From contig JAFGDM010000144.1 of the NCBI GenBank assembly GCA_016932115.1, positions 1 through 41,919 of the forward strand: a stretch of 41,919 bases of DNA, read 5' to 3'. The position numbers were made by a program, and so were the translations under genes. Under the pieces are notes generated by a model, which was given only the letters and a program-made list of their open reading frames with translations, was not told the origin of the DNA and ran no database searches. Positions 1 through 41,919 of the stretch are shown in pieces. Each line of letters begins with the position of its first letter. The first letter of the stretch is position 1. Source of the stretch: Deltaproteobacteria bacterium (GTDB lineage Bacteria; Desulfobacterota; DSM-4660; Desulfatiglandales; HGW-15).

Positions 1-124
1 GACGTAATTGTGCAGGTTTTTTCTGATCACCAATCAAATCTATTGTAATCAACCTGTAATTCTCAATTCGGGGAATGATAAATCCTAACTATCCAAATCT
101 GACAATTGACGAAAGGAACTCATT

Positions 125-1795
125 ATGGATTTGCTGAGAGTGTCAATGACCGATGGCCAAATCAACTGGGAGGAATTCCCCAAAGATCTGATTTTAGGCG
201 GTCGTGCAGTCATCGATTACTTGTTGACAAAGCATGCCGACCCCCGGGTTCATCCCCTTTCCAAACGTAACTACTTTGTGGTCGCACCAGGTCTCCTGGC
301 AGGTACAAGCGCACCAAATTCCGGACGTCTTTCAGTAGGCGGGAAAAGCCCTCTCACCGGCACGATTAAAGAAGCCAACGTGGGCGGAACCTCTGCCCAT
401 AAATTAGCACGATTGGGCATCAGGGCCATCATGGTGTCCGGCTCATCGGAAAGTCTGAAGATCCTAAAGATCGACGACAAGGGTGCTGTCTTGGAAGAGG
501 CAAGTACGCTAAAAGGACTTGGAAATTATCGCACCTGTGAAATCCTGCAGGAGCGTTATGGAGGCAATATAGGGATTATTATTGCCGGTCCTGCAGGGGA
601 AATGAAACTGAGTAACTCGACCGTAGCGGTAACAGATCCGGAAGGTAGGCCTTCACGGCATGCGGCAAGAGGCGGGCTGGGATCTGTTATGGCTTCAAAG
701 GGGCTAAAAGCCATCGTCATTGATGATGCCCATGGGAAAGGATGCGAGGCGGTCGATAAGGAAGGGTTCAAGCTCGCGGTTAAATCGGCTGCCGAAATGA
801 TTGCCTCCAAACCCATATGCCAGAACTTAGCCAAACTCGGCACGGGCATGTGGGTGGACAGTGATCATGCTCGCGGCAGCATGCCAACCTATAACTACCG
901 GGCAGGCGGGTTCGAAAACTATGAGAAAATCAATGGGAAAAGAATTTCCGAACTTGCCGAACAGCGCAAGGGGAAAATGGGACATCGATGCATGCCGACA
1001 TGCGTAGTTCGCTGCTCCACGGTTTATAACGATACCGAAGGACGGCATGTCACATCGGGTCTCGAGTATGAAACGTTGGCCATGTTGGGTGCTAATCTGG
1101 GGATCGATGACATTGATGCCATTGCTATGATGGATCATCGCTGTGACGATTTAGGCATCGACACCATTGAAATGGGCGCAGCCATTGGTGTACTGAATGA
1201 TGTCTATCTTTTTGAATTCGGCGACAAGGCCCAGGCGATGACTTACCTCGATGAAGTGGCAAAGGGCTCACCGGTCGGCCGCATTTTGGGGAATGGAGTT
1301 TCTGTAACCGCAAATGCTTTTGGCATTTCTCGCGTCCCGGCCGTCAAGGGTCAAGCCATCCCGGCCCATACGGGCCGCACCGTGAAGGGATGGGGAGTGA
1401 CTTATGCCACAAGTCCCCAAGGAGCAGATCACACTGCCGGCCCGGTGGGTGTGGAGCCCCTGTCGCCCGAAGGCCAGGTGGAGAGATCACGTTTGGCACA
1501 AATTCAGATGGCTTCATTGGATGCCACAGGAATGTGTTTCTTCACATTCCTGTACGCCACTCCCCAGGCAATCCTACCCATGATCAATTCCCTTTACGGC
1601 ATTCATTGGAGCGAAAATAACTATTTAGATATGGGCAAGGAGATGCTGCGCCAGGAGATCGCCTTTAACCGAAAGGCCGGCGTCGCCGTGGAAGGGAATT
1701 CAATGCCCGATTGGTTGCGTGAGGAACCCCTTCCTCCCAAAGGTACGGTTTTTGATGTTCCTCAGGATGAACTGGACAGGATTTTCGATTTCTAG
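125..1795 (+). CDS. Aldehyde ferredoxin oxidoreductase family (tungsten/molybdopterin) enzyme
   Basis: This 556-aa protein belongs to the AOR family, cytoplasmic enzymes that oxidise aldehydes to acids (or run in reverse) using a tungsten-bispyranopterin centre, one [4Fe-4S] cluster and ferredoxin. The N-terminal pterin-binding domain carries GRLSVGGKSPLTG at residues 67-79. The cluster ligands are visible as C289, C293 and C297 (CMPTCVVRC), with the distant fourth Cys at 471 in DATGMC. The spacing is C-x3-C-x3-C, where classical AOR has C-x2-C-x3-C. The length is slightly below the usual ~600 aa but all domains appear present. The ATG is preceded by AGGA about 8 nt upstream. No dedicated ferredoxin, MoaD/MoaE or NADH-linked subunit gene lies next to it, so the substrate and electron partner cannot be read from context. 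Family assignment is secure; substrate is unknown. Confidence 0.93.
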   Translation: MDLLRVSMTDGQINWEEFPKDLILGGRAVIDYLLTKHADPRVHPLSKRNYFVVAPGLLAGTSAPNSGRLSVGGKSPLTGTIKEANVGGTSAHKLARLGIRAIMVSGSSESLKILKIDDKGAVLEEASTLKGLGNYRTCEILQERYGGNIGIIIAGPAGEMKLSNSTVAVTDPEGRPSRHAARGGLGSVMASKGLKAIVIDDAHGKGCEAVDKEGFKLAVKSAAEMIASKPICQNLAKLGTGMWVDSDHARGSMPTYNYRAGGFENYEKINGKRISELAEQRKGKMGHRCMPTCVVRCSTVYNDTEGRHVTSGLEYETLAMLGANLGIDDIDAIAMMDHRCDDLGIDTIEMGAAIGVLNDVYLFEFGDKAQAMTYLDEVAKGSPVGRILGNGVSVTANAFGISRVPAVKGQAIPAHTGRTVKGWGVTYATSPQGADHTAGPVGVEPLSPEGQVERSRLAQIQMASLDATGMCFFTFLYATPQAILPMINSLYGIHWSENNYLDMGKEMLRQEIAFNRKAGVAVEGNSMPDWLREEPLPPKGTVFDVPQDELDRIFDF

Positions 1796-1816
1796 AGGTC
1801 CGGAGTAAAACCAAGT

Positions 1817-1843
1817 CCATCTGAAAAAGTGCACACTTGATGG
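1817..1843. terminator. Possible hairpin between convergent genes
   Basis: CCATC and GATGG bracket an inner AAGT/ACTT pair, giving an interrupted stem in the 112-bp gap between the convergent AOR and acyl-CoA dehydrogenase genes. There is no clean T-tract, so terminator function is only a possibility. Confidence 0.25.
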
Positions 1844-1907
1844 GGAGACCCAATATATCTCCAATAAATTGAATAAAATAGAATTATAGATTAGCCCGGC
1901 ATTTATG

Positions 1908-3206
1908 TTAAAGTTTACCTGTTCCAAAGGATGAGAAATCTAAGTCATAAAACTGTCTGCAAACGGAGAACAAACCCAATTGCACCCCACCCAAAACCAG
2001 TTTGGCAAGGGCTGAGTCCCGATAATACTTTTCGTACTGTCCTTCACGGACATATCCCTGGGAGCCCATGAACTCCATCCCTCTCAGGATCAGCTCAGAC
2101 GCCCTCCTGGCCGCAAAACAGAGCACGGATCTTGCTTGAGCGATCATGCTGTCCGTGGTCCGCGACCCATATATTTCTCCATGGTCGTATTGATAAGCCA
2201 ACTGCAGGTAAGCCGCTCTTGATACAGATATCACCGAAGCCATTTCCCCCAAAAAAGCTGCCGTGGAAAGATGTTGCCTCACCGGTTTCCCCCCAACCAC
2301 CCTTTCTCCCGTATAGGCGAGGAGTTCGTCAAAAGCCCCTTGCAACATCCCCACGCAATTTGCCGCATTTCCGGGAAAGGCCGATACAACGGTCGTAATA
2401 AACAAATCCCATGCCTCCGGCCCCTTTAAGCCCCATTCCTTCGGCACTCTCACGTCATCGAAATAGGTAGAAGTATTCCTGTCTGCATTTACCCCGCATT
2501 TGACTTCAAATTTCCCGTGAGAGACGCCCGGCCAAGGTTCGGGAACATAAATCAAACTGAACCCTTCCTTCCCCGACTTCGAATCCATATTGCAAATAAC
2601 GCAGTTAAGGTCTGCTATTCCGCTATTGCTGGCCCATTGTTTGCTCCCGTTAATGACCCACTCATTGCCTTTCAGCTCGGATTTGGTGCGGACCAATCTT
2701 CCTTCATTCAGGTGGTTTTCTATGTCACAGGCGGATTGAGCCTCACTCATGTTCAAGCAGGCTTGACGCAATTTATTCTCCAGAAACATGGGTGCAAATT
2801 TGTCAAGCACTGATTTCCCCCATGACTTGGCGGTCGGTGAGGAAGAGCGATAGGCCCGTAAGGCGGGTGCCAGGCCCCAAGCCGTCACACTGAGAGCGAG
2901 ACTTATACCGTAATCTCCTCGGGATATCTGCTCATTCTTTAGCGCGTTTGTGACTACAGAGGAAGGCCCCATCCCTCCAAAGTCTTTGGGGATCGTCAAT
3001 TTCTGCCACCCGAGATCGATGTGCAACTTCTTAAGAATCGGCCTAACAATCTCCTCGTGTGTCGTATCATCATCGATTAAGTGTCGAACAGGCATGATTT
3101 CCTTATCCACGAAATCCGCGATCATTTTCTGAATCATCCGCTGCTCTTCATTAACGAAGCATTCCGGGTACTGCAATTTGTACCACTGACTATTTTGATT
3201 CAACAT
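1908..3206 (-). CDS. Acyl-CoA dehydrogenase-like flavoprotein with atypical active site
   Basis: The 432-aa protein has the three-part acyl-CoA dehydrogenase layout: N-terminal helical domain (about 20-145), middle beta domain (NMSEAQSACD, WVINGSKQWASN, about 150-260), and C-terminal helical domain ending in GSQGYVREG...YYRDSA. Acyl-CoA dehydrogenases are FAD enzymes that introduce a 2,3-double bond into acyl-CoA. The position that normally holds the catalytic Glu in an EGT motif reads L405-G-G instead, so the usual base is missing; in some family members the base sits elsewhere. The ATG has a good Shine-Dalgarno (GGGAGG, about 7 nt upstream). The gene stands alone, with no ETF or CoA ligase gene next to it. 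Membership of the superfamily is clear; the substrate, and whether it dehydrogenates at all, are open. Confidence 0.88.
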   Translation of the reverse strand: MLNQNSQWYKLQYPECFVNEEQRMIQKMIADFVDKEIMPVRHLIDDDTTHEEIVRPILKKLHIDLGWQKLTIPKDFGGMGPSSVVTNALKNEQISRGDYGISLALSVTAWGLAPALRAYRSSSPTAKSWGKSVLDKFAPMFLENKLRQACLNMSEAQSACDIENHLNEGRLVRTKSELKGNEWVINGSKQWASNSGIADLNCVICNMDSKSGKEGFSLIYVPEPWPGVSHGKFEVKCGVNADRNTSTYFDDVRVPKEWGLKGPEAWDLFITTVVSAFPGNAANCVGMLQGAFDELLAYTGERVVGGKPVRQHLSTAAFLGEMASVISVSRAAYLQLAYQYDHGEIYGSRTTDSMIAQARSVLCFAARRASELILRGMEFMGSQGYVREGQYEKYYRDSALAKLVLGGVQLGLFSVCRQFYDLDFSSFGTGKL

Positions 3207-3299
3207 GGGGAAACCTCCCTTTGCCCATTTCTCAGAATTCGCAAAACCTCATTCCATGTAAACTGCAGGTACATCGGGACGCGGCGACGCTTGATTATT

Positions 3300-3328
3300 T
3301 ATTTTTCAGAGTCTCTATTCTTTGTCAA
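3300..3328 (-). promoter_or_regulatory. Possible promoter for the acyl-CoA dehydrogenase gene
   Basis: On the minus strand a perfect -35 TTGACA (3328-3323) is followed at 17-18 nt by an A/T-rich AAAATA-like element. The -10 match is poor. The site lies about 95 bp upstream of the start codon and just past the IstB remnant. Confidence 0.35.
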
Positions 3329-3350
3329 GCAAGTTTGAACCCAGTCTTCC

Positions 3351-3451
3351 TAATCGACATTTCTTGAACTCGATTTTGGTTTTATTGTTGTATTGTGGAG
3401 GAAGCGATCGAGGATTGCATCGGCAATGGCTGCGTTTTTAATTTCATTAAG
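3351..3451 (-). pseudogene. istB: C-terminal remnant of an IS21-family IstB ATPase
   Basis: Minus-strand translation of this stretch gives an open tail of 33 residues that includes IADAILDRFLHN and then an IKPKSSSRN-like end before TAG at 3353-3351. IstB, the AAA+ helper of IS21-type transposition, ends in a closely similar ADAILDR-hhHN-...-GESMRK sequence. An in-frame TAG (3454-3452) sits just upstream, and nothing IstB-like precedes it, so only the extreme C-terminus survives. I did not find matching terminal inverted repeats or an istA fragment. This is read directly from the translation; the family match is from memory of IstB tails. Confidence 0.7.
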
Positions 3452-3516
3452 CTAGAGCAAGGCACAAAAAAAAGTTCTCTCCTGTTCACGTACAACTACC
3501 GCTTGCGTCCTGACGA

Positions 3517-3786
3517 CTATGAAGCTTCAGCGTATGCAGGGCGGAGCCTCACGAGCCTTCGTTTGGGCCGTAGGGACACAACGTCAATGGCTTTTTCGGT
3601 TGGTTCCACCCTTTTCTCACTCAGTTCCTGATACAAGGATTTGGCTTGCTGGTAAGATTCTCCTTCATACACGAGCCGGCTTCCCTTTTTGACCTCGAAT
3701 CGGTGTTTATTGGTGGCAGGCATAACGTACTCTCGGAGGCTCGCTTTCCCTTCTTTGACTGTATAGATTTCTTTTGCTTCATCCAT
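3517..3786 (-). CDS. Hypothetical 89-aa protein
   Basis: I do not recognise this protein. It is a small, highly charged polypeptide (MDEAKEIYTVKEGK at the start, RFEVKKGSRLVYEGESYQQA in the middle, KRRLVRLRP near the end). The periodic strand-like pattern followed by a probable helix is compatible with a small alpha/beta fold. The ATG at 3786 is chosen because AAGGAG lies about 10 nt upstream; a longer reading frame runs upstream to 3855 but has no comparable ribosome-binding site. It lies just upstream of the IstB remnant on the same strand, so it may be cargo or debris of the same mobile element. No membrane segment or signal peptide is seen. Confidence 0.5.
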   Translation of the reverse strand: MDEAKEIYTVKEGKASLREYVMPATNKHRFEVKKGSRLVYEGESYQQAKSLYQELSEKRVEPTEKAIDVVSLRPKRRLVRLRPAYAEAS

Positions 3787-4172
3787 ATCTCGATAACTCC
3801 TTCTGGCCTGGTAAATACAGGACGATAAATTCTTTGAGTCTTTCCCGCAGAACAAAACAAATTATGTTTATTCTGCCTATCCGACCCCGTTTCAAGCTTC
3901 ACTGGTTTGTTGGCTTGCGGTTTATAAGGAAGGAAAACTTCGCAGCTCTGTGCGGTTCTGCTTAGCTCCTATTGACACAACAATAACCAGATCAGACGGC
4001 AAAGTCAACTGCAAATTAAATTAGACTGCGGAGGTGCAAATTCTTACCGCTATCTCCCTTTGTTTTTGCCGGTTTGACAACTGCTCAGCAATTGAGAAAA
4101 TCCGCATCAATAAACATCGTCTTAAAGTCGCCATAGCCAACAAACTACCGGGAGGTCCAAGTATCCTAACCG

Positions 4173-4259
4173 CCTGTTAAAACTCTGGGTGCCGGATGAC
4201 TCAGAGCTGATAAGCCGAAGACCTAGGGTAGGTTGCCGCAACTCCGTTTTTAGGGGAGG
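4173..4259 (+). ncRNA. Candidate structured RNA element, class unknown
   Basis: Several hairpins follow one another: CTCTG paired with CAGAG; ACCTA-GGG-TAGGT (perfect 5 bp); GTTG-CCG-CAAC (perfect 4 bp); and CTCC with a later GGAG. A piece reading AAGCCGAAGACCT resembles the 3' side of cobalamin-riboswitch cores, but the rest of that consensus is not convincing. The next gene seems to have its own promoter downstream of this element, which argues against a simple leader. Either strand is possible. No family assignment is made. Confidence 0.25.
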
Positions 4260-4367
4260 GACCATAACACTCTCGGCCTAGCATGTCAAGAATAAAGCCA
4301 ACTCATGACATTGATACTGTTCATCCTTACCCGATTTGAAGAGGGGTTTGTGAATATTTTATCGGCA

Positions 4368-4396
4368 TTGCATTTCCTCACGAAAAATGCTAAAAA
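4368..4396 (+). promoter_or_regulatory. Sigma-70-type promoter for the 145-aa repeat protein
   Basis: TTGCAT (4368-4373) and TAAAAA (4391-4396) are separated by 17 nt, with TGC directly before the -10 as in extended -10 promoters. Transcription would start about 25 nt before the start codon. Confidence 0.5.
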
Positions 4397-4428
4397 TTAC
4401 AATAAGTATATTTTTGAGGAGAACAAAA

Positions 4429-4866
4429 ATGACACACCAGGATAAAGGTCATTTCAGTCTGAAGCATTCGCCGGATAGAAAAATCAATGAACGCGTGGCT
4501 GAAATGGTCAAGGAGAAAGTTAAAGATGGGACTATGGCTTGCGCGATTGCGTTCGAAATCGCAGAGGCTCTAGGCGTTCCCGCGGAAGAGGTGGGGTTCA
4601 CTCTCGATTTACTGGAAATTAGCCTCGTTAAGTGTCAGCTCGGCCTTTTTGGGTATGGGCCGACCAGGAGGATTGTAAAACCGGCCGAGACGCTTTCTCC
4701 AGGTTTAGAAAAAGCCATCAGGGAATCCCTGCTGAACGATCGCCTGCCCTGCTCTTCTGCCTGGGCTATAGCGGAGAAATTCGGTCTAAGAAAAATGGAA
4801 GTCTCTTCCGGCTGTGAGACCCTTGGAATCAAAATCGGCCCATGCCAGTTGGGAACGTTCAAGTAG
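4429..4866 (+). CDS. Protein with two tandem Cys-containing helical repeats
   Basis: The 145-aa protein consists of two copies of a ~50-residue unit. Copy 1 (about residues 24-76) contains CAIAFEIAEALGVPAEEV and ends KCQLGLF. Copy 2 (about 94-145) contains CSSAWAIAEKFGLRKMEV and ends PCQLGTF. The shared pattern is C-x2-A-x2-IAE-x-h-G-h-x3-EV, then L-x-I, then CQLG-x-F. The helix-turn-helix-like rhythm suggests a small winged-helix or DNA-binding fold, but this is inference. Similar duplicated proteins are, to my recollection, scattered in anaerobic Deltaproteobacteria near molybdenum/tungsten enzyme genes; I cannot confirm that here, though an AOR gene lies 2.6 kb upstream. The ATG at 4429 is chosen over the one at 4387 because GAGGAG lies about 7 nt upstream. 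Confidence 0.75.
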   Translation: MTHQDKGHFSLKHSPDRKINERVAEMVKEKVKDGTMACAIAFEIAEALGVPAEEVGFTLDLLEISLVKCQLGLFGYGPTRRIVKPAETLSPGLEKAIRESLLNDRLPCSSAWAIAEKFGLRKMEVSSGCETLGIKIGPCQLGTFK

Positions 4867-4878
4867 AAGCTCTATCGC

Positions 4879-4898
4879 CTGAAGTGCGCCTACTTCAG
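4879..4898 (+). terminator. Hairpin after the repeat-protein gene
   Basis: CTGAAGT and ACTTCAG form a perfect 7-bp stem with a 6-nt loop, 13 nt after the stop codon. No T-tract follows, so it may stabilise the mRNA end rather than terminate. Confidence 0.35.
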
Positions 4899-4927
4899 TC
4901 AGTCGAATGGAGGGCAAAAATCTGGAC

Positions 4928-4985
4928 CACGAAATCCGAATTTCGAAACAAAACCCAATGACCGAAATCCCAATTAATCAAAAAA
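4928..4985. repeat. Degenerate CGAAATCC repeat tract
   Basis: CGAAATCC occurs at 4930-4937 and again at 4963-4970, with an inverted AATTTCG between, making a perfect 6-bp palindromic hairpin CGAAAT-CCGA-ATTTCG (4930-4945). The composition differs from nearby coding DNA. Tracts built on this octamer occur as dispersed intergenic repeats in some environmental genomes; that comparison is from memory. Confidence 0.45.
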
Positions 4986-5253
4986 GATGCGCCTAGTTAT
5001 TAAATCGAGGTCTTAGCCTAAGAACAAGGTTTTTTCACTTATTCTTCTAGGGACACAATCTTGGTGCAACGCGGCAACGGGTGATTGTTGAGAGGGGTAA
5101 ATGAAATACCCCGCATCCCCGTACATCCATTGTTTTCTTGAAAAATAGGAAAGCAAGTTTATTTCTCAGGGTCGTGAACGTGAAGGATGGAAAGAAATGG
5201 TTATTTTTAACAATCAGGATTGATTCAAATAGTTCAAATGGAGCGACGTGACG

Positions 5254-5850
5254 ATGTGTTCTGAAAGACAAGCGACCGTCATCAGAAAAACCAAGGAAAC
5301 AAATATCGAGGTAGAGCTCCTTCTTGATGGAAAGGGAGCTGCTGATATCCACACGGGGGTCCCATTTATGGACCACATGCTGACTCTCGTAGCCGGCCAC
5401 GGTTTTCTGGATCTCAGAATCCACGCAGAGGGTGATTTGGAGGTGGACGCTCACCATACAATCGAGGACCTGGGAATTTGTCTTGGAAAAGCTCTTAACC
5501 AGGCTCTCGGATCCAAAGAGGGAATAAAAAGATTCGGTTGCGCCTACGTTCCTCTGGATGAGGCGCTCGCCAGAGCGGTTGTGGATCTTTGCAACCGTCC
5601 TTTCCTGGCTTATCGCGTCTCCCCGAAAGAGAGCAGGACCGGTACCTTCGACGTCCATTTGCTGAGGGAGTTCTTTCGAGCATTAGTTCTCCATTCCGGT
5701 ATGACTCTCCACATTGATCTTCTTGCAGGGATTGATGCCCACCATGTTGCCGAGTCCATATGTAAGTCCTTTGCAAAGGCGTTGGACCAGGCCTCATCGC
5801 CGGAGCCAAGGCTTCAAGGGAGGGTGCCTTCCACAAAAGGCCTGCTCTAG
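5254..5850 (+). CDS. hisB: Imidazoleglycerol-phosphate dehydratase
   Basis: HisB dehydrates imidazole glycerol phosphate to imidazole acetol phosphate, the sixth step of histidine synthesis, in a Mn-dependent 24-mer in the cytoplasm. The signature metal-binding histidines are visible in MDHML, DAHHTIEDLGI and the late DAHHVAES. The protein covers the whole single-domain dehydratase (about 198 aa), without the phosphatase domain found in E. coli HisB. An in-frame GTG at 5248 is also possible, but GGAG (5240-5243) is better spaced (10 nt) for the ATG at 5254. It is followed by a lipoprotein gene and hisA in the same orientation; hisH, commonly found between hisB and hisA, is absent from this window. 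Confidence 0.95.
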   Translation: MCSERQATVIRKTKETNIEVELLLDGKGAADIHTGVPFMDHMLTLVAGHGFLDLRIHAEGDLEVDAHHTIEDLGICLGKALNQALGSKEGIKRFGCAYVPLDEALARAVVDLCNRPFLAYRVSPKESRTGTFDVHLLREFFRALVLHSGMTLHIDLLAGIDAHHVAESICKSFAKALDQASSPEPRLQGRVPSTKGLL

Positions 5851-5909
5851 CGGCTTGTTTCGATGGCTCGGGACTAACTCATTTAAGAAAGGAGTCGGCT
5901 TCCATAATC

Positions 5910-6593
5910 GTGAACACTATCCGCTTCTTGTTTTTAATCGTTTTTCCGGCGTTTTTTTTTACCGGATGTGGGACCTATGCGCCCCCGCCTGCCACTGAAG
6001 CACCACTTGTTTTCCCTCTTGAAAGTCTGGCGGTTTTCGGCTTTCTTTCCTCACCCCTTCCCACAGGTGAAAAAGACGGCACCGTGCGAAGTTCTCTTAC
6101 AGGCTCCATCTTCGTCCGGGGTTCGGTTCCTTCGGAAATTCCGGAGCAGCTTACAGCCCGGCTCTATGAACGTCTTTCCATGCGCCTCTCTTTGGAACTC
6201 ATCTCACCCGATATAGCCCGACAAGCCTTCTCGACCGTGAAGGACTCTTCTTACGACTTTGATGATAAAGAAATTGTCAGGAAAACCGGCGAGTCAGTCC
6301 CGGCGGCTGCTGTTTTGGCCGGTCGTGTCTTCCGCTGGCAGGAGCGGATCGGCGCGGATTTCTCCATAAGCAGGCCGGCATCCGTCGCCTTTGAACTCGC
6401 TCTTATCAATGTGGCGGACGGCAACGTCATCTGGAAGGGCAAGTTCGATAAAACGCAGGCTTCCCTTGCAGAGGACCTTCTGGACCTGAATACGTTTCTT
6501 AAGGGCAAAGGGCGATGGATGAGCGTTGAAGATCTGGCGGAAATAGGTCTTTCGGAGCTGGTGGAGCGGCTTCCGCTTGCAAAAAAGGAGTAG
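5910..6593 (+). CDS. Putative lipoprotein between hisB and hisA
   Basis: The 227-aa protein starts with a short hydrophobic signal (residues 5-18) and a lipobox ending T-G-C20, so it is probably a lipid-anchored envelope protein. The mature part reads as a small alpha/beta domain: a first strand (LAVFGFLSS), a segment with ARLYERLSMRLSLELISPDIA, and a strand pair around VFRWQERIG and VAFELALINVADGNVIWKG. That layout resembles outer-membrane-associated lipoproteins that collect a nucleotide-like fold near secretion systems, but I cannot place it in a named family. Start is GTG; AAAGGAG lies about 15 nt upstream, longer than usual. It sits 59 bp after hisB and only 3 bp before hisA, so it is probably cotranscribed with histidine genes. 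Confidence 0.8.
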   Translation: MNTIRFLFLIVFPAFFFTGCGTYAPPPATEAPLVFPLESLAVFGFLSSPLPTGEKDGTVRSSLTGSIFVRGSVPSEIPEQLTARLYERLSMRLSLELISPDIARQAFSTVKDSSYDFDDKEIVRKTGESVPAAAVLAGRVFRWQERIGADFSISRPASVAFELALINVADGNVIWKGKFDKTQASLAEDLLDLNTFLKGKGRWMSVEDLAEIGLSELVERLPLAKKE

Positions 6594-6596
6594 GCG

Positions 6597-7328
6597 ATGC
6601 TCGTCATACCGGCCATTGATTTAAAAGGAGGAAAGTGCGTCAGGCTAAAACAGGGCCGTATGTCCGAGGAAACACTTTATTCTGAATCACCCGGCAAAAC
6701 AGCCGTGGCCTGGTACCAACAAGGGGCCGAGAGGCTGCATCTGGTCGATCTGGACGGCGCAGTGGGAGGAAAACCCATAAACCGCCACGCCATTCGGGAA
6801 ATTCTTGAATCCGTTTCAATTCCGCTTCAACTGGGTGGAGGAATTAGAAACATGGATACTCTGAAAGCCTATTTTGACCTCGGTGTAAACTGGGCTATTT
6901 TGGGAACAGCCGCCGTCAAAGACCCCCTTTTTTTAGAACAAGCTTGCGCCGCCTTTCCCGATCGAATCATTCTTTCCATTGACGCCACGCACAATCGAGT
7001 CGCTGTTGAGGGGTGGACCGAGCCGACGAATGTGAGCGCCACAGCGCTGGCGCAGGCATTTACCGGCATTGGTATTTCCGCGATAGTTTATACAGATATT
7101 GAGCGTGACGGCATGAGCACAGGACCCAACCTTAAAGCAACAGAGCATTTTGCAGGGAATATCCGGATCCCTGTCATCGCCTCAGGAGGAATTTCCGGGA
7201 TTGAAGACGTAAAAAAAGTTGCGGCGCTCTCAAAGGTAGGGGTCATAGGCATGATTACCGGAAGAGCTCTCTACGAGGGGAAATTTAATCTGAAGGAGGC
7301 AGTAGAGGCTGCAAAAGAGGAAATTTGA
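6597..7328 (+). CDS. hisA: ProFAR isomerase (phosphoribosylformimino-AICAR ribotide isomerase)
   Basis: HisA is a (beta-alpha)8 barrel that isomerises the aminoaldose ProFAR to the aminoketose PRFAR in histidine synthesis. The protein is 243 aa, normal for the family. The catalytic acids are visible: D8 in PAIDLKGG and D129 in LSIDA. The phosphate-binding loops are QLGGGIR near residue 80 and IASGGIS and GMITGRALY toward the C-terminus. AAGGAG overlaps the end of the lipoprotein gene 6-7 nt before the ATG, which fits translational coupling. The neighbour hisF is not present downstream; the next gene is yqeY behind its own promoter. Confidence 0.96.
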   Translation: MLVIPAIDLKGGKCVRLKQGRMSEETLYSESPGKTAVAWYQQGAERLHLVDLDGAVGGKPINRHAIREILESVSIPLQLGGGIRNMDTLKAYFDLGVNWAILGTAAVKDPLFLEQACAAFPDRIILSIDATHNRVAVEGWTEPTNVSATALAQAFTGIGISAIVYTDIERDGMSTGPNLKATEHFAGNIRIPVIASGGISGIEDVKKVAALSKVGVIGMITGRALYEGKFNLKEAVEAAKEEI

Positions 7329-7336
7329 ATTATCTG

Positions 7337-7364
7337 TTGACATACACGGTTGACCTTGTAATAT
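7337..7364 (+). promoter_or_regulatory. Sigma-70-type promoter for yqeY
   Basis: A perfect -35 TTGACA (7337-7342) is followed after 16 nt by TAATAT (7359-7364). It lies in the 76-bp gap between hisA and yqeY, about 40 bp before the start codon. Confidence 0.6.
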
Positions 7365-7404
7365 GAATGTTTAATTTTTTTATTGATTTCTAAACGGCCA
7401 CGCT

Positions 7405-7848
7405 ATGTCTCTGGTTGAAAAGATCTCACAGGACCTTAGAAATGCCATGAAAGGCAGGGATGAGTTTCGGACCTCCTGTCTGAGGATGGTCAAAGCCGCC
7501 ATTAAAAACGAGCAGGTGGCCAGAGGCCATGAGCTTAAAGATGAAGAAGTGCAGAGTATTCTTCAGAGTTTAATTCGAAAGGGGCGGGATGCGGCAAAAG
7601 AGTTTCGTGCGGGAAACAGAGAGAGCTTGGCGATCAAAGAGGAAAAGGAGGTGGAGTTCTTTCATGAATACCTCCCCAAGCAGATGAGCCCCGACGAAAT
7701 CGAGAGTGTGCTCAAGGAAGTGATCGCTCAAATATCCGCTCAAGGGCTAAAGGACTTAGGGAAGGTGATGAAAGCGGCAATGCCGCGCATGGCCGGAAAG
7801 GCACAAGGCAAAGAGGTCAATGAAATACTCGGTAGATTGCTCAAGTAG
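7405..7848 (+). CDS. yqeY: GatB/YqeY domain protein
   Basis: The 147-aa protein matches the stand-alone YqeY family, related to the tail domain of the GatB subunit of tRNA-dependent amidotransferase. Typical features are the N-terminal DLRNAMKGRDEFRTSCLRM helix, the KGRDAAKEFRAG segment, the EKEVEFFHEYLPKQMS region and the terminal GKAQGKEVNEIL helix. Its biochemical role is not settled; in the family it is often encoded between rpsU and dnaG. Here it has its own promoter, lacks rpsU, and is separated from dnaG by an intrinsic terminator. Confidence 0.9.
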   Translation: MSLVEKISQDLRNAMKGRDEFRTSCLRMVKAAIKNEQVARGHELKDEEVQSILQSLIRKGRDAAKEFRAGNRESLAIKEEKEVEFFHEYLPKQMSPDEIESVLKEVIAQISAQGLKDLGKVMKAAMPRMAGKAQGKEVNEILGRLLK

Positions 7849-8015
7849 TCGGACGCTATAAAATTTCTGTTTTTGATAGACCCAGGTCACCATTTCAGGC
7901 TTTTCGATCCGCTCATGCTGCCAACCCGTTAGGGGGATACCATTGCACATTTCCGAGGCTTTCATTTAAGCGAAAAAGGATGGAAAAAATAGACAGGGGA
8001 CTGAACTCCGAGATG

Positions 8016-8046
8016 AAACTCCTTCATCCAATGAAGGGGTTTTTTC
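8016..8046 (+). terminator. Intrinsic terminator between yqeY and dnaG
   Basis: AAACTCCTTCAT (8016-8027) pairs with ATGAAGGGGTTT (8031-8042) across a 3-nt loop, a 12-bp stem with one wobble, running into a T-tract to 8045. This would end yqeY transcripts before dnaG. Confidence 0.85.
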
Positions 8047-8110
8047 TTCGTACTTTCCTGGAAATCGATTCAGATGCCGCGCTTGCAGCCGCGGAGCGGG
8101 CTTAGGTTGT

Positions 8111-9850
8111 ATGGAACCTTACCAGTCTGCCAAGGAAGAAATTAAGAGGGCGGTTGATATCGTTGAACTCATCGGCCAGTTTGTGCAACTTAGACGCGCC
8201 GGATTAAATTATATCGGCCTGTGCCCTTTTCATTCCGAGAAGGCCCCTTCTTTTTCCGTAAGCCCTTCGAAGCAAATGTTCCACTGCTTCGGGTGCAAAA
8301 AAGGAGGGGACCTTTTTGCATTCTGGATGAATTATCATCAGGTGTCCTTTCCACAAGCGATGAAGGACCTGGCTGATAAATATCATATTTCTCTCCCTGA
8401 GAGGCATCCTTTCCATTCCGGTTTAGGCCAAGCTAACGCGCTGGAGACGCTCTACAAGTTGAACGAGACGGCCGCTCAATTCTATCAGCGGCTCTTGACC
8501 AGGTCGGACAAAGGAAAGACGGGGAGAAATTATTTTGAAAAGCGAGGCATACCGGCTCAAATCATTTCTTCCTACAGACTGGGATATGCTCCAGATGAAT
8601 GGGAAGGGCTCACCGCATTTCTCAAAGAGAAAAAAGTCGATCTGGAAAAAGCGGTTCAGGCCGGTCTTATCATTCCTCGCAAAGGCGGGGGCTACTACGA
8701 TCGATTTCGGGCCAGGGTTTTATTCCCCATTATCACTATGAGGCAACAAGTCGTGGGATTCGGCGGCAGGGTTTTGGATCAATCTTTGCCGAAGTACATC
8801 AACACCCCTGAAACCCCTGTCTTCCGGAAAGGCGAGCTCTTTTACGGCTTGCACGACGCTCATAATGCAATCAGGGAAAAGGGCCGCGCCGTGATTGTGG
8901 AAGGATACACGGATGTGCTGGCCTTAAGAAAGTATGGCTTTCACGAGGCAGTCGCCACCCTGGGAACAGCCCTCTCCAGAGATCACCTTCGGAGACTCAA
9001 AGGCTATGCCAATGAAACAGTACTGGTTTTTGACGCTGATGCCGCAGGAAAAGCCGCAGCTTTGAGAAGCCTCTCCATTTTTCTGGATGAGGGCATGTCG
9101 TGCAGGGTCATGGTCCTTCCGGAAAACGAGGACCCAGACAGTTTTGTAAACAAGAGCGGATTAAAGCCTTTCCTGGAATCGCTGGATCACGCAGCCCCCA
9201 TGTTCGATTTTTACCTGGATCTGAGGATGGCAGGCGCTGAGGGGCGAATAGAGAGGCAGGTCCAAGTCGTGCAGGATATGAGCCCTCTTCTGTTGGGGCT
9301 AAGGAACCATGTGCAGAGAGCTCTCTACATAAGACGTCTGAGTGAAAAGCTGGGAATCGCGGAATCATGGGTTTTAGCCGAACTCTCGAAGGCATCAAGG
9401 GTTTCGTCAACAAGGGAAAGAGTCGATAATCGCTCCGATGAAGGGTTGGTAAATTTCCCCTCAAGAACAGCCGATGATCGCCTATTGCTTCATCTTTTTG
9501 TTCACTACCCGCAGGTCATTGAACAGTTCGCTCAAAGAAATCTAAGGGTCCTCCTCTCCGATGCCGCGGTCCTTCAAATCTTTGACCTCATGCTGGACGC
9601 CTTTCACAAAGAAGGTCGGTTAGCTCCCGAGCGCATCCTTGAAAGACTGGACGGGGAGACTGCCGGTGACCTTCTGAGGGAAGCCATTATGGAATCCTCT
9701 ATTTATCGGCGGGACGAGGTTGACCAGGCACTCAAAGAGTTTGAGGACAAGGTGCATCGGTTGAGGATAGCAAAATCAAAACAAAAGGCCCTGGGAAACG
9801 TTGAAGAGGCCAACAAAATTCCTAAGCTTATCAAGAAAAGATGGGGCTAA
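8111..9850 (+). CDS. dnaG: DNA primase
   Basis: DnaG makes the RNA primers for chromosomal replication and works with the DnaB helicase. The 579-aa protein shows the order expected: an N-terminal CHC2 zinc finger (C38, H41, C59, C62 in CPFH and CFGC), the primase core, and a TOPRIM domain with E264 in VEGYTD and D308/D310 in FDADAAG for metal binding. The C-terminal part (about 440-579) is the variable helicase-interacting domain. Length is normal. The Shine-Dalgarno is weak (GGAG about 13 nt or TAGG about 4 nt upstream). It is followed by rpoD, whose ribosome-binding site begins 18 nt after the dnaG stop codon. Confidence 0.96.
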
Positions 9851-9881
9851 TAGGAACACCATGGTCTCAGGAGGAAGCAGA

Positions 9882-11645
9882 ATGGTTAATAATTCCGACA
9901 CAACAAACATAAAAAGGCTGATCGATATCGGCAAAGACAAGGGATATATCACTTATGAAGAACTCAATGACGACCTGCCTGACGACGTGATCTCCTCCGA
10001 TTACATCGATGACCTTATGATGATGTTCGAAGAACTGGATATCATGGTGATCGACGAGGCGTCAAAACAGAAAATCGAAAAATCAAGAAAACTCAAGAGG
10101 AAGCAAGAAAAAGAAGTTGAAAAAGACAGCTTCCGCGGCGAGATTTCAGAGGTGGGTGCCCGCATTTCCGACCCTGTCAAAATGTACTTAAAGGAAATGG
10201 GCTGTATCTCTCTTCTAACAAGGGAAGGAGAGGTTGAGATCGCCAAGAGGATCGAAGCAGGGGAAAGAGACGCTATGGATGCCCTGCTCAGGTGCGCGGT
10301 GGGGATTGAATACATCATCGAACTGGGAGAAGAGCTGAAGCGAGGGAACATTAAACTGAAGGATGTCATCAACGATTTGGATGACGAGGATAGTCACCTG
10401 CAAGTCGGAGAAAGAAGAGACACCATTATCAGTATTATTAATCAGATTGAGGCTCTTAGAGCGGAATGCGGAGCTCTGAAAAAAGCTCTATCCAAAAAGG
10501 GTATATCCGCACAGAAAAAAAAGAAATTGACGACAAAAATCGGAGAAAACAACTCCAAAGTCGTTGAACTCATCGGATCCTTCAAGATAGAGAAGAGCCA
10601 ACTGGACCATATGGTGGAAAGGCTGAGGGCTATCGTCTCAGAGATAGAGCGTGGAGAAAAGAAGCTGGAAGAATGCATGCTCAAAGCCGGCGGAAAGCCC
10701 ATCACCCGCATCCGGAAATATGCCGGGCAGATTCCAAAGTCCGCCAAGGACAATCAGATCGTGACAGCGCTGAAACTCAAGAAATGCGACCTTTTGGAAC
10801 TCAAAGCCAAGGTCGACGAAGCCGAGAAAATTATCGAGGATATTAAAGATCGGACCGGCATGGGTAAAAGGGAGCTCAAAGATGCCCTGGAAGTCGTCGA
10901 AGACAGGCTTCTGAAGGCCAAAAGAGCCAAGAGCGAGCTCATAGAAGCAAATCTAAGACTGGTTGTCAGCATCGCCAAAAAGTATACAAACCGGGGTCTT
11001 CAGTTTCTTGATCTGATCCAAGAGGGAAATATAGGATTGATGAAGGCCGTCGATAAGTTCGAATATCAGAGAGGATACAAATTCAGCACCTATGCCACAT
11101 GGTGGATACGCCAGGCCATCACACGGGCCATAGCCGACCAGGCTAGGACCATCCGTATTCCTGTACATATGATCGAGACCATCAACAAGCTCATCCGGAC
11201 CTCAAGGTATCTTGTTCAGGAACACGGGCGCGAACCGACCCCTGAGGAAATCGCTGAGAAAATGGAGTTCCCTCTTGAAAAAGTGCGCAAGGTCCTGAAA
11301 ATCGCCAAGGAACCCATTTCTCTCGAGACGCCTATCGGGGAAGAAGAAGACAGCCACCTTGGAGATTTTATCGAAGACAAAAAAATCATCTCTCCCGGCG
11401 AAGCAGTAATCAACTTTAACCTCGGAGAGCAGACGAGAAAGATCCTTACAACCCTGACCCCAAGAGAAGAGAAAGTCTTGCGCATGAGGTTCGGCATCGG
11501 CGAGAAATCGGATCACACTCTTGAAGAGGTGGGCCGGGACTTTAGCGTGACCAGGGAAAGAATCCGGCAGATTGAGGCAAAGGCCCTTAGAAAGCTGAGA
11601 CACCCCAGCAGAAGCAGGAAGCTGCGTAGCTTTCTGGAACAGTGA
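9882..11645 (+). CDS. rpoD: Primary sigma factor (sigma-70)
   Basis: RpoD directs RNA polymerase to housekeeping promoters. The protein (587 aa from this start) has region 1.1 (about residues 10-60), region 1.2 ([12 protein letters not shown]), a charged non-conserved insert, region 2 with [20 protein letters not shown] and the -10 recognition segment [10 protein letters not shown], region 3, and region 4 with the -35 recognition helix [16 protein letters not shown] near the end. A longer frame opens at 9801 inside dnaG, but the ATG at 9882 is preceded by a perfect AGGAGG (9869-9874) with 7-nt spacing, so I take this start. It probably belongs to one unit with dnaG. Confidence 0.97.
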
Positions 11646-11708
11646 GAAGACTCTGGAGATACCGACGGAATTGATTTTCCTTGACAAATATTTCTCTGCC
11701 TTGCATGG

Positions 11709-11717
11709 TGTTACAAT
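11709..11717 (+). promoter_or_regulatory. Extended -10 promoter for the tRNA gene
   Basis: TGT followed by TACAAT (11712-11717) forms an extended -10, about 23 nt before the mature tRNA 5' end. A perfect TTGACA at 11681-11686 is 25 nt away, too far for a normal -35, so the extended -10 probably carries the activity. Confidence 0.5.
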
Positions 11718-11739
11718 AGATTTCAGGGTCGGTTGTATC

Positions 11740-11812
11740 GGGCCTATAGCTCAGCTGGCAGAGCCACCGGCTCATAACCGGTTGGTCCCTGGTTCGAATC
11801 CAGGTGGGCCCA
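11740..11812 (+). tRNA. tRNA with CAU anticodon (tRNA-Met, elongator type likely)
   Basis: A complete cloverleaf can be drawn: 7-bp acceptor stem (GGGCCTA with TGGGCCC, one G-T pair), D-stem GCTC/GAGC, anticodon stem ACCGG/CCGGT around loop CTCATAA, T-stem CCTGG/CCAGG with TTCGAAT. The discriminator is A73. CCA is not encoded; the genome continues TCA. The first acceptor pair is G-C, so it is not a classical initiator. An Ile tRNA with lysidine-modified CAU is the alternative. Confidence 0.92.
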
Positions 11813-11890
11813 TCATGAATTTGCGGATGAAAATATCCAGAGTTAAGAATTGCAAGAAATTCGGCACCATGTATAGAGGCCTGATATGAG

Positions 11891-11923
11891 GAAAAGGCGC
11901 ACTTTCAGCAAGTGCGCCTTTTC
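11891..11923 (+). terminator. Intrinsic terminator after the tRNA
   Basis: GAAAAGGCGCACTT (11891-11904) pairs perfectly with AAGTGCGCCTTTTC (11910-11923), a 14-bp stem with a 5-nt loop, followed by ATTTTCT. It should end both the tRNA and any rpoD read-through transcripts and, being symmetric, could work on both strands. Confidence 0.9.
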
Positions 11924-12045
11924 ATTTTCTAAGCGGTACCACTTTTGTTTAAGAAATGCAGGAAGCATCAAGCGTGGGGGTCCTTTTCAAAACTGAGAAA
12001 CGAAGAGAGTCCGGGGTGGAGCAAAAAAATCCCGGCTTGTCCGGC

Positions 12046-12855
12046 ATGGGCATAAATCCTACTTTAAACGATATCCTCCTTTTTCTCAACAGGATTGCAC
12101 CGCTTCCCATGGCGGAGGACTGGGACAATCCGGGCCTCCAAGTTGGAGATCTCTCGCTGAAAGTGCGTAAAATCCTGACTTCCCTTGACCCTGACCTCAG
12201 TGTCGTAAGAGAAGCTTCGGCGCGAAAAGCAGAGTTGATCCTGACCCATCATCCGCTTATCTTTCGATCCATCTCCTCGGTAAATCGCAAAATCTATCCC
12301 GGAGACGTCATCTTTGAGGCGTGCGAAGCCGGAATTGCCATAGTCGCCCTCCACACCAATTTGGATATGGCTCAAGGGGGAATCAACGACATGCTTGCTT
12401 CCCTTTTTCAACTGAAAAATGTTGAGGTTTTACAGAAAAATCCGGTCCATCTACTTAGCGGTCTGGGCCGAATCGGCGATCTTCCCGTCTCCGAGCCGCT
12501 TTTTTCTTTTGCCCAAAGGATTAAACCCCTGCTGGGTACGGAACTACTCGCAATGAGCGGCAGTAACGATAAACGGGTCAAGCGCGTAGCGGTTGTGGGA
12601 GGATCCGGGGGAAATCTTGTTCCGCTGGCATTCGAGATGAACGCCGACGTCCTTATCACAGGAGATGTGAGCCATCATGACGCTCTGAGGGCAAGGAGCC
12701 TGGGTCTTGCCCTGATCGACGCAGGTCACTTCCAAACGGAGAAAACAGCTTTTGCCCTTTTTGCAAACCGATTAAAAGAGCTTATAAACCAAGAAGGATG
12801 GGACGTTGTGGTTGAAACCTACGAAGAAGAGAGAAATCCCCTGCAATGGATTTGA
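12046..12855 (+). CDS. Nif3-like dinuclear metal centre protein (YbgI/YqfO family)
   Basis: This protein (269 aa from the chosen start) belongs to the Nif3 family, hexameric proteins with a two-metal site in a central cavity. The metal ligands are visible: H68-H69 in LTHHPLIF, H103 and D107 in LHTNLD, and H228 and E232 in AGHFQTE. The N-terminal AEDWDNPGLQVG signature is intact. The family's function is uncertain; GTP cyclohydrolase-like activity and other roles have been proposed. The frame is open from 11956, but the conserved region begins just after the ATG at 12046; a GTG at 12016 is another candidate, and none has a strong ribosome-binding site. It is followed by the zinc-ribbon gene, a pairing common in many bacteria. 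Confidence 0.9.
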   Translation: MGINPTLNDILLFLNRIAPLPMAEDWDNPGLQVGDLSLKVRKILTSLDPDLSVVREASARKAELILTHHPLIFRSISSVNRKIYPGDVIFEACEAGIAIVALHTNLDMAQGGINDMLASLFQLKNVEVLQKNPVHLLSGLGRIGDLPVSEPLFSFAQRIKPLLGTELLAMSGSNDKRVKRVAVVGGSGGNLVPLAFEMNADVLITGDVSHHDALRARSLGLALIDAGHFQTEKTAFALFANRLKELINQEGWDVVVETYEEERNPLQWI

Positions 12856-12925
12856 TAGGAATCTTAAACTCCCGCACTCATAAACCGTCATAGTGTTGCG
12901 GGAATACGAAGGAGAGGTAACGACA

Positions 12926-13663
12926 TTGAAAGAGAAAATCAGTTTGCTTATTCGGCTTCAATATTGTGACAATCGGATCCGGGAGATCCTAACAAAAAAG
13001 GGAGAAGGGCCTCTGGAAATAAAGAAGTTTGAAGATGATCTAAGAAAAGTGGAAAGTGAGATCGAGGAAGAACGCAGCAAATTCGATACTCTCAGGAAAG
13101 AAAGACACCGGATCGAGCAGGAGGTCCAAGAACTGGACCAAAAGATCGAGAAAAGCACGATCAAGCTCTCGCACATCAAGTCCAACAAGGAATACACTGC
13201 TGCGCTCAAAGAAATCGACGATCTTAAAAAGGCGAAATTTATCACGGAAGACAAGATTATCGAGGTCATGGAAAAGATTGACGGCATGGAACAAGGAGCC
13301 GCAGAACGGGAGCTCCGGATAAAGGAGCTGCGGGCCGAGGCGGATAAAAACAAAGAACGTATTCTTCAGGAACTTGCCATCCTAGACCGAGAGCTGGCGG
13401 ATCTCGAAGAAAAGAGGCGACTGTTCACCAAGGATGTAGAACCCGATATTCTCAGGAAATACCTTTTCCTCCATGAACGCAAGAACGGATTGGCTATAAG
13501 CTCCGTGGTCACAGGCGTATGCCAAACCTGTCACCTGGAAATACCTCCTCAAAAATTCAACGAACTGATCCGGGGGAATGCTCTCATGACCTGCCCTCAC
13601 TGCAACCGAATCATGTATTGGGGAGACGATGAAGATTTTCAGAAAGTGAAATCTATGCTATAA
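12926..13663 (+). CDS. Coiled-coil protein with C4 zinc ribbon (DUF164/CT398-like)
   Basis: The protein (about 245 aa) has a long antiparallel coiled coil (about residues 5-170, with heptad-rich E/K segments such as KSNKEYTAALKEIDDLKKA) followed by a C-terminal zinc ribbon with CQTC and CPHC knuckles. It matches the DUF164/CT398 family, whose members have been linked to secretion and flagellar proteins or RNA metabolism, without a settled role. I prefer a TTG start at 12926 because AAGGAGAGG lies about 8-11 nt upstream; a GTG at 12893 has no such site. The stop codon is part of the -10 element of the rnpB promoter. Confidence 0.88.
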   Translation: MKEKISLLIRLQYCDNRIREILTKKGEGPLEIKKFEDDLRKVESEIEEERSKFDTLRKERHRIEQEVQELDQKIEKSTIKLSHIKSNKEYTAALKEIDDLKKAKFITEDKIIEVMEKIDGMEQGAAERELRIKELRAEADKNKERILQELAILDRELADLEEKRRLFTKDVEPDILRKYLFLHERKNGLAISSVVTGVCQTCHLEIPPQKFNELIRGNALMTCPHCNRIMYWGDDEDFQKVKSML

Positions 13664-13664
13664 T
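13636..13664 (+). promoter_or_regulatory. rnpB promoter inside the 3' end of the zinc-ribbon gene
   Basis: TTTTCA (13636-13641) and a perfect TATAAT (13659-13664) are 17 nt apart, with TGC before the -10 (extended -10). The TAA stop codon of the upstream gene is contained in the TATAAT. Start of transcription is expected about 7 nt later, at the rnpB 5' end. Confidence 0.8.
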
Positions 13665-13671
13665 CAAAAAA

Positions 13672-14056
13672 GCATGTCAGAGTAAGACAAATGACCGCTG
13701 CTTTGCCTCGGGCAAAGGGGAGGAAAGTCCGGGCTCCGCAGGACAGGGTGCTGGGTAACGCCCAGTCCTGGCAACAGGAAGGAAAGTGCCACAGAAAACA
13801 AACCGCCCCGTCGGATATTCCGAAGGGGTAAGGGTGAAACGGCGAGGTAAGAGCTCACCAGTCCCGCCGGCGACGGCGGGAGCTAGGTAAACCCCACCCG
13901 GAGCAAGACCAAATAGGGGAGCGAGAAGGGTGGTCCGCCCGAGCTCCCGGGTAGGTCGCTTGATCCCGGTGGTAACACCGGGACTAGATGAATGGTCATT
14001 GCCCCCCGTGTAATGCGGGGGGAACAGAACCCGGCTTACGGCTTGCTCTGACATGC
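13672..14056 (+). ncRNA. rnpB: RNase P RNA, bacterial class A
   Basis: RNase P RNA is the catalytic subunit that trims tRNA 5' ends. Hallmarks are GAGGAAAGTCCGGGCTCC near the 5' end, GGGTGAAACGGCGAGGTAAG, GGTAAACCCCACCCGGAGCA with AAGACCAAATAGGGGAG in the middle, and AGATGAATGGTCAT then ACAGAACCCGGCTTAC near the 3' end. The ends are fixed by P1: GCATGTCAGAGTAAG (13672-13686) pairs with CTTGCTCTGACATGC (14042-14056), 15 bp with one G-T pair. Minus-strand open frames across this region are artefacts. Confidence 0.98.
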
Positions 14057-14185
14057 ATTCAAAACCCGGCACACGGTGGAAGGCGCAAGCCCGAGCAGAC
14101 AAGAAAAAGAAATCCCTGATTCTTGCGGCAGGAAAGCATCCCGCACGTTTTGTGCCTGGCATCCGCAGTGTATGAAGTGACGAAC

Positions 14186-14902
14186 ATGTCTCAAATCCAA
14201 AAGAAAAAGCCTGATTCACATCCGCTCTTTTCCGAGGATGAAGTGTTCATAATCGGTGCAGGCCATTTCGGCAAAAGAGCTGTGGAAGTTCTTTCATCAC
14301 AGATCAACTCCCCTCTTCGGGTAGTGGAAAAAAACCGAGAGGCACTTCGCCTTATCACCGGCTCGCTTGTCAAGCGCATAGAGAACGACGGTGTCTCCTT
14401 TCTGGTCGGCTCCTTCCATCTCCTTCATCCCACAAACATCATTGTCCCTGCTGTCCCTATCCATCTTGCTTATGAATGGCTGCTGCTGTCTCTGAAACGG
14501 GGCTTAGGCGTTTGCAAGATCCGGGTGCCCGAAAGCATAAAGCCTCTTCTTCCCCACACATGGGAGGGAAGCGAAGATTCCCTGCTCGTCAGCTACGCGA
14601 ACTTTCGATGCCCGGAAGACTGCCCGGAGCCTTCAGACTACTGCACGGTAACCGGAAAAAAACGAGGGACACCCCTGCATGCGTTGCTGAACGATATTGC
14701 CCCTGCCCGCTTTCGTATCCATGTTCTTCAGAGCCGTCAACTGGCGCCGGGCGTAGGAGGTTATAGTGTGGGTGATTTGCAGAAGCTCTTGAGGAGGGTG
14801 GAATCAGGTGGGGAGGGAAAATGGCTGGTGGCTACCGCTTGCAAGTGTCACGGGGTGGTTTCGGCCATGGAAGTGAAAATTGGAAAACCCATATCATTTT
14901 AG
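14186..14902 (+). CDS. Rossmann-like protein with Cys cluster, function unknown
   Basis: I cannot assign this 238-aa protein to a named family. Its N-terminal half begins with VFIIGAGHFGKRAVEVL, a dinucleotide-binding GxGxxG-type loop as in TrkA-N/RCK domains, followed by a strand RVVEKN that would bind a ribose. The second half has a cysteine cluster CPEDCPEPSDYC that could hold metal or an Fe-S cluster, and another CKC near the C-terminus. No membrane segments are seen. The frame is open upstream to 14123, but the conserved-looking region starts after the ATG at 14186; the ribosome-binding site is weak. It lies just before yggT. Confidence 0.75.
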   Translation: MSQIQKKKPDSHPLFSEDEVFIIGAGHFGKRAVEVLSSQINSPLRVVEKNREALRLITGSLVKRIENDGVSFLVGSFHLLHPTNIIVPAVPIHLAYEWLLLSLKRGLGVCKIRVPESIKPLLPHTWEGSEDSLLVSYANFRCPEDCPEPSDYCTVTGKKRGTPLHALLNDIAPARFRIHVLQSRQLAPGVGGYSVGDLQKLLRRVESGGEGKWLVATACKCHGVVSAMEVKIGKPISF

Positions 14903-14928
14903 CTCTATGACTTCAAGGCGAGGTGATC

Positions 14929-15228
14929 ATGTTCATTTTTTCTAATTTCCTGATGGCCATAGCCAGGATTCTTGACATCGGCTTGAGTCTCTACATGTGG
15001 GTCATTATTGCCAGGGCGGTCATTTCCTGGGTTAGCCCGGATCCCTACAACCCGATCGTGCGATTTCTCAACAGTATTACAGAACCTGTGCTTTACCGCA
15101 TCAGACGATTCATCCCGGTATTTTTCGGGGGCTTTGATTTTTCACCGATCCTTGTAATCCTGGGCATAATTTTTGCTCAGAGTTTTCTGGTTCAAAGCCT
15201 GTACCAGATGGCAAGCCGCCTCGGATGA
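14929..15228 (+). CDS. yggT: YggT family membrane protein
   Basis: YggT proteins are small inner-membrane proteins linked to cell division/envelope placement in some bacteria and to osmotic stress in E. coli. The 99-aa protein has one hydrophobic N-terminal helix region (about 5-35), the conserved polar SWVSPDPYNPIVRFLNSITE loop containing the DPYNP signature, and a second C-terminal hydrophobic helix region (about 70-95). GAGG lies 6 nt before the ATG at 14929; an in-frame GTG two codons earlier is also possible. It is followed closely by a DUF167 gene, a common pairing. Confidence 0.92.
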   Translation: MFIFSNFLMAIARILDIGLSLYMWVIIARAVISWVSPDPYNPIVRFLNSITEPVLYRIRRFIPVFFGGFDFSPILVILGIIFAQSFLVQSLYQMASRLG

Positions 15229-15240
15229 ACTCGGAGCGGC

Positions 15241-15549
15241 ATGAACACAGACATCAAAGTGAAGCTCATCGCGCGATCTGCTGAAAACCGTATCGTCGGC
15301 CGTGAAGGAGAACACTACCGGGTAAAGGTCACTGCACCGCCTGTGGAAGGTCGGGCGAACAAGGCCCTCATTGCCTTGCTTTCCGAAAAGCTTGGAATTG
15401 CAAAGAAAAGCATTGAAATCTTCTCGGGGAAGACTACCAGGCTAAAAACGCTTAGAATCCATGATTTGACCGAAGCCGAGATAGGAAGCGCTCTCGAAGA
15501 AAACAGCCTGAAGCACGGAGGGAAGGGAAAGCGCCGATGCAATAAATGA
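15241..15549 (+). CDS. yggU: DUF167 (YggU) family protein
   Basis: The 102-aa protein is a DUF167/YggU member, a small single-domain protein of unknown function. The diagnostic segment is VTAPPVEGRANKALIALLSE followed by the SGKTTRLKTLRI strand. It starts 12 bp after yggT with GGAG in between, so the two are cotranslated. It converges on the msbA-like gene with only 12 bp between the stop codons and no clear terminator hairpin. Confidence 0.92.
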   Translation: MNTDIKVKLIARSAENRIVGREGEHYRVKVTAPPVEGRANKALIALLSEKLGIAKKSIEIFSGKTTRLKTLRIHDLTEAEIGSALEENSLKHGGKGKRRCNK

Positions 15550-15561
15550 GTATTCTGTATT

Positions 15562-17382
15562 CTATTCCCTGAACTGAATGTCGTGGAGTTGCCGGAAACG
15601 GCCCTTCAGGCTCATCAAGAATTCTCTGCTTCCCGATTCCAGGATTTTACCCTTTTCCAAAACATAAATCCGGTCCGCTTTTCGGATGGTGCTCAGCCGA
15701 TGGGCTGCAACCAGGATGCTCCTGCCTCCTCTCAGGCTTTCGATGGCTTGCTGCACCAGGGTTTCACTTTCAGCATCCAGGGCAGAAGCAGCCTCATCAA
15801 GGATCAGAATGGAGGGATCGGCGAGAATCGCCCTTGCAATGGCAATGCGCTGCCTCTGCCCCCCCGAGAGTAATGTGCCGCGATCCCCTACCACCGAATT
15901 GTAACCCATCGTCTGGGCGATAATGAAGTCATGGGCATGAGCTGCTTTTGCCGCCTCGATGACTTCCTCAAGGTCCTTTTCGGGGTGTCCGTAACGGATA
16001 TTCTCGGCGATGCTGTCGTGAAACAACAAGACTTCCTGGCTCACCGTGGAGATCTGCCTTCTCAGGGAACCTAAGGTCACTGCCCGGATGTCGATGCCGT
16101 CGATCCTGATGCTTCCCTCAGTCACATCGTAGAAGCGAGGAATAAGGTCCAGGAGAGTGCTTTTGCCGGCTCCTGTGGACCCGACAAAAGCGATCATCTC
16201 CCCGGCCCGTATCGCAAAGGAGATATTCTGCAATATGGGGACGCCCCGCTCATAGAAAAAGCCCACATTCTTAAACTCAATGGATTCCCTGTGCCGAGGA
16301 AGTTCCAAAGCACCGGAACAGTCCTGGATCTCCGGGGTTGTTTTCATGATCCCGAAGACCCGCTCCGTAGCGCCCTGGAGCGTGCGAAGCTCGTTGTTCA
16401 CTCTGGCCAGACTTTTGACCGGCCCATAGACCCTTGAAAATGCATAAATAAGGGAAATCAACTCGCCCAATGTGTGCTCGAAGTAGAGCTTGCCCACAAT
16501 GAGGACACCAGGCAAGATAAGGAAGCCGGTGGAATCCATGAGGGGACCTAAACCGAGAGCCCAGCGATTCCATTTCATCACGTTCCTGTAGAGCTCATCC
16601 GCCGACTTGCGGAATCGCTCAGACTCGATGCGATCCGAACAAAATCCCTGCACAACCTTGAGGCAAAGGAGGGTCTCCTGGTAAGCAGCCGTCACCTGGG
16701 CCATGGCGTCTTGAACCCTTGTGGAGTGCTTCTTCACTTTTCTCCCGAACAGGCGCACGGACCCGACAATGACCGGCACGGAAAAAAACACCAGAAGGGT
16801 AAGCTTGAAGTTGACCAGCAACACATAGCTCAAAAAGGCCAGGGCCGTTAGGGGTTGCTCCACAAGGCCTATGAGGACATTCGCAATCCTCTCCTGCAAC
16901 ACTGTAAGATCTGCGGTGGATCGCGAAATCAGTTCCCCCGCTTTTCGCTGGTGATAGAAACCGAGGGGAAGGGCGATAAATTTTTCGAAAAGCTCAATCC
17001 TCAAAGAACGTATGGCGCGGTTCGAAAAGGCTGCGGCCGCCAACTGGCTCAGATAAAGGGTAATGGATTTGAAAACAATGGCTGTGAATGCAACCAGCGA
17101 AAGGATGACCAGAAGGAGATTAGAGGAAACATTTCGGATTAGAACGATCTCGGTTTTCTTCCATGAAAGGCCATCCTCAAAGCCAAAGGCAACCCATGGG
17201 ATTTTCCATGTTGCAGGTTCAACCCCGCTTTTCATGCCTTCGTCGATGAAAGGCTGAAGAAGATAGGCGGGAATGACTACGAAAAGAGCGGAAAAGGCGG
17301 TCAGCACGATGGAACAAATGAGGAGCCTGCGGTGGATCTTGACATAGCGGGCAAGGTCTTTGCCGAGAATATAGTCCAGCAT
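15562..17382 (-). CDS. msbA: ABC exporter, MsbA-like (lipid A-core flippase)
   Basis: The 606-aa protein is a half-size ABC exporter: a membrane domain (about 20-320, six helices) fused to a nucleotide-binding domain with Walker A GSTGAGKST at 401-409, signature LSGGQ at 505-509, Walker B ILILDE at 525-530 and H-loop H561. MsbA moves lipid A-core across the inner membrane; other exporters share the fold, so the symbol rests on the LPS context. An unusually long periplasmic loop (about 50-85) separates the first two helices. It lies 43 bp downstream of an acyl-CoA dehydrogenase gene with no ribosome-binding site of its own that I can see, suggesting coupling. Confidence 0.85.
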   Translation of the reverse strand: MLDYILGKDLARYVKIHRRLLICSIVLTAFSALFVVIPAYLLQPFIDEGMKSGVEPATWKIPWVAFGFEDGLSWKKTEIVLIRNVSSNLLLVILSLVAFTAIVFKSITLYLSQLAAAAFSNRAIRSLRIELFEKFIALPLGFYHQRKAGELISRSTADLTVLQERIANVLIGLVEQPLTALAFLSYVLLVNFKLTLLVFFSVPVIVGSVRLFGRKVKKHSTRVQDAMAQVTAAYQETLLCLKVVQGFCSDRIESERFRKSADELYRNVMKWNRWALGLGPLMDSTGFLILPGVLIVGKLYFEHTLGELISLIYAFSRVYGPVKSLARVNNELRTLQGATERVFGIMKTTPEIQDCSGALELPRHRESIEFKNVGFFYERGVPILQNISFAIRAGEMIAFVGSTGAGKSTLLDLIPRFYDVTEGSIRIDGIDIRAVTLGSLRRQISTVSQEVLLFHDSIAENIRYGHPEKDLEEVIEAAKAAHAHDFIIAQTMGYNSVVGDRGTLLSGGQRQRIAIARAILADPSILILDEAASALDAESETLVQQAIESLRGGRSILVAAHRLSTIRKADRIYVLEKGKILESGSREFLMSLKGRFRQLHDIQFRE

Positions 17383-17425
17383 GGTATGATCAGTACGCCC
17401 TGAGTCGTGAGCCTTGAACCTTTTC

Positions 17426-18577
17426 TTATGCCGCTCCTATCAGCCTTGAAATCACGAGCCGCTGGACCTCCGAAGTCCCTTCGCCGATTTCCAACAACTT
17501 CTGATCTCTGTAAAACCTCTCCACATCATATTCCTTCATGAGTCCGTACCCCCCATGGAGCTGCACTGAGTGGTTGGCGCAGCGGTACATGACTTCCGAG
17601 CAATAGAGCTTGGCCATGGCCGCTTCTTTTGTGAAGGGCTTGTTATTGTCACGAAGCCAGCACGCTTTATAGAGGATGAGGCGGGCGCATTCGATTTCCA
17701 AAGCCATGTCGGCAAGCTTGAAAGCATTTACCTGAAAATTCGATATGGCTTTGCCGAACTGAACCCGTTCATGGCTGTACTTAAGAGCCATCTCGAAACA
17801 TCCTTGGGCGCCCCCGAGACCCATGGCGCCGATGGATAATCGACCCCCGTCCAGGGTCTGCATCATTTGATAGAACCCGTGTCCTCTCGGCCCCAAGAGG
17901 TTTTCTTTGGGGACCCGGCAGTCGTCAAAATAGAGTTGACTCGTGTTTGAACCACGCCACATCATCTTTCCGTGCATTTCGACGGCATCAAAACCCGGCG
18001 TGCCTCTTTCAATCAAAATACACGAAAGCTCCGGCCTTCCGTCCTGTCTCGTGCCGGTGCGACAGAGAGCCGTTACTCCGGATGTGATTTTCGTGGCAGC
18101 GTTGGTAATAAAAATTTTGCTGCCGTTGATAACCCACTCGTCTCCGTCCAAAACCGCGGCGGTTTGGGTGTTTCCGGCATCGGAGCCGGCATTCGGCTCC
18201 GTAAGGCCGAAGCCCCAGAGGGACTCCCCTGAGCACAATCCGGGAAGATGGGCCCTTTTCTGCTCCTCACTTCCGAAGTAGTAGAGAGGACCGATACCTA
18301 AGGAGTTCCCTGCCGCGATGGTGGCCGCGTGGGACTGGTCCACCCTGGCGATTTCCTCGGTGGCAATGATATAGGAGATGTAATCCATGGCCTGGCCGCC
18401 GTACGTTTCCGAAACAAACATCCCAAACAGGCCCAGTTCTCCCATTTTCTGCATGGTCTCATAGGAGAATTCCTCCCTCTCGTCCATCTCACGGGCAACC
18501 GATTTGATTTCCTTTTCGGCGAATTGGCGCACCGTGTTTCTCAAAATTTCCTGTTCCATGGAAAAACTGAAGTCCAT
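17426..18577 (-). CDS. Acyl-CoA dehydrogenase
   Basis: This 383-aa protein is a canonical acyl-CoA dehydrogenase, a cytoplasmic FAD enzyme of beta-oxidation or branched-chain/aromatic acid breakdown that passes electrons to ETF. It has GFGLTEPNAGSDAG at 122-135 and WVINGSKIFITNA at 148-160 for FAD binding, and E366 in GEGTSEVQR as the expected catalytic base. Length is normal. AAAGGAG lies 5-6 nt before the ATG. A near-consensus promoter sits just upstream, and the msbA-like gene follows at 43 bp; linkage of the two is unusual. Chain-length preference cannot be told. Confidence 0.95.
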   Translation of the reverse strand: MDFSFSMEQEILRNTVRQFAEKEIKSVAREMDEREEFSYETMQKMGELGLFGMFVSETYGGQAMDYISYIIATEEIARVDQSHAATIAAGNSLGIGPLYYFGSEEQKRAHLPGLCSGESLWGFGLTEPNAGSDAGNTQTAAVLDGDEWVINGSKIFITNAATKITSGVTALCRTGTRQDGRPELSCILIERGTPGFDAVEMHGKMMWRGSNTSQLYFDDCRVPKENLLGPRGHGFYQMMQTLDGGRLSIGAMGLGGAQGCFEMALKYSHERVQFGKAISNFQVNAFKLADMALEIECARLILYKACWLRDNNKPFTKEAAMAKLYCSEVMYRCANHSVQLHGGYGLMKEYDVERFYRDQKLLEIGEGTSEVQRLVISRLIGAA

Positions 18578-18626
18578 ACTCTCTCCTTTAAACGCTTTGG
18601 TTGACGGTGTAACGACGGGGCTTCAG

Positions 18627-18655
18627 TTTATAGGCTGGAGCGGGTGGTTTGTCAA
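18627..18655 (-). promoter_or_regulatory. Near-consensus sigma-70 promoter for the acd-msbA unit
   Basis: On the minus strand TTGACA (18655-18650) is separated by exactly 17 nt from TATAAA (18632-18627), 50 bp before the acyl-CoA dehydrogenase start codon. Eleven of twelve positions match consensus. Confidence 0.8.
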
Positions 18656-18673
18656 TCCGAAACCCCGCCTCTA

Positions 18674-18693
18674 AAATCTTCACCACAAGATTT
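18674..18693 (-). terminator. Hairpin after the WecA-like gene
   Basis: AAATCTT and AAGATTT form a perfect 7-bp stem with a 6-nt loop, 8 nt past the stop codon. Only a short TTTT follows, so termination strength is uncertain. Confidence 0.4.
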
Positions 18694-18700
18694 CACAGCA

Positions 18701-20524
18701 CTAATCAATGACAATCTTCATCTGTTTAACATCCACCTCCATGCCTTTTTTCAAGCACGAAGTCCTAATCTCTTTTGCCTTTTCCTCTCCCTTTTCTTTG
18801 AAAGATACAAGGATGGTATTGATACCGAGCTTGAGGATGATTTGCTCCATATCATTCCTGCTCCCCAGGACGGGATAGCCTTGGATATTTCTGCCGTGAA
18901 GTCTAAGATTGTCGTCGATAAAACCGATAGGCTGGAGACCCAGATCACTGTTATTCCCGATCTCTTTCAAAGCAAACTGCCCTCCAAGCCCGGCTCCATA
19001 GATCAAGGTGCGCCTCCCTTTGCGACCCGGAATCCGGATTCCTTCGTCCAGCAAGCGAAAAGAAAGGCGGGAAATCGATACGAAAATCAGCATCAGGCCC
19101 CAGTAGATAACAAAAACGGCGCGGGAGAAGGACTGGAACCTTGAAAGGAACAGGAAGAAAAGCATGGGCATAACCGTACCCAAGGTAATCGCCTTCGCAT
19201 AACCGATGAGGTCTCTCACATCCGTCCTCTCCCAGATTCCCCGATACACCCCCATGAGATAGAAGGAGAAAACCTGGCAGGCGATCAGAATTGGGAGAGA
19301 ACGCAAAAAGAAATCCAGGTTTGCTCCTATCCGCCCTTCAAATCTCAAGAGGTAGGCTGTGTAGTAAGCCACTGAAATAAGAAGGAAGTCCAACAAGACC
19401 TCAAAAAGCCTGCGTCTGTAAGTGATCTCCACCAGAATCGGAGTTATCCCTCCTCCTTTGCCGTTTGAAAAGATCGGCTTTTCCGCGTAAACTTTGACAC
19501 GGGCGAGGTAGACCCAAAAAAAAGCCACAAAAAGCAGGTAAAGAACCGTGATCAAGACGGCAGGCCCGAGTTGCATGTGTTTTAACCCCAGTGCCATGAA
19601 TCCGGAGAGCACTGAAAAGCCGTAAAGCACCAAAACGGCTTTACGCTCTGAGAGTCCTACAGCCACCATGCGATGAGATGAGTGATCCTTCCCGCCCTGT
19701 GAGATAGGACGGCCGAAGAGTTTCCGCATTAGGCTTACAAAGCCCGTGTCCAGGATGGGGATAAAGACAATAAGAATGGGAACAGCGATCACCGAAAGAA
19801 GATGGGTTACGCCACCCCCCATGGTTCTTTCTCCCGCGCTTGTGATCGTTAAGGAAGCCATGATGAACCCGATGAAGAGGCTGCCGGCATCACCCATAAA
19901 AATAGCTGCCGGATTAAAGTTGTAGATGAGAAACCCGAGAAGGGCGCCCAGATAAGTCGCCGTCAGCAGGATGATCGGCCCGTTGATGCCGGCTTCCGGG
20001 TATCGGAGAATCAAGGTGAAACTGCCTGCGATGAAGGCGACGCCGGCAGACAATCCGTCCATGTTGTCAAGAAGATTAAAAGCGTTCGTGATACCAACAA
20101 TCCAAAGAATGGAAAGAAAAAGATTGATCGCTCTGTAAGAGGTCCACTCCAATTTAAATCCAAAAAAAATCAGAATGGAAGCAAGCACTATCTGGCCCGC
20201 CAACTTGTGCTGAGGGTCAATATTGATGAGATCATCCGTCAAACCGAGAGCGAACATGCCTGAAGCACATAGCATGACGGGTAAATAAGGCCGCCCAAAT
20301 TCATGCCAGCCCAGAAAAATGGATCCTATGGACCAGGTCGCAACCATGGATGCGAATATGGCTATTCCACCAAAAAGCGCCGTCTCTTTCTTGTGCCATC
20401 TCGTGTCTTTGGGGATCGCAACCCTTCCCGTGCTTATTGCAAAACTTCGTACGAGAGGGGTAAGCCCCAAACAAAGCAAGAAGCTCCCCAAGAAAAAAAT
20501 TATCGAAGTGTCCTGGTTGCTCAT
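18701..20524 (-). CDS. WecA-like undecaprenyl-phosphate sugar-1-phosphate transferase fused to PglF/FlaA1 N-terminal domain
   Basis: Residues 1-345 are a polytopic WecA/MraY-type enzyme, which starts O-antigen synthesis by moving a HexNAc-1-phosphate to undecaprenyl phosphate. The catalytic motifs are D97-D98 in GLTDDL, NLLDNMDG (150-157), FMGDAGS (209-215) and DHSSHR (280-285). Residues 365-490 form a second membrane block like the N-terminus of PglF/FlaA1/CapD sugar dehydratases (RRRLFEVLLDF, GVYRG), followed by a Rossmann domain with GAGLGG at 510-515 and IGFIDD. The protein stops at 607, before the SDR dehydratase domain that would carry catalysis, so the tail is probably a nucleotide-sensing or scaffolding module. 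It follows a glycosyltransferase by 31 bp in the lptF-lptG unit. Confidence 0.88.
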   Translation of the reverse strand: MSNQDTSIIFFLGSFLLCLGLTPLVRSFAISTGRVAIPKDTRWHKKETALFGGIAIFASMVATWSIGSIFLGWHEFGRPYLPVMLCASGMFALGLTDDLINIDPQHKLAGQIVLASILIFFGFKLEWTSYRAINLFLSILWIVGITNAFNLLDNMDGLSAGVAFIAGSFTLILRYPEAGINGPIILLTATYLGALLGFLIYNFNPAAIFMGDAGSLFIGFIMASLTITSAGERTMGGGVTHLLSVIAVPILIVFIPILDTGFVSLMRKLFGRPISQGGKDHSSHRMVAVGLSERKAVLVLYGFSVLSGFMALGLKHMQLGPAVLITVLYLLFVAFFWVYLARVKVYAEKPIFSNGKGGGITPILVEITYRRRLFEVLLDFLLISVAYYTAYLLRFEGRIGANLDFFLRSLPILIACQVFSFYLMGVYRGIWERTDVRDLIGYAKAITLGTVMPMLFFLFLSRFQSFSRAVFVIYWGLMLIFVSISRLSFRLLDEGIRIPGRKGRRTLIYGAGLGGQFALKEIGNNSDLGLQPIGFIDDNLRLHGRNIQGYPVLGSRNDMEQIILKLGINTILVSFKEKGEEKAKEIRTSCLKKGMEVDVKQMKIVID

Positions 20525-20555
20525 ATTCTCTTAATGCTTCGATTCTCGGAAGAGT

Positions 20556-21776
20556 TTATGATCGAGTCAGCTCCCGGTAAAGGCTATCCAAATCCTTCAC
20601 CAGTCTTTCCAAAGCGTATTGGCGGAGAGAGAAAGATCTCGCCCGCTCCGTCATGAGATTGAGAGAAGCCCTGTTTTCCAGAACGTACAACAGCGCCCCT
20701 GCCAGAGATTCCCTATCGCCGGAAGATATCAAGATGCCGCGCCGGGCAAAGCGATACCCGTTTCCCGCGCTTGCCTCAACCGCTCCAAGAAGATCCTTAA
20801 CTCCTCCCACATCGGTTGCGATGACCGGCTTGCCCGCTGCCATCGCTTCAATCAAAGCCACCGGAGTCCCTTCATTAAGAGATGTGAGGACGACCGCATT
20901 CAGACTTCGGTAAAGGGAGGGCATGTCCTTTCTCCAACCCAAGAAACGAACCACATTGTCCACTTCGAGTTTAAGCGCATACCTTTTCAGCTCCCATGCG
21001 AGTTCGCCGTCGCCTATAACTAAAAATCTGAAATAATGATCCTTCCCCTGACTTTTGAGATCCCTTGCAGCCTCAAGAAGCAAACGGTGATTTTTCACGG
21101 AAGTGAGCCGACCTATTATCCCTATACGGCAGGGGCCCTGATTATCACTTTCATTAATTTCAGGTTGAGCCGTGTAGGGTGAAAGATCAAACCCCAGCGG
21201 GACCACGCGTACCTTCGAGGGAGAAGCAATCCGGTAGGTATTGCAAATATCTTCTTTTTGAGAAGGGCTGATCACTATAATGCGATCGGTGAAGCGTGCC
21301 AAGAGCCTTTCGATTTCAATGAAAAACCTTGTCTTAAAAGGGCTGAAGTAATCGTGGAAGACATGGCCGTGGAAGGTATGGACCAGCTTGATTCTCAAGC
21401 GGGGCCTTCGCATAAAATTGAAACTCATTCCTCCAAGCCGACCGATCGTCCCCGCCTTTGCTGTGTGGGTGTGAATAATATGGGGATTGAATTTTCGGAT
21501 CGTCTCTCTCACCTGAACAAGAGATATTGCATCTTGAGCAATAGAAATGTCCTTTGCCAGAGCCGAAAGCATCAGGGGCTCTACTCCCTTTGAATCGGCC
21601 AGATAGGTCATATCCCCTTCATGGGGGCCCACCCGGCCGCAAAGAAGCAAGGTTTGATAAGGCCCTTCTGAAAACATCCTGGTTAGAGTCAAGGCCTGGA
21701 TAGCAGGCCCGCCGATATTCAAGCGGGCGATAATTCGTAGTATTCTTATCGGCTTTTCTCTCACCGCTGTTTTCAT
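20556..21776 (-). CDS. Glycosyltransferase family 4 (GT-B fold)
   Basis: The 406-aa protein is a retaining GT-B glycosyltransferase. It has the N-terminal acceptor domain with RLNIGGPAIQ, the HTHTAKAG segment, and the C-terminal nucleotide-sugar domain with IGIIGRLTSVKNH and LTSLNEGTPVALIEAMAAGKP, where the conserved E-x7-E residues bind the donor. I choose the ATG at 21776 because it overlaps the lptG stop codon as ATGA; the frame is open further to 21836 but that would extend into lptG. Its place between lptG and the WecA-like gene suggests it adds the second sugar to the lipid-linked intermediate. Donor and acceptor are unknown. Confidence 0.9.
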   Translation of the reverse strand: MKTAVREKPIRILRIIARLNIGGPAIQALTLTRMFSEGPYQTLLLCGRVGPHEGDMTYLADSKGVEPLMLSALAKDISIAQDAISLVQVRETIRKFNPHIIHTHTAKAGTIGRLGGMSFNFMRRPRLRIKLVHTFHGHVFHDYFSPFKTRFFIEIERLLARFTDRIIVISPSQKEDICNTYRIASPSKVRVVPLGFDLSPYTAQPEINESDNQGPCRIGIIGRLTSVKNHRLLLEAARDLKSQGKDHYFRFLVIGDGELAWELKRYALKLEVDNVVRFLGWRKDMPSLYRSLNAVVLTSLNEGTPVALIEAMAAGKPVIATDVGGVKDLLGAVEASAGNGYRFARRGILISSGDRESLAGALLYVLENRASLNLMTERARSFSLRQYALERLVKDLDSLYRELTRS

Positions 21777-22849
21777 TGCTCCACGTGAATCAGCAAATAC
21801 GCGCCTGACAGGAAAAAAAATAAATTGGCCAGCCAAGCCGAAAGCAAAGGTGACAAAACCCCTGAAAGGCCCAAAGATCTCGACAGGCCCATGGTGAGTA
21901 AGTAGAGGAAGCAGACCGCCATTCCCAATGAAACAGCCAAAGGGGTCGAGCCCTTCTTCGTTATCAATGCTAGAGGAATGCCGATCATAACAAGGATCAG
22001 GCTGATCAACGGAAATGCAACCTTGATGTGCATATCTACCAGGTAACGCATATTGTTGTACCCTTCACGCCCCACCATCTCAGCATAACGTTTCAGTTGC
22101 CGGTAGCTCATCTCCTCCGGTTTTCTGATCTCTTTTGTGAACGACTCCGGCGTTTCAGAAATGGCCAGGCAAAAGGTGTCAAACCTTTGCAGATCAAATG
22201 ATCCACCTTGCATACGTTCCAGGATAATGACCTCTTCGATTTGCCACCCGCCTTTCTTCCAGACACCCTTTTTGGCCTCAATCCTTCTAATAAGACCGAA
22301 GTCGTCATCAAAAAAGTAAAAGGTCGGATGACTCATGGTCATCTCCTTCGCATCGAACTGGCGGATCCAGTAGACGGCATTTCTCCCCCGATACCAAATT
22401 TCGTTCTGTCCGTAAAATAAATTTGGATCCCGCTTCTGCACATCAACACTCCATATCCGATTGCTCTTGGAACTGGTATAGGGCACAACAGCCTCTGAAA
22501 ACACAAACACGCCTGCGACAATGAAAAGGGATGCGAAAAGGATCGTTCTGCTCAGGGCAAAAACACTGACACCGGACGCTTTGAGGGCCGTGATTTCATT
22601 TTTTTTTTGCAGGGATGAAAAAAGTATAATAACCGATATGACAGCAGCCGGAGGCAGCATGCTCATAGCTACATAAGGGCTCTTGTAAGAAAAATAAAGA
22701 AACATGATCCCTTTCGAAGCCCCGGCCTCAATAAAATTGTCTATCTTCTGCAGGAAGTCGACCATAAGGAAGATAAAAATAAAAATACCTTCACAAATAA
22801 AGAGTAACTTGAAGAATTCCCGTAAAAGATAGCCGTTCAGTACTTTCAT
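21773..22849 (-). CDS. lptG: LPS export permease LptG
   Basis: LptG pairs with LptF in the LptB2FG inner-membrane ABC transporter that extracts LPS and passes it to LptC/LptA. The 358-aa protein has three N-terminal membrane helices, a periplasmic beta-jellyroll domain (about 130-260) and three C-terminal helices. The coupling region ALKASGVSVF, also found in LptF, is present. The ATG is 3 bp after the lptF stop, with AGGA inside the end of lptF. Its last codons overlap the next gene as ATGA, so translation is coupled. Confidence 0.92.
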   Translation of the reverse strand: MKVLNGYLLREFFKLLFICEGIFIFIFLMVDFLQKIDNFIEAGASKGIMFLYFSYKSPYVAMSMLPPAAVISVIILFSSLQKKNEITALKASGVSVFALSRTILFASLFIVAGVFVFSEAVVPYTSSKSNRIWSVDVQKRDPNLFYGQNEIWYRGRNAVYWIRQFDAKEMTMSHPTFYFFDDDFGLIRRIEAKKGVWKKGGWQIEEVIILERMQGGSFDLQRFDTFCLAISETPESFTKEIRKPEEMSYRQLKRYAEMVGREGYNNMRYLVDMHIKVAFPLISLILVMIGIPLALITKKGSTPLAVSLGMAVCFLYLLTMGLSRSLGLSGVLSPLLSAWLANLFFFLSGAYLLIHVEQ

Positions 22850-22852
22850 CGT

Positions 22853-23998
22853 CTACGTTTCCTGCACAGGAAAAAACCTTTCGAAGAGATTGAGGGTGCG
22901 TTCTTTGGAAGCCCGCCGAAGCAACCAAATGCACCCTGCCAGCAGGAAAAGGACCGGAAGCCAAGACCCGATTATAGGGGATATAAGCCCTGTTTCACCG
23001 ATGCTTCTGGAACCTGCCAGTAACAAGTAGTAGAGTAAAAAAACAATGAAACTGAAAACGATACCGATAAATCTTCCCCCGGCTCGCAATTGGGCACCCA
23101 AAGGCACGCCGATAATTCCCATGAGAAAAACAGCGCAAGGCACGGAAAAGCGCTCCATAACTTCCGTGACTGCTTCGTAATTCTTGGTCCCTTTCTTTTC
23201 GGCCTTTACGAAGGATTCCATTAGGTCCTGAAACGACATTTCCTTCGGAGCGAGCTGTCTTCCGGATAAGGCGGGCATGATGTCATCCAGCCCGATTGTC
23301 ATATCGTAGGTATCAAAGACAATGGTGCGGACATCCGCCGCTTTTTTACCGGATATAAATATAACGCCCTCTGTGAAACGCAGTGTGATTAGCATAGCTT
23401 CAGGTTTCGAAACAATCCGGCCTTTTTTTGCCACGATCGTATTGGTGGCTGAGGAATCGCGGCGATCCACAAGAAAAACATCTTGAATCGTCCCGTCTTT
23501 TGCAGAGATACTGTTGACATAAAAGGTGATTCCATTAAAGGGTTCGCAAAAGACTCTCTCCTGAATTCCCATATCCGCCTTGGATTGTGCGATCCTGAAC
23601 ACGAGATCTTTGAAGGATCGATGGCCCCATGGAGATGCAAGAAGACTGATAAAAAGCGCAGCCGCAAAGCAAACAGAAGAAACAAAGACAACCGCCGGCA
23701 GCATCTGGTAAAGGCTTATCCCGGATGCCTTCAAAGCCAGAATTTCATTGTCATTTGATAAGCGGTGAAAGGCAATGAACACAGCCATTAAAACAGCGGC
23801 CGGCAGGGCAAAAAGAATCATCCCCGGCAACAGATAGCCGATCATTGCCACAATCTGAGATGGTTGAACACCCTGATTGACCACCCACTCCGCGATGTTG
23901 AGAATCCGCGCCGCCAGCACGATAAAAACGAAAACAACGACGCTTGCCAGAAAGGGCGGCCACATCTCATTGATGATGTACTTGAAAAGAGTCTTCAA
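22853..23998 (-). CDS. lptF: LPS export permease LptF
   Basis: LptF is the partner of LptG in LPS extraction from the inner membrane. The 381-aa protein has the same 3+3 helix layout around a periplasmic jellyroll (about 140-275), the EILALKASGISLYQM coupling helix for LptB, and the C-terminal VPLGAQLRAGGRF loop. Order lptF-lptG matches most Gram-negatives, usually far from lptB, which is absent here. The start codon is TTG and AAGGAG lies 15 nt upstream, longer than usual; no better in-frame start is seen. Confidence 0.92.
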   Translation of the reverse strand: MKTLFKYIINEMWPPFLASVVVFVFIVLAARILNIAEWVVNQGVQPSQIVAMIGYLLPGMILFALPAAVLMAVFIAFHRLSNDNEILALKASGISLYQMLPAVVFVSSVCFAAALFISLLASPWGHRSFKDLVFRIAQSKADMGIQERVFCEPFNGITFYVNSISAKDGTIQDVFLVDRRDSSATNTIVAKKGRIVSKPEAMLITLRFTEGVIFISGKKAADVRTIVFDTYDMTIGLDDIMPALSGRQLAPKEMSFQDLMESFVKAEKKGTKNYEAVTEVMERFSVPCAVFLMGIIGVPLGAQLRAGGRFIGIVFSFIVFLLYYLLLAGSRSIGETGLISPIIGSWLPVLFLLAGCIWLLRRASKERTLNLFERFFPVQET

Positions 23999-24069
23999 AA
24001 TACGAAGACGGAACTCCTTAAAGAAATGCGATTTTCCGAAAGCCTTCCATACTTGAATTCTTTTTCAGA

Positions 24070-24098
24070 TTGACAGAGAACGGCTGCAAATCTATTCT
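24070..24098 (+). promoter_or_regulatory. Sigma-70-type promoter for the WaaG-like gene
   Basis: A perfect -35 TTGACA (24070-24075) and TATTCT (24093-24098) are 17 nt apart in the divergent intergenic region, 60 bp before the + strand glycosyltransferase gene. No equally good promoter was seen on the other strand for lptF. Confidence 0.6.
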
Positions 24099-24157
24099 TT
24101 CATTGTTCGGCAAAGCCGCTTGCCCTATCACCGATTAAGGTTAAAAAAGCAATCACC

Positions 24158-25333
24158 ATGCCCTACGACAAGAGACTTAAGGTCGCAGTTCTGATCAAGC
24201 GCTTTATCCAAACGGGTGGGGCTGAAAGATATGCCTTGGAAGTGACACGAAGAGTTGCCGCTCGGCATGATGTCCACGTTTTCAGCCACGAATGGTCGTT
24301 TCGGGGAGACGAAAAAATCACGTTTCACAGAATCCCAAGATACGTCACAAAGCCCACATGGTTCAACCAGATTCTTTTCTCTCATCTCACCCATAAGGCA
24401 GTAGGGAATGGCTTTGACATCGTTCACTCCCACGAAAAAGTACCCAATTTCGATGTGATGACCATCCACTCGCCCTGTTTTCGCTCTTTCCTGTTTAAAA
24501 ACAAGAAGCCGTGGAAAAGGATTTTACCTTTGCTTGCACTACCGTTTAGTCCCCGTAAAATGGCCTGGCTTGGACTGGAGAAAAAACAGTTTGCCTACCA
24601 TCACAAAAGACTGTTCATTGCCGTATCAGAAAAGGTTAAGACGGATGTGCAGGCTAATTATCCTTTGCCGGATGAAAGCTTTCGTATAGCTTTTCCCGGG
24701 GTGGACGCCGGGATGAAAAGAAGGATCCGTGCCGGCACGGATCAACAGAAATCGAGGTCGGAATATGGTCTTGCACAGGATGATCTGGTTATTCTGTTTG
24801 TGGGTACGGAATTCAAAAGGAAAGGACTCGATGCTCTACTCCAGGCCCTTTCGCTCTACCCTCAATCAAAATGTCGGATCCTTATCGCAGGCGGCGGTGG
24901 TGGCAAAATGAATAGATACAAGAGCCTTGCGAAAGAGCTGGGCTTGCGTGAACAGGTCGTTTTTCTCGGGTTGGTGGAAGAAGTTGCAAAGCTTTACGCT
25001 CTATCCGATGCGATAATTCTACCCACCCTTTCCGACCCCTGGGCCATGGCTCCTCTGGAAGCGATGCTCTACGGCGTGCCCGCTGCGGTGAGTTCCGCGG
25101 AGTACTGCGGCGCCGCGGAGCATATAAAATCCGGTGAGGCCTTGATTATAAATGACCCCAGGGACCCTCGTAAGATTGCTGAAGCCATTAATAAATTAAA
25201 AGATCCGGTTTTAAGAGCAAAACTAAGCCGGAGAGGTCAAGCCCTTGCATCAAAACTTACGTGGGAGAAAACGACCGAGCGGACCCTCTCGACATACTAC
25301 GACGTGGTGCAAAGAAAACATGCAAAATTATGA
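24158..25333 (+). CDS. Glycosyltransferase family 4, WaaG-like
   Basis: The 391-aa protein resembles WaaG/RfaG-type LPS core glucosyltransferases. The acceptor domain opens with KVAVLIKRFIQTGGAERYA, and the donor domain has ILFVGTEFKRKGLDALL, AGGGGGK and LPTLSDPWAMAPLEAMLYGVP, with the E-x7-E-like donor-binding acids. It is the only + strand gene in the 26-kb polysaccharide region and runs from its own promoter, divergent from lptF. Its stop lies 16 bp before the convergent family 2 glycosyltransferase stop. Role in outer or inner core assembly is inferred. Confidence 0.88.
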   Translation: MPYDKRLKVAVLIKRFIQTGGAERYALEVTRRVAARHDVHVFSHEWSFRGDEKITFHRIPRYVTKPTWFNQILFSHLTHKAVGNGFDIVHSHEKVPNFDVMTIHSPCFRSFLFKNKKPWKRILPLLALPFSPRKMAWLGLEKKQFAYHHKRLFIAVSEKVKTDVQANYPLPDESFRIAFPGVDAGMKRRIRAGTDQQKSRSEYGLAQDDLVILFVGTEFKRKGLDALLQALSLYPQSKCRILIAGGGGGKMNRYKSLAKELGLREQVVFLGLVEEVAKLYALSDAIILPTLSDPWAMAPLEAMLYGVPAAVSSAEYCGAAEHIKSGEALIINDPRDPRKIAEAINKLKDPVLRAKLSRRGQALASKLTWEKTTERTLSTYYDVVQRKHAKL

Positions 25334-25349
25334 TTTAAAATACCGTTCC

Positions 25350-26147
25350 TCAACCACCCATCGTATGACGATTGTATTTCCATCCTCGCTGCTTTTCAGC
25401 CAGCTTCGCATATTTATAGAATGTCCCCTCGAAATTACCCAAAGCGATGACAAATCCGGGCCATCCGTCTACATAGCCTTGCTTAAGAAAAAAGAGGTGA
25501 ATAAAAGCCCACGCCCCATGAAGCAAGGCCGCCGCCATGCTGCCTTTTTTACCTTTCTCTTCGAGTTTTTGTGCACCCAGTGTTGAGTATCGATTGGCCT
25601 TATGCAGAAGTTCTTCAAAATCCTTGTAAGGTATCTGCGATATAGCGTTTTTCAAATACCCCGTCCCTTTGCCGCTGTGCACGATATAGGCCTCATGGAC
25701 CGGGTCGAGGTTAAACTCAATAACCCCCTTTCGAAAGAGCTGGGGCTGTCGGTAATCGGGAAAGAAACCGGAGTGTTTGATCCACTTTCCCATGAAAAAA
25801 TTCTTTCTTGGGATGTAGTAGGCATCAAGGGCGCCCGGCAACCTGACAATTTCTAAAATTTCACGCTGAACCTCGGAAGTGCATCTTTCATCTGAATCCA
25901 GACTAAAAATCCACTCATGGGTGCAAGCGGCCATCGCCCGGTTCCGAAGATCGCCGAAGCCCTTGAAGGGAATTTGCACAACCCTTGCCCCCAAAGATGT
26001 TGCAATATCCGCTGTAGCGTCCTGGCTGTAAGAATCGGCAACAACGATCTCATCAGCCCAAGCAACGCTTTTGATTGCCGGCCCTATTTTTTCCGCTTCA
26101 TTGTAAGCAATAATGTAAACCGTTATCTTGGTTTTCTCATTTTCCAC
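25350..26147 (-). CDS. Glycosyltransferase family 2, KdtX/WaaE-like
   Basis: The 265-aa protein has an N-terminal GT-A domain with ITVYIIAYNEAEKIG, the metal-binding SLDSDE motif, and RNFFMGKWIKHSGFFPDYR in the middle, typical of the KdtX/WaaE group that adds a glucose to the LPS inner core. I take the GTG at 26147 because GGAGGG lies about 8 nt upstream; the frame is open to 26201, but the extra residues (Arg/Gly-rich) are not family-like. It follows the O-antigen ligase gene by 81 bp and is the last gene of the minus-strand unit. Confidence 0.88.
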   Translation of the reverse strand: MENEKTKITVYIIAYNEAEKIGPAIKSVAWADEIVVADSYSQDATADIATSLGARVVQIPFKGFGDLRNRAMAACTHEWIFSLDSDERCTSEVQREILEIVRLPGALDAYYIPRKNFFMGKWIKHSGFFPDYRQPQLFRKGVIEFNLDPVHEAYIVHSGKGTGYLKNAISQIPYKDFEELLHKANRYSTLGAQKLEEKGKKGSMAAALLHGAWAFIHLFFLKQGYVDGWPGFVIALGNFEGTFYKYAKLAEKQRGWKYNRHTMGG

Positions 26148-26228
26148 CGCGGACCCTCCCCCGAAAAACACCTTCCCTCTTCTCCTCCTCCCCGCCGGCA
26201 AACAGCCTCGCCAATGGGCTCAAGCTCT

Positions 26229-27494
26229 TTAAGCGAGCGCGCAATCGGGCTGCAAGCGCCCGGAAAATCCAGCCGAAGCCCTCTGGAGCCCCACGACCAA
26301 TGTCAAGAGCAAAACCGTACCTGCATCAAGAATCGTCGTGTTGAACAACCCATTTAAGAATAGAACAAGGGCTGCGCACAGCACAAGGTGGCCGACAAGC
26401 GTATTTTTTTCCTTCCATCCGTTCCTTAACAGCTCCCAGAAAAGCCAGATAAATAAAACAATGCCAATCATTCCGTAGCTCGTCGCCATATACAGGATGT
26501 TATTGTGCGGATGGGCTATAACCGGATCATCCGAATCTCTTGTCTCCTTTAAAGATGCGGAATACCCCCCTGTTCCAACACCGATGAGCGGGTTTTCAAG
26601 GAATAACTGGATTGCACCCTTCCACATGTAAAACCGATCTTGATGCACCGTGTATTCTCTTCCCCAAGCCTTGTCGGGCGCTGCGCTCATGTGGTATTTC
26701 AATTGGCTGACAGTCAATTCAATGCGCTTTTTGACGACAGGTGAAAACGACATACCTCCAACGATCAAGACGCACACAAGCGCGATTTCCCACATGCTCA
26801 CTTTCCTAAAAAGCGTTTTGATCATGAATGGGAAAAGGAGAATAAACGTTAGATACCCTGCCCTGCCTTCCATGATGATCAAATGGAAAAAATAGAGCAT
26901 CATAAGAACAATAAGACCAAATCGCTTTTTCTGCTCCTCCGCTTCTCTGAAATAGAAGGCGCAGATTAGAATTCCCAGGACAAGGTAAACAGTCAGGGTA
27001 TTGTAGCCCCGAGTTAAGCCTGAGAACCATCCTTGTTTGGGGGCAATGACCCCTGCAAACTGCATGATGCCCACACAGGCATTAACAGCCAAACCGAGGA
27101 GGAAAGCCTCGATCAACCACCTAAGCTCTATGTTCTTGAAAGAAAGAGAGGCAAGGGCAAGACAAAAAAGCCAATAGTAGGTCTTTCCGGCATAGTCGAT
27201 ACCGAAACCCCAAGGATCCGGAGTGTAGATTAGCCCAAGCCATGGTAAAATAGCGAATGGGATCACGGGCCACAGCCAGCTTTGTTTGAATAATGGTTTG
27301 ACTCGGAAAACCATGCCCGAAACCAACCAGATGAAAACGCCTAACACCCCAAAAATTATGGGCGGAGAGGTCCCTATAGGCATTGTCAGAAATACCCCGA
27401 CAAAACAACAGAAAACAAGGCCTTCCGAGCTGAGCTTAGCTTTGCTCAGAGCTTCTCGAACGCGGGAGATCATTTTCCGCCCAAACACCTCCAT
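26229..27494 (-). CDS. O-antigen ligase/polymerase family protein (WaaL/Wzy-like)
   Basis: The 421-aa protein is a multi-helix membrane protein (about 11-12 helices) of the O-antigen ligase superfamily. WaaL joins the O-chain to lipid A-core in the periplasm; Wzy polymerises repeat units. Diagnostic are EGRAGYL (around R211), the long periplasmic loop about 255-335, and AHPHNNILYMATSYG at 327-341 with the conserved His and Asn residues. Ligase versus polymerase cannot be decided from sequence. Neighbouring core glycosyltransferases favour ligase; no second candidate is present in the window. Another in-frame ATG, 7 codons later, is possible. Confidence 0.85.
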   Translation of the reverse strand: MEVFGRKMISRVREALSKAKLSSEGLVFCCFVGVFLTMPIGTSPPIIFGVLGVFIWLVSGMVFRVKPLFKQSWLWPVIPFAILPWLGLIYTPDPWGFGIDYAGKTYYWLFCLALASLSFKNIELRWLIEAFLLGLAVNACVGIMQFAGVIAPKQGWFSGLTRGYNTLTVYLVLGILICAFYFREAEEQKKRFGLIVLMMLYFFHLIIMEGRAGYLTFILLFPFMIKTLFRKVSMWEIALVCVLIVGGMSFSPVVKKRIELTVSQLKYHMSAAPDKAWGREYTVHQDRFYMWKGAIQLFLENPLIGVGTGGYSASLKETRDSDDPVIAHPHNNILYMATSYGMIGIVLFIWLFWELLRNGWKEKNTLVGHLVLCAALVLFLNGLFNTTILDAGTVLLLTLVVGLQRASAGFSGRLQPDCALA

Positions 27495-27503
27495 TCCCGC
27501 ATC

Positions 27504-28343
27504 TCATAAGGTTGACGAGGCAATGACTACGCCTTCTTGAGAAAGACGGGAAAAACCCTGGATCGCCTTGTTTCGCTTTTCCTTCACATTCCGCAAAAGC
27601 TCCCCATCCAACCTCTCTTTTTCCCAGTTGCCCGTTACGGAATGGCTCAAATGGTATTGCAAAGCCATGCACCATAGGTTCTTCACATGAATCCCTTTGT
27701 GAAACAGTCTGTAACAGATATCAGAATCCTCCCTGCCCCAACTTCCATCGAATCGTTCGTCAAATCCGTCGACTTCAAGGAAATTGGATCTGTACATCGA
27801 TAGGTTACACCCCCGAAGCGACGTCTCGGATGCTTTTGGTATCGCCAGTAGCTTCCCCAGCAAAGGGAGATGAAAGGCATTCTTTCTGTTTCCCAATCCT
27901 CCCATCCAGATCGTAGGGCACACAAAGAATCCCTTGTTCAAAAGCTCTTTTGTGTAACGAGGGGGCAGAAGGACTCTCTTTCCCTGCAGGAAGAACCCCT
28001 TTCCCGCCATTGACAAATGATCGGCAATAAATTCCGGATGCAATACCACATCATGATCAATGAAAATCAGATACGTCCCACTCGAGTGTCTTATGGCCAG
28101 ATTTTTAATTCTTGACTGCCGAACTCCCCGGTCTTCATGCCACACATGAACCCATTTCAACTGCGAAGGTCGCAATGTATTACTTACAACCTGAGCGGTT
28201 TCAGTCCCCGACCCATCGTCCGCCACAATCAATTCATCCGGAAATCGTGACTGCTCTAGAACGGATTGTAGAGTCATTTTCAGCGCTTGAGGCCAATTAT
28301 AGGTTGTTATTATCAGTGATACATCAATCGACAAAACTGCCAT
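27504..28343 (-). CDS. Glycosyltransferase family 2 with C-terminal galactosyltransferase-type domain
   Basis: The protein (about 279 aa) has a GT-A domain with VSLIITTYNWPQAL near the start, VADDGSG, and FIDHDVVLHPEF as the DxD-type metal site. The C-terminal part has GWREDSD-type residues (GSWGREDSDICYRL), typical of the galactosyltransferase C-terminal motif that binds acceptor and donor. The start is uncertain: ATG at 28343 is chosen, with GGAGGT directly before it; ATG at 28394 and a TTG at 28334 are alternatives. It sits between asnB and the ligase gene. Confidence 0.85.
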   Translation of the reverse strand: MAVLSIDVSLIITTYNWPQALKMTLQSVLEQSRFPDELIVADDGSGTETAQVVSNTLRPSQLKWVHVWHEDRGVRQSRIKNLAIRHSSGTYLIFIDHDVVLHPEFIADHLSMAGKGFFLQGKRVLLPPRYTKELLNKGFFVCPTIWMGGLGNRKNAFHLPLLGKLLAIPKASETSLRGCNLSMYRSNFLEVDGFDERFDGSWGREDSDICYRLFHKGIHVKNLWCMALQYHLSHSVTGNWEKERLDGELLRNVKEKRNKAIQGFSRLSQEGVVIASSTL

Positions 28344-28452
28344 ACCTCCCATGCCCCGCAACATTTGCCGATAGAAATCCCAGCACCTCTGCACATCTCC
28401 GGTTCACCGCCGAACCGGTATCACCAAGGATAAACAATCTTTTTTTACCAAC

Positions 28453-30384
28453 CTAGCCCGACAGCCATTTTTCTTTCCACATTTCCCACATCAGAAGCGA
28501 CCACAACCGATACTGATGGTTTGCCTTTTTTTGCAGGTGCTCTAATATTTTTTTTTCAATGACCTTTTCGTCAAAAAGGCCTTCCCTTTTCAGGCGACTC
28601 GGAGAAAGGTAGTCCGAAAGCAAGGGTTTAAGCTCCCCTCTAAACCACTCATCCAGCGGTAATGCGAATCCCATTTTCGGCCTTTTAAATAAAGAAACAG
28701 GGAGATATTTGGCAAGAAGCCTTTTGAGAATGTATTTCCCCGTTCCGTTCCTGATCTTTAAGGAGTCCGGCATTAGGGATGTATATTCAACTACTCTGTG
28801 ATCTAACAAAGGAACCCGCACCTCAAGACCGACTGCCATGCCGGCACGGTCCACTTTGCTCAGCATTGCATCAGGAAGATACGTTTCCCGATCCACCCTC
28901 ATCAACATTGCGACCGGGGACCAGACATCGCTTTCATCGAATAGAGACTCATATCGGCTTTCGGGAAGATCCTTTCCCATAAGATTGTAGAGCTCTTCCC
29001 TGCCCCACAAACACACCGTCATCCTGTAGATCTCAGAAAGAGCGGCATCATTCAAAATCCTCAGGAGCTTCTGCCATTTGTCTAACAAGTTATTCACCCG
29101 GAACCGTTGAGGAAGGTGTTTTCCACACAGACCATAAAAGGCTTCAATGGAGGAAAAAGACAAGCTATCGAAAGCTCGTGCCAGGATTTTTCTAGTCGAG
29201 CGGGGAATTCTACGAAAGCCCTTGAGCATTCCGGTGGCAGCCCAGTATCTTACATATCCCGCAAACTGTTCATCCCCACCGTCCCCGGAAAGAGCTACAG
29301 CAACCTCAGAGCGGGCAAGCTGACAAACCAGAGAGGTAGGTATTGCCGATGAGTCTGCGAAAGGTTCATCGTACATTTCCGGTAGCCTGGGAACCACAGC
29401 AAGTGCATCTTTTGGAGTAACGAGGATTTCGCAGTGATCAGTGCCGAGATGATTAGCAACTCTTTTAGCCCAGACTGCTTCATTATAAGGTTCTTCTTTA
29501 AACCCGATAGTGAAGGTTCGAACAGGAGATGGGTTGATTCTCTGCATGAGTGCCACCACCAACGAGGAATCAATCCCCCCGCTGAGTAAGGCCCCCAAAG
29601 GCACGTCACCGACGAGGTGGTCGGAAACAGACAAAGTAAGCAAATCTTCCAGTCTTTCAACGACATGGCTTTCCGTCCAATTCTCATGTATATCCGGTTC
29701 ATGGGCGGGCACCTCCCAGTATCGCCTGGTTTTAAGCCCTTCTTGGTCAAAAACCGCGTAATGACCAGGTAAGAGTTTCCACGTATTCCTGAAGATGCTT
29801 CTGGGGCCCGGCACGTATTGATAATGGAGAAAGAGCACAAGCGCATCCGGATCAAGGTCTTTCCGGAAATCGGAAAAAGCCATGAGGGCTTTCAGTTCAG
29901 AGGCGAATGAAAAACCTCTCTCACTGTGGTGATAATATAGCGGCTTAATCCCCAACCTGTCTCTTGCTAACAGTAATTTTTGCTCATTGGAATCCCATAT
30001 CGCAAATGCAAACATGCCGACGAACCGATCGAGGCACTGAATACCCCACTGCATATAAGCCTTGAGGATAACCTCAGTATCAGTTTGCGAATTAAAAACG
30101 TGTCCGTGGGACAAAAGGCTTTGCCGGATTTCCCTGAAATTGTATACCTCACCGTTGTGGACGATTTGCACTTTCCCGTCGTCGCTTGCCATCGGCTGCC
30201 GTCCCGCCCTGGTGAGGTCAATGATCGACAACCTACGATGACCCAAACCCACACCGGCATTATCATCAAAAAACATACCTGCATCGTCGGGTCCCCTGTG
30301 ACTCAGCGTATTCGTAGCCTTAGAAAGGGATCCACAGGCTTCCGCAAAATGCTTTTTGCTTAAGAATCCGACAATACCGCACAT
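28453..30384 (-). CDS. asnB: Glutamine-hydrolysing asparagine synthase family amidotransferase
   Basis: The 643-aa protein has an N-terminal class II glutaminase domain with the nucleophile C2 (MCGIVGF), RLSIIDL at 51-57 and N77-G78-E79, and a C-terminal ATP-pyrophosphatase-type synthetase domain with LSGGIDSS at 267-274 and GDGGDEQFAGY. True AsnB makes asparagine; close relatives in polysaccharide clusters (such as WbpS- and WbtH-type proteins) are thought to amidate uronic acids of O-antigens. It lies among glycosyltransferases and 4 kb from a diacetamido-uronic acid gene, so the sugar-amidation role is favoured, but plain asparagine synthesis is not excluded. Confidence 0.9.
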   Translation of the reverse strand: MCGIVGFLSKKHFAEACGSLSKATNTLSHRGPDDAGMFFDDNAGVGLGHRRLSIIDLTRAGRQPMASDDGKVQIVHNGEVYNFREIRQSLLSHGHVFNSQTDTEVILKAYMQWGIQCLDRFVGMFAFAIWDSNEQKLLLARDRLGIKPLYYHHSERGFSFASELKALMAFSDFRKDLDPDALVLFLHYQYVPGPRSIFRNTWKLLPGHYAVFDQEGLKTRRYWEVPAHEPDIHENWTESHVVERLEDLLTLSVSDHLVGDVPLGALLSGGIDSSLVVALMQRINPSPVRTFTIGFKEEPYNEAVWAKRVANHLGTDHCEILVTPKDALAVVPRLPEMYDEPFADSSAIPTSLVCQLARSEVAVALSGDGGDEQFAGYVRYWAATGMLKGFRRIPRSTRKILARAFDSLSFSSIEAFYGLCGKHLPQRFRVNNLLDKWQKLLRILNDAALSEIYRMTVCLWGREELYNLMGKDLPESRYESLFDESDVWSPVAMLMRVDRETYLPDAMLSKVDRAGMAVGLEVRVPLLDHRVVEYTSLMPDSLKIRNGTGKYILKRLLAKYLPVSLFKRPKMGFALPLDEWFRGELKPLLSDYLSPSRLKREGLFDEKVIEKKILEHLQKKANHQYRLWSLLMWEMWKEKWLSG

Positions 30385-30447
30385 CTTCCGTTCGGCCTCA
30401 TTTTGAAAAGCAAGCAGGTATAGATGTTCACTCCTCCTACAAGCTCT

Positions 30448-31779
30448 TCAGTTGATTCCCAGAACCAAATCAAGAACGGCAGCCATTTCTCCGGTCTGAT
30501 GCTCACGGGTAAACTCTCGCAGCAAATCGGCATTCACGCTTCTTCTCATCGCTTCCGTTCCAATATCACCGCCATGGATGAATCTTTTCAACAACTCGGC
30601 CAGCGCGGCAGGATCTTCTTCCGTAACGCCGAACCCCTTTAACCTCAATGTTTCGGCAATAACAGTATCCTTGGGCCCGATTGAAAGGATCGGCCGCCCT
30701 GCTCCGACATATTCGAAAAACTTTGTGGTATAAACCCCCTTTTCTCTCTTATCCGTCCAATCGAAAATAACCAGAAGATCTGCATTCCTCTGGCAATGTA
30801 GGGCTTGGTTTCTAGGCAAATTACCACCGATGATGACATAGTCTTTAAGATTTTCTAACGGAAACAAAGAGCTTGCCGCTTCAACATTTGGACCGAAAAG
30901 CCATAGCTCAAAATCGCCTTTCTCAATTCGCTTTCCCTCACTCAGCAATTGTATCGCTCTGAAAAGCGGCACCGGGTCCTGTCGTTCAGGATAGATCATG
31001 CCGGTGTAGATTGCCTTTTTCCCTGCTTTGGACCATCCCTGAGGAAATGGGGCCGCTTCGGCATCAAATTCATCCGAATCGAACCCATTGGTCACCACAC
31101 GGACGGATTTCCCGAATTTGTTTTGCAGTTTGACGGCGAGCTGTTGAGAAACGGTGGTAAGAGCATCGGTTTCTCGAATCAGACGCCTTTCCAGCAATGA
31201 TTCAAGCGCATTGAACGGACTGCTTCTTCTTTTGAAGTGGTTTTGACTCCAGAGGTCCCTGTAATCCGCAACCCAGGGGATGTGAAACCGCCTTTTTATA
31301 CGACGGGCTATCCAATGGGATGAGACAGGAAGGGCACAGGAAAGCAAAATATCCGGCTTGATTTCCTTGACGGCGCGCAGTGTTCCTTTTATGGCGCACG
31401 GATACCACAACCATTCCGGCTCCGGAAAGGTTAACAAGTTCTCATAAAAAAAAACGAGCGCCTTCTTCAAACATCCGGCATTTTTATCTCGGAACTCTGC
31501 CTTTGTGCTTCCATATCCTAAAAACTTGCGTCCCACCAGCCTTTTTGCGATCTCTCCGATGTGAGCAGCTTTGGTGCGAATGATGTCTTCGCCGGGCGCG
31601 GTTGAGGGTGTTAAAGCACCATTCCACGCATACCGGTTTATCCGTACCGTCAGGGTCGTCACATGGTAACCGAATCGCGGTAAAAACTTGGAAAAAGCGG
31701 CTGTCCGGTAAGCACCGGGGGCCTGCATCGGAGGATAGTAATAAGTGATGAGCAAGACTCGCTTTGAAGGATCGGCCAT
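30448..31779 (-). CDS. Glycosyltransferase family 4
   Basis: The protein (443 aa from the ATG at 31779) is a GT-B glycosyltransferase of the WcaI/exopolysaccharide type. It starts with RVLLITYYYPPMQAPGAYR, the donor-independent N-domain loop, followed by VADYRDLW and LTTVSQQLA, and the C-domain has IYTGMIYPERQD and FFEYVGAGRPILSIGP. A TTG at 31803 in frame is an alternative start; neither has a clear Shine-Dalgarno. It follows the flippase gene by 133 bp and precedes asnB by 63 bp. Sugar specificity is unknown. Confidence 0.85.
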   Translation of the reverse strand: MADPSKRVLLITYYYPPMQAPGAYRTAAFSKFLPRFGYHVTTLTVRINRYAWNGALTPSTAPGEDIIRTKAAHIGEIAKRLVGRKFLGYGSTKAEFRDKNAGCLKKALVFFYENLLTFPEPEWLWYPCAIKGTLRAVKEIKPDILLSCALPVSSHWIARRIKRRFHIPWVADYRDLWSQNHFKRRSSPFNALESLLERRLIRETDALTTVSQQLAVKLQNKFGKSVRVVTNGFDSDEFDAEAAPFPQGWSKAGKKAIYTGMIYPERQDPVPLFRAIQLLSEGKRIEKGDFELWLFGPNVEAASSLFPLENLKDYVIIGGNLPRNQALHCQRNADLLVIFDWTDKREKGVYTTKFFEYVGAGRPILSIGPKDTVIAETLRLKGFGVTEEDPAALAELLKRFIHGGDIGTEAMRRSVNADLLREFTREHQTGEMAAVLDLVLGIN

Positions 31780-31912
31780 TGTGTTTTGAATTCGGTCAGC
31801 CAAGACGATTGACGGGAAGGATTGCTCTGCCCCGAAAATTTTTCCTCCTTAGACGCCTTCTCAAGTCATTCGAGAACACAGGGAAGAAACACCTTTTTAC
31901 TGAAAAACATAC

Positions 31913-33445
31913 TCAACGCCCACCGCCAGATCTCTCCAGACCGATACTCTTAGCCATGGCGACCGACAGGGCTCTCAGCAAATCCCGGCATTCCGCGTTC
32001 AGCCAAAAAAAGGGGATTGCTGCGGCAGCGTAAGTCAAACCGCAGGCTCCCAGTCTGAGTGCTCCAGGCTCTATAACGCGGGCAAATGCGTATGCGACCA
32101 CGGCAGGTGCCGCGGAAAAAAGAGCGATCCTTGCGAGCATGATCCAAGGCAGAACTCGCTTGAAAGGAACCTCGAGAACTCGTACGCAATGCATAAGCAG
32201 CCAAAGAACCACAAGATAGACTGTAAACACAGTTGCTGCCGCTGCGCCATGCAGCCCGAAAAACGGAATTAAGGCCAGATTCAGAGCAACCTTCAGGGCC
32301 ATAGCCAAAGCGCTTCCGCTCAGCACCAATCGCGAGCGGCCTGCCGCCATCAGTAGCGAGCCGTACTGGGTTGCCCGCAGAGGCAAAAGGAGCAGAGTGA
32401 TTTGGAAAATAGCAACACTCTCCCGATAGCGATCTGAAAAAAGCAGCGGTATCAGGTCTGGCGCGGCTACCAGCAAAAAAGCCGTAACAGGAAAAAAAAT
32501 GACGGCCACCCTTATCGTCCCCGCGTGCCATAAACCAACGACACGTTCAAACTCATGTCTGGAATAGAGACGGACGAACTCCGGTGTCAGCACCGCCATG
32601 ATCGATCCGGAGACAATGCCTGCGAAAGGCAGCTCACGAGCTCCTACCTCATACAAAGCAAATCGGTCGGGAGAAAAGTATCCGGCCACAATCAGCTTGT
32701 CGACCTCTAAAGCAAGGGTTCCAAGAACGGCAGCCAAACCCAGAGGGATACAATATGCGAGCTGCCTCTTGAGTAAAGCCAAGTCCCATGATCCGTGCGT
32801 TCCCCTGTGACCGTAAAAGGCAAGATGCTGAAAGAGCAGGAGCTTGGCCAATGTAGCCGAGGTCAGGATGATGAGTACGGATGCCAGGTCATATCCGAAC
32901 CACACCGGAATAACAACCGCCGCCAGTTGCACCAGGGCTGACAGAAAGGCCAATTCCGCGGAAATCTTCGCCCGATGCGTGGCGATCAAAAACACATCGA
33001 CAGCCAGCAGCGGGAAACTCACCATCGGATACCAGACAAACGCTCGCAGGAGGTCACCGAGTCCTTGTCCCCCTAACAAACCGGCAAGGCTGTCGGCAAA
33101 CAAATAGGTCCCTACACCGGTTATCACACCGCCTAGACCCAAAATGCCTATCGTGTTGATCAATACCGCTTTTTGTCCCCATGTGTCCATCTGAGGAACA
33201 AAGTAAGTCACCCCTCCCGGCAGACCCATCATCATAAAGGGAAGCACGGTATTGTAGACAAGCCATACTTGCTGATAAAGGCCGTATTGCTCCCTCGTCA
33301 GGAGTCGCGCCAACACCATCATGCCGGCCAGAAAACACATCGCGCCGGCTAATCTACCTGCTACAAGGGCTACCGCATCTTGTGAGAGATTCGTTCTGTC
33401 CATGCTTGCGCAGTCCCATACTGCCGGGACATCAACGCCTCTCAT
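31913..33445 (-). CDS. Wzx-like oligosaccharide flippase (MOP superfamily)
   Basis: The 510-aa integral membrane protein has about 12-14 helices and the polysaccharide transporter pattern: VALVAGRLAGAMCFLAG near the N-terminus, LARLLTREQYGLYQQ after the first helix, DKLIVAGYFSPDRFALYEVG in the middle and LNLALIPFFGLHGAAAATV in the second half. Wzx proteins flip undecaprenyl-linked repeat units to the periplasm. The first ATG overlaps the 3' end of the methyltransferase gene by 14 bp, consistent with coupling; an ATG 14 codons later is also possible. It supports a Wzx-dependent pathway, since no wzm/wzt exporter pair is seen here. Confidence 0.88.
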   Translation of the reverse strand: MRGVDVPAVWDCASMDRTNLSQDAVALVAGRLAGAMCFLAGMMVLARLLTREQYGLYQQVWLVYNTVLPFMMMGLPGGVTYFVPQMDTWGQKAVLINTIGILGLGGVITGVGTYLFADSLAGLLGGQGLGDLLRAFVWYPMVSFPLLAVDVFLIATHRAKISAELAFLSALVQLAAVVIPVWFGYDLASVLIILTSATLAKLLLFQHLAFYGHRGTHGSWDLALLKRQLAYCIPLGLAAVLGTLALEVDKLIVAGYFSPDRFALYEVGARELPFAGIVSGSIMAVLTPEFVRLYSRHEFERVVGLWHAGTIRVAVIFFPVTAFLLVAAPDLIPLLFSDRYRESVAIFQITLLLLPLRATQYGSLLMAAGRSRLVLSGSALAMALKVALNLALIPFFGLHGAAAATVFTVYLVVLWLLMHCVRVLEVPFKRVLPWIMLARIALFSAAPAVVAYAFARVIEPGALRLGACGLTYAAAAIPFFWLNAECRDLLRALSVAMAKSIGLERSGGGR

Positions 33446-34256
33446 AGAGCGCTAGTAACCATCGTCGCTTGGCAGTTTTGGGCCAAGCGCGGAATACCCA
33501 ATTTTTCAGAAACGAAGACGTTGGGTTCGAATTTCCGGATTCCGAAGGAACTTCAAGCGTAGATAAATTTATGGATTTGTTGCGTCCATATCCACATTGA
33601 GGGCAGATGCACGCTGCGGGCGGGGCCGGTTCAAGGAGAAATCGACCAAGCTCTCGCAACAACAGGGGAAGCCAATATTGCCTATCCAAAGGCCCGATCA
33701 GTCTGGCGGCGCTTAGGACAAACAGCGGTTCGAAAAGCGCGTAGAGCGTTCCCTCGTGGAACGATCTCATGTGGAGACTGCTATTGAACCAACAAAAGCA
33801 TTTTGGGCACATAACTCCGGACCTTCTAAGGTCCTCGGCGTTCGGAACGGAAATCAGCAAATACCTGCTCGTTACCCTTTGGAGCTCTCCCAGGGTTCGG
33901 CTGAATGTTTCCTGCGGCAGATGCTCAAGAACCTCAAGGCAAATGGCGGCATCAAAAGAGTCATCGGCAAAAGGTAATGACGAGCAATCACCGCAAACCC
34001 GCGGAAGGTCAAATTTTCTCAATGCCCGTTCGCTGAAATCAACCCCTGCCACAAAATCCAATGTTTCCTGCGAGCCCCGACGGACAAGGGCAAGTAGAGC
34101 TTTACCATTGGCGCACCCCACGTCTAGAACCGATCGCACATCCTGCGGAAGAGCCTCCGCAACAACTCTCACGCGTTCGAGGTTTGCCTCATCACTACCG
34201 TAATCATCCCTCCAAAAGACCGGCTGGTTATAGTATTCTCTCAAAAATGGGTTCAT
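33432..34256 (-). CDS. Class I SAM-dependent methyltransferase with Cys pairs
   Basis: The 274-aa protein has a class I SAM-binding core: motif I VLDVGCANGKAL (about 43-54), VAGVDFSE, and DSFDAAICLEVLEHL. After the core it carries MCPKCFCWFN and later ICPQCGYG, two Cys-x2-Cys knuckles that could hold one zinc ion. Such enzymes in O-antigen clusters often methylate a sugar hydroxyl or cap the chain end, but the acceptor is unknown. No clear Shine-Dalgarno precedes the ATG. It overlaps the flippase gene and lies 153 bp after the WbpB/WbpD-like gene. Confidence 0.82.
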   Translation of the reverse strand: MNPFLREYYNQPVFWRDDYGSDEANLERVRVVAEALPQDVRSVLDVGCANGKALLALVRRGSQETLDFVAGVDFSERALRKFDLPRVCGDCSSLPFADDSFDAAICLEVLEHLPQETFSRTLGELQRVTSRYLLISVPNAEDLRRSGVMCPKCFCWFNSSLHMRSFHEGTLYALFEPLFVLSAARLIGPLDRQYWLPLLLRELGRFLLEPAPPAACICPQCGYGRNKSINLSTLEVPSESGNSNPTSSFLKNWVFRAWPKTAKRRWLLALYERR

Positions 34257-34337
34257 CAGGAAAGCTTACGAACTGTATTACGCAGGGGTCCTTGAAGCAA
34301 AAAAGAGTTTTGTAACAATTTAGCTGTTTGAAATGCT

Positions 34338-34352
34338 GAAGCCGGCGGCTTC
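34338..34352. other. GC-rich hairpin between two polysaccharide genes
   Basis: GAAGCC and GGCTTC form a perfect 6-bp stem with a 3-nt loop in the 153-bp gap. There is no T-tract, so its role is open; it may mark an mRNA processing site or weak attenuation. Confidence 0.3.
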
Positions 34353-34409
34353 CAATCAGCTTGGCCTGCCGGGTTTTCCCTGAACCTCGCTGAATGCCGT
34401 TTTTTCTGT

Positions 34410-36029
34410 CTATTTCGCTTGAATTCTTAGAGAGACCGCTTCCAAGCCTGAATCCACGTTTCGATACTCCCTGCCGCAAGAAAGGCAGTCGAGGTTGCCG
34501 GTAAGACGATCCCCACATTCGCACACCCACCCTATCTGACGTGCGGGGTTTCCCACCACCAAAGCATGGTCCGGGACATTTCTGGTAACGACGGCGCCCG
34601 CGCCGACGAAACAATACCGACCAAGGGTGTTCCCGCAGATCACCGTCGCATTAGCGCCTATTGTCGCCCCTCGCTTAACTTGGGTTGGCCTGGCTTGATC
34701 CATTTTCTTGATCTCGGCCCGAGGATTGTTGACATTGGTGAAGACCATTGAAGGACCGCAGAAAACGCCGTCTTCCAAGATCACCCCCTTGTAAACACTT
34801 ACGTTGTTTTGGATTTTGCACTTGTTGCCGATTTTTCCATCAGGACCGATTACCACGTTCTGGCCGATGTTGCAGTGGTTCCCTATAGTTGTATTAGGAA
34901 GTATATGAGAGAAATGCCAGATTTTTGTGCCCTCTCCGATCATCACATTGTCCTCAATGACTGCAGTTGCATGAGCAAAGAACTGTTTAGCCGGAGGCAC
35001 ACGCCTACCAACTTGCGTCACGTCAGACTCTAGATCAACCCGTGGCTTGGGAGCGAGCTCTATTTTGCGGCCGTTTTCATCCAAGGACCGCTGGGAAGCG
35101 TTGAGAACCCTAAGAACCTTTAGACCCTCCCGCCCGCCGGTCGCCGGGGTGGTGCCGTTAACCATGGCGTCGAGGAACTGCCTACATTCCAGCCGAAGGG
35201 GTTCGGCCTCCGGGATTTCCAATCGCTCCGGCTTCACCTTGATGGGTACGGGCAGATTGTCCTGCCACTTGATCTCGTGACCGTAGAGCAGGAGTTTGTC
35301 GGGCCAAGGCAACATATCATCGAAGACTGCCATCTTGCGCTCGCCTACGACCACCAGTTGTTGAACTTTAAAGGGATGGAGCCACGAAACAAAGATGTGC
35401 GCTCTCAGCCCCGAAGGGAAATCAAGGTGAGTAATGGTTACATCGGCAATGCGCTTGTGTAGGTAGTTGCCCCCGGTGGTAAGCACGCTTTCCGGCTCCT
35501 CGCCGGCAAGCGACAGAATCATCGAGATATCATGGGGTGCGAAAGACCAAAGGATATTTTCCTCCCTGCGTATCCTTCCAAGATTCAGGCGGTGCGAATA
35601 GATATAGTTGATCCGACCCAGCTCACCCTTTGAAGCCAATTCCTTCAACCTGACAAAGGCAGGATGATACTGAAGCAGATGCCCGACCATAAGGATGCGT
35701 TTCCGCTCATCGGCAAGGGCGATAAGCTCTTCCCCTTCTTGCTCATCAAGGACAAGGGGTTTTTCTATATAGACATGCTTGCCGGCAAGAAGAGCTTCTC
35801 TGGCAAGGATATAGTGGGTCTCCGCCGGTGTTGCGATCACAAGGCCGGAAATATCATCCCTTGCAAGGACATCGTTGAGGCCGAGACAGGTGTCGACTTC
35901 AGGGTATTGCTTCTTGAAACTTTCAAGAACCACTTTGTTTGTGTCGCAGATAACCTTCAACATTCCAAGCTCATGATAGTTCCTAACAAGGTTTTTCCCC
36001 CAGTAGCCGGAGCCGATTACAGCGATCAT
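34410..36029 (-). CDS. Fused WbpB-type sugar oxidoreductase and WbpD-type N-acetyltransferase
   Basis: Residues 1-325 are a Gfo/Idh/MocA oxidoreductase with IGSGYWGKNL for NAD and the catalytic EKP at 89-91. This half matches WbpB, which oxidises UDP-GlcNAc-uronic acid at C3. Residues about 350-500 are a left-handed beta-helix acetyltransferase made of hexapeptide repeats (VMIGEGTKIWHFSHI, NCNIGQNVVIG-like units), matching WbpD, which N-acetylates the 3-amino sugar. A C-terminal tail has C503, C505, C515 and C518, a likely zinc knuckle. AGGAGG lies about 9 nt before the ATG. Products would lead to UDP-GlcNAc(3NAc)A-type sugars; the aminotransferase (WbpE) and the dehydrogenase (WbpA) are not in this window. 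Confidence 0.88.
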   Translation of the reverse strand: MIAVIGSGYWGKNLVRNYHELGMLKVICDTNKVVLESFKKQYPEVDTCLGLNDVLARDDISGLVIATPAETHYILAREALLAGKHVYIEKPLVLDEQEGEELIALADERKRILMVGHLLQYHPAFVRLKELASKGELGRINYIYSHRLNLGRIRREENILWSFAPHDISMILSLAGEEPESVLTTGGNYLHKRIADVTITHLDFPSGLRAHIFVSWLHPFKVQQLVVVGERKMAVFDDMLPWPDKLLLYGHEIKWQDNLPVPIKVKPERLEIPEAEPLRLECRQFLDAMVNGTTPATGGREGLKVLRVLNASQRSLDENGRKIELAPKPRVDLESDVTQVGRRVPPAKQFFAHATAVIEDNVMIGEGTKIWHFSHILPNTTIGNHCNIGQNVVIGPDGKIGNKCKIQNNVSVYKGVILEDGVFCGPSMVFTNVNNPRAEIKKMDQARPTQVKRGATIGANATVICGNTLGRYCFVGAGAVVTRNVPDHALVVGNPARQIGWVCECGDRLTGNLDCLSCGREYRNVDSGLEAVSLRIQAK

Positions 36030-36199
36030 GTATTCCGGTCCTCCTAAAATGCTTCGGCAGAGACAGATTTGGGCAAAAATATCTATGATTTTGCTCCCGG
36101 TCCTGCCCGCTCGGTTTTTAGACCCCTACGATTTGATCAAAGATCAGTGTCGCGCCCGTCTGCGTCTCGAACGCGAGCAGCAACCGCAGATGCACCTCT

Positions 36200-37129
36200 C
36201 TACCTGAAAAATTTCTTTTCTCCAAGAAATCTCAAGGCAAGCACCAAACCGAATCTCATGGCCAGTGCGAAGGCCACAAAAGGGCTCAACAGTCCGAAAG
36301 GATCTTTGATTTGCTTATTAAACAACTTGTAGGAGCTTCGATGAAACTCGTAGAGAGATAAAACAGGCTTGGTTGAACTGCTTGCACCCACCTGGTGCAC
36401 CACCTTCGCCGACGGGAAATAAACAATCTTCCAGCCCTTCATCCACATACGCCGGCACCAATCGGCGTCCTCCCAGTACAGGAAAAAACGGGGGTCCATC
36501 ATCCCGACCTCCTTGATGGCTTGTCTCCTGACCAGCATGCATGCTCCCGATACCCAATCGACTTCCATCGGCGTTATACCGTCGCTTCTCCGACTGAGCA
36601 CGTTAGCACGGGTTATCGCATTCTTGGGCAACAACCTTGAAAGAGGTGAATTTCGCCCAAAAAGCGCCGTCAGAAGACCTGGGAAGGCTCTTGCGGATCC
36701 CTGGACCGTTCCGTCGGGATTCAAAATCGCAGGTCCAAGGACCCCGACTTGGGGATTTTCCACCATGAATTCAAGACTGGAAGGCCAAAACCCTTCCATA
36801 ACTACCGTATCCGGGTTGAGAATAGTCACATACTCGGATCCGCTGACTTCCAGAGCCTGATTAACAGCTCTTGCGAACCCGATATTTCCGGCGTTTCTCC
36901 TAACCAGAACATCCGGGAAAGCCTCCTTTATACACGCAAGGCTTTCAGAAGAGGCGTTGTCTTGAACAATCACCTTCACCCTTTGTCTTTTTATCTCATC
37001 ACGAAAAGACTCAAGGCAGCGCAGCACCCAACGAGTGCTGTTGAAATTTACAATGATGACGTCGATCATTGGAGGTTTCCAACCCGCCGGACTGAACCAC
37101 TCATGTGGTACCGCATCAAAATCGTTCAT
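36200..37129 (-). CDS. Glycosyltransferase family 2, rhamnosyltransferase-like
   Basis: The 309-aa protein has a GT-A domain with IDVIIVNFNSTRWVLRCLES, VQDNASS, NIGFARAVNQAL and LNPDTVV, in the WbbL/rhamnosyltransferase style, and WVSGACMLVRR followed by FFLYWEDADWCRRMW. The C-terminal hydrophobic stretch (about 270-305) suggests membrane association. Its ATG overlaps the stop codon of the preceding glycosyltransferase (ATGA). Next to rfbBACD it most likely transfers L-rhamnose, which is an inference from position. Confidence 0.87.
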   Translation of the reverse strand: MNDFDAVPHEWFSPAGWKPPMIDVIIVNFNSTRWVLRCLESFRDEIKRQRVKVIVQDNASSESLACIKEAFPDVLVRRNAGNIGFARAVNQALEVSGSEYVTILNPDTVVMEGFWPSSLEFMVENPQVGVLGPAILNPDGTVQGSARAFPGLLTALFGRNSPLSRLLPKNAITRANVLSRRSDGITPMEVDWVSGACMLVRRQAIKEVGMMDPRFFLYWEDADWCRRMWMKGWKIVYFPSAKVVHQVGASSSTKPVLSLYEFHRSSYKLFNKQIKDPFGLLSPFVAFALAMRFGLVLALRFLGEKKFFR

Positions 37130-38103
37130 CCTTTTCTATTGAACGGAATCATTCGCTTGTCGAGCACACGCCAGATATCGAACACCGACGCCTTCCGATA
37201 AGCCTGGATTTTTCGCCGTTTTCTCCACATTTTTGGGATCCTCTTGATGCCGTCCCGTTGTGCGCGCAAGATCGCTTTTGATTGCCCAAGCACTGCAAAA
37301 TAAAGTATCGCTATGAAATTCGAGAAAACATGCATGGGCAGCAACAACCAAAACAAGACTCCGGGCATATTCTTGATGAAGGTCCAAATGATATTTCGAC
37401 GGCCGTGATAAACCGCAAACTCGCTGTGACGGCCACCCGAACTTAATGATCCCACATGGTATACCACAGCGTCCGGCACATAGATGCAGGTGTGTCCCGC
37501 CAATCGCAACCGAAATCCGAGATCCACATCCTCCGCGTAGCAAAAGTAATCCTCGTCGAAACAACCGACCCCCAGCAAAGCATCGCAGCGATAAAGCGCT
37601 GCCGCCGCGCAGGGCGAAAAAATCTCCCTTGAAACCAAATCGCGGTCACTCAAGCGGTGGTTAAAGCCGTTACGCCAAATCAGACCGCTTATATGATAGA
37701 TATCTCCTATGCCGTCAATCCTTTCATGCTCTCCATACATCATCTGGCGTGAACCAAACATTGAAATATTAGGATTTTGTTCCGCGCCGGCTATCAATCG
37801 CTCAAGCCAATCCTTTTCCGGAAATACATCCGGATTTATCAAAGCCACATACTCCGTATCGCATTCAAAAATGGCCTTGTTGTTGGCGGAGGCAAAGCCG
37901 ATGTTCCGCTCGAGATTCCGTACCGTCACACCTGGAAAGTCATGTGCTATGTCGGCGGAACCATCTGTGCTGCCATTGTCCATTACCAGAATCCGGTGAG
38001 GTGGGTATGATTGACGAGACAGCCCGGCCAGACACTTCTCCAAGAGACTACCGCTATTCCAATTTACAATGACGGCGGTTACCGATAAAGCCATTAAAGC
38101 CAT
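37126..38103 (-). CDS. Glycosyltransferase family 2, rhamnosyltransferase-like
   Basis: The protein (325 aa) has SVTAVIVNWNSGSLLEKCLAG, VMDNGSTDGS, NIGFASANNKAIF and INPDVFPEKDW as its GT-A core, and a later FDEDYFCYAEDVDLGFRLRLAG donor/acceptor region. Hydrophobic segments at about 245-285 suggest membrane association. A GTG codon directly precedes the ATG at 38103. Position after rfbD suggests use of dTDP-rhamnose or a linked sugar. Its stop overlaps the next glycosyltransferase start. Confidence 0.87.
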   Translation of the reverse strand: MALMALSVTAVIVNWNSGSLLEKCLAGLSRQSYPPHRILVMDNGSTDGSADIAHDFPGVTVRNLERNIGFASANNKAIFECDTEYVALINPDVFPEKDWLERLIAGAEQNPNISMFGSRQMMYGEHERIDGIGDIYHISGLIWRNGFNHRLSDRDLVSREIFSPCAAAALYRCDALLGVGCFDEDYFCYAEDVDLGFRLRLAGHTCIYVPDAVVYHVGSLSSGGRHSEFAVYHGRRNIIWTFIKNMPGVLFWLLLPMHVFSNFIAILYFAVLGQSKAILRAQRDGIKRIPKMWRKRRKIQAYRKASVFDIWRVLDKRMIPFNRKG

Positions 38104-38185
38104 CACAGACGCTTACGCATATGCAAGGGGAAATGCTTATCCCCTCCCCACGGATTTCTTCTTATCCTTTCAATTTTCAATCTTC

Positions 38186-39067
38186 TCAAGGAGAAACCAT
38201 GCCGTTCAGCATCTCTCCCAAGCTCTCTTCCCAAGATCGCCTTTTGATCCTAAAAAGCCCTTCTATCTTTGAACAGTCCAAAGCCGAATAGGCCGGCCTC
38301 GCGGCAAGAGTGGGATATTGCTCTGTGGAAATGGCACGGACTCTTTTGCATTTGAAAACGGCGCGCTTTCGGGCAAGTTCCATAATCTTCTCTGCAAAAG
38401 TATGCCACGTGGCAACTCCTTTTCCACAGTAATGGTAGGTTCCCCAGACCGACGGAAGAACATCGTGGACGTGATTTGCAAACCTAAGAATAAGAGTCGC
38501 GAGATCGGCAGCGTAGGTCGGGCATCCAAATTGATCATCCACTACACGGAGCTCTTCGTTTTCGCGCGCCAGCCTGAGAATGGTTTTCACAAAATTGTTT
38601 CCATGTGTGCTGTAGAGCCACGATGTGCGCAGGATGATATGCTTTTCCAGTCTATCCCGCACCTCACTTTCCCCCGCTGCCTTGCTTCTCCCGTAAACAC
38701 TGAGCGGACAAACAGGATCCGTTTCCCGATAGGGCATCCTATTTTTTCCGTCGAAAACAAAGTCGGTGGAAATGTGGATGAGTGAGACTCCTTTTTTCGA
38801 ACAGCTTGAAGCCAGATGGGCGGGCCCGCTGCAATTCACTTCAAATGCCAGATCCGATTCGGTTTCAGCTTTATCTACTGCCGTATAGGCCGCGGCGTTG
38901 ATCACCAGAGAATAGTCTTCTTTGCCGACCGCTTCTTGCACCGACTTTCTGTCTGTGATGTCGAATTGAGGCATGTCCAGAGAATAACAATTCATTCCTA
39001 CTCTTGTCGCCGACCGCTCAATCTCATAGCCCAATTGCCCATTCTTTCCCAAAAGCAAAATCTTCAA
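38186..39067 (-). CDS. rfbD: dTDP-4-dehydrorhamnose reductase
   Basis: RfbD (RmlD) reduces dTDP-4-keto-L-rhamnose to dTDP-L-rhamnose, the last step of the pathway. The 293-aa SDR protein has LLLGKNGQLG for NAD(P)H binding, TDFVFDG in the middle, and the catalytic Y125-x3-K129 in YGRSK. The start codon is TTG; GGAGGG at the end of rfbC lies 7 nt upstream, which decides it. The gap to rfbC is 3 bp. Confidence 0.95.
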   Translation of the reverse strand: MKILLLGKNGQLGYEIERSATRVGMNCYSLDMPQFDITDRKSVQEAVGKEDYSLVINAAAYTAVDKAETESDLAFEVNCSGPAHLASSCSKKGVSLIHISTDFVFDGKNRMPYRETDPVCPLSVYGRSKAAGESEVRDRLEKHIILRTSWLYSTHGNNFVKTILRLARENEELRVVDDQFGCPTYAADLATLILRFANHVHDVLPSVWGTYHYCGKGVATWHTFAEKIMELARKRAVFKCKRVRAISTEQYPTLAARPAYSALDCSKIEGLFRIKRRSWEESLGEMLNGMVSP

Positions 39068-39070
39068 CCC

Positions 39071-39628
39071 TCAGCCCTCCATGACCGGAAGGCGTTCAGG
39101 AGGAATATTATTTAAGATCTCGTACATCGAGTCTTTCTGCGAAATCAGTGGATTTTGGACCGGCCAGGAAATGCCGATCTGAGGGTCTGCCCAGAGAATG
39201 CCGCCTTCATTTTCAGGGGAATAAAAATCGCTGCACTTATAGTAGACGACAGCCTTTTTGCTGAGGACACAGAAACCGTGCGCAAATCCTTCCGGCACAA
39301 ATAGCTGCCGCTTGTTTTCATCAGACAAGCGGACTCCCGCCCACTCGCCGAAAGTTTGTGACCCCCGTCGAATATCTACAGCCACGTCAAAGATCTCACC
39401 CTTGATAACTTCAATCAGCTTGGCCTGTGAACATGGGTGCTGATAATGCAAACCTCGAAGGGTGTTTTGGACGGAGTATGAGAGGTTGTCCTGTACAAAA
39501 GTGCAATCGATTCCACTTTCTCGATATCTTTTTTGCTGATAGGTTTCCATAAAAAATCCACGCTCGTCTTGAAAAATCTGCGGGATGATAATCAACACGT
39601 CTTTCAGTGAAGTCGGCAACACTTTCAT
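39071..39628 (-). CDS. rfbC: dTDP-4-dehydrorhamnose 3,5-epimerase
   Basis: RfbC (RmlC) is a cupin epimerase that inverts C3 and C5 of dTDP-4-keto-6-deoxyglucose. The 185-aa protein shows DERGFFMETY, FVQDNLSYS, LRGLHYQHP with the catalytic His, and the VVYYKCSDFYSPENEGGI segment. I choose the ATG at 39628 because GGAG lies about 9 nt upstream; an in-frame TTG five codons earlier is weaker. It sits between rfbA and rfbD. Confidence 0.95.
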   Translation of the reverse strand: MKVLPTSLKDVLIIIPQIFQDERGFFMETYQQKRYRESGIDCTFVQDNLSYSVQNTLRGLHYQHPCSQAKLIEVIKGEIFDVAVDIRRGSQTFGEWAGVRLSDENKRQLFVPEGFAHGFCVLSKKAVVYYKCSDFYSPENEGGILWADPQIGISWPVQNPLISQKDSMYEILNNIPPERLPVMEG

Positions 39629-39700
39629 GCTTGATATCTCCAAACGTTTTTAACAACACCCTCCCCTCTCGAGTCCTTCAGAGATCGAGCGGCCTGGGGG

Positions 39701-40597
39701 TCATAATCGGTAATCGCTGTCTCTTATGTCACCATGCTTTAAAATCTCCATGAGATACTGCCCATAGCCGTTCTTCAGCATCGGTCGTGCCAACTCCTGT
39801 ATACGGGTTTCGTCAATATAATTCATGCGATACGCGATCTCCTCAACACAGGCGATTTTTAATCCCTGTCTAGCCTCAATCGTCTCGATGAACTCGCCTG
39901 CTTGTAGAAGACTCTCGTGGGTACCCGTGTCAAGCCAGGCTATTCCTCTTCCCATCAATTGCACTCGAAGTTTCCCCTGGTGCAGATAAGTGCTGTTAAC
40001 ATCCGTGATCTCCAACTCCCCCCTCGCAGAGGGTTTAAGCCCTCCAGCGATATCAAGGACCTGGTTGTCATAGAAATAAAGGCCGGTTACCGCCCAGTTG
40101 GATCGGGGTTTTTGAGGTTTCTCTTCAATCAAGACCGCCAGCCCATTCTCATCAAATGTCACAACCCCGTAGCGTTCAGGGTCTTTTACCCAATAAGCAA
40201 AGACCGTAGAACCCTCAGTCTGTGCCGCGGCTTTGCGAAGATAGCCCGACAAGCCGTGCCCGAAAAATATGTTGTCGCCGAGAATCAGGCAGACGCTATC
40301 TCTTCCGACAAAATTCCTGCCGATGATAAAGGCCTGCGCAAGACCCTCAGGTTTTGGTTGCTCTGCATACTCGAATCGAAGGCCCCACTGCGATCCGTCG
40401 CCTAGAAGCTGCATAAAACGCGGTAAATCTTCGGGAGTTGAAATGACCAGGATCTCACGGATTCCCGCCAGCATGAGTACGGATAGGGGGTAATAGATCA
40501 TCGGCTTATCATAAACCGGTAAAAGTTGTTTGCTGACCACAAGAGTGATGGGGTAGAGTCGAGTTCCAGAGCCTCCCGCAAGTATGATTCCTTTCAT
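39701..40597 (-). CDS. rfbA: Glucose-1-phosphate thymidylyltransferase
   Basis: RfbA (RmlA) makes dTDP-glucose from dTTP and glucose-1-phosphate, the first step to dTDP-rhamnose. The 298-aa protein starts with the nucleotide-binding [14 protein letters not shown] and has [19 protein letters not shown] and [20 protein letters not shown]. Length is normal. GAGG lies about 9 nt before the ATG. The gap to rfbB is 30 bp. Confidence 0.96.
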
Positions 40598-40627
40598 AAA
40601 CGATCCCCTCTTCCTTGATCTTTGGTA

Positions 40628-41725
40628 TCAGGATGTAGCTAGGTCATTTCGATCCCGTGATTCATAATTTAGGTCTATCCACCTTCGATATTCCCCGCTT
40701 TGAACCGAAGCAATCCAATTTGGATGAGCCAAATACCAGTCGACCGTCAGTTCCAAACCCGCCTCAAAGGAATGCTTCGGAGACCAGCCCAGCTCACTTC
40801 TCAATTTCCCCGCATCGATCGCGTATCGGCGATCATGTCCCGGCCTGTCCATGACGAACTGTATGAGTCTTCGGCTGGGTCCCCGACCCTCCCTACGAAG
40901 CCGGGCGTCAAGGAGATCACACAACAAATGAACAACCTGAATATTCTCTCGTTCTGCTTCTCCGCCGATGTTATAACTTTCTCCGGGTTTCCCATCCTCC
41001 AAAACTTTTACAAGAGCGTTACAGTGATCGATCACATAAAGCCAATCGCGGATGTTTTTCCCGTCACCGTATATGGGCAAGGCTTTGGCTTCCAGAATAT
41101 TCAGGATGATCAATGGAATGAGTTTTTCAGGAAATTGATAGGGGCCGTAATTATTCGAACAGTTCGTCACGATTGTAGGCAACCCATAGGTTCGGAAGTA
41201 AGCTTTCACAAAGTGATCAGAGGCAGCCTTGCTTGCCGAATAGGGGCTCGATGGATCGTAAGGCGTCTCTTCTCTAAAAAACCCTTCACTCCCGAGGCTG
41301 CCGTACACCTCATCGGTCGAAACATGGACGAAGCGAAAATCCTTCGGCTTACCCCGCCTTTGCCAATGCCTCAAGCTCGCATCCAGGATGCGGAAGGTCC
41401 CAACGACGTTTGTATCTACAAAGGCTTCAGGGCCAAGAATGGATCTGTCCACATGGGACTCAGCGGCAAAATGGATGATTCCGTCAACCTCATGATCCGC
41501 GAAAAGCTGATCAACGACATTGCCGTACCGGATGTCGCCATGCACAAATGTATGCCGTGAGGCTGATTCTGATGAAAGCTCTTTAAAATTGACAAGGTTT
41601 CCGGAGTATGTAAGCGCATCGAAATTGAGAATGCGCCATGTAGGTCTCGCACTAAGAACGTGGTAGATAAAATTACTACCGATAAAACCACAGCCCCCTG
41701 TCACAAGGATCGTTTTACCCTTCAT
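40628..41725 (-). CDS. rfbB: dTDP-glucose 4,6-dehydratase
   Basis: RfbB (RmlB) converts dTDP-glucose to dTDP-4-keto-6-deoxyglucose, using bound NAD. The 365-aa SDR enzyme has VTGGCGFIGSNF at 8-19, VSTDEVYGSLG at 135-145 (D138, E139 catalytic), and Y162-x3-K166 in YSASK. It is slightly longer than average at the C-terminus. GAGG lies 5-7 nt before the ATG. It is the first gene of rfbBACD. Confidence 0.96.
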   Translation of the reverse strand: MKGKTILVTGGCGFIGSNFIYHVLSARPTWRILNFDALTYSGNLVNFKELSSESASRHTFVHGDIRYGNVVDQLFADHEVDGIIHFAAESHVDRSILGPEAFVDTNVVGTFRILDASLRHWQRRGKPKDFRFVHVSTDEVYGSLGSEGFFREETPYDPSSPYSASKAASDHFVKAYFRTYGLPTIVTNCSNNYGPYQFPEKLIPLIILNILEAKALPIYGDGKNIRDWLYVIDHCNALVKVLEDGKPGESYNIGGEAERENIQVVHLLCDLLDARLRREGRGPSRRLIQFVMDRPGHDRRYAIDAGKLRSELGWSPKHSFEAGLELTVDWYLAHPNWIASVQSGEYRRWIDLNYESRDRNDLATS

Positions 41726-41848
41726 TGTTTCCTCAATTCCAATCGCACCAAAACCATTTTCGTCTTTCTTGGAAAGATACCGTCATTGTTTCCTGTGCTG
41801 CGGAGAATCAATGTCGTTGCCAATCTAACCCCCTAAGGAATCTCCGGT

Positions 41849-41919
41849 CTATTCCTTGAAATAATCGATAACGCTTTGGATCATGGCCTCCAGATCGTAC
41901 TCCGGCTCGAATCCAATGA
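41849..41919 (-). CDS. NAD-dependent sugar epimerase/dehydratase, C-terminal fragment (cut by window edge)
   Basis: Minus-strand translation of the last 71 bases gives IGFEPEYDLEAMIQSVIDYF, then KE and a stop (TAG at 41851-41849). A closing pattern of this type (GFEP-x-hhLE-x-h) is typical of SDR-extended UDP-sugar epimerases such as UDP-glucuronate or UDP-glucose 4-epimerase. The rest of the gene lies beyond the window. Position upstream of rfbB fits a sugar-nucleotide gene. Confidence 0.6.
   Translation of the reverse strand, partial: IGFEPEYDLEAMIQSVIDYFKE

Follow-up and report, generated by a model that had tools for sequence, protein, structure and literature searches.

A probable WbpS/WbqG-type amidotransferase in a lipopolysaccharide locus of a Deltaproteobacteria bacterium

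Introduction

According to excerpts of PMC7468200, WbqG is required for the uronamide of Escherichia coli O121 (reported there by citation), and deletion of PGN_1234, which encodes WbpS, abolished the uronamide of Porphyromonas gingivalis. The same excerpts place PGN_1234 closest to Pseudomonas aeruginosa WbpS and E. coli WbqG, both of which are termed members of eps_aminotran_1. In P. gingivalis, as far as the excerpted accounts go, the amidotransferase works with the Wbp (Wbp/Vim) pathway for a di-N-acetylated uronic acid, and genetics links wbpA, wbpB, wbpD, wbpE and wbpS to a single sugar. WbpS of P. aeruginosa O6 is the named counterpart of WbqG. In what follows, WbqG is compared by sequence and the WbpS proteins of P. 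aeruginosa and P. gingivalis by description.

Related enzymes have other roles. In human asparagine synthetase (ASNS), the aspartyl intermediate occupies a pocket that contains E364, and the E364A and E364Q variants are inactive (excerpts of PMC6748925). Some AsnB homologues from Gram-positive bacteria are reported to amidate meso-diaminopimelic acid (mDAP; excerpts of PMC8554201). Here we describe an AsnB-like gene from the O-antigen locus of a Deltaproteobacteria bacterium. Among the papers listed for uronamide amidotransferases and for the O-antigen of this group, none is, judged by its title and the opening of its abstract, about the gene, which may nevertheless have been published.

Results

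The amidotransferase gene and its locus

The window, by which we mean the whole 41,919-nucleotide stretch analysed, is the entire contig C174 of a draft genome of 3.73 Mb in 323 contigs (95.2% complete). On its minus strand an intact open reading frame runs from an ATG at 30384 to 28453 and encodes a protein of 643 aa; the plus strand across 28453-30384 is stop-filled. The protein matches the Pfam families Asn_synthase (1.5e-108) and GATase_7 (1.5e-47) far beyond chance, and as it begins MCGIVGF, the class-II glutaminase Cys is in place. It resembles E. coli AsnB and human ASNS in its domain order, N-terminal Cys, SGG.DSS loop and synthetase domain, and its catalytic motifs are intact, SGDGGDE being common to 48 of the 69 members of the clade described below. 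The nearest named matches come from Desulfobacterales and Deltaproteobacteria metagenome-assembled genomes (55-61% identity), from which the group is probably Desulfobacterota. Pfam, NCBIfam and a tree together assign the gene as a WbpS/WbqG-type glutamine-dependent amidotransferase of the AsnB superfamily.

An intact glutaminase/synthetase amid glycosyltransferases, as the initial annotation had described it, is borne out by the flanking genes: Pfam identifies a GT2 glycosyltransferase directly downstream (27504-28394) and a GT4 glycosyltransferase about 64 bases upstream (30448-31803), both on the minus strand. The same strand encodes, again by Pfam, a Wzy_C O-antigen ligase/polymerase-type membrane protein (26229-27494), a Wzx-type flippase (Polysacc_synt_3; 31913-33445) and a methyltransferase (Methyltransf_11; 33432-34256). 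Beyond these lie a Gfo/Idh/MocA dehydrogenase fused to a WlbB/WbpD-like N-acetyltransferase (34410-36029, minus strand) and, in the same minus-strand block, two further GT2 genes at 36200 and 37126 and the dTDP-L-rhamnose genes (38186-41725), namely rmlD (38186), rmlC (39071), rmlA (39701) and an rmlB-like gene (40628), the last assigned from Pfam together with a match to E. coli rffG. On the other side are the lipopolysaccharide (LPS) export permease genes lptG (21773-22849) and lptF (22853-23998), both on the minus strand, a GT4 gene at 20556 in the lptF/lptG part of the locus, and a minus-strand gene (18701-20524) for a WecA-type initiating transferase fused to a CoA_binding_3/EPS_sugtrans N-terminal half. 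The glycosyltransferases, Wzx, Wzy_C, rml, LptF/LptG and WecA-type genes thus confirm an O-antigen/polysaccharide setting.

Placement of the protein within the AsnB superfamily

A FastTree tree was built from 99 proteins, some of them cut at contig ends (84 less seven, of which six had at most 520 aa and the other was L063_1, plus 22 added). In this tree the window protein falls in an orthologue clade of 21 sequences (support 0.996), nested in a clade of 69 sequences that includes E. coli O121 WbqG (support 0.995). The larger clade excludes E. coli AsnB, as well as AsnB proteins of 539-540 aa from four relatives (L213, L215-L217). Some intermediate nodes are weak (e.g. 0.30 and 0.02), the WbqG-clade node not being among them. 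The WbqG sequence used is that of a gene annotated asnB in a public O121 genome, which lies between the wzy and GT4 genes and was identified as wbqG from its place in the cluster, the name being absent from the record. Over 617 columns the window protein and WbqG are 41.0% identical, against 31.8% in 490 columns for E. coli AsnB, and both the window protein and WbqG have the motifs SGD[GA]GDE, EPFADSS, KVDRA.M and RPK.GF.

Profile scores place the protein similarly. The best NCBIfam model, near full length, is the XrtA/PEP-CTERM amidotransferase TIGR03108 (609.8 bits; WbqG 528.5), followed by TIGR01536 (493.6; WbqG 459.8), whereas E. coli AsnB scores 244.9 against TIGR03108, 510.0 against TIGR01536 and 1050 against NF006949. 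Since WbqG also passes the TIGR01536 cut-off of 267.1, this model cannot separate the two activities. Neither the window protein nor WbqG reaches the TIGR03108 cut-off of 816.9, and for this reason we do not file the window protein as an XrtA-system enzyme proper, although TIGR03108 is its best model and, in some loci, the orthologue follows a GT4 gene from a cluster whose scored representative has TIGR03088 as best model, below cut-off. The window's contig also lacks an exosortase, the two exosortases of the genome being on contigs C62 and C47. With O121 WbqG, by comparison, the window protein shares an O-antigen locus, adjoining glycosyltransferase genes and the same order of NCBIfam scores.

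The position of human E364 is Asp in all 21 orthologues and in 67 of the 69 clade members, WbqG included, and Glu in E. coli AsnB, L213 and L215-L217. Of the 30 proteins beyond the clade, 8 carry Asp too and 13 carry Glu, so that this residue is not diagnostic alone. The window protein thus differs from E. coli AsnB in its branch of the tree, in carrying Asp for the essential Glu and in being 89 residues longer. By sequence the nearest solved structure is 7ylz (251 bits; 1ct9, E. coli AsnB, 162), and since it is listed as a 'hydroxyamidotransferase', other acceptors are known in the superfamily. Given membership of the WbqG clade, the 41% identity, the common motifs and the separate AsnA and AsnRS of the genome, the prediction from sequence that this enzyme is a polysaccharide amidotransferase rather than an asparagine synthase is well supported.

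Asparagine supply

The initial annotation had raised the question of a separate asparagine route in the genome, and one was found. Ammonia-dependent AsnA is encoded on contig C17 (267 bits; 288.5 against TIGR00669, slightly below the cut-off of 292.8) and an AsnRS is present (633 bits), so that the idea of the window gene as the only asparagine synthase of the genome is rejected. Of the tRNA-dependent GatCAB route, GatB is present here and in 12 of 14 control genomes. Asn_synthase matched two genes of the window's genome, the window gene and a paralogue on contig C47 with the N-terminus MSQGIFG, which lies outside the WbqG clade and whose neighbours are an XrtW-like exosortase, an XrtA-type polysaccharide deacetylase and EpsB_2. 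The paralogue was set aside for its missing glutaminase Cys and its exosortase-cluster setting. Among relatives, AsnA is present in 10 of the 24 orthologue-bearing genomes vs 22 of the 75 without an orthologue, no AsnA match being found in the other 14. In three of the orthologue-bearing genomes (G023, G020 and G043) the orthologue is the sole Asn_synthase match (E <= 1e-20) and AsnA was not found, and because of this the orthologue may have an asparagine role there.

The dehydrogenase-acetyltransferase fusion

The initial annotation had described the gene at 34410-36029 as a WbpB/WbpD-like fusion and had taken it, with the amidotransferase, to indicate an amidated 2,3-diacetamido-uronic acid. 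The fusion is genuine by Pfam, with a GFO_IDH_MocA domain and a hexapeptide acyltransferase. Its acyltransferase half matches best 3mqg (204 bits; next best 121), which is listed as an LPS biosynthesis acetyltransferase and which we take to be WlbB. Among NCBIfam models the dehydrogenase half scores highest with the archaeal UDP-GlcNAc 3-dehydrogenase (139 bits, cut-off 450), and the match to 3q2k, listed as 'oxidoreductase' and presumably WlbA, is 43 bits vs 82 bits to 3c1a. The description therefore holds for the acyltransferase half, which is near 3mqg, but for the dehydrogenase half WbpB-likeness extends to the superfamily level only. Elsewhere in the genome, contig C48 encodes a DegT aminotransferase (260 bits to QdtB, 3frk; 238 bits to WbpE, 3nyu) that clusters with the aminotransferases beside the fusions in loci L159, L161 and L168, with 37-39% identity to two of them. 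Together, the fusion and this aminotransferase could yield a 2,3-diacetamido sugar in either acidic or neutral form, and a neutral one is just as conceivable from the fusion by itself.

Co-inheritance was examined across 99 genomes, the window's own and 98 relatives. The orthologue set comprises 24 genomes with matches of at least 49% identity, pieces included (those of G041, G043, G064, G071, G074, G078 and G038 are partial). G053 was omitted, its 49% match covering residues 1-385 only inside a full-length frame; the omission loses no link, because G053 has no fusion match at that threshold. The fusion set comprises 37 of the 39 genomes with matches, G036 (34%) and G089 (44%) having been dropped. 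Both genes occur in 9 genomes, the amidotransferase only in 15, the fusion only in 28 and neither in 47, so that the fusion is present in 38% of genomes with the orthologue vs 37% of those without (odds ratio 1.01, Fisher p = 1, in tests that treat related genomes as independent and, here and below, give several p values uncorrected). Within the 58 genomes that are at least 90% complete the result is similar, at 6/13 vs 18/45 (p = 0.76). Co-inheritance of the two genes is rejected on the odds ratio of 1.01.

Gene neighbourhoods were compared in 24 orthologue loci (21 of the 24 genomes, without G064, G071 and G074 and with the window included, plus L024, L025 and L056), which were read for at most about 10 kb to either side and many of which are shortened by contig ends. 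The fusion is present in one of them, the window itself; on the single contig of G038, the orthologue and the fusion are about 245 kb apart. Other genes recur. The WecA-type fusion is found in 9 of the 24 stretches and LptF/LptG-cluster ORFs in 6, the window being counted in both, and in 9 loci a GT4 gene from cluster c5 or c13 immediately precedes the orthologue, the window's own GT4 belonging to neither cluster. One representative each of the c5 and c13 GT4 proteins has TIGR03088 (XrtA-system glycosyltransferase) as best model, below cut-off. The upstream GT4 of L153 falls in a third cluster, c3, and in nine other loci the next upstream ORF is missing or on the opposite strand. As the WecA-type fusion, LptF/LptG and the c5/c13 GT4 genes recur beside the orthologue, the amidotransferase appears to belong to LPS loci on its own account.

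An extended-SDR gene (c4), typed at superfamily level, adjoins the amidotransferase in 4 of the 24 loci. Two further neighbour clusters, c9 (FabD-like) and c12 (MmdA-like), look unrelated.

The 20 fusion loci, drawn from the 36 fusion-bearing relatives, carry a DegT aminotransferase in 7 cases. In two of them (L162 and L174) an AsnB-like gene with TIGR03108 as best model lies within a few kilobases and falls outside the WbqG clade.

Supply of the acid

The O121 cluster carries tviB, for a UDP-GlcNAc 6-dehydrogenase, and an epimerase-family gene. Unlike it, the window encodes no synthesis of a uronic-acid nucleotide alongside the amidotransferase: a nucleotide-sugar 6-dehydrogenase was seen neither in the window nor in the other 23 orthologue loci, many of which are short contigs, nor in the 20 fusion loci. 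In G044, which is outside those 20, a 6-dehydrogenase lies about 1 kb from the fusion.

In the window's genome, one protein alone matches the nucleotide-sugar dehydrogenase families above a cut-off or at E <= 1e-30. It is 553 aa long, is encoded on contig C297 and scores 49.8 bits against PF03721 and 188.7 against TIGR03026 (cut-off 189.8), vs 393 for O121 TviB. It carries GGYCLPKD, the Cys of which is presumably catalytic, and is 24-26% identical to WecC, TviB, Ugd and the G044 enzyme. Proteins that resemble it in score (190-207 bits), and were matched by score rather than by alignment to it, occur in at least 57 of the 98 other genomes, mostly as frames of about 510-630 aa.

Canonical dehydrogenases, defined as scoring at least 260 bits with most genomes scored on 16 first-look candidates, were found in 75 of the 99 genomes. 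None was seen in the window's genome, an absence that is weak evidence in an incomplete draft. Eight of the 24 orthologue genomes have none (G000, G026, G038, G039, G041, G074, G079 and G083), all of them drafts and four at least 90% complete; in G041, where 16 of 46 first-look candidates were scored, no dehydrogenase was found at E <= 1e-30. The orthologue showed no positive association with a canonical dehydrogenase (odds ratio 0.54, p = 0.28), and its association with dehydrogenases of at least 430 bits was negative (3/24 vs 27/75, odds ratio 0.25, p = 0.04). The corresponding odds ratios for the fusion were 0.99 and 1.17.

Discussion

With a probability of roughly 0.75, we consider the window gene to encode a member of the WbpS/WbqG (TIGR03108-like) clade that serves an envelope polysaccharide as glutamine-dependent carboxamide synthase, its activity and acceptor being inferred. 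By analogy with the AsnB superfamily, the N-terminal Cys would hydrolyse glutamine and the ammonia would pass on to the synthetase site, where an acidic sugar, namely a uronic acid borne by a nucleotide or a lipid, would have its carboxylate adenylated by ATP. Displacement of AMP by ammonia would then give a uronamide, and the amidation would remove negative charge from the LPS or O-chain. Most likely, then, a sugar acid of the LPS or O-chain is turned into an amide. A uronamide is a plausible product; the tie to a diacetamido sugar is not supported.

That tie was the central proposal of the initial annotation, in which the enzyme amidates C-6 of a 2,3-diacetamido-2,3-dideoxy-uronic acid from a Wbp pathway that includes the window's fusion. 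Its first element, a polysaccharide-type amidotransferase, stands in the form of a member of the WbqG clade. The link to the fusion's sugar does not, with an odds ratio of 1.01, one shared locus in 24 and no 6-dehydrogenase seen in those loci, and we regard this acceptor as unlikely. It draws on the presence of both genes in the window's cluster, the WlbB/WbpD-like acyltransferase half (204 bits to 3mqg), the WbpE/QdtB-like aminotransferase on C48 and the GGYCLPKD-bearing divergent dehydrogenase of C297. Moreover, a non-orthologous AsnB-like gene, though one outside the WbqG clade, is present in two of the 20 fusion loci, and P. gingivalis WbpS, as excerpted accounts describe it, acts on exactly such a Wbp product. 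Against this, the orthologue and the fusion are independent across the 99 genomes and about 245 kb apart in G038, no dehydrogenase of at least 260 bits was seen in the window's genome, and the dehydrogenase half of the fusion is nearest to a UDP-GlcNAc 3-dehydrogenase model, albeit below cut-off, with only 43 bits to 3q2k. In P. gingivalis the corresponding genes are bound to one sugar; here they are scattered or divergent and not co-inherited.

An asparagine synthetase that merely happens to lie in an LPS locus is considerably less probable still. Such a role would fit the passing of the TIGR01536 cut-off (493.6 vs 267.1) and the three genomes (G023, G020 and G043) in which the orthologue is the sole Asn_synthase match and AsnA was not found, but the window protein groups with WbqG and not with E. 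coli AsnB, has Asp in place of Glu at the human E364 position and is surrounded by LPS genes in a genome that already has AsnA and AsnRS, and its orthologue is found in only 24 of the 99 genomes, its own included. Amidation of mDAP in peptidoglycan, as by AsnB of Listeria and Bacillus or LtsA of Corynebacterium, would fall within the same superfamily and, in excerpts of PMC8554201, is on record for Gram-positive AsnB homologues. We nevertheless judge it very improbable, as the genes around the window gene and its orthologues are those of LPS rather than murein and the protein shares a clade with WbqG, in a 99-protein tree that held no mDAP-amidating AsnB.

For the preferred reading, an amidotransferase of an envelope polysaccharide, we tentatively raise one further possibility on its acceptor, to which we give a low probability: the acid of the orthologue clade may come from outside the canonical UDP-sugar 6-dehydrogenases, either through the divergent type of about 550 aa or as a non-uronic acid of the LPS core or O-chain. 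If this were true, the LPS of this order would carry an amide not yet described.

The gene is an intact, ordinary new member of the WbpS/WbqG kind, and its 'asparagine synthase' label is corrected to polysaccharide amidotransferase. The co-inheritance test illustrates how co-location within one O-antigen cluster can point to a substrate that is unsupported. Were the acid acceptor to come from the divergent dehydrogenase, it would open a way, at the level of the sugar, into the LPS of this poorly cultivated group.

On the minus strand of the window, a WecA-type phosphotransferase is joined to a CoA_binding_3 region that corresponds to the N-terminal half of an EPS_sugtrans protein (18701-20524), and this fusion is found in 9 of the 24 loci that hold an orthologue of the amidotransferase, the window included.

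The glutaminase Cys is absent from the second Asn_synthase protein of the same draft genome, G000, which lies with its cluster on contig C47 (82-2052 and 2411-11060 of the stretch L177). The cluster also encodes an XrtW-like exosortase and two stp2-like glycosyltransferases, along with EpsB_2 and a polysaccharide deacetylase of the XrtA type. A second exosortase, scoring 241 bits, is carried by contig C62 (3033-3791). Contig C17 encodes an AsnA-like ligase (301-1431 of the stretch L003) that, at 376 aa, is longer than the 330 positions of the model and scores slightly below its cut-off; AsnA matches were present in 32 of the 99 genomes, counting G000.

Contig C297 of G000 encodes a divergent nucleotide-sugar dehydrogenase of 553 aa (312-1973 of the stretch L019) bearing the motif GGYCLPKD. 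Proteins grouped with it by similar score occur in at least 57 of the 98 related genomes, where they accompany or replace the canonical type (260 bits or more).
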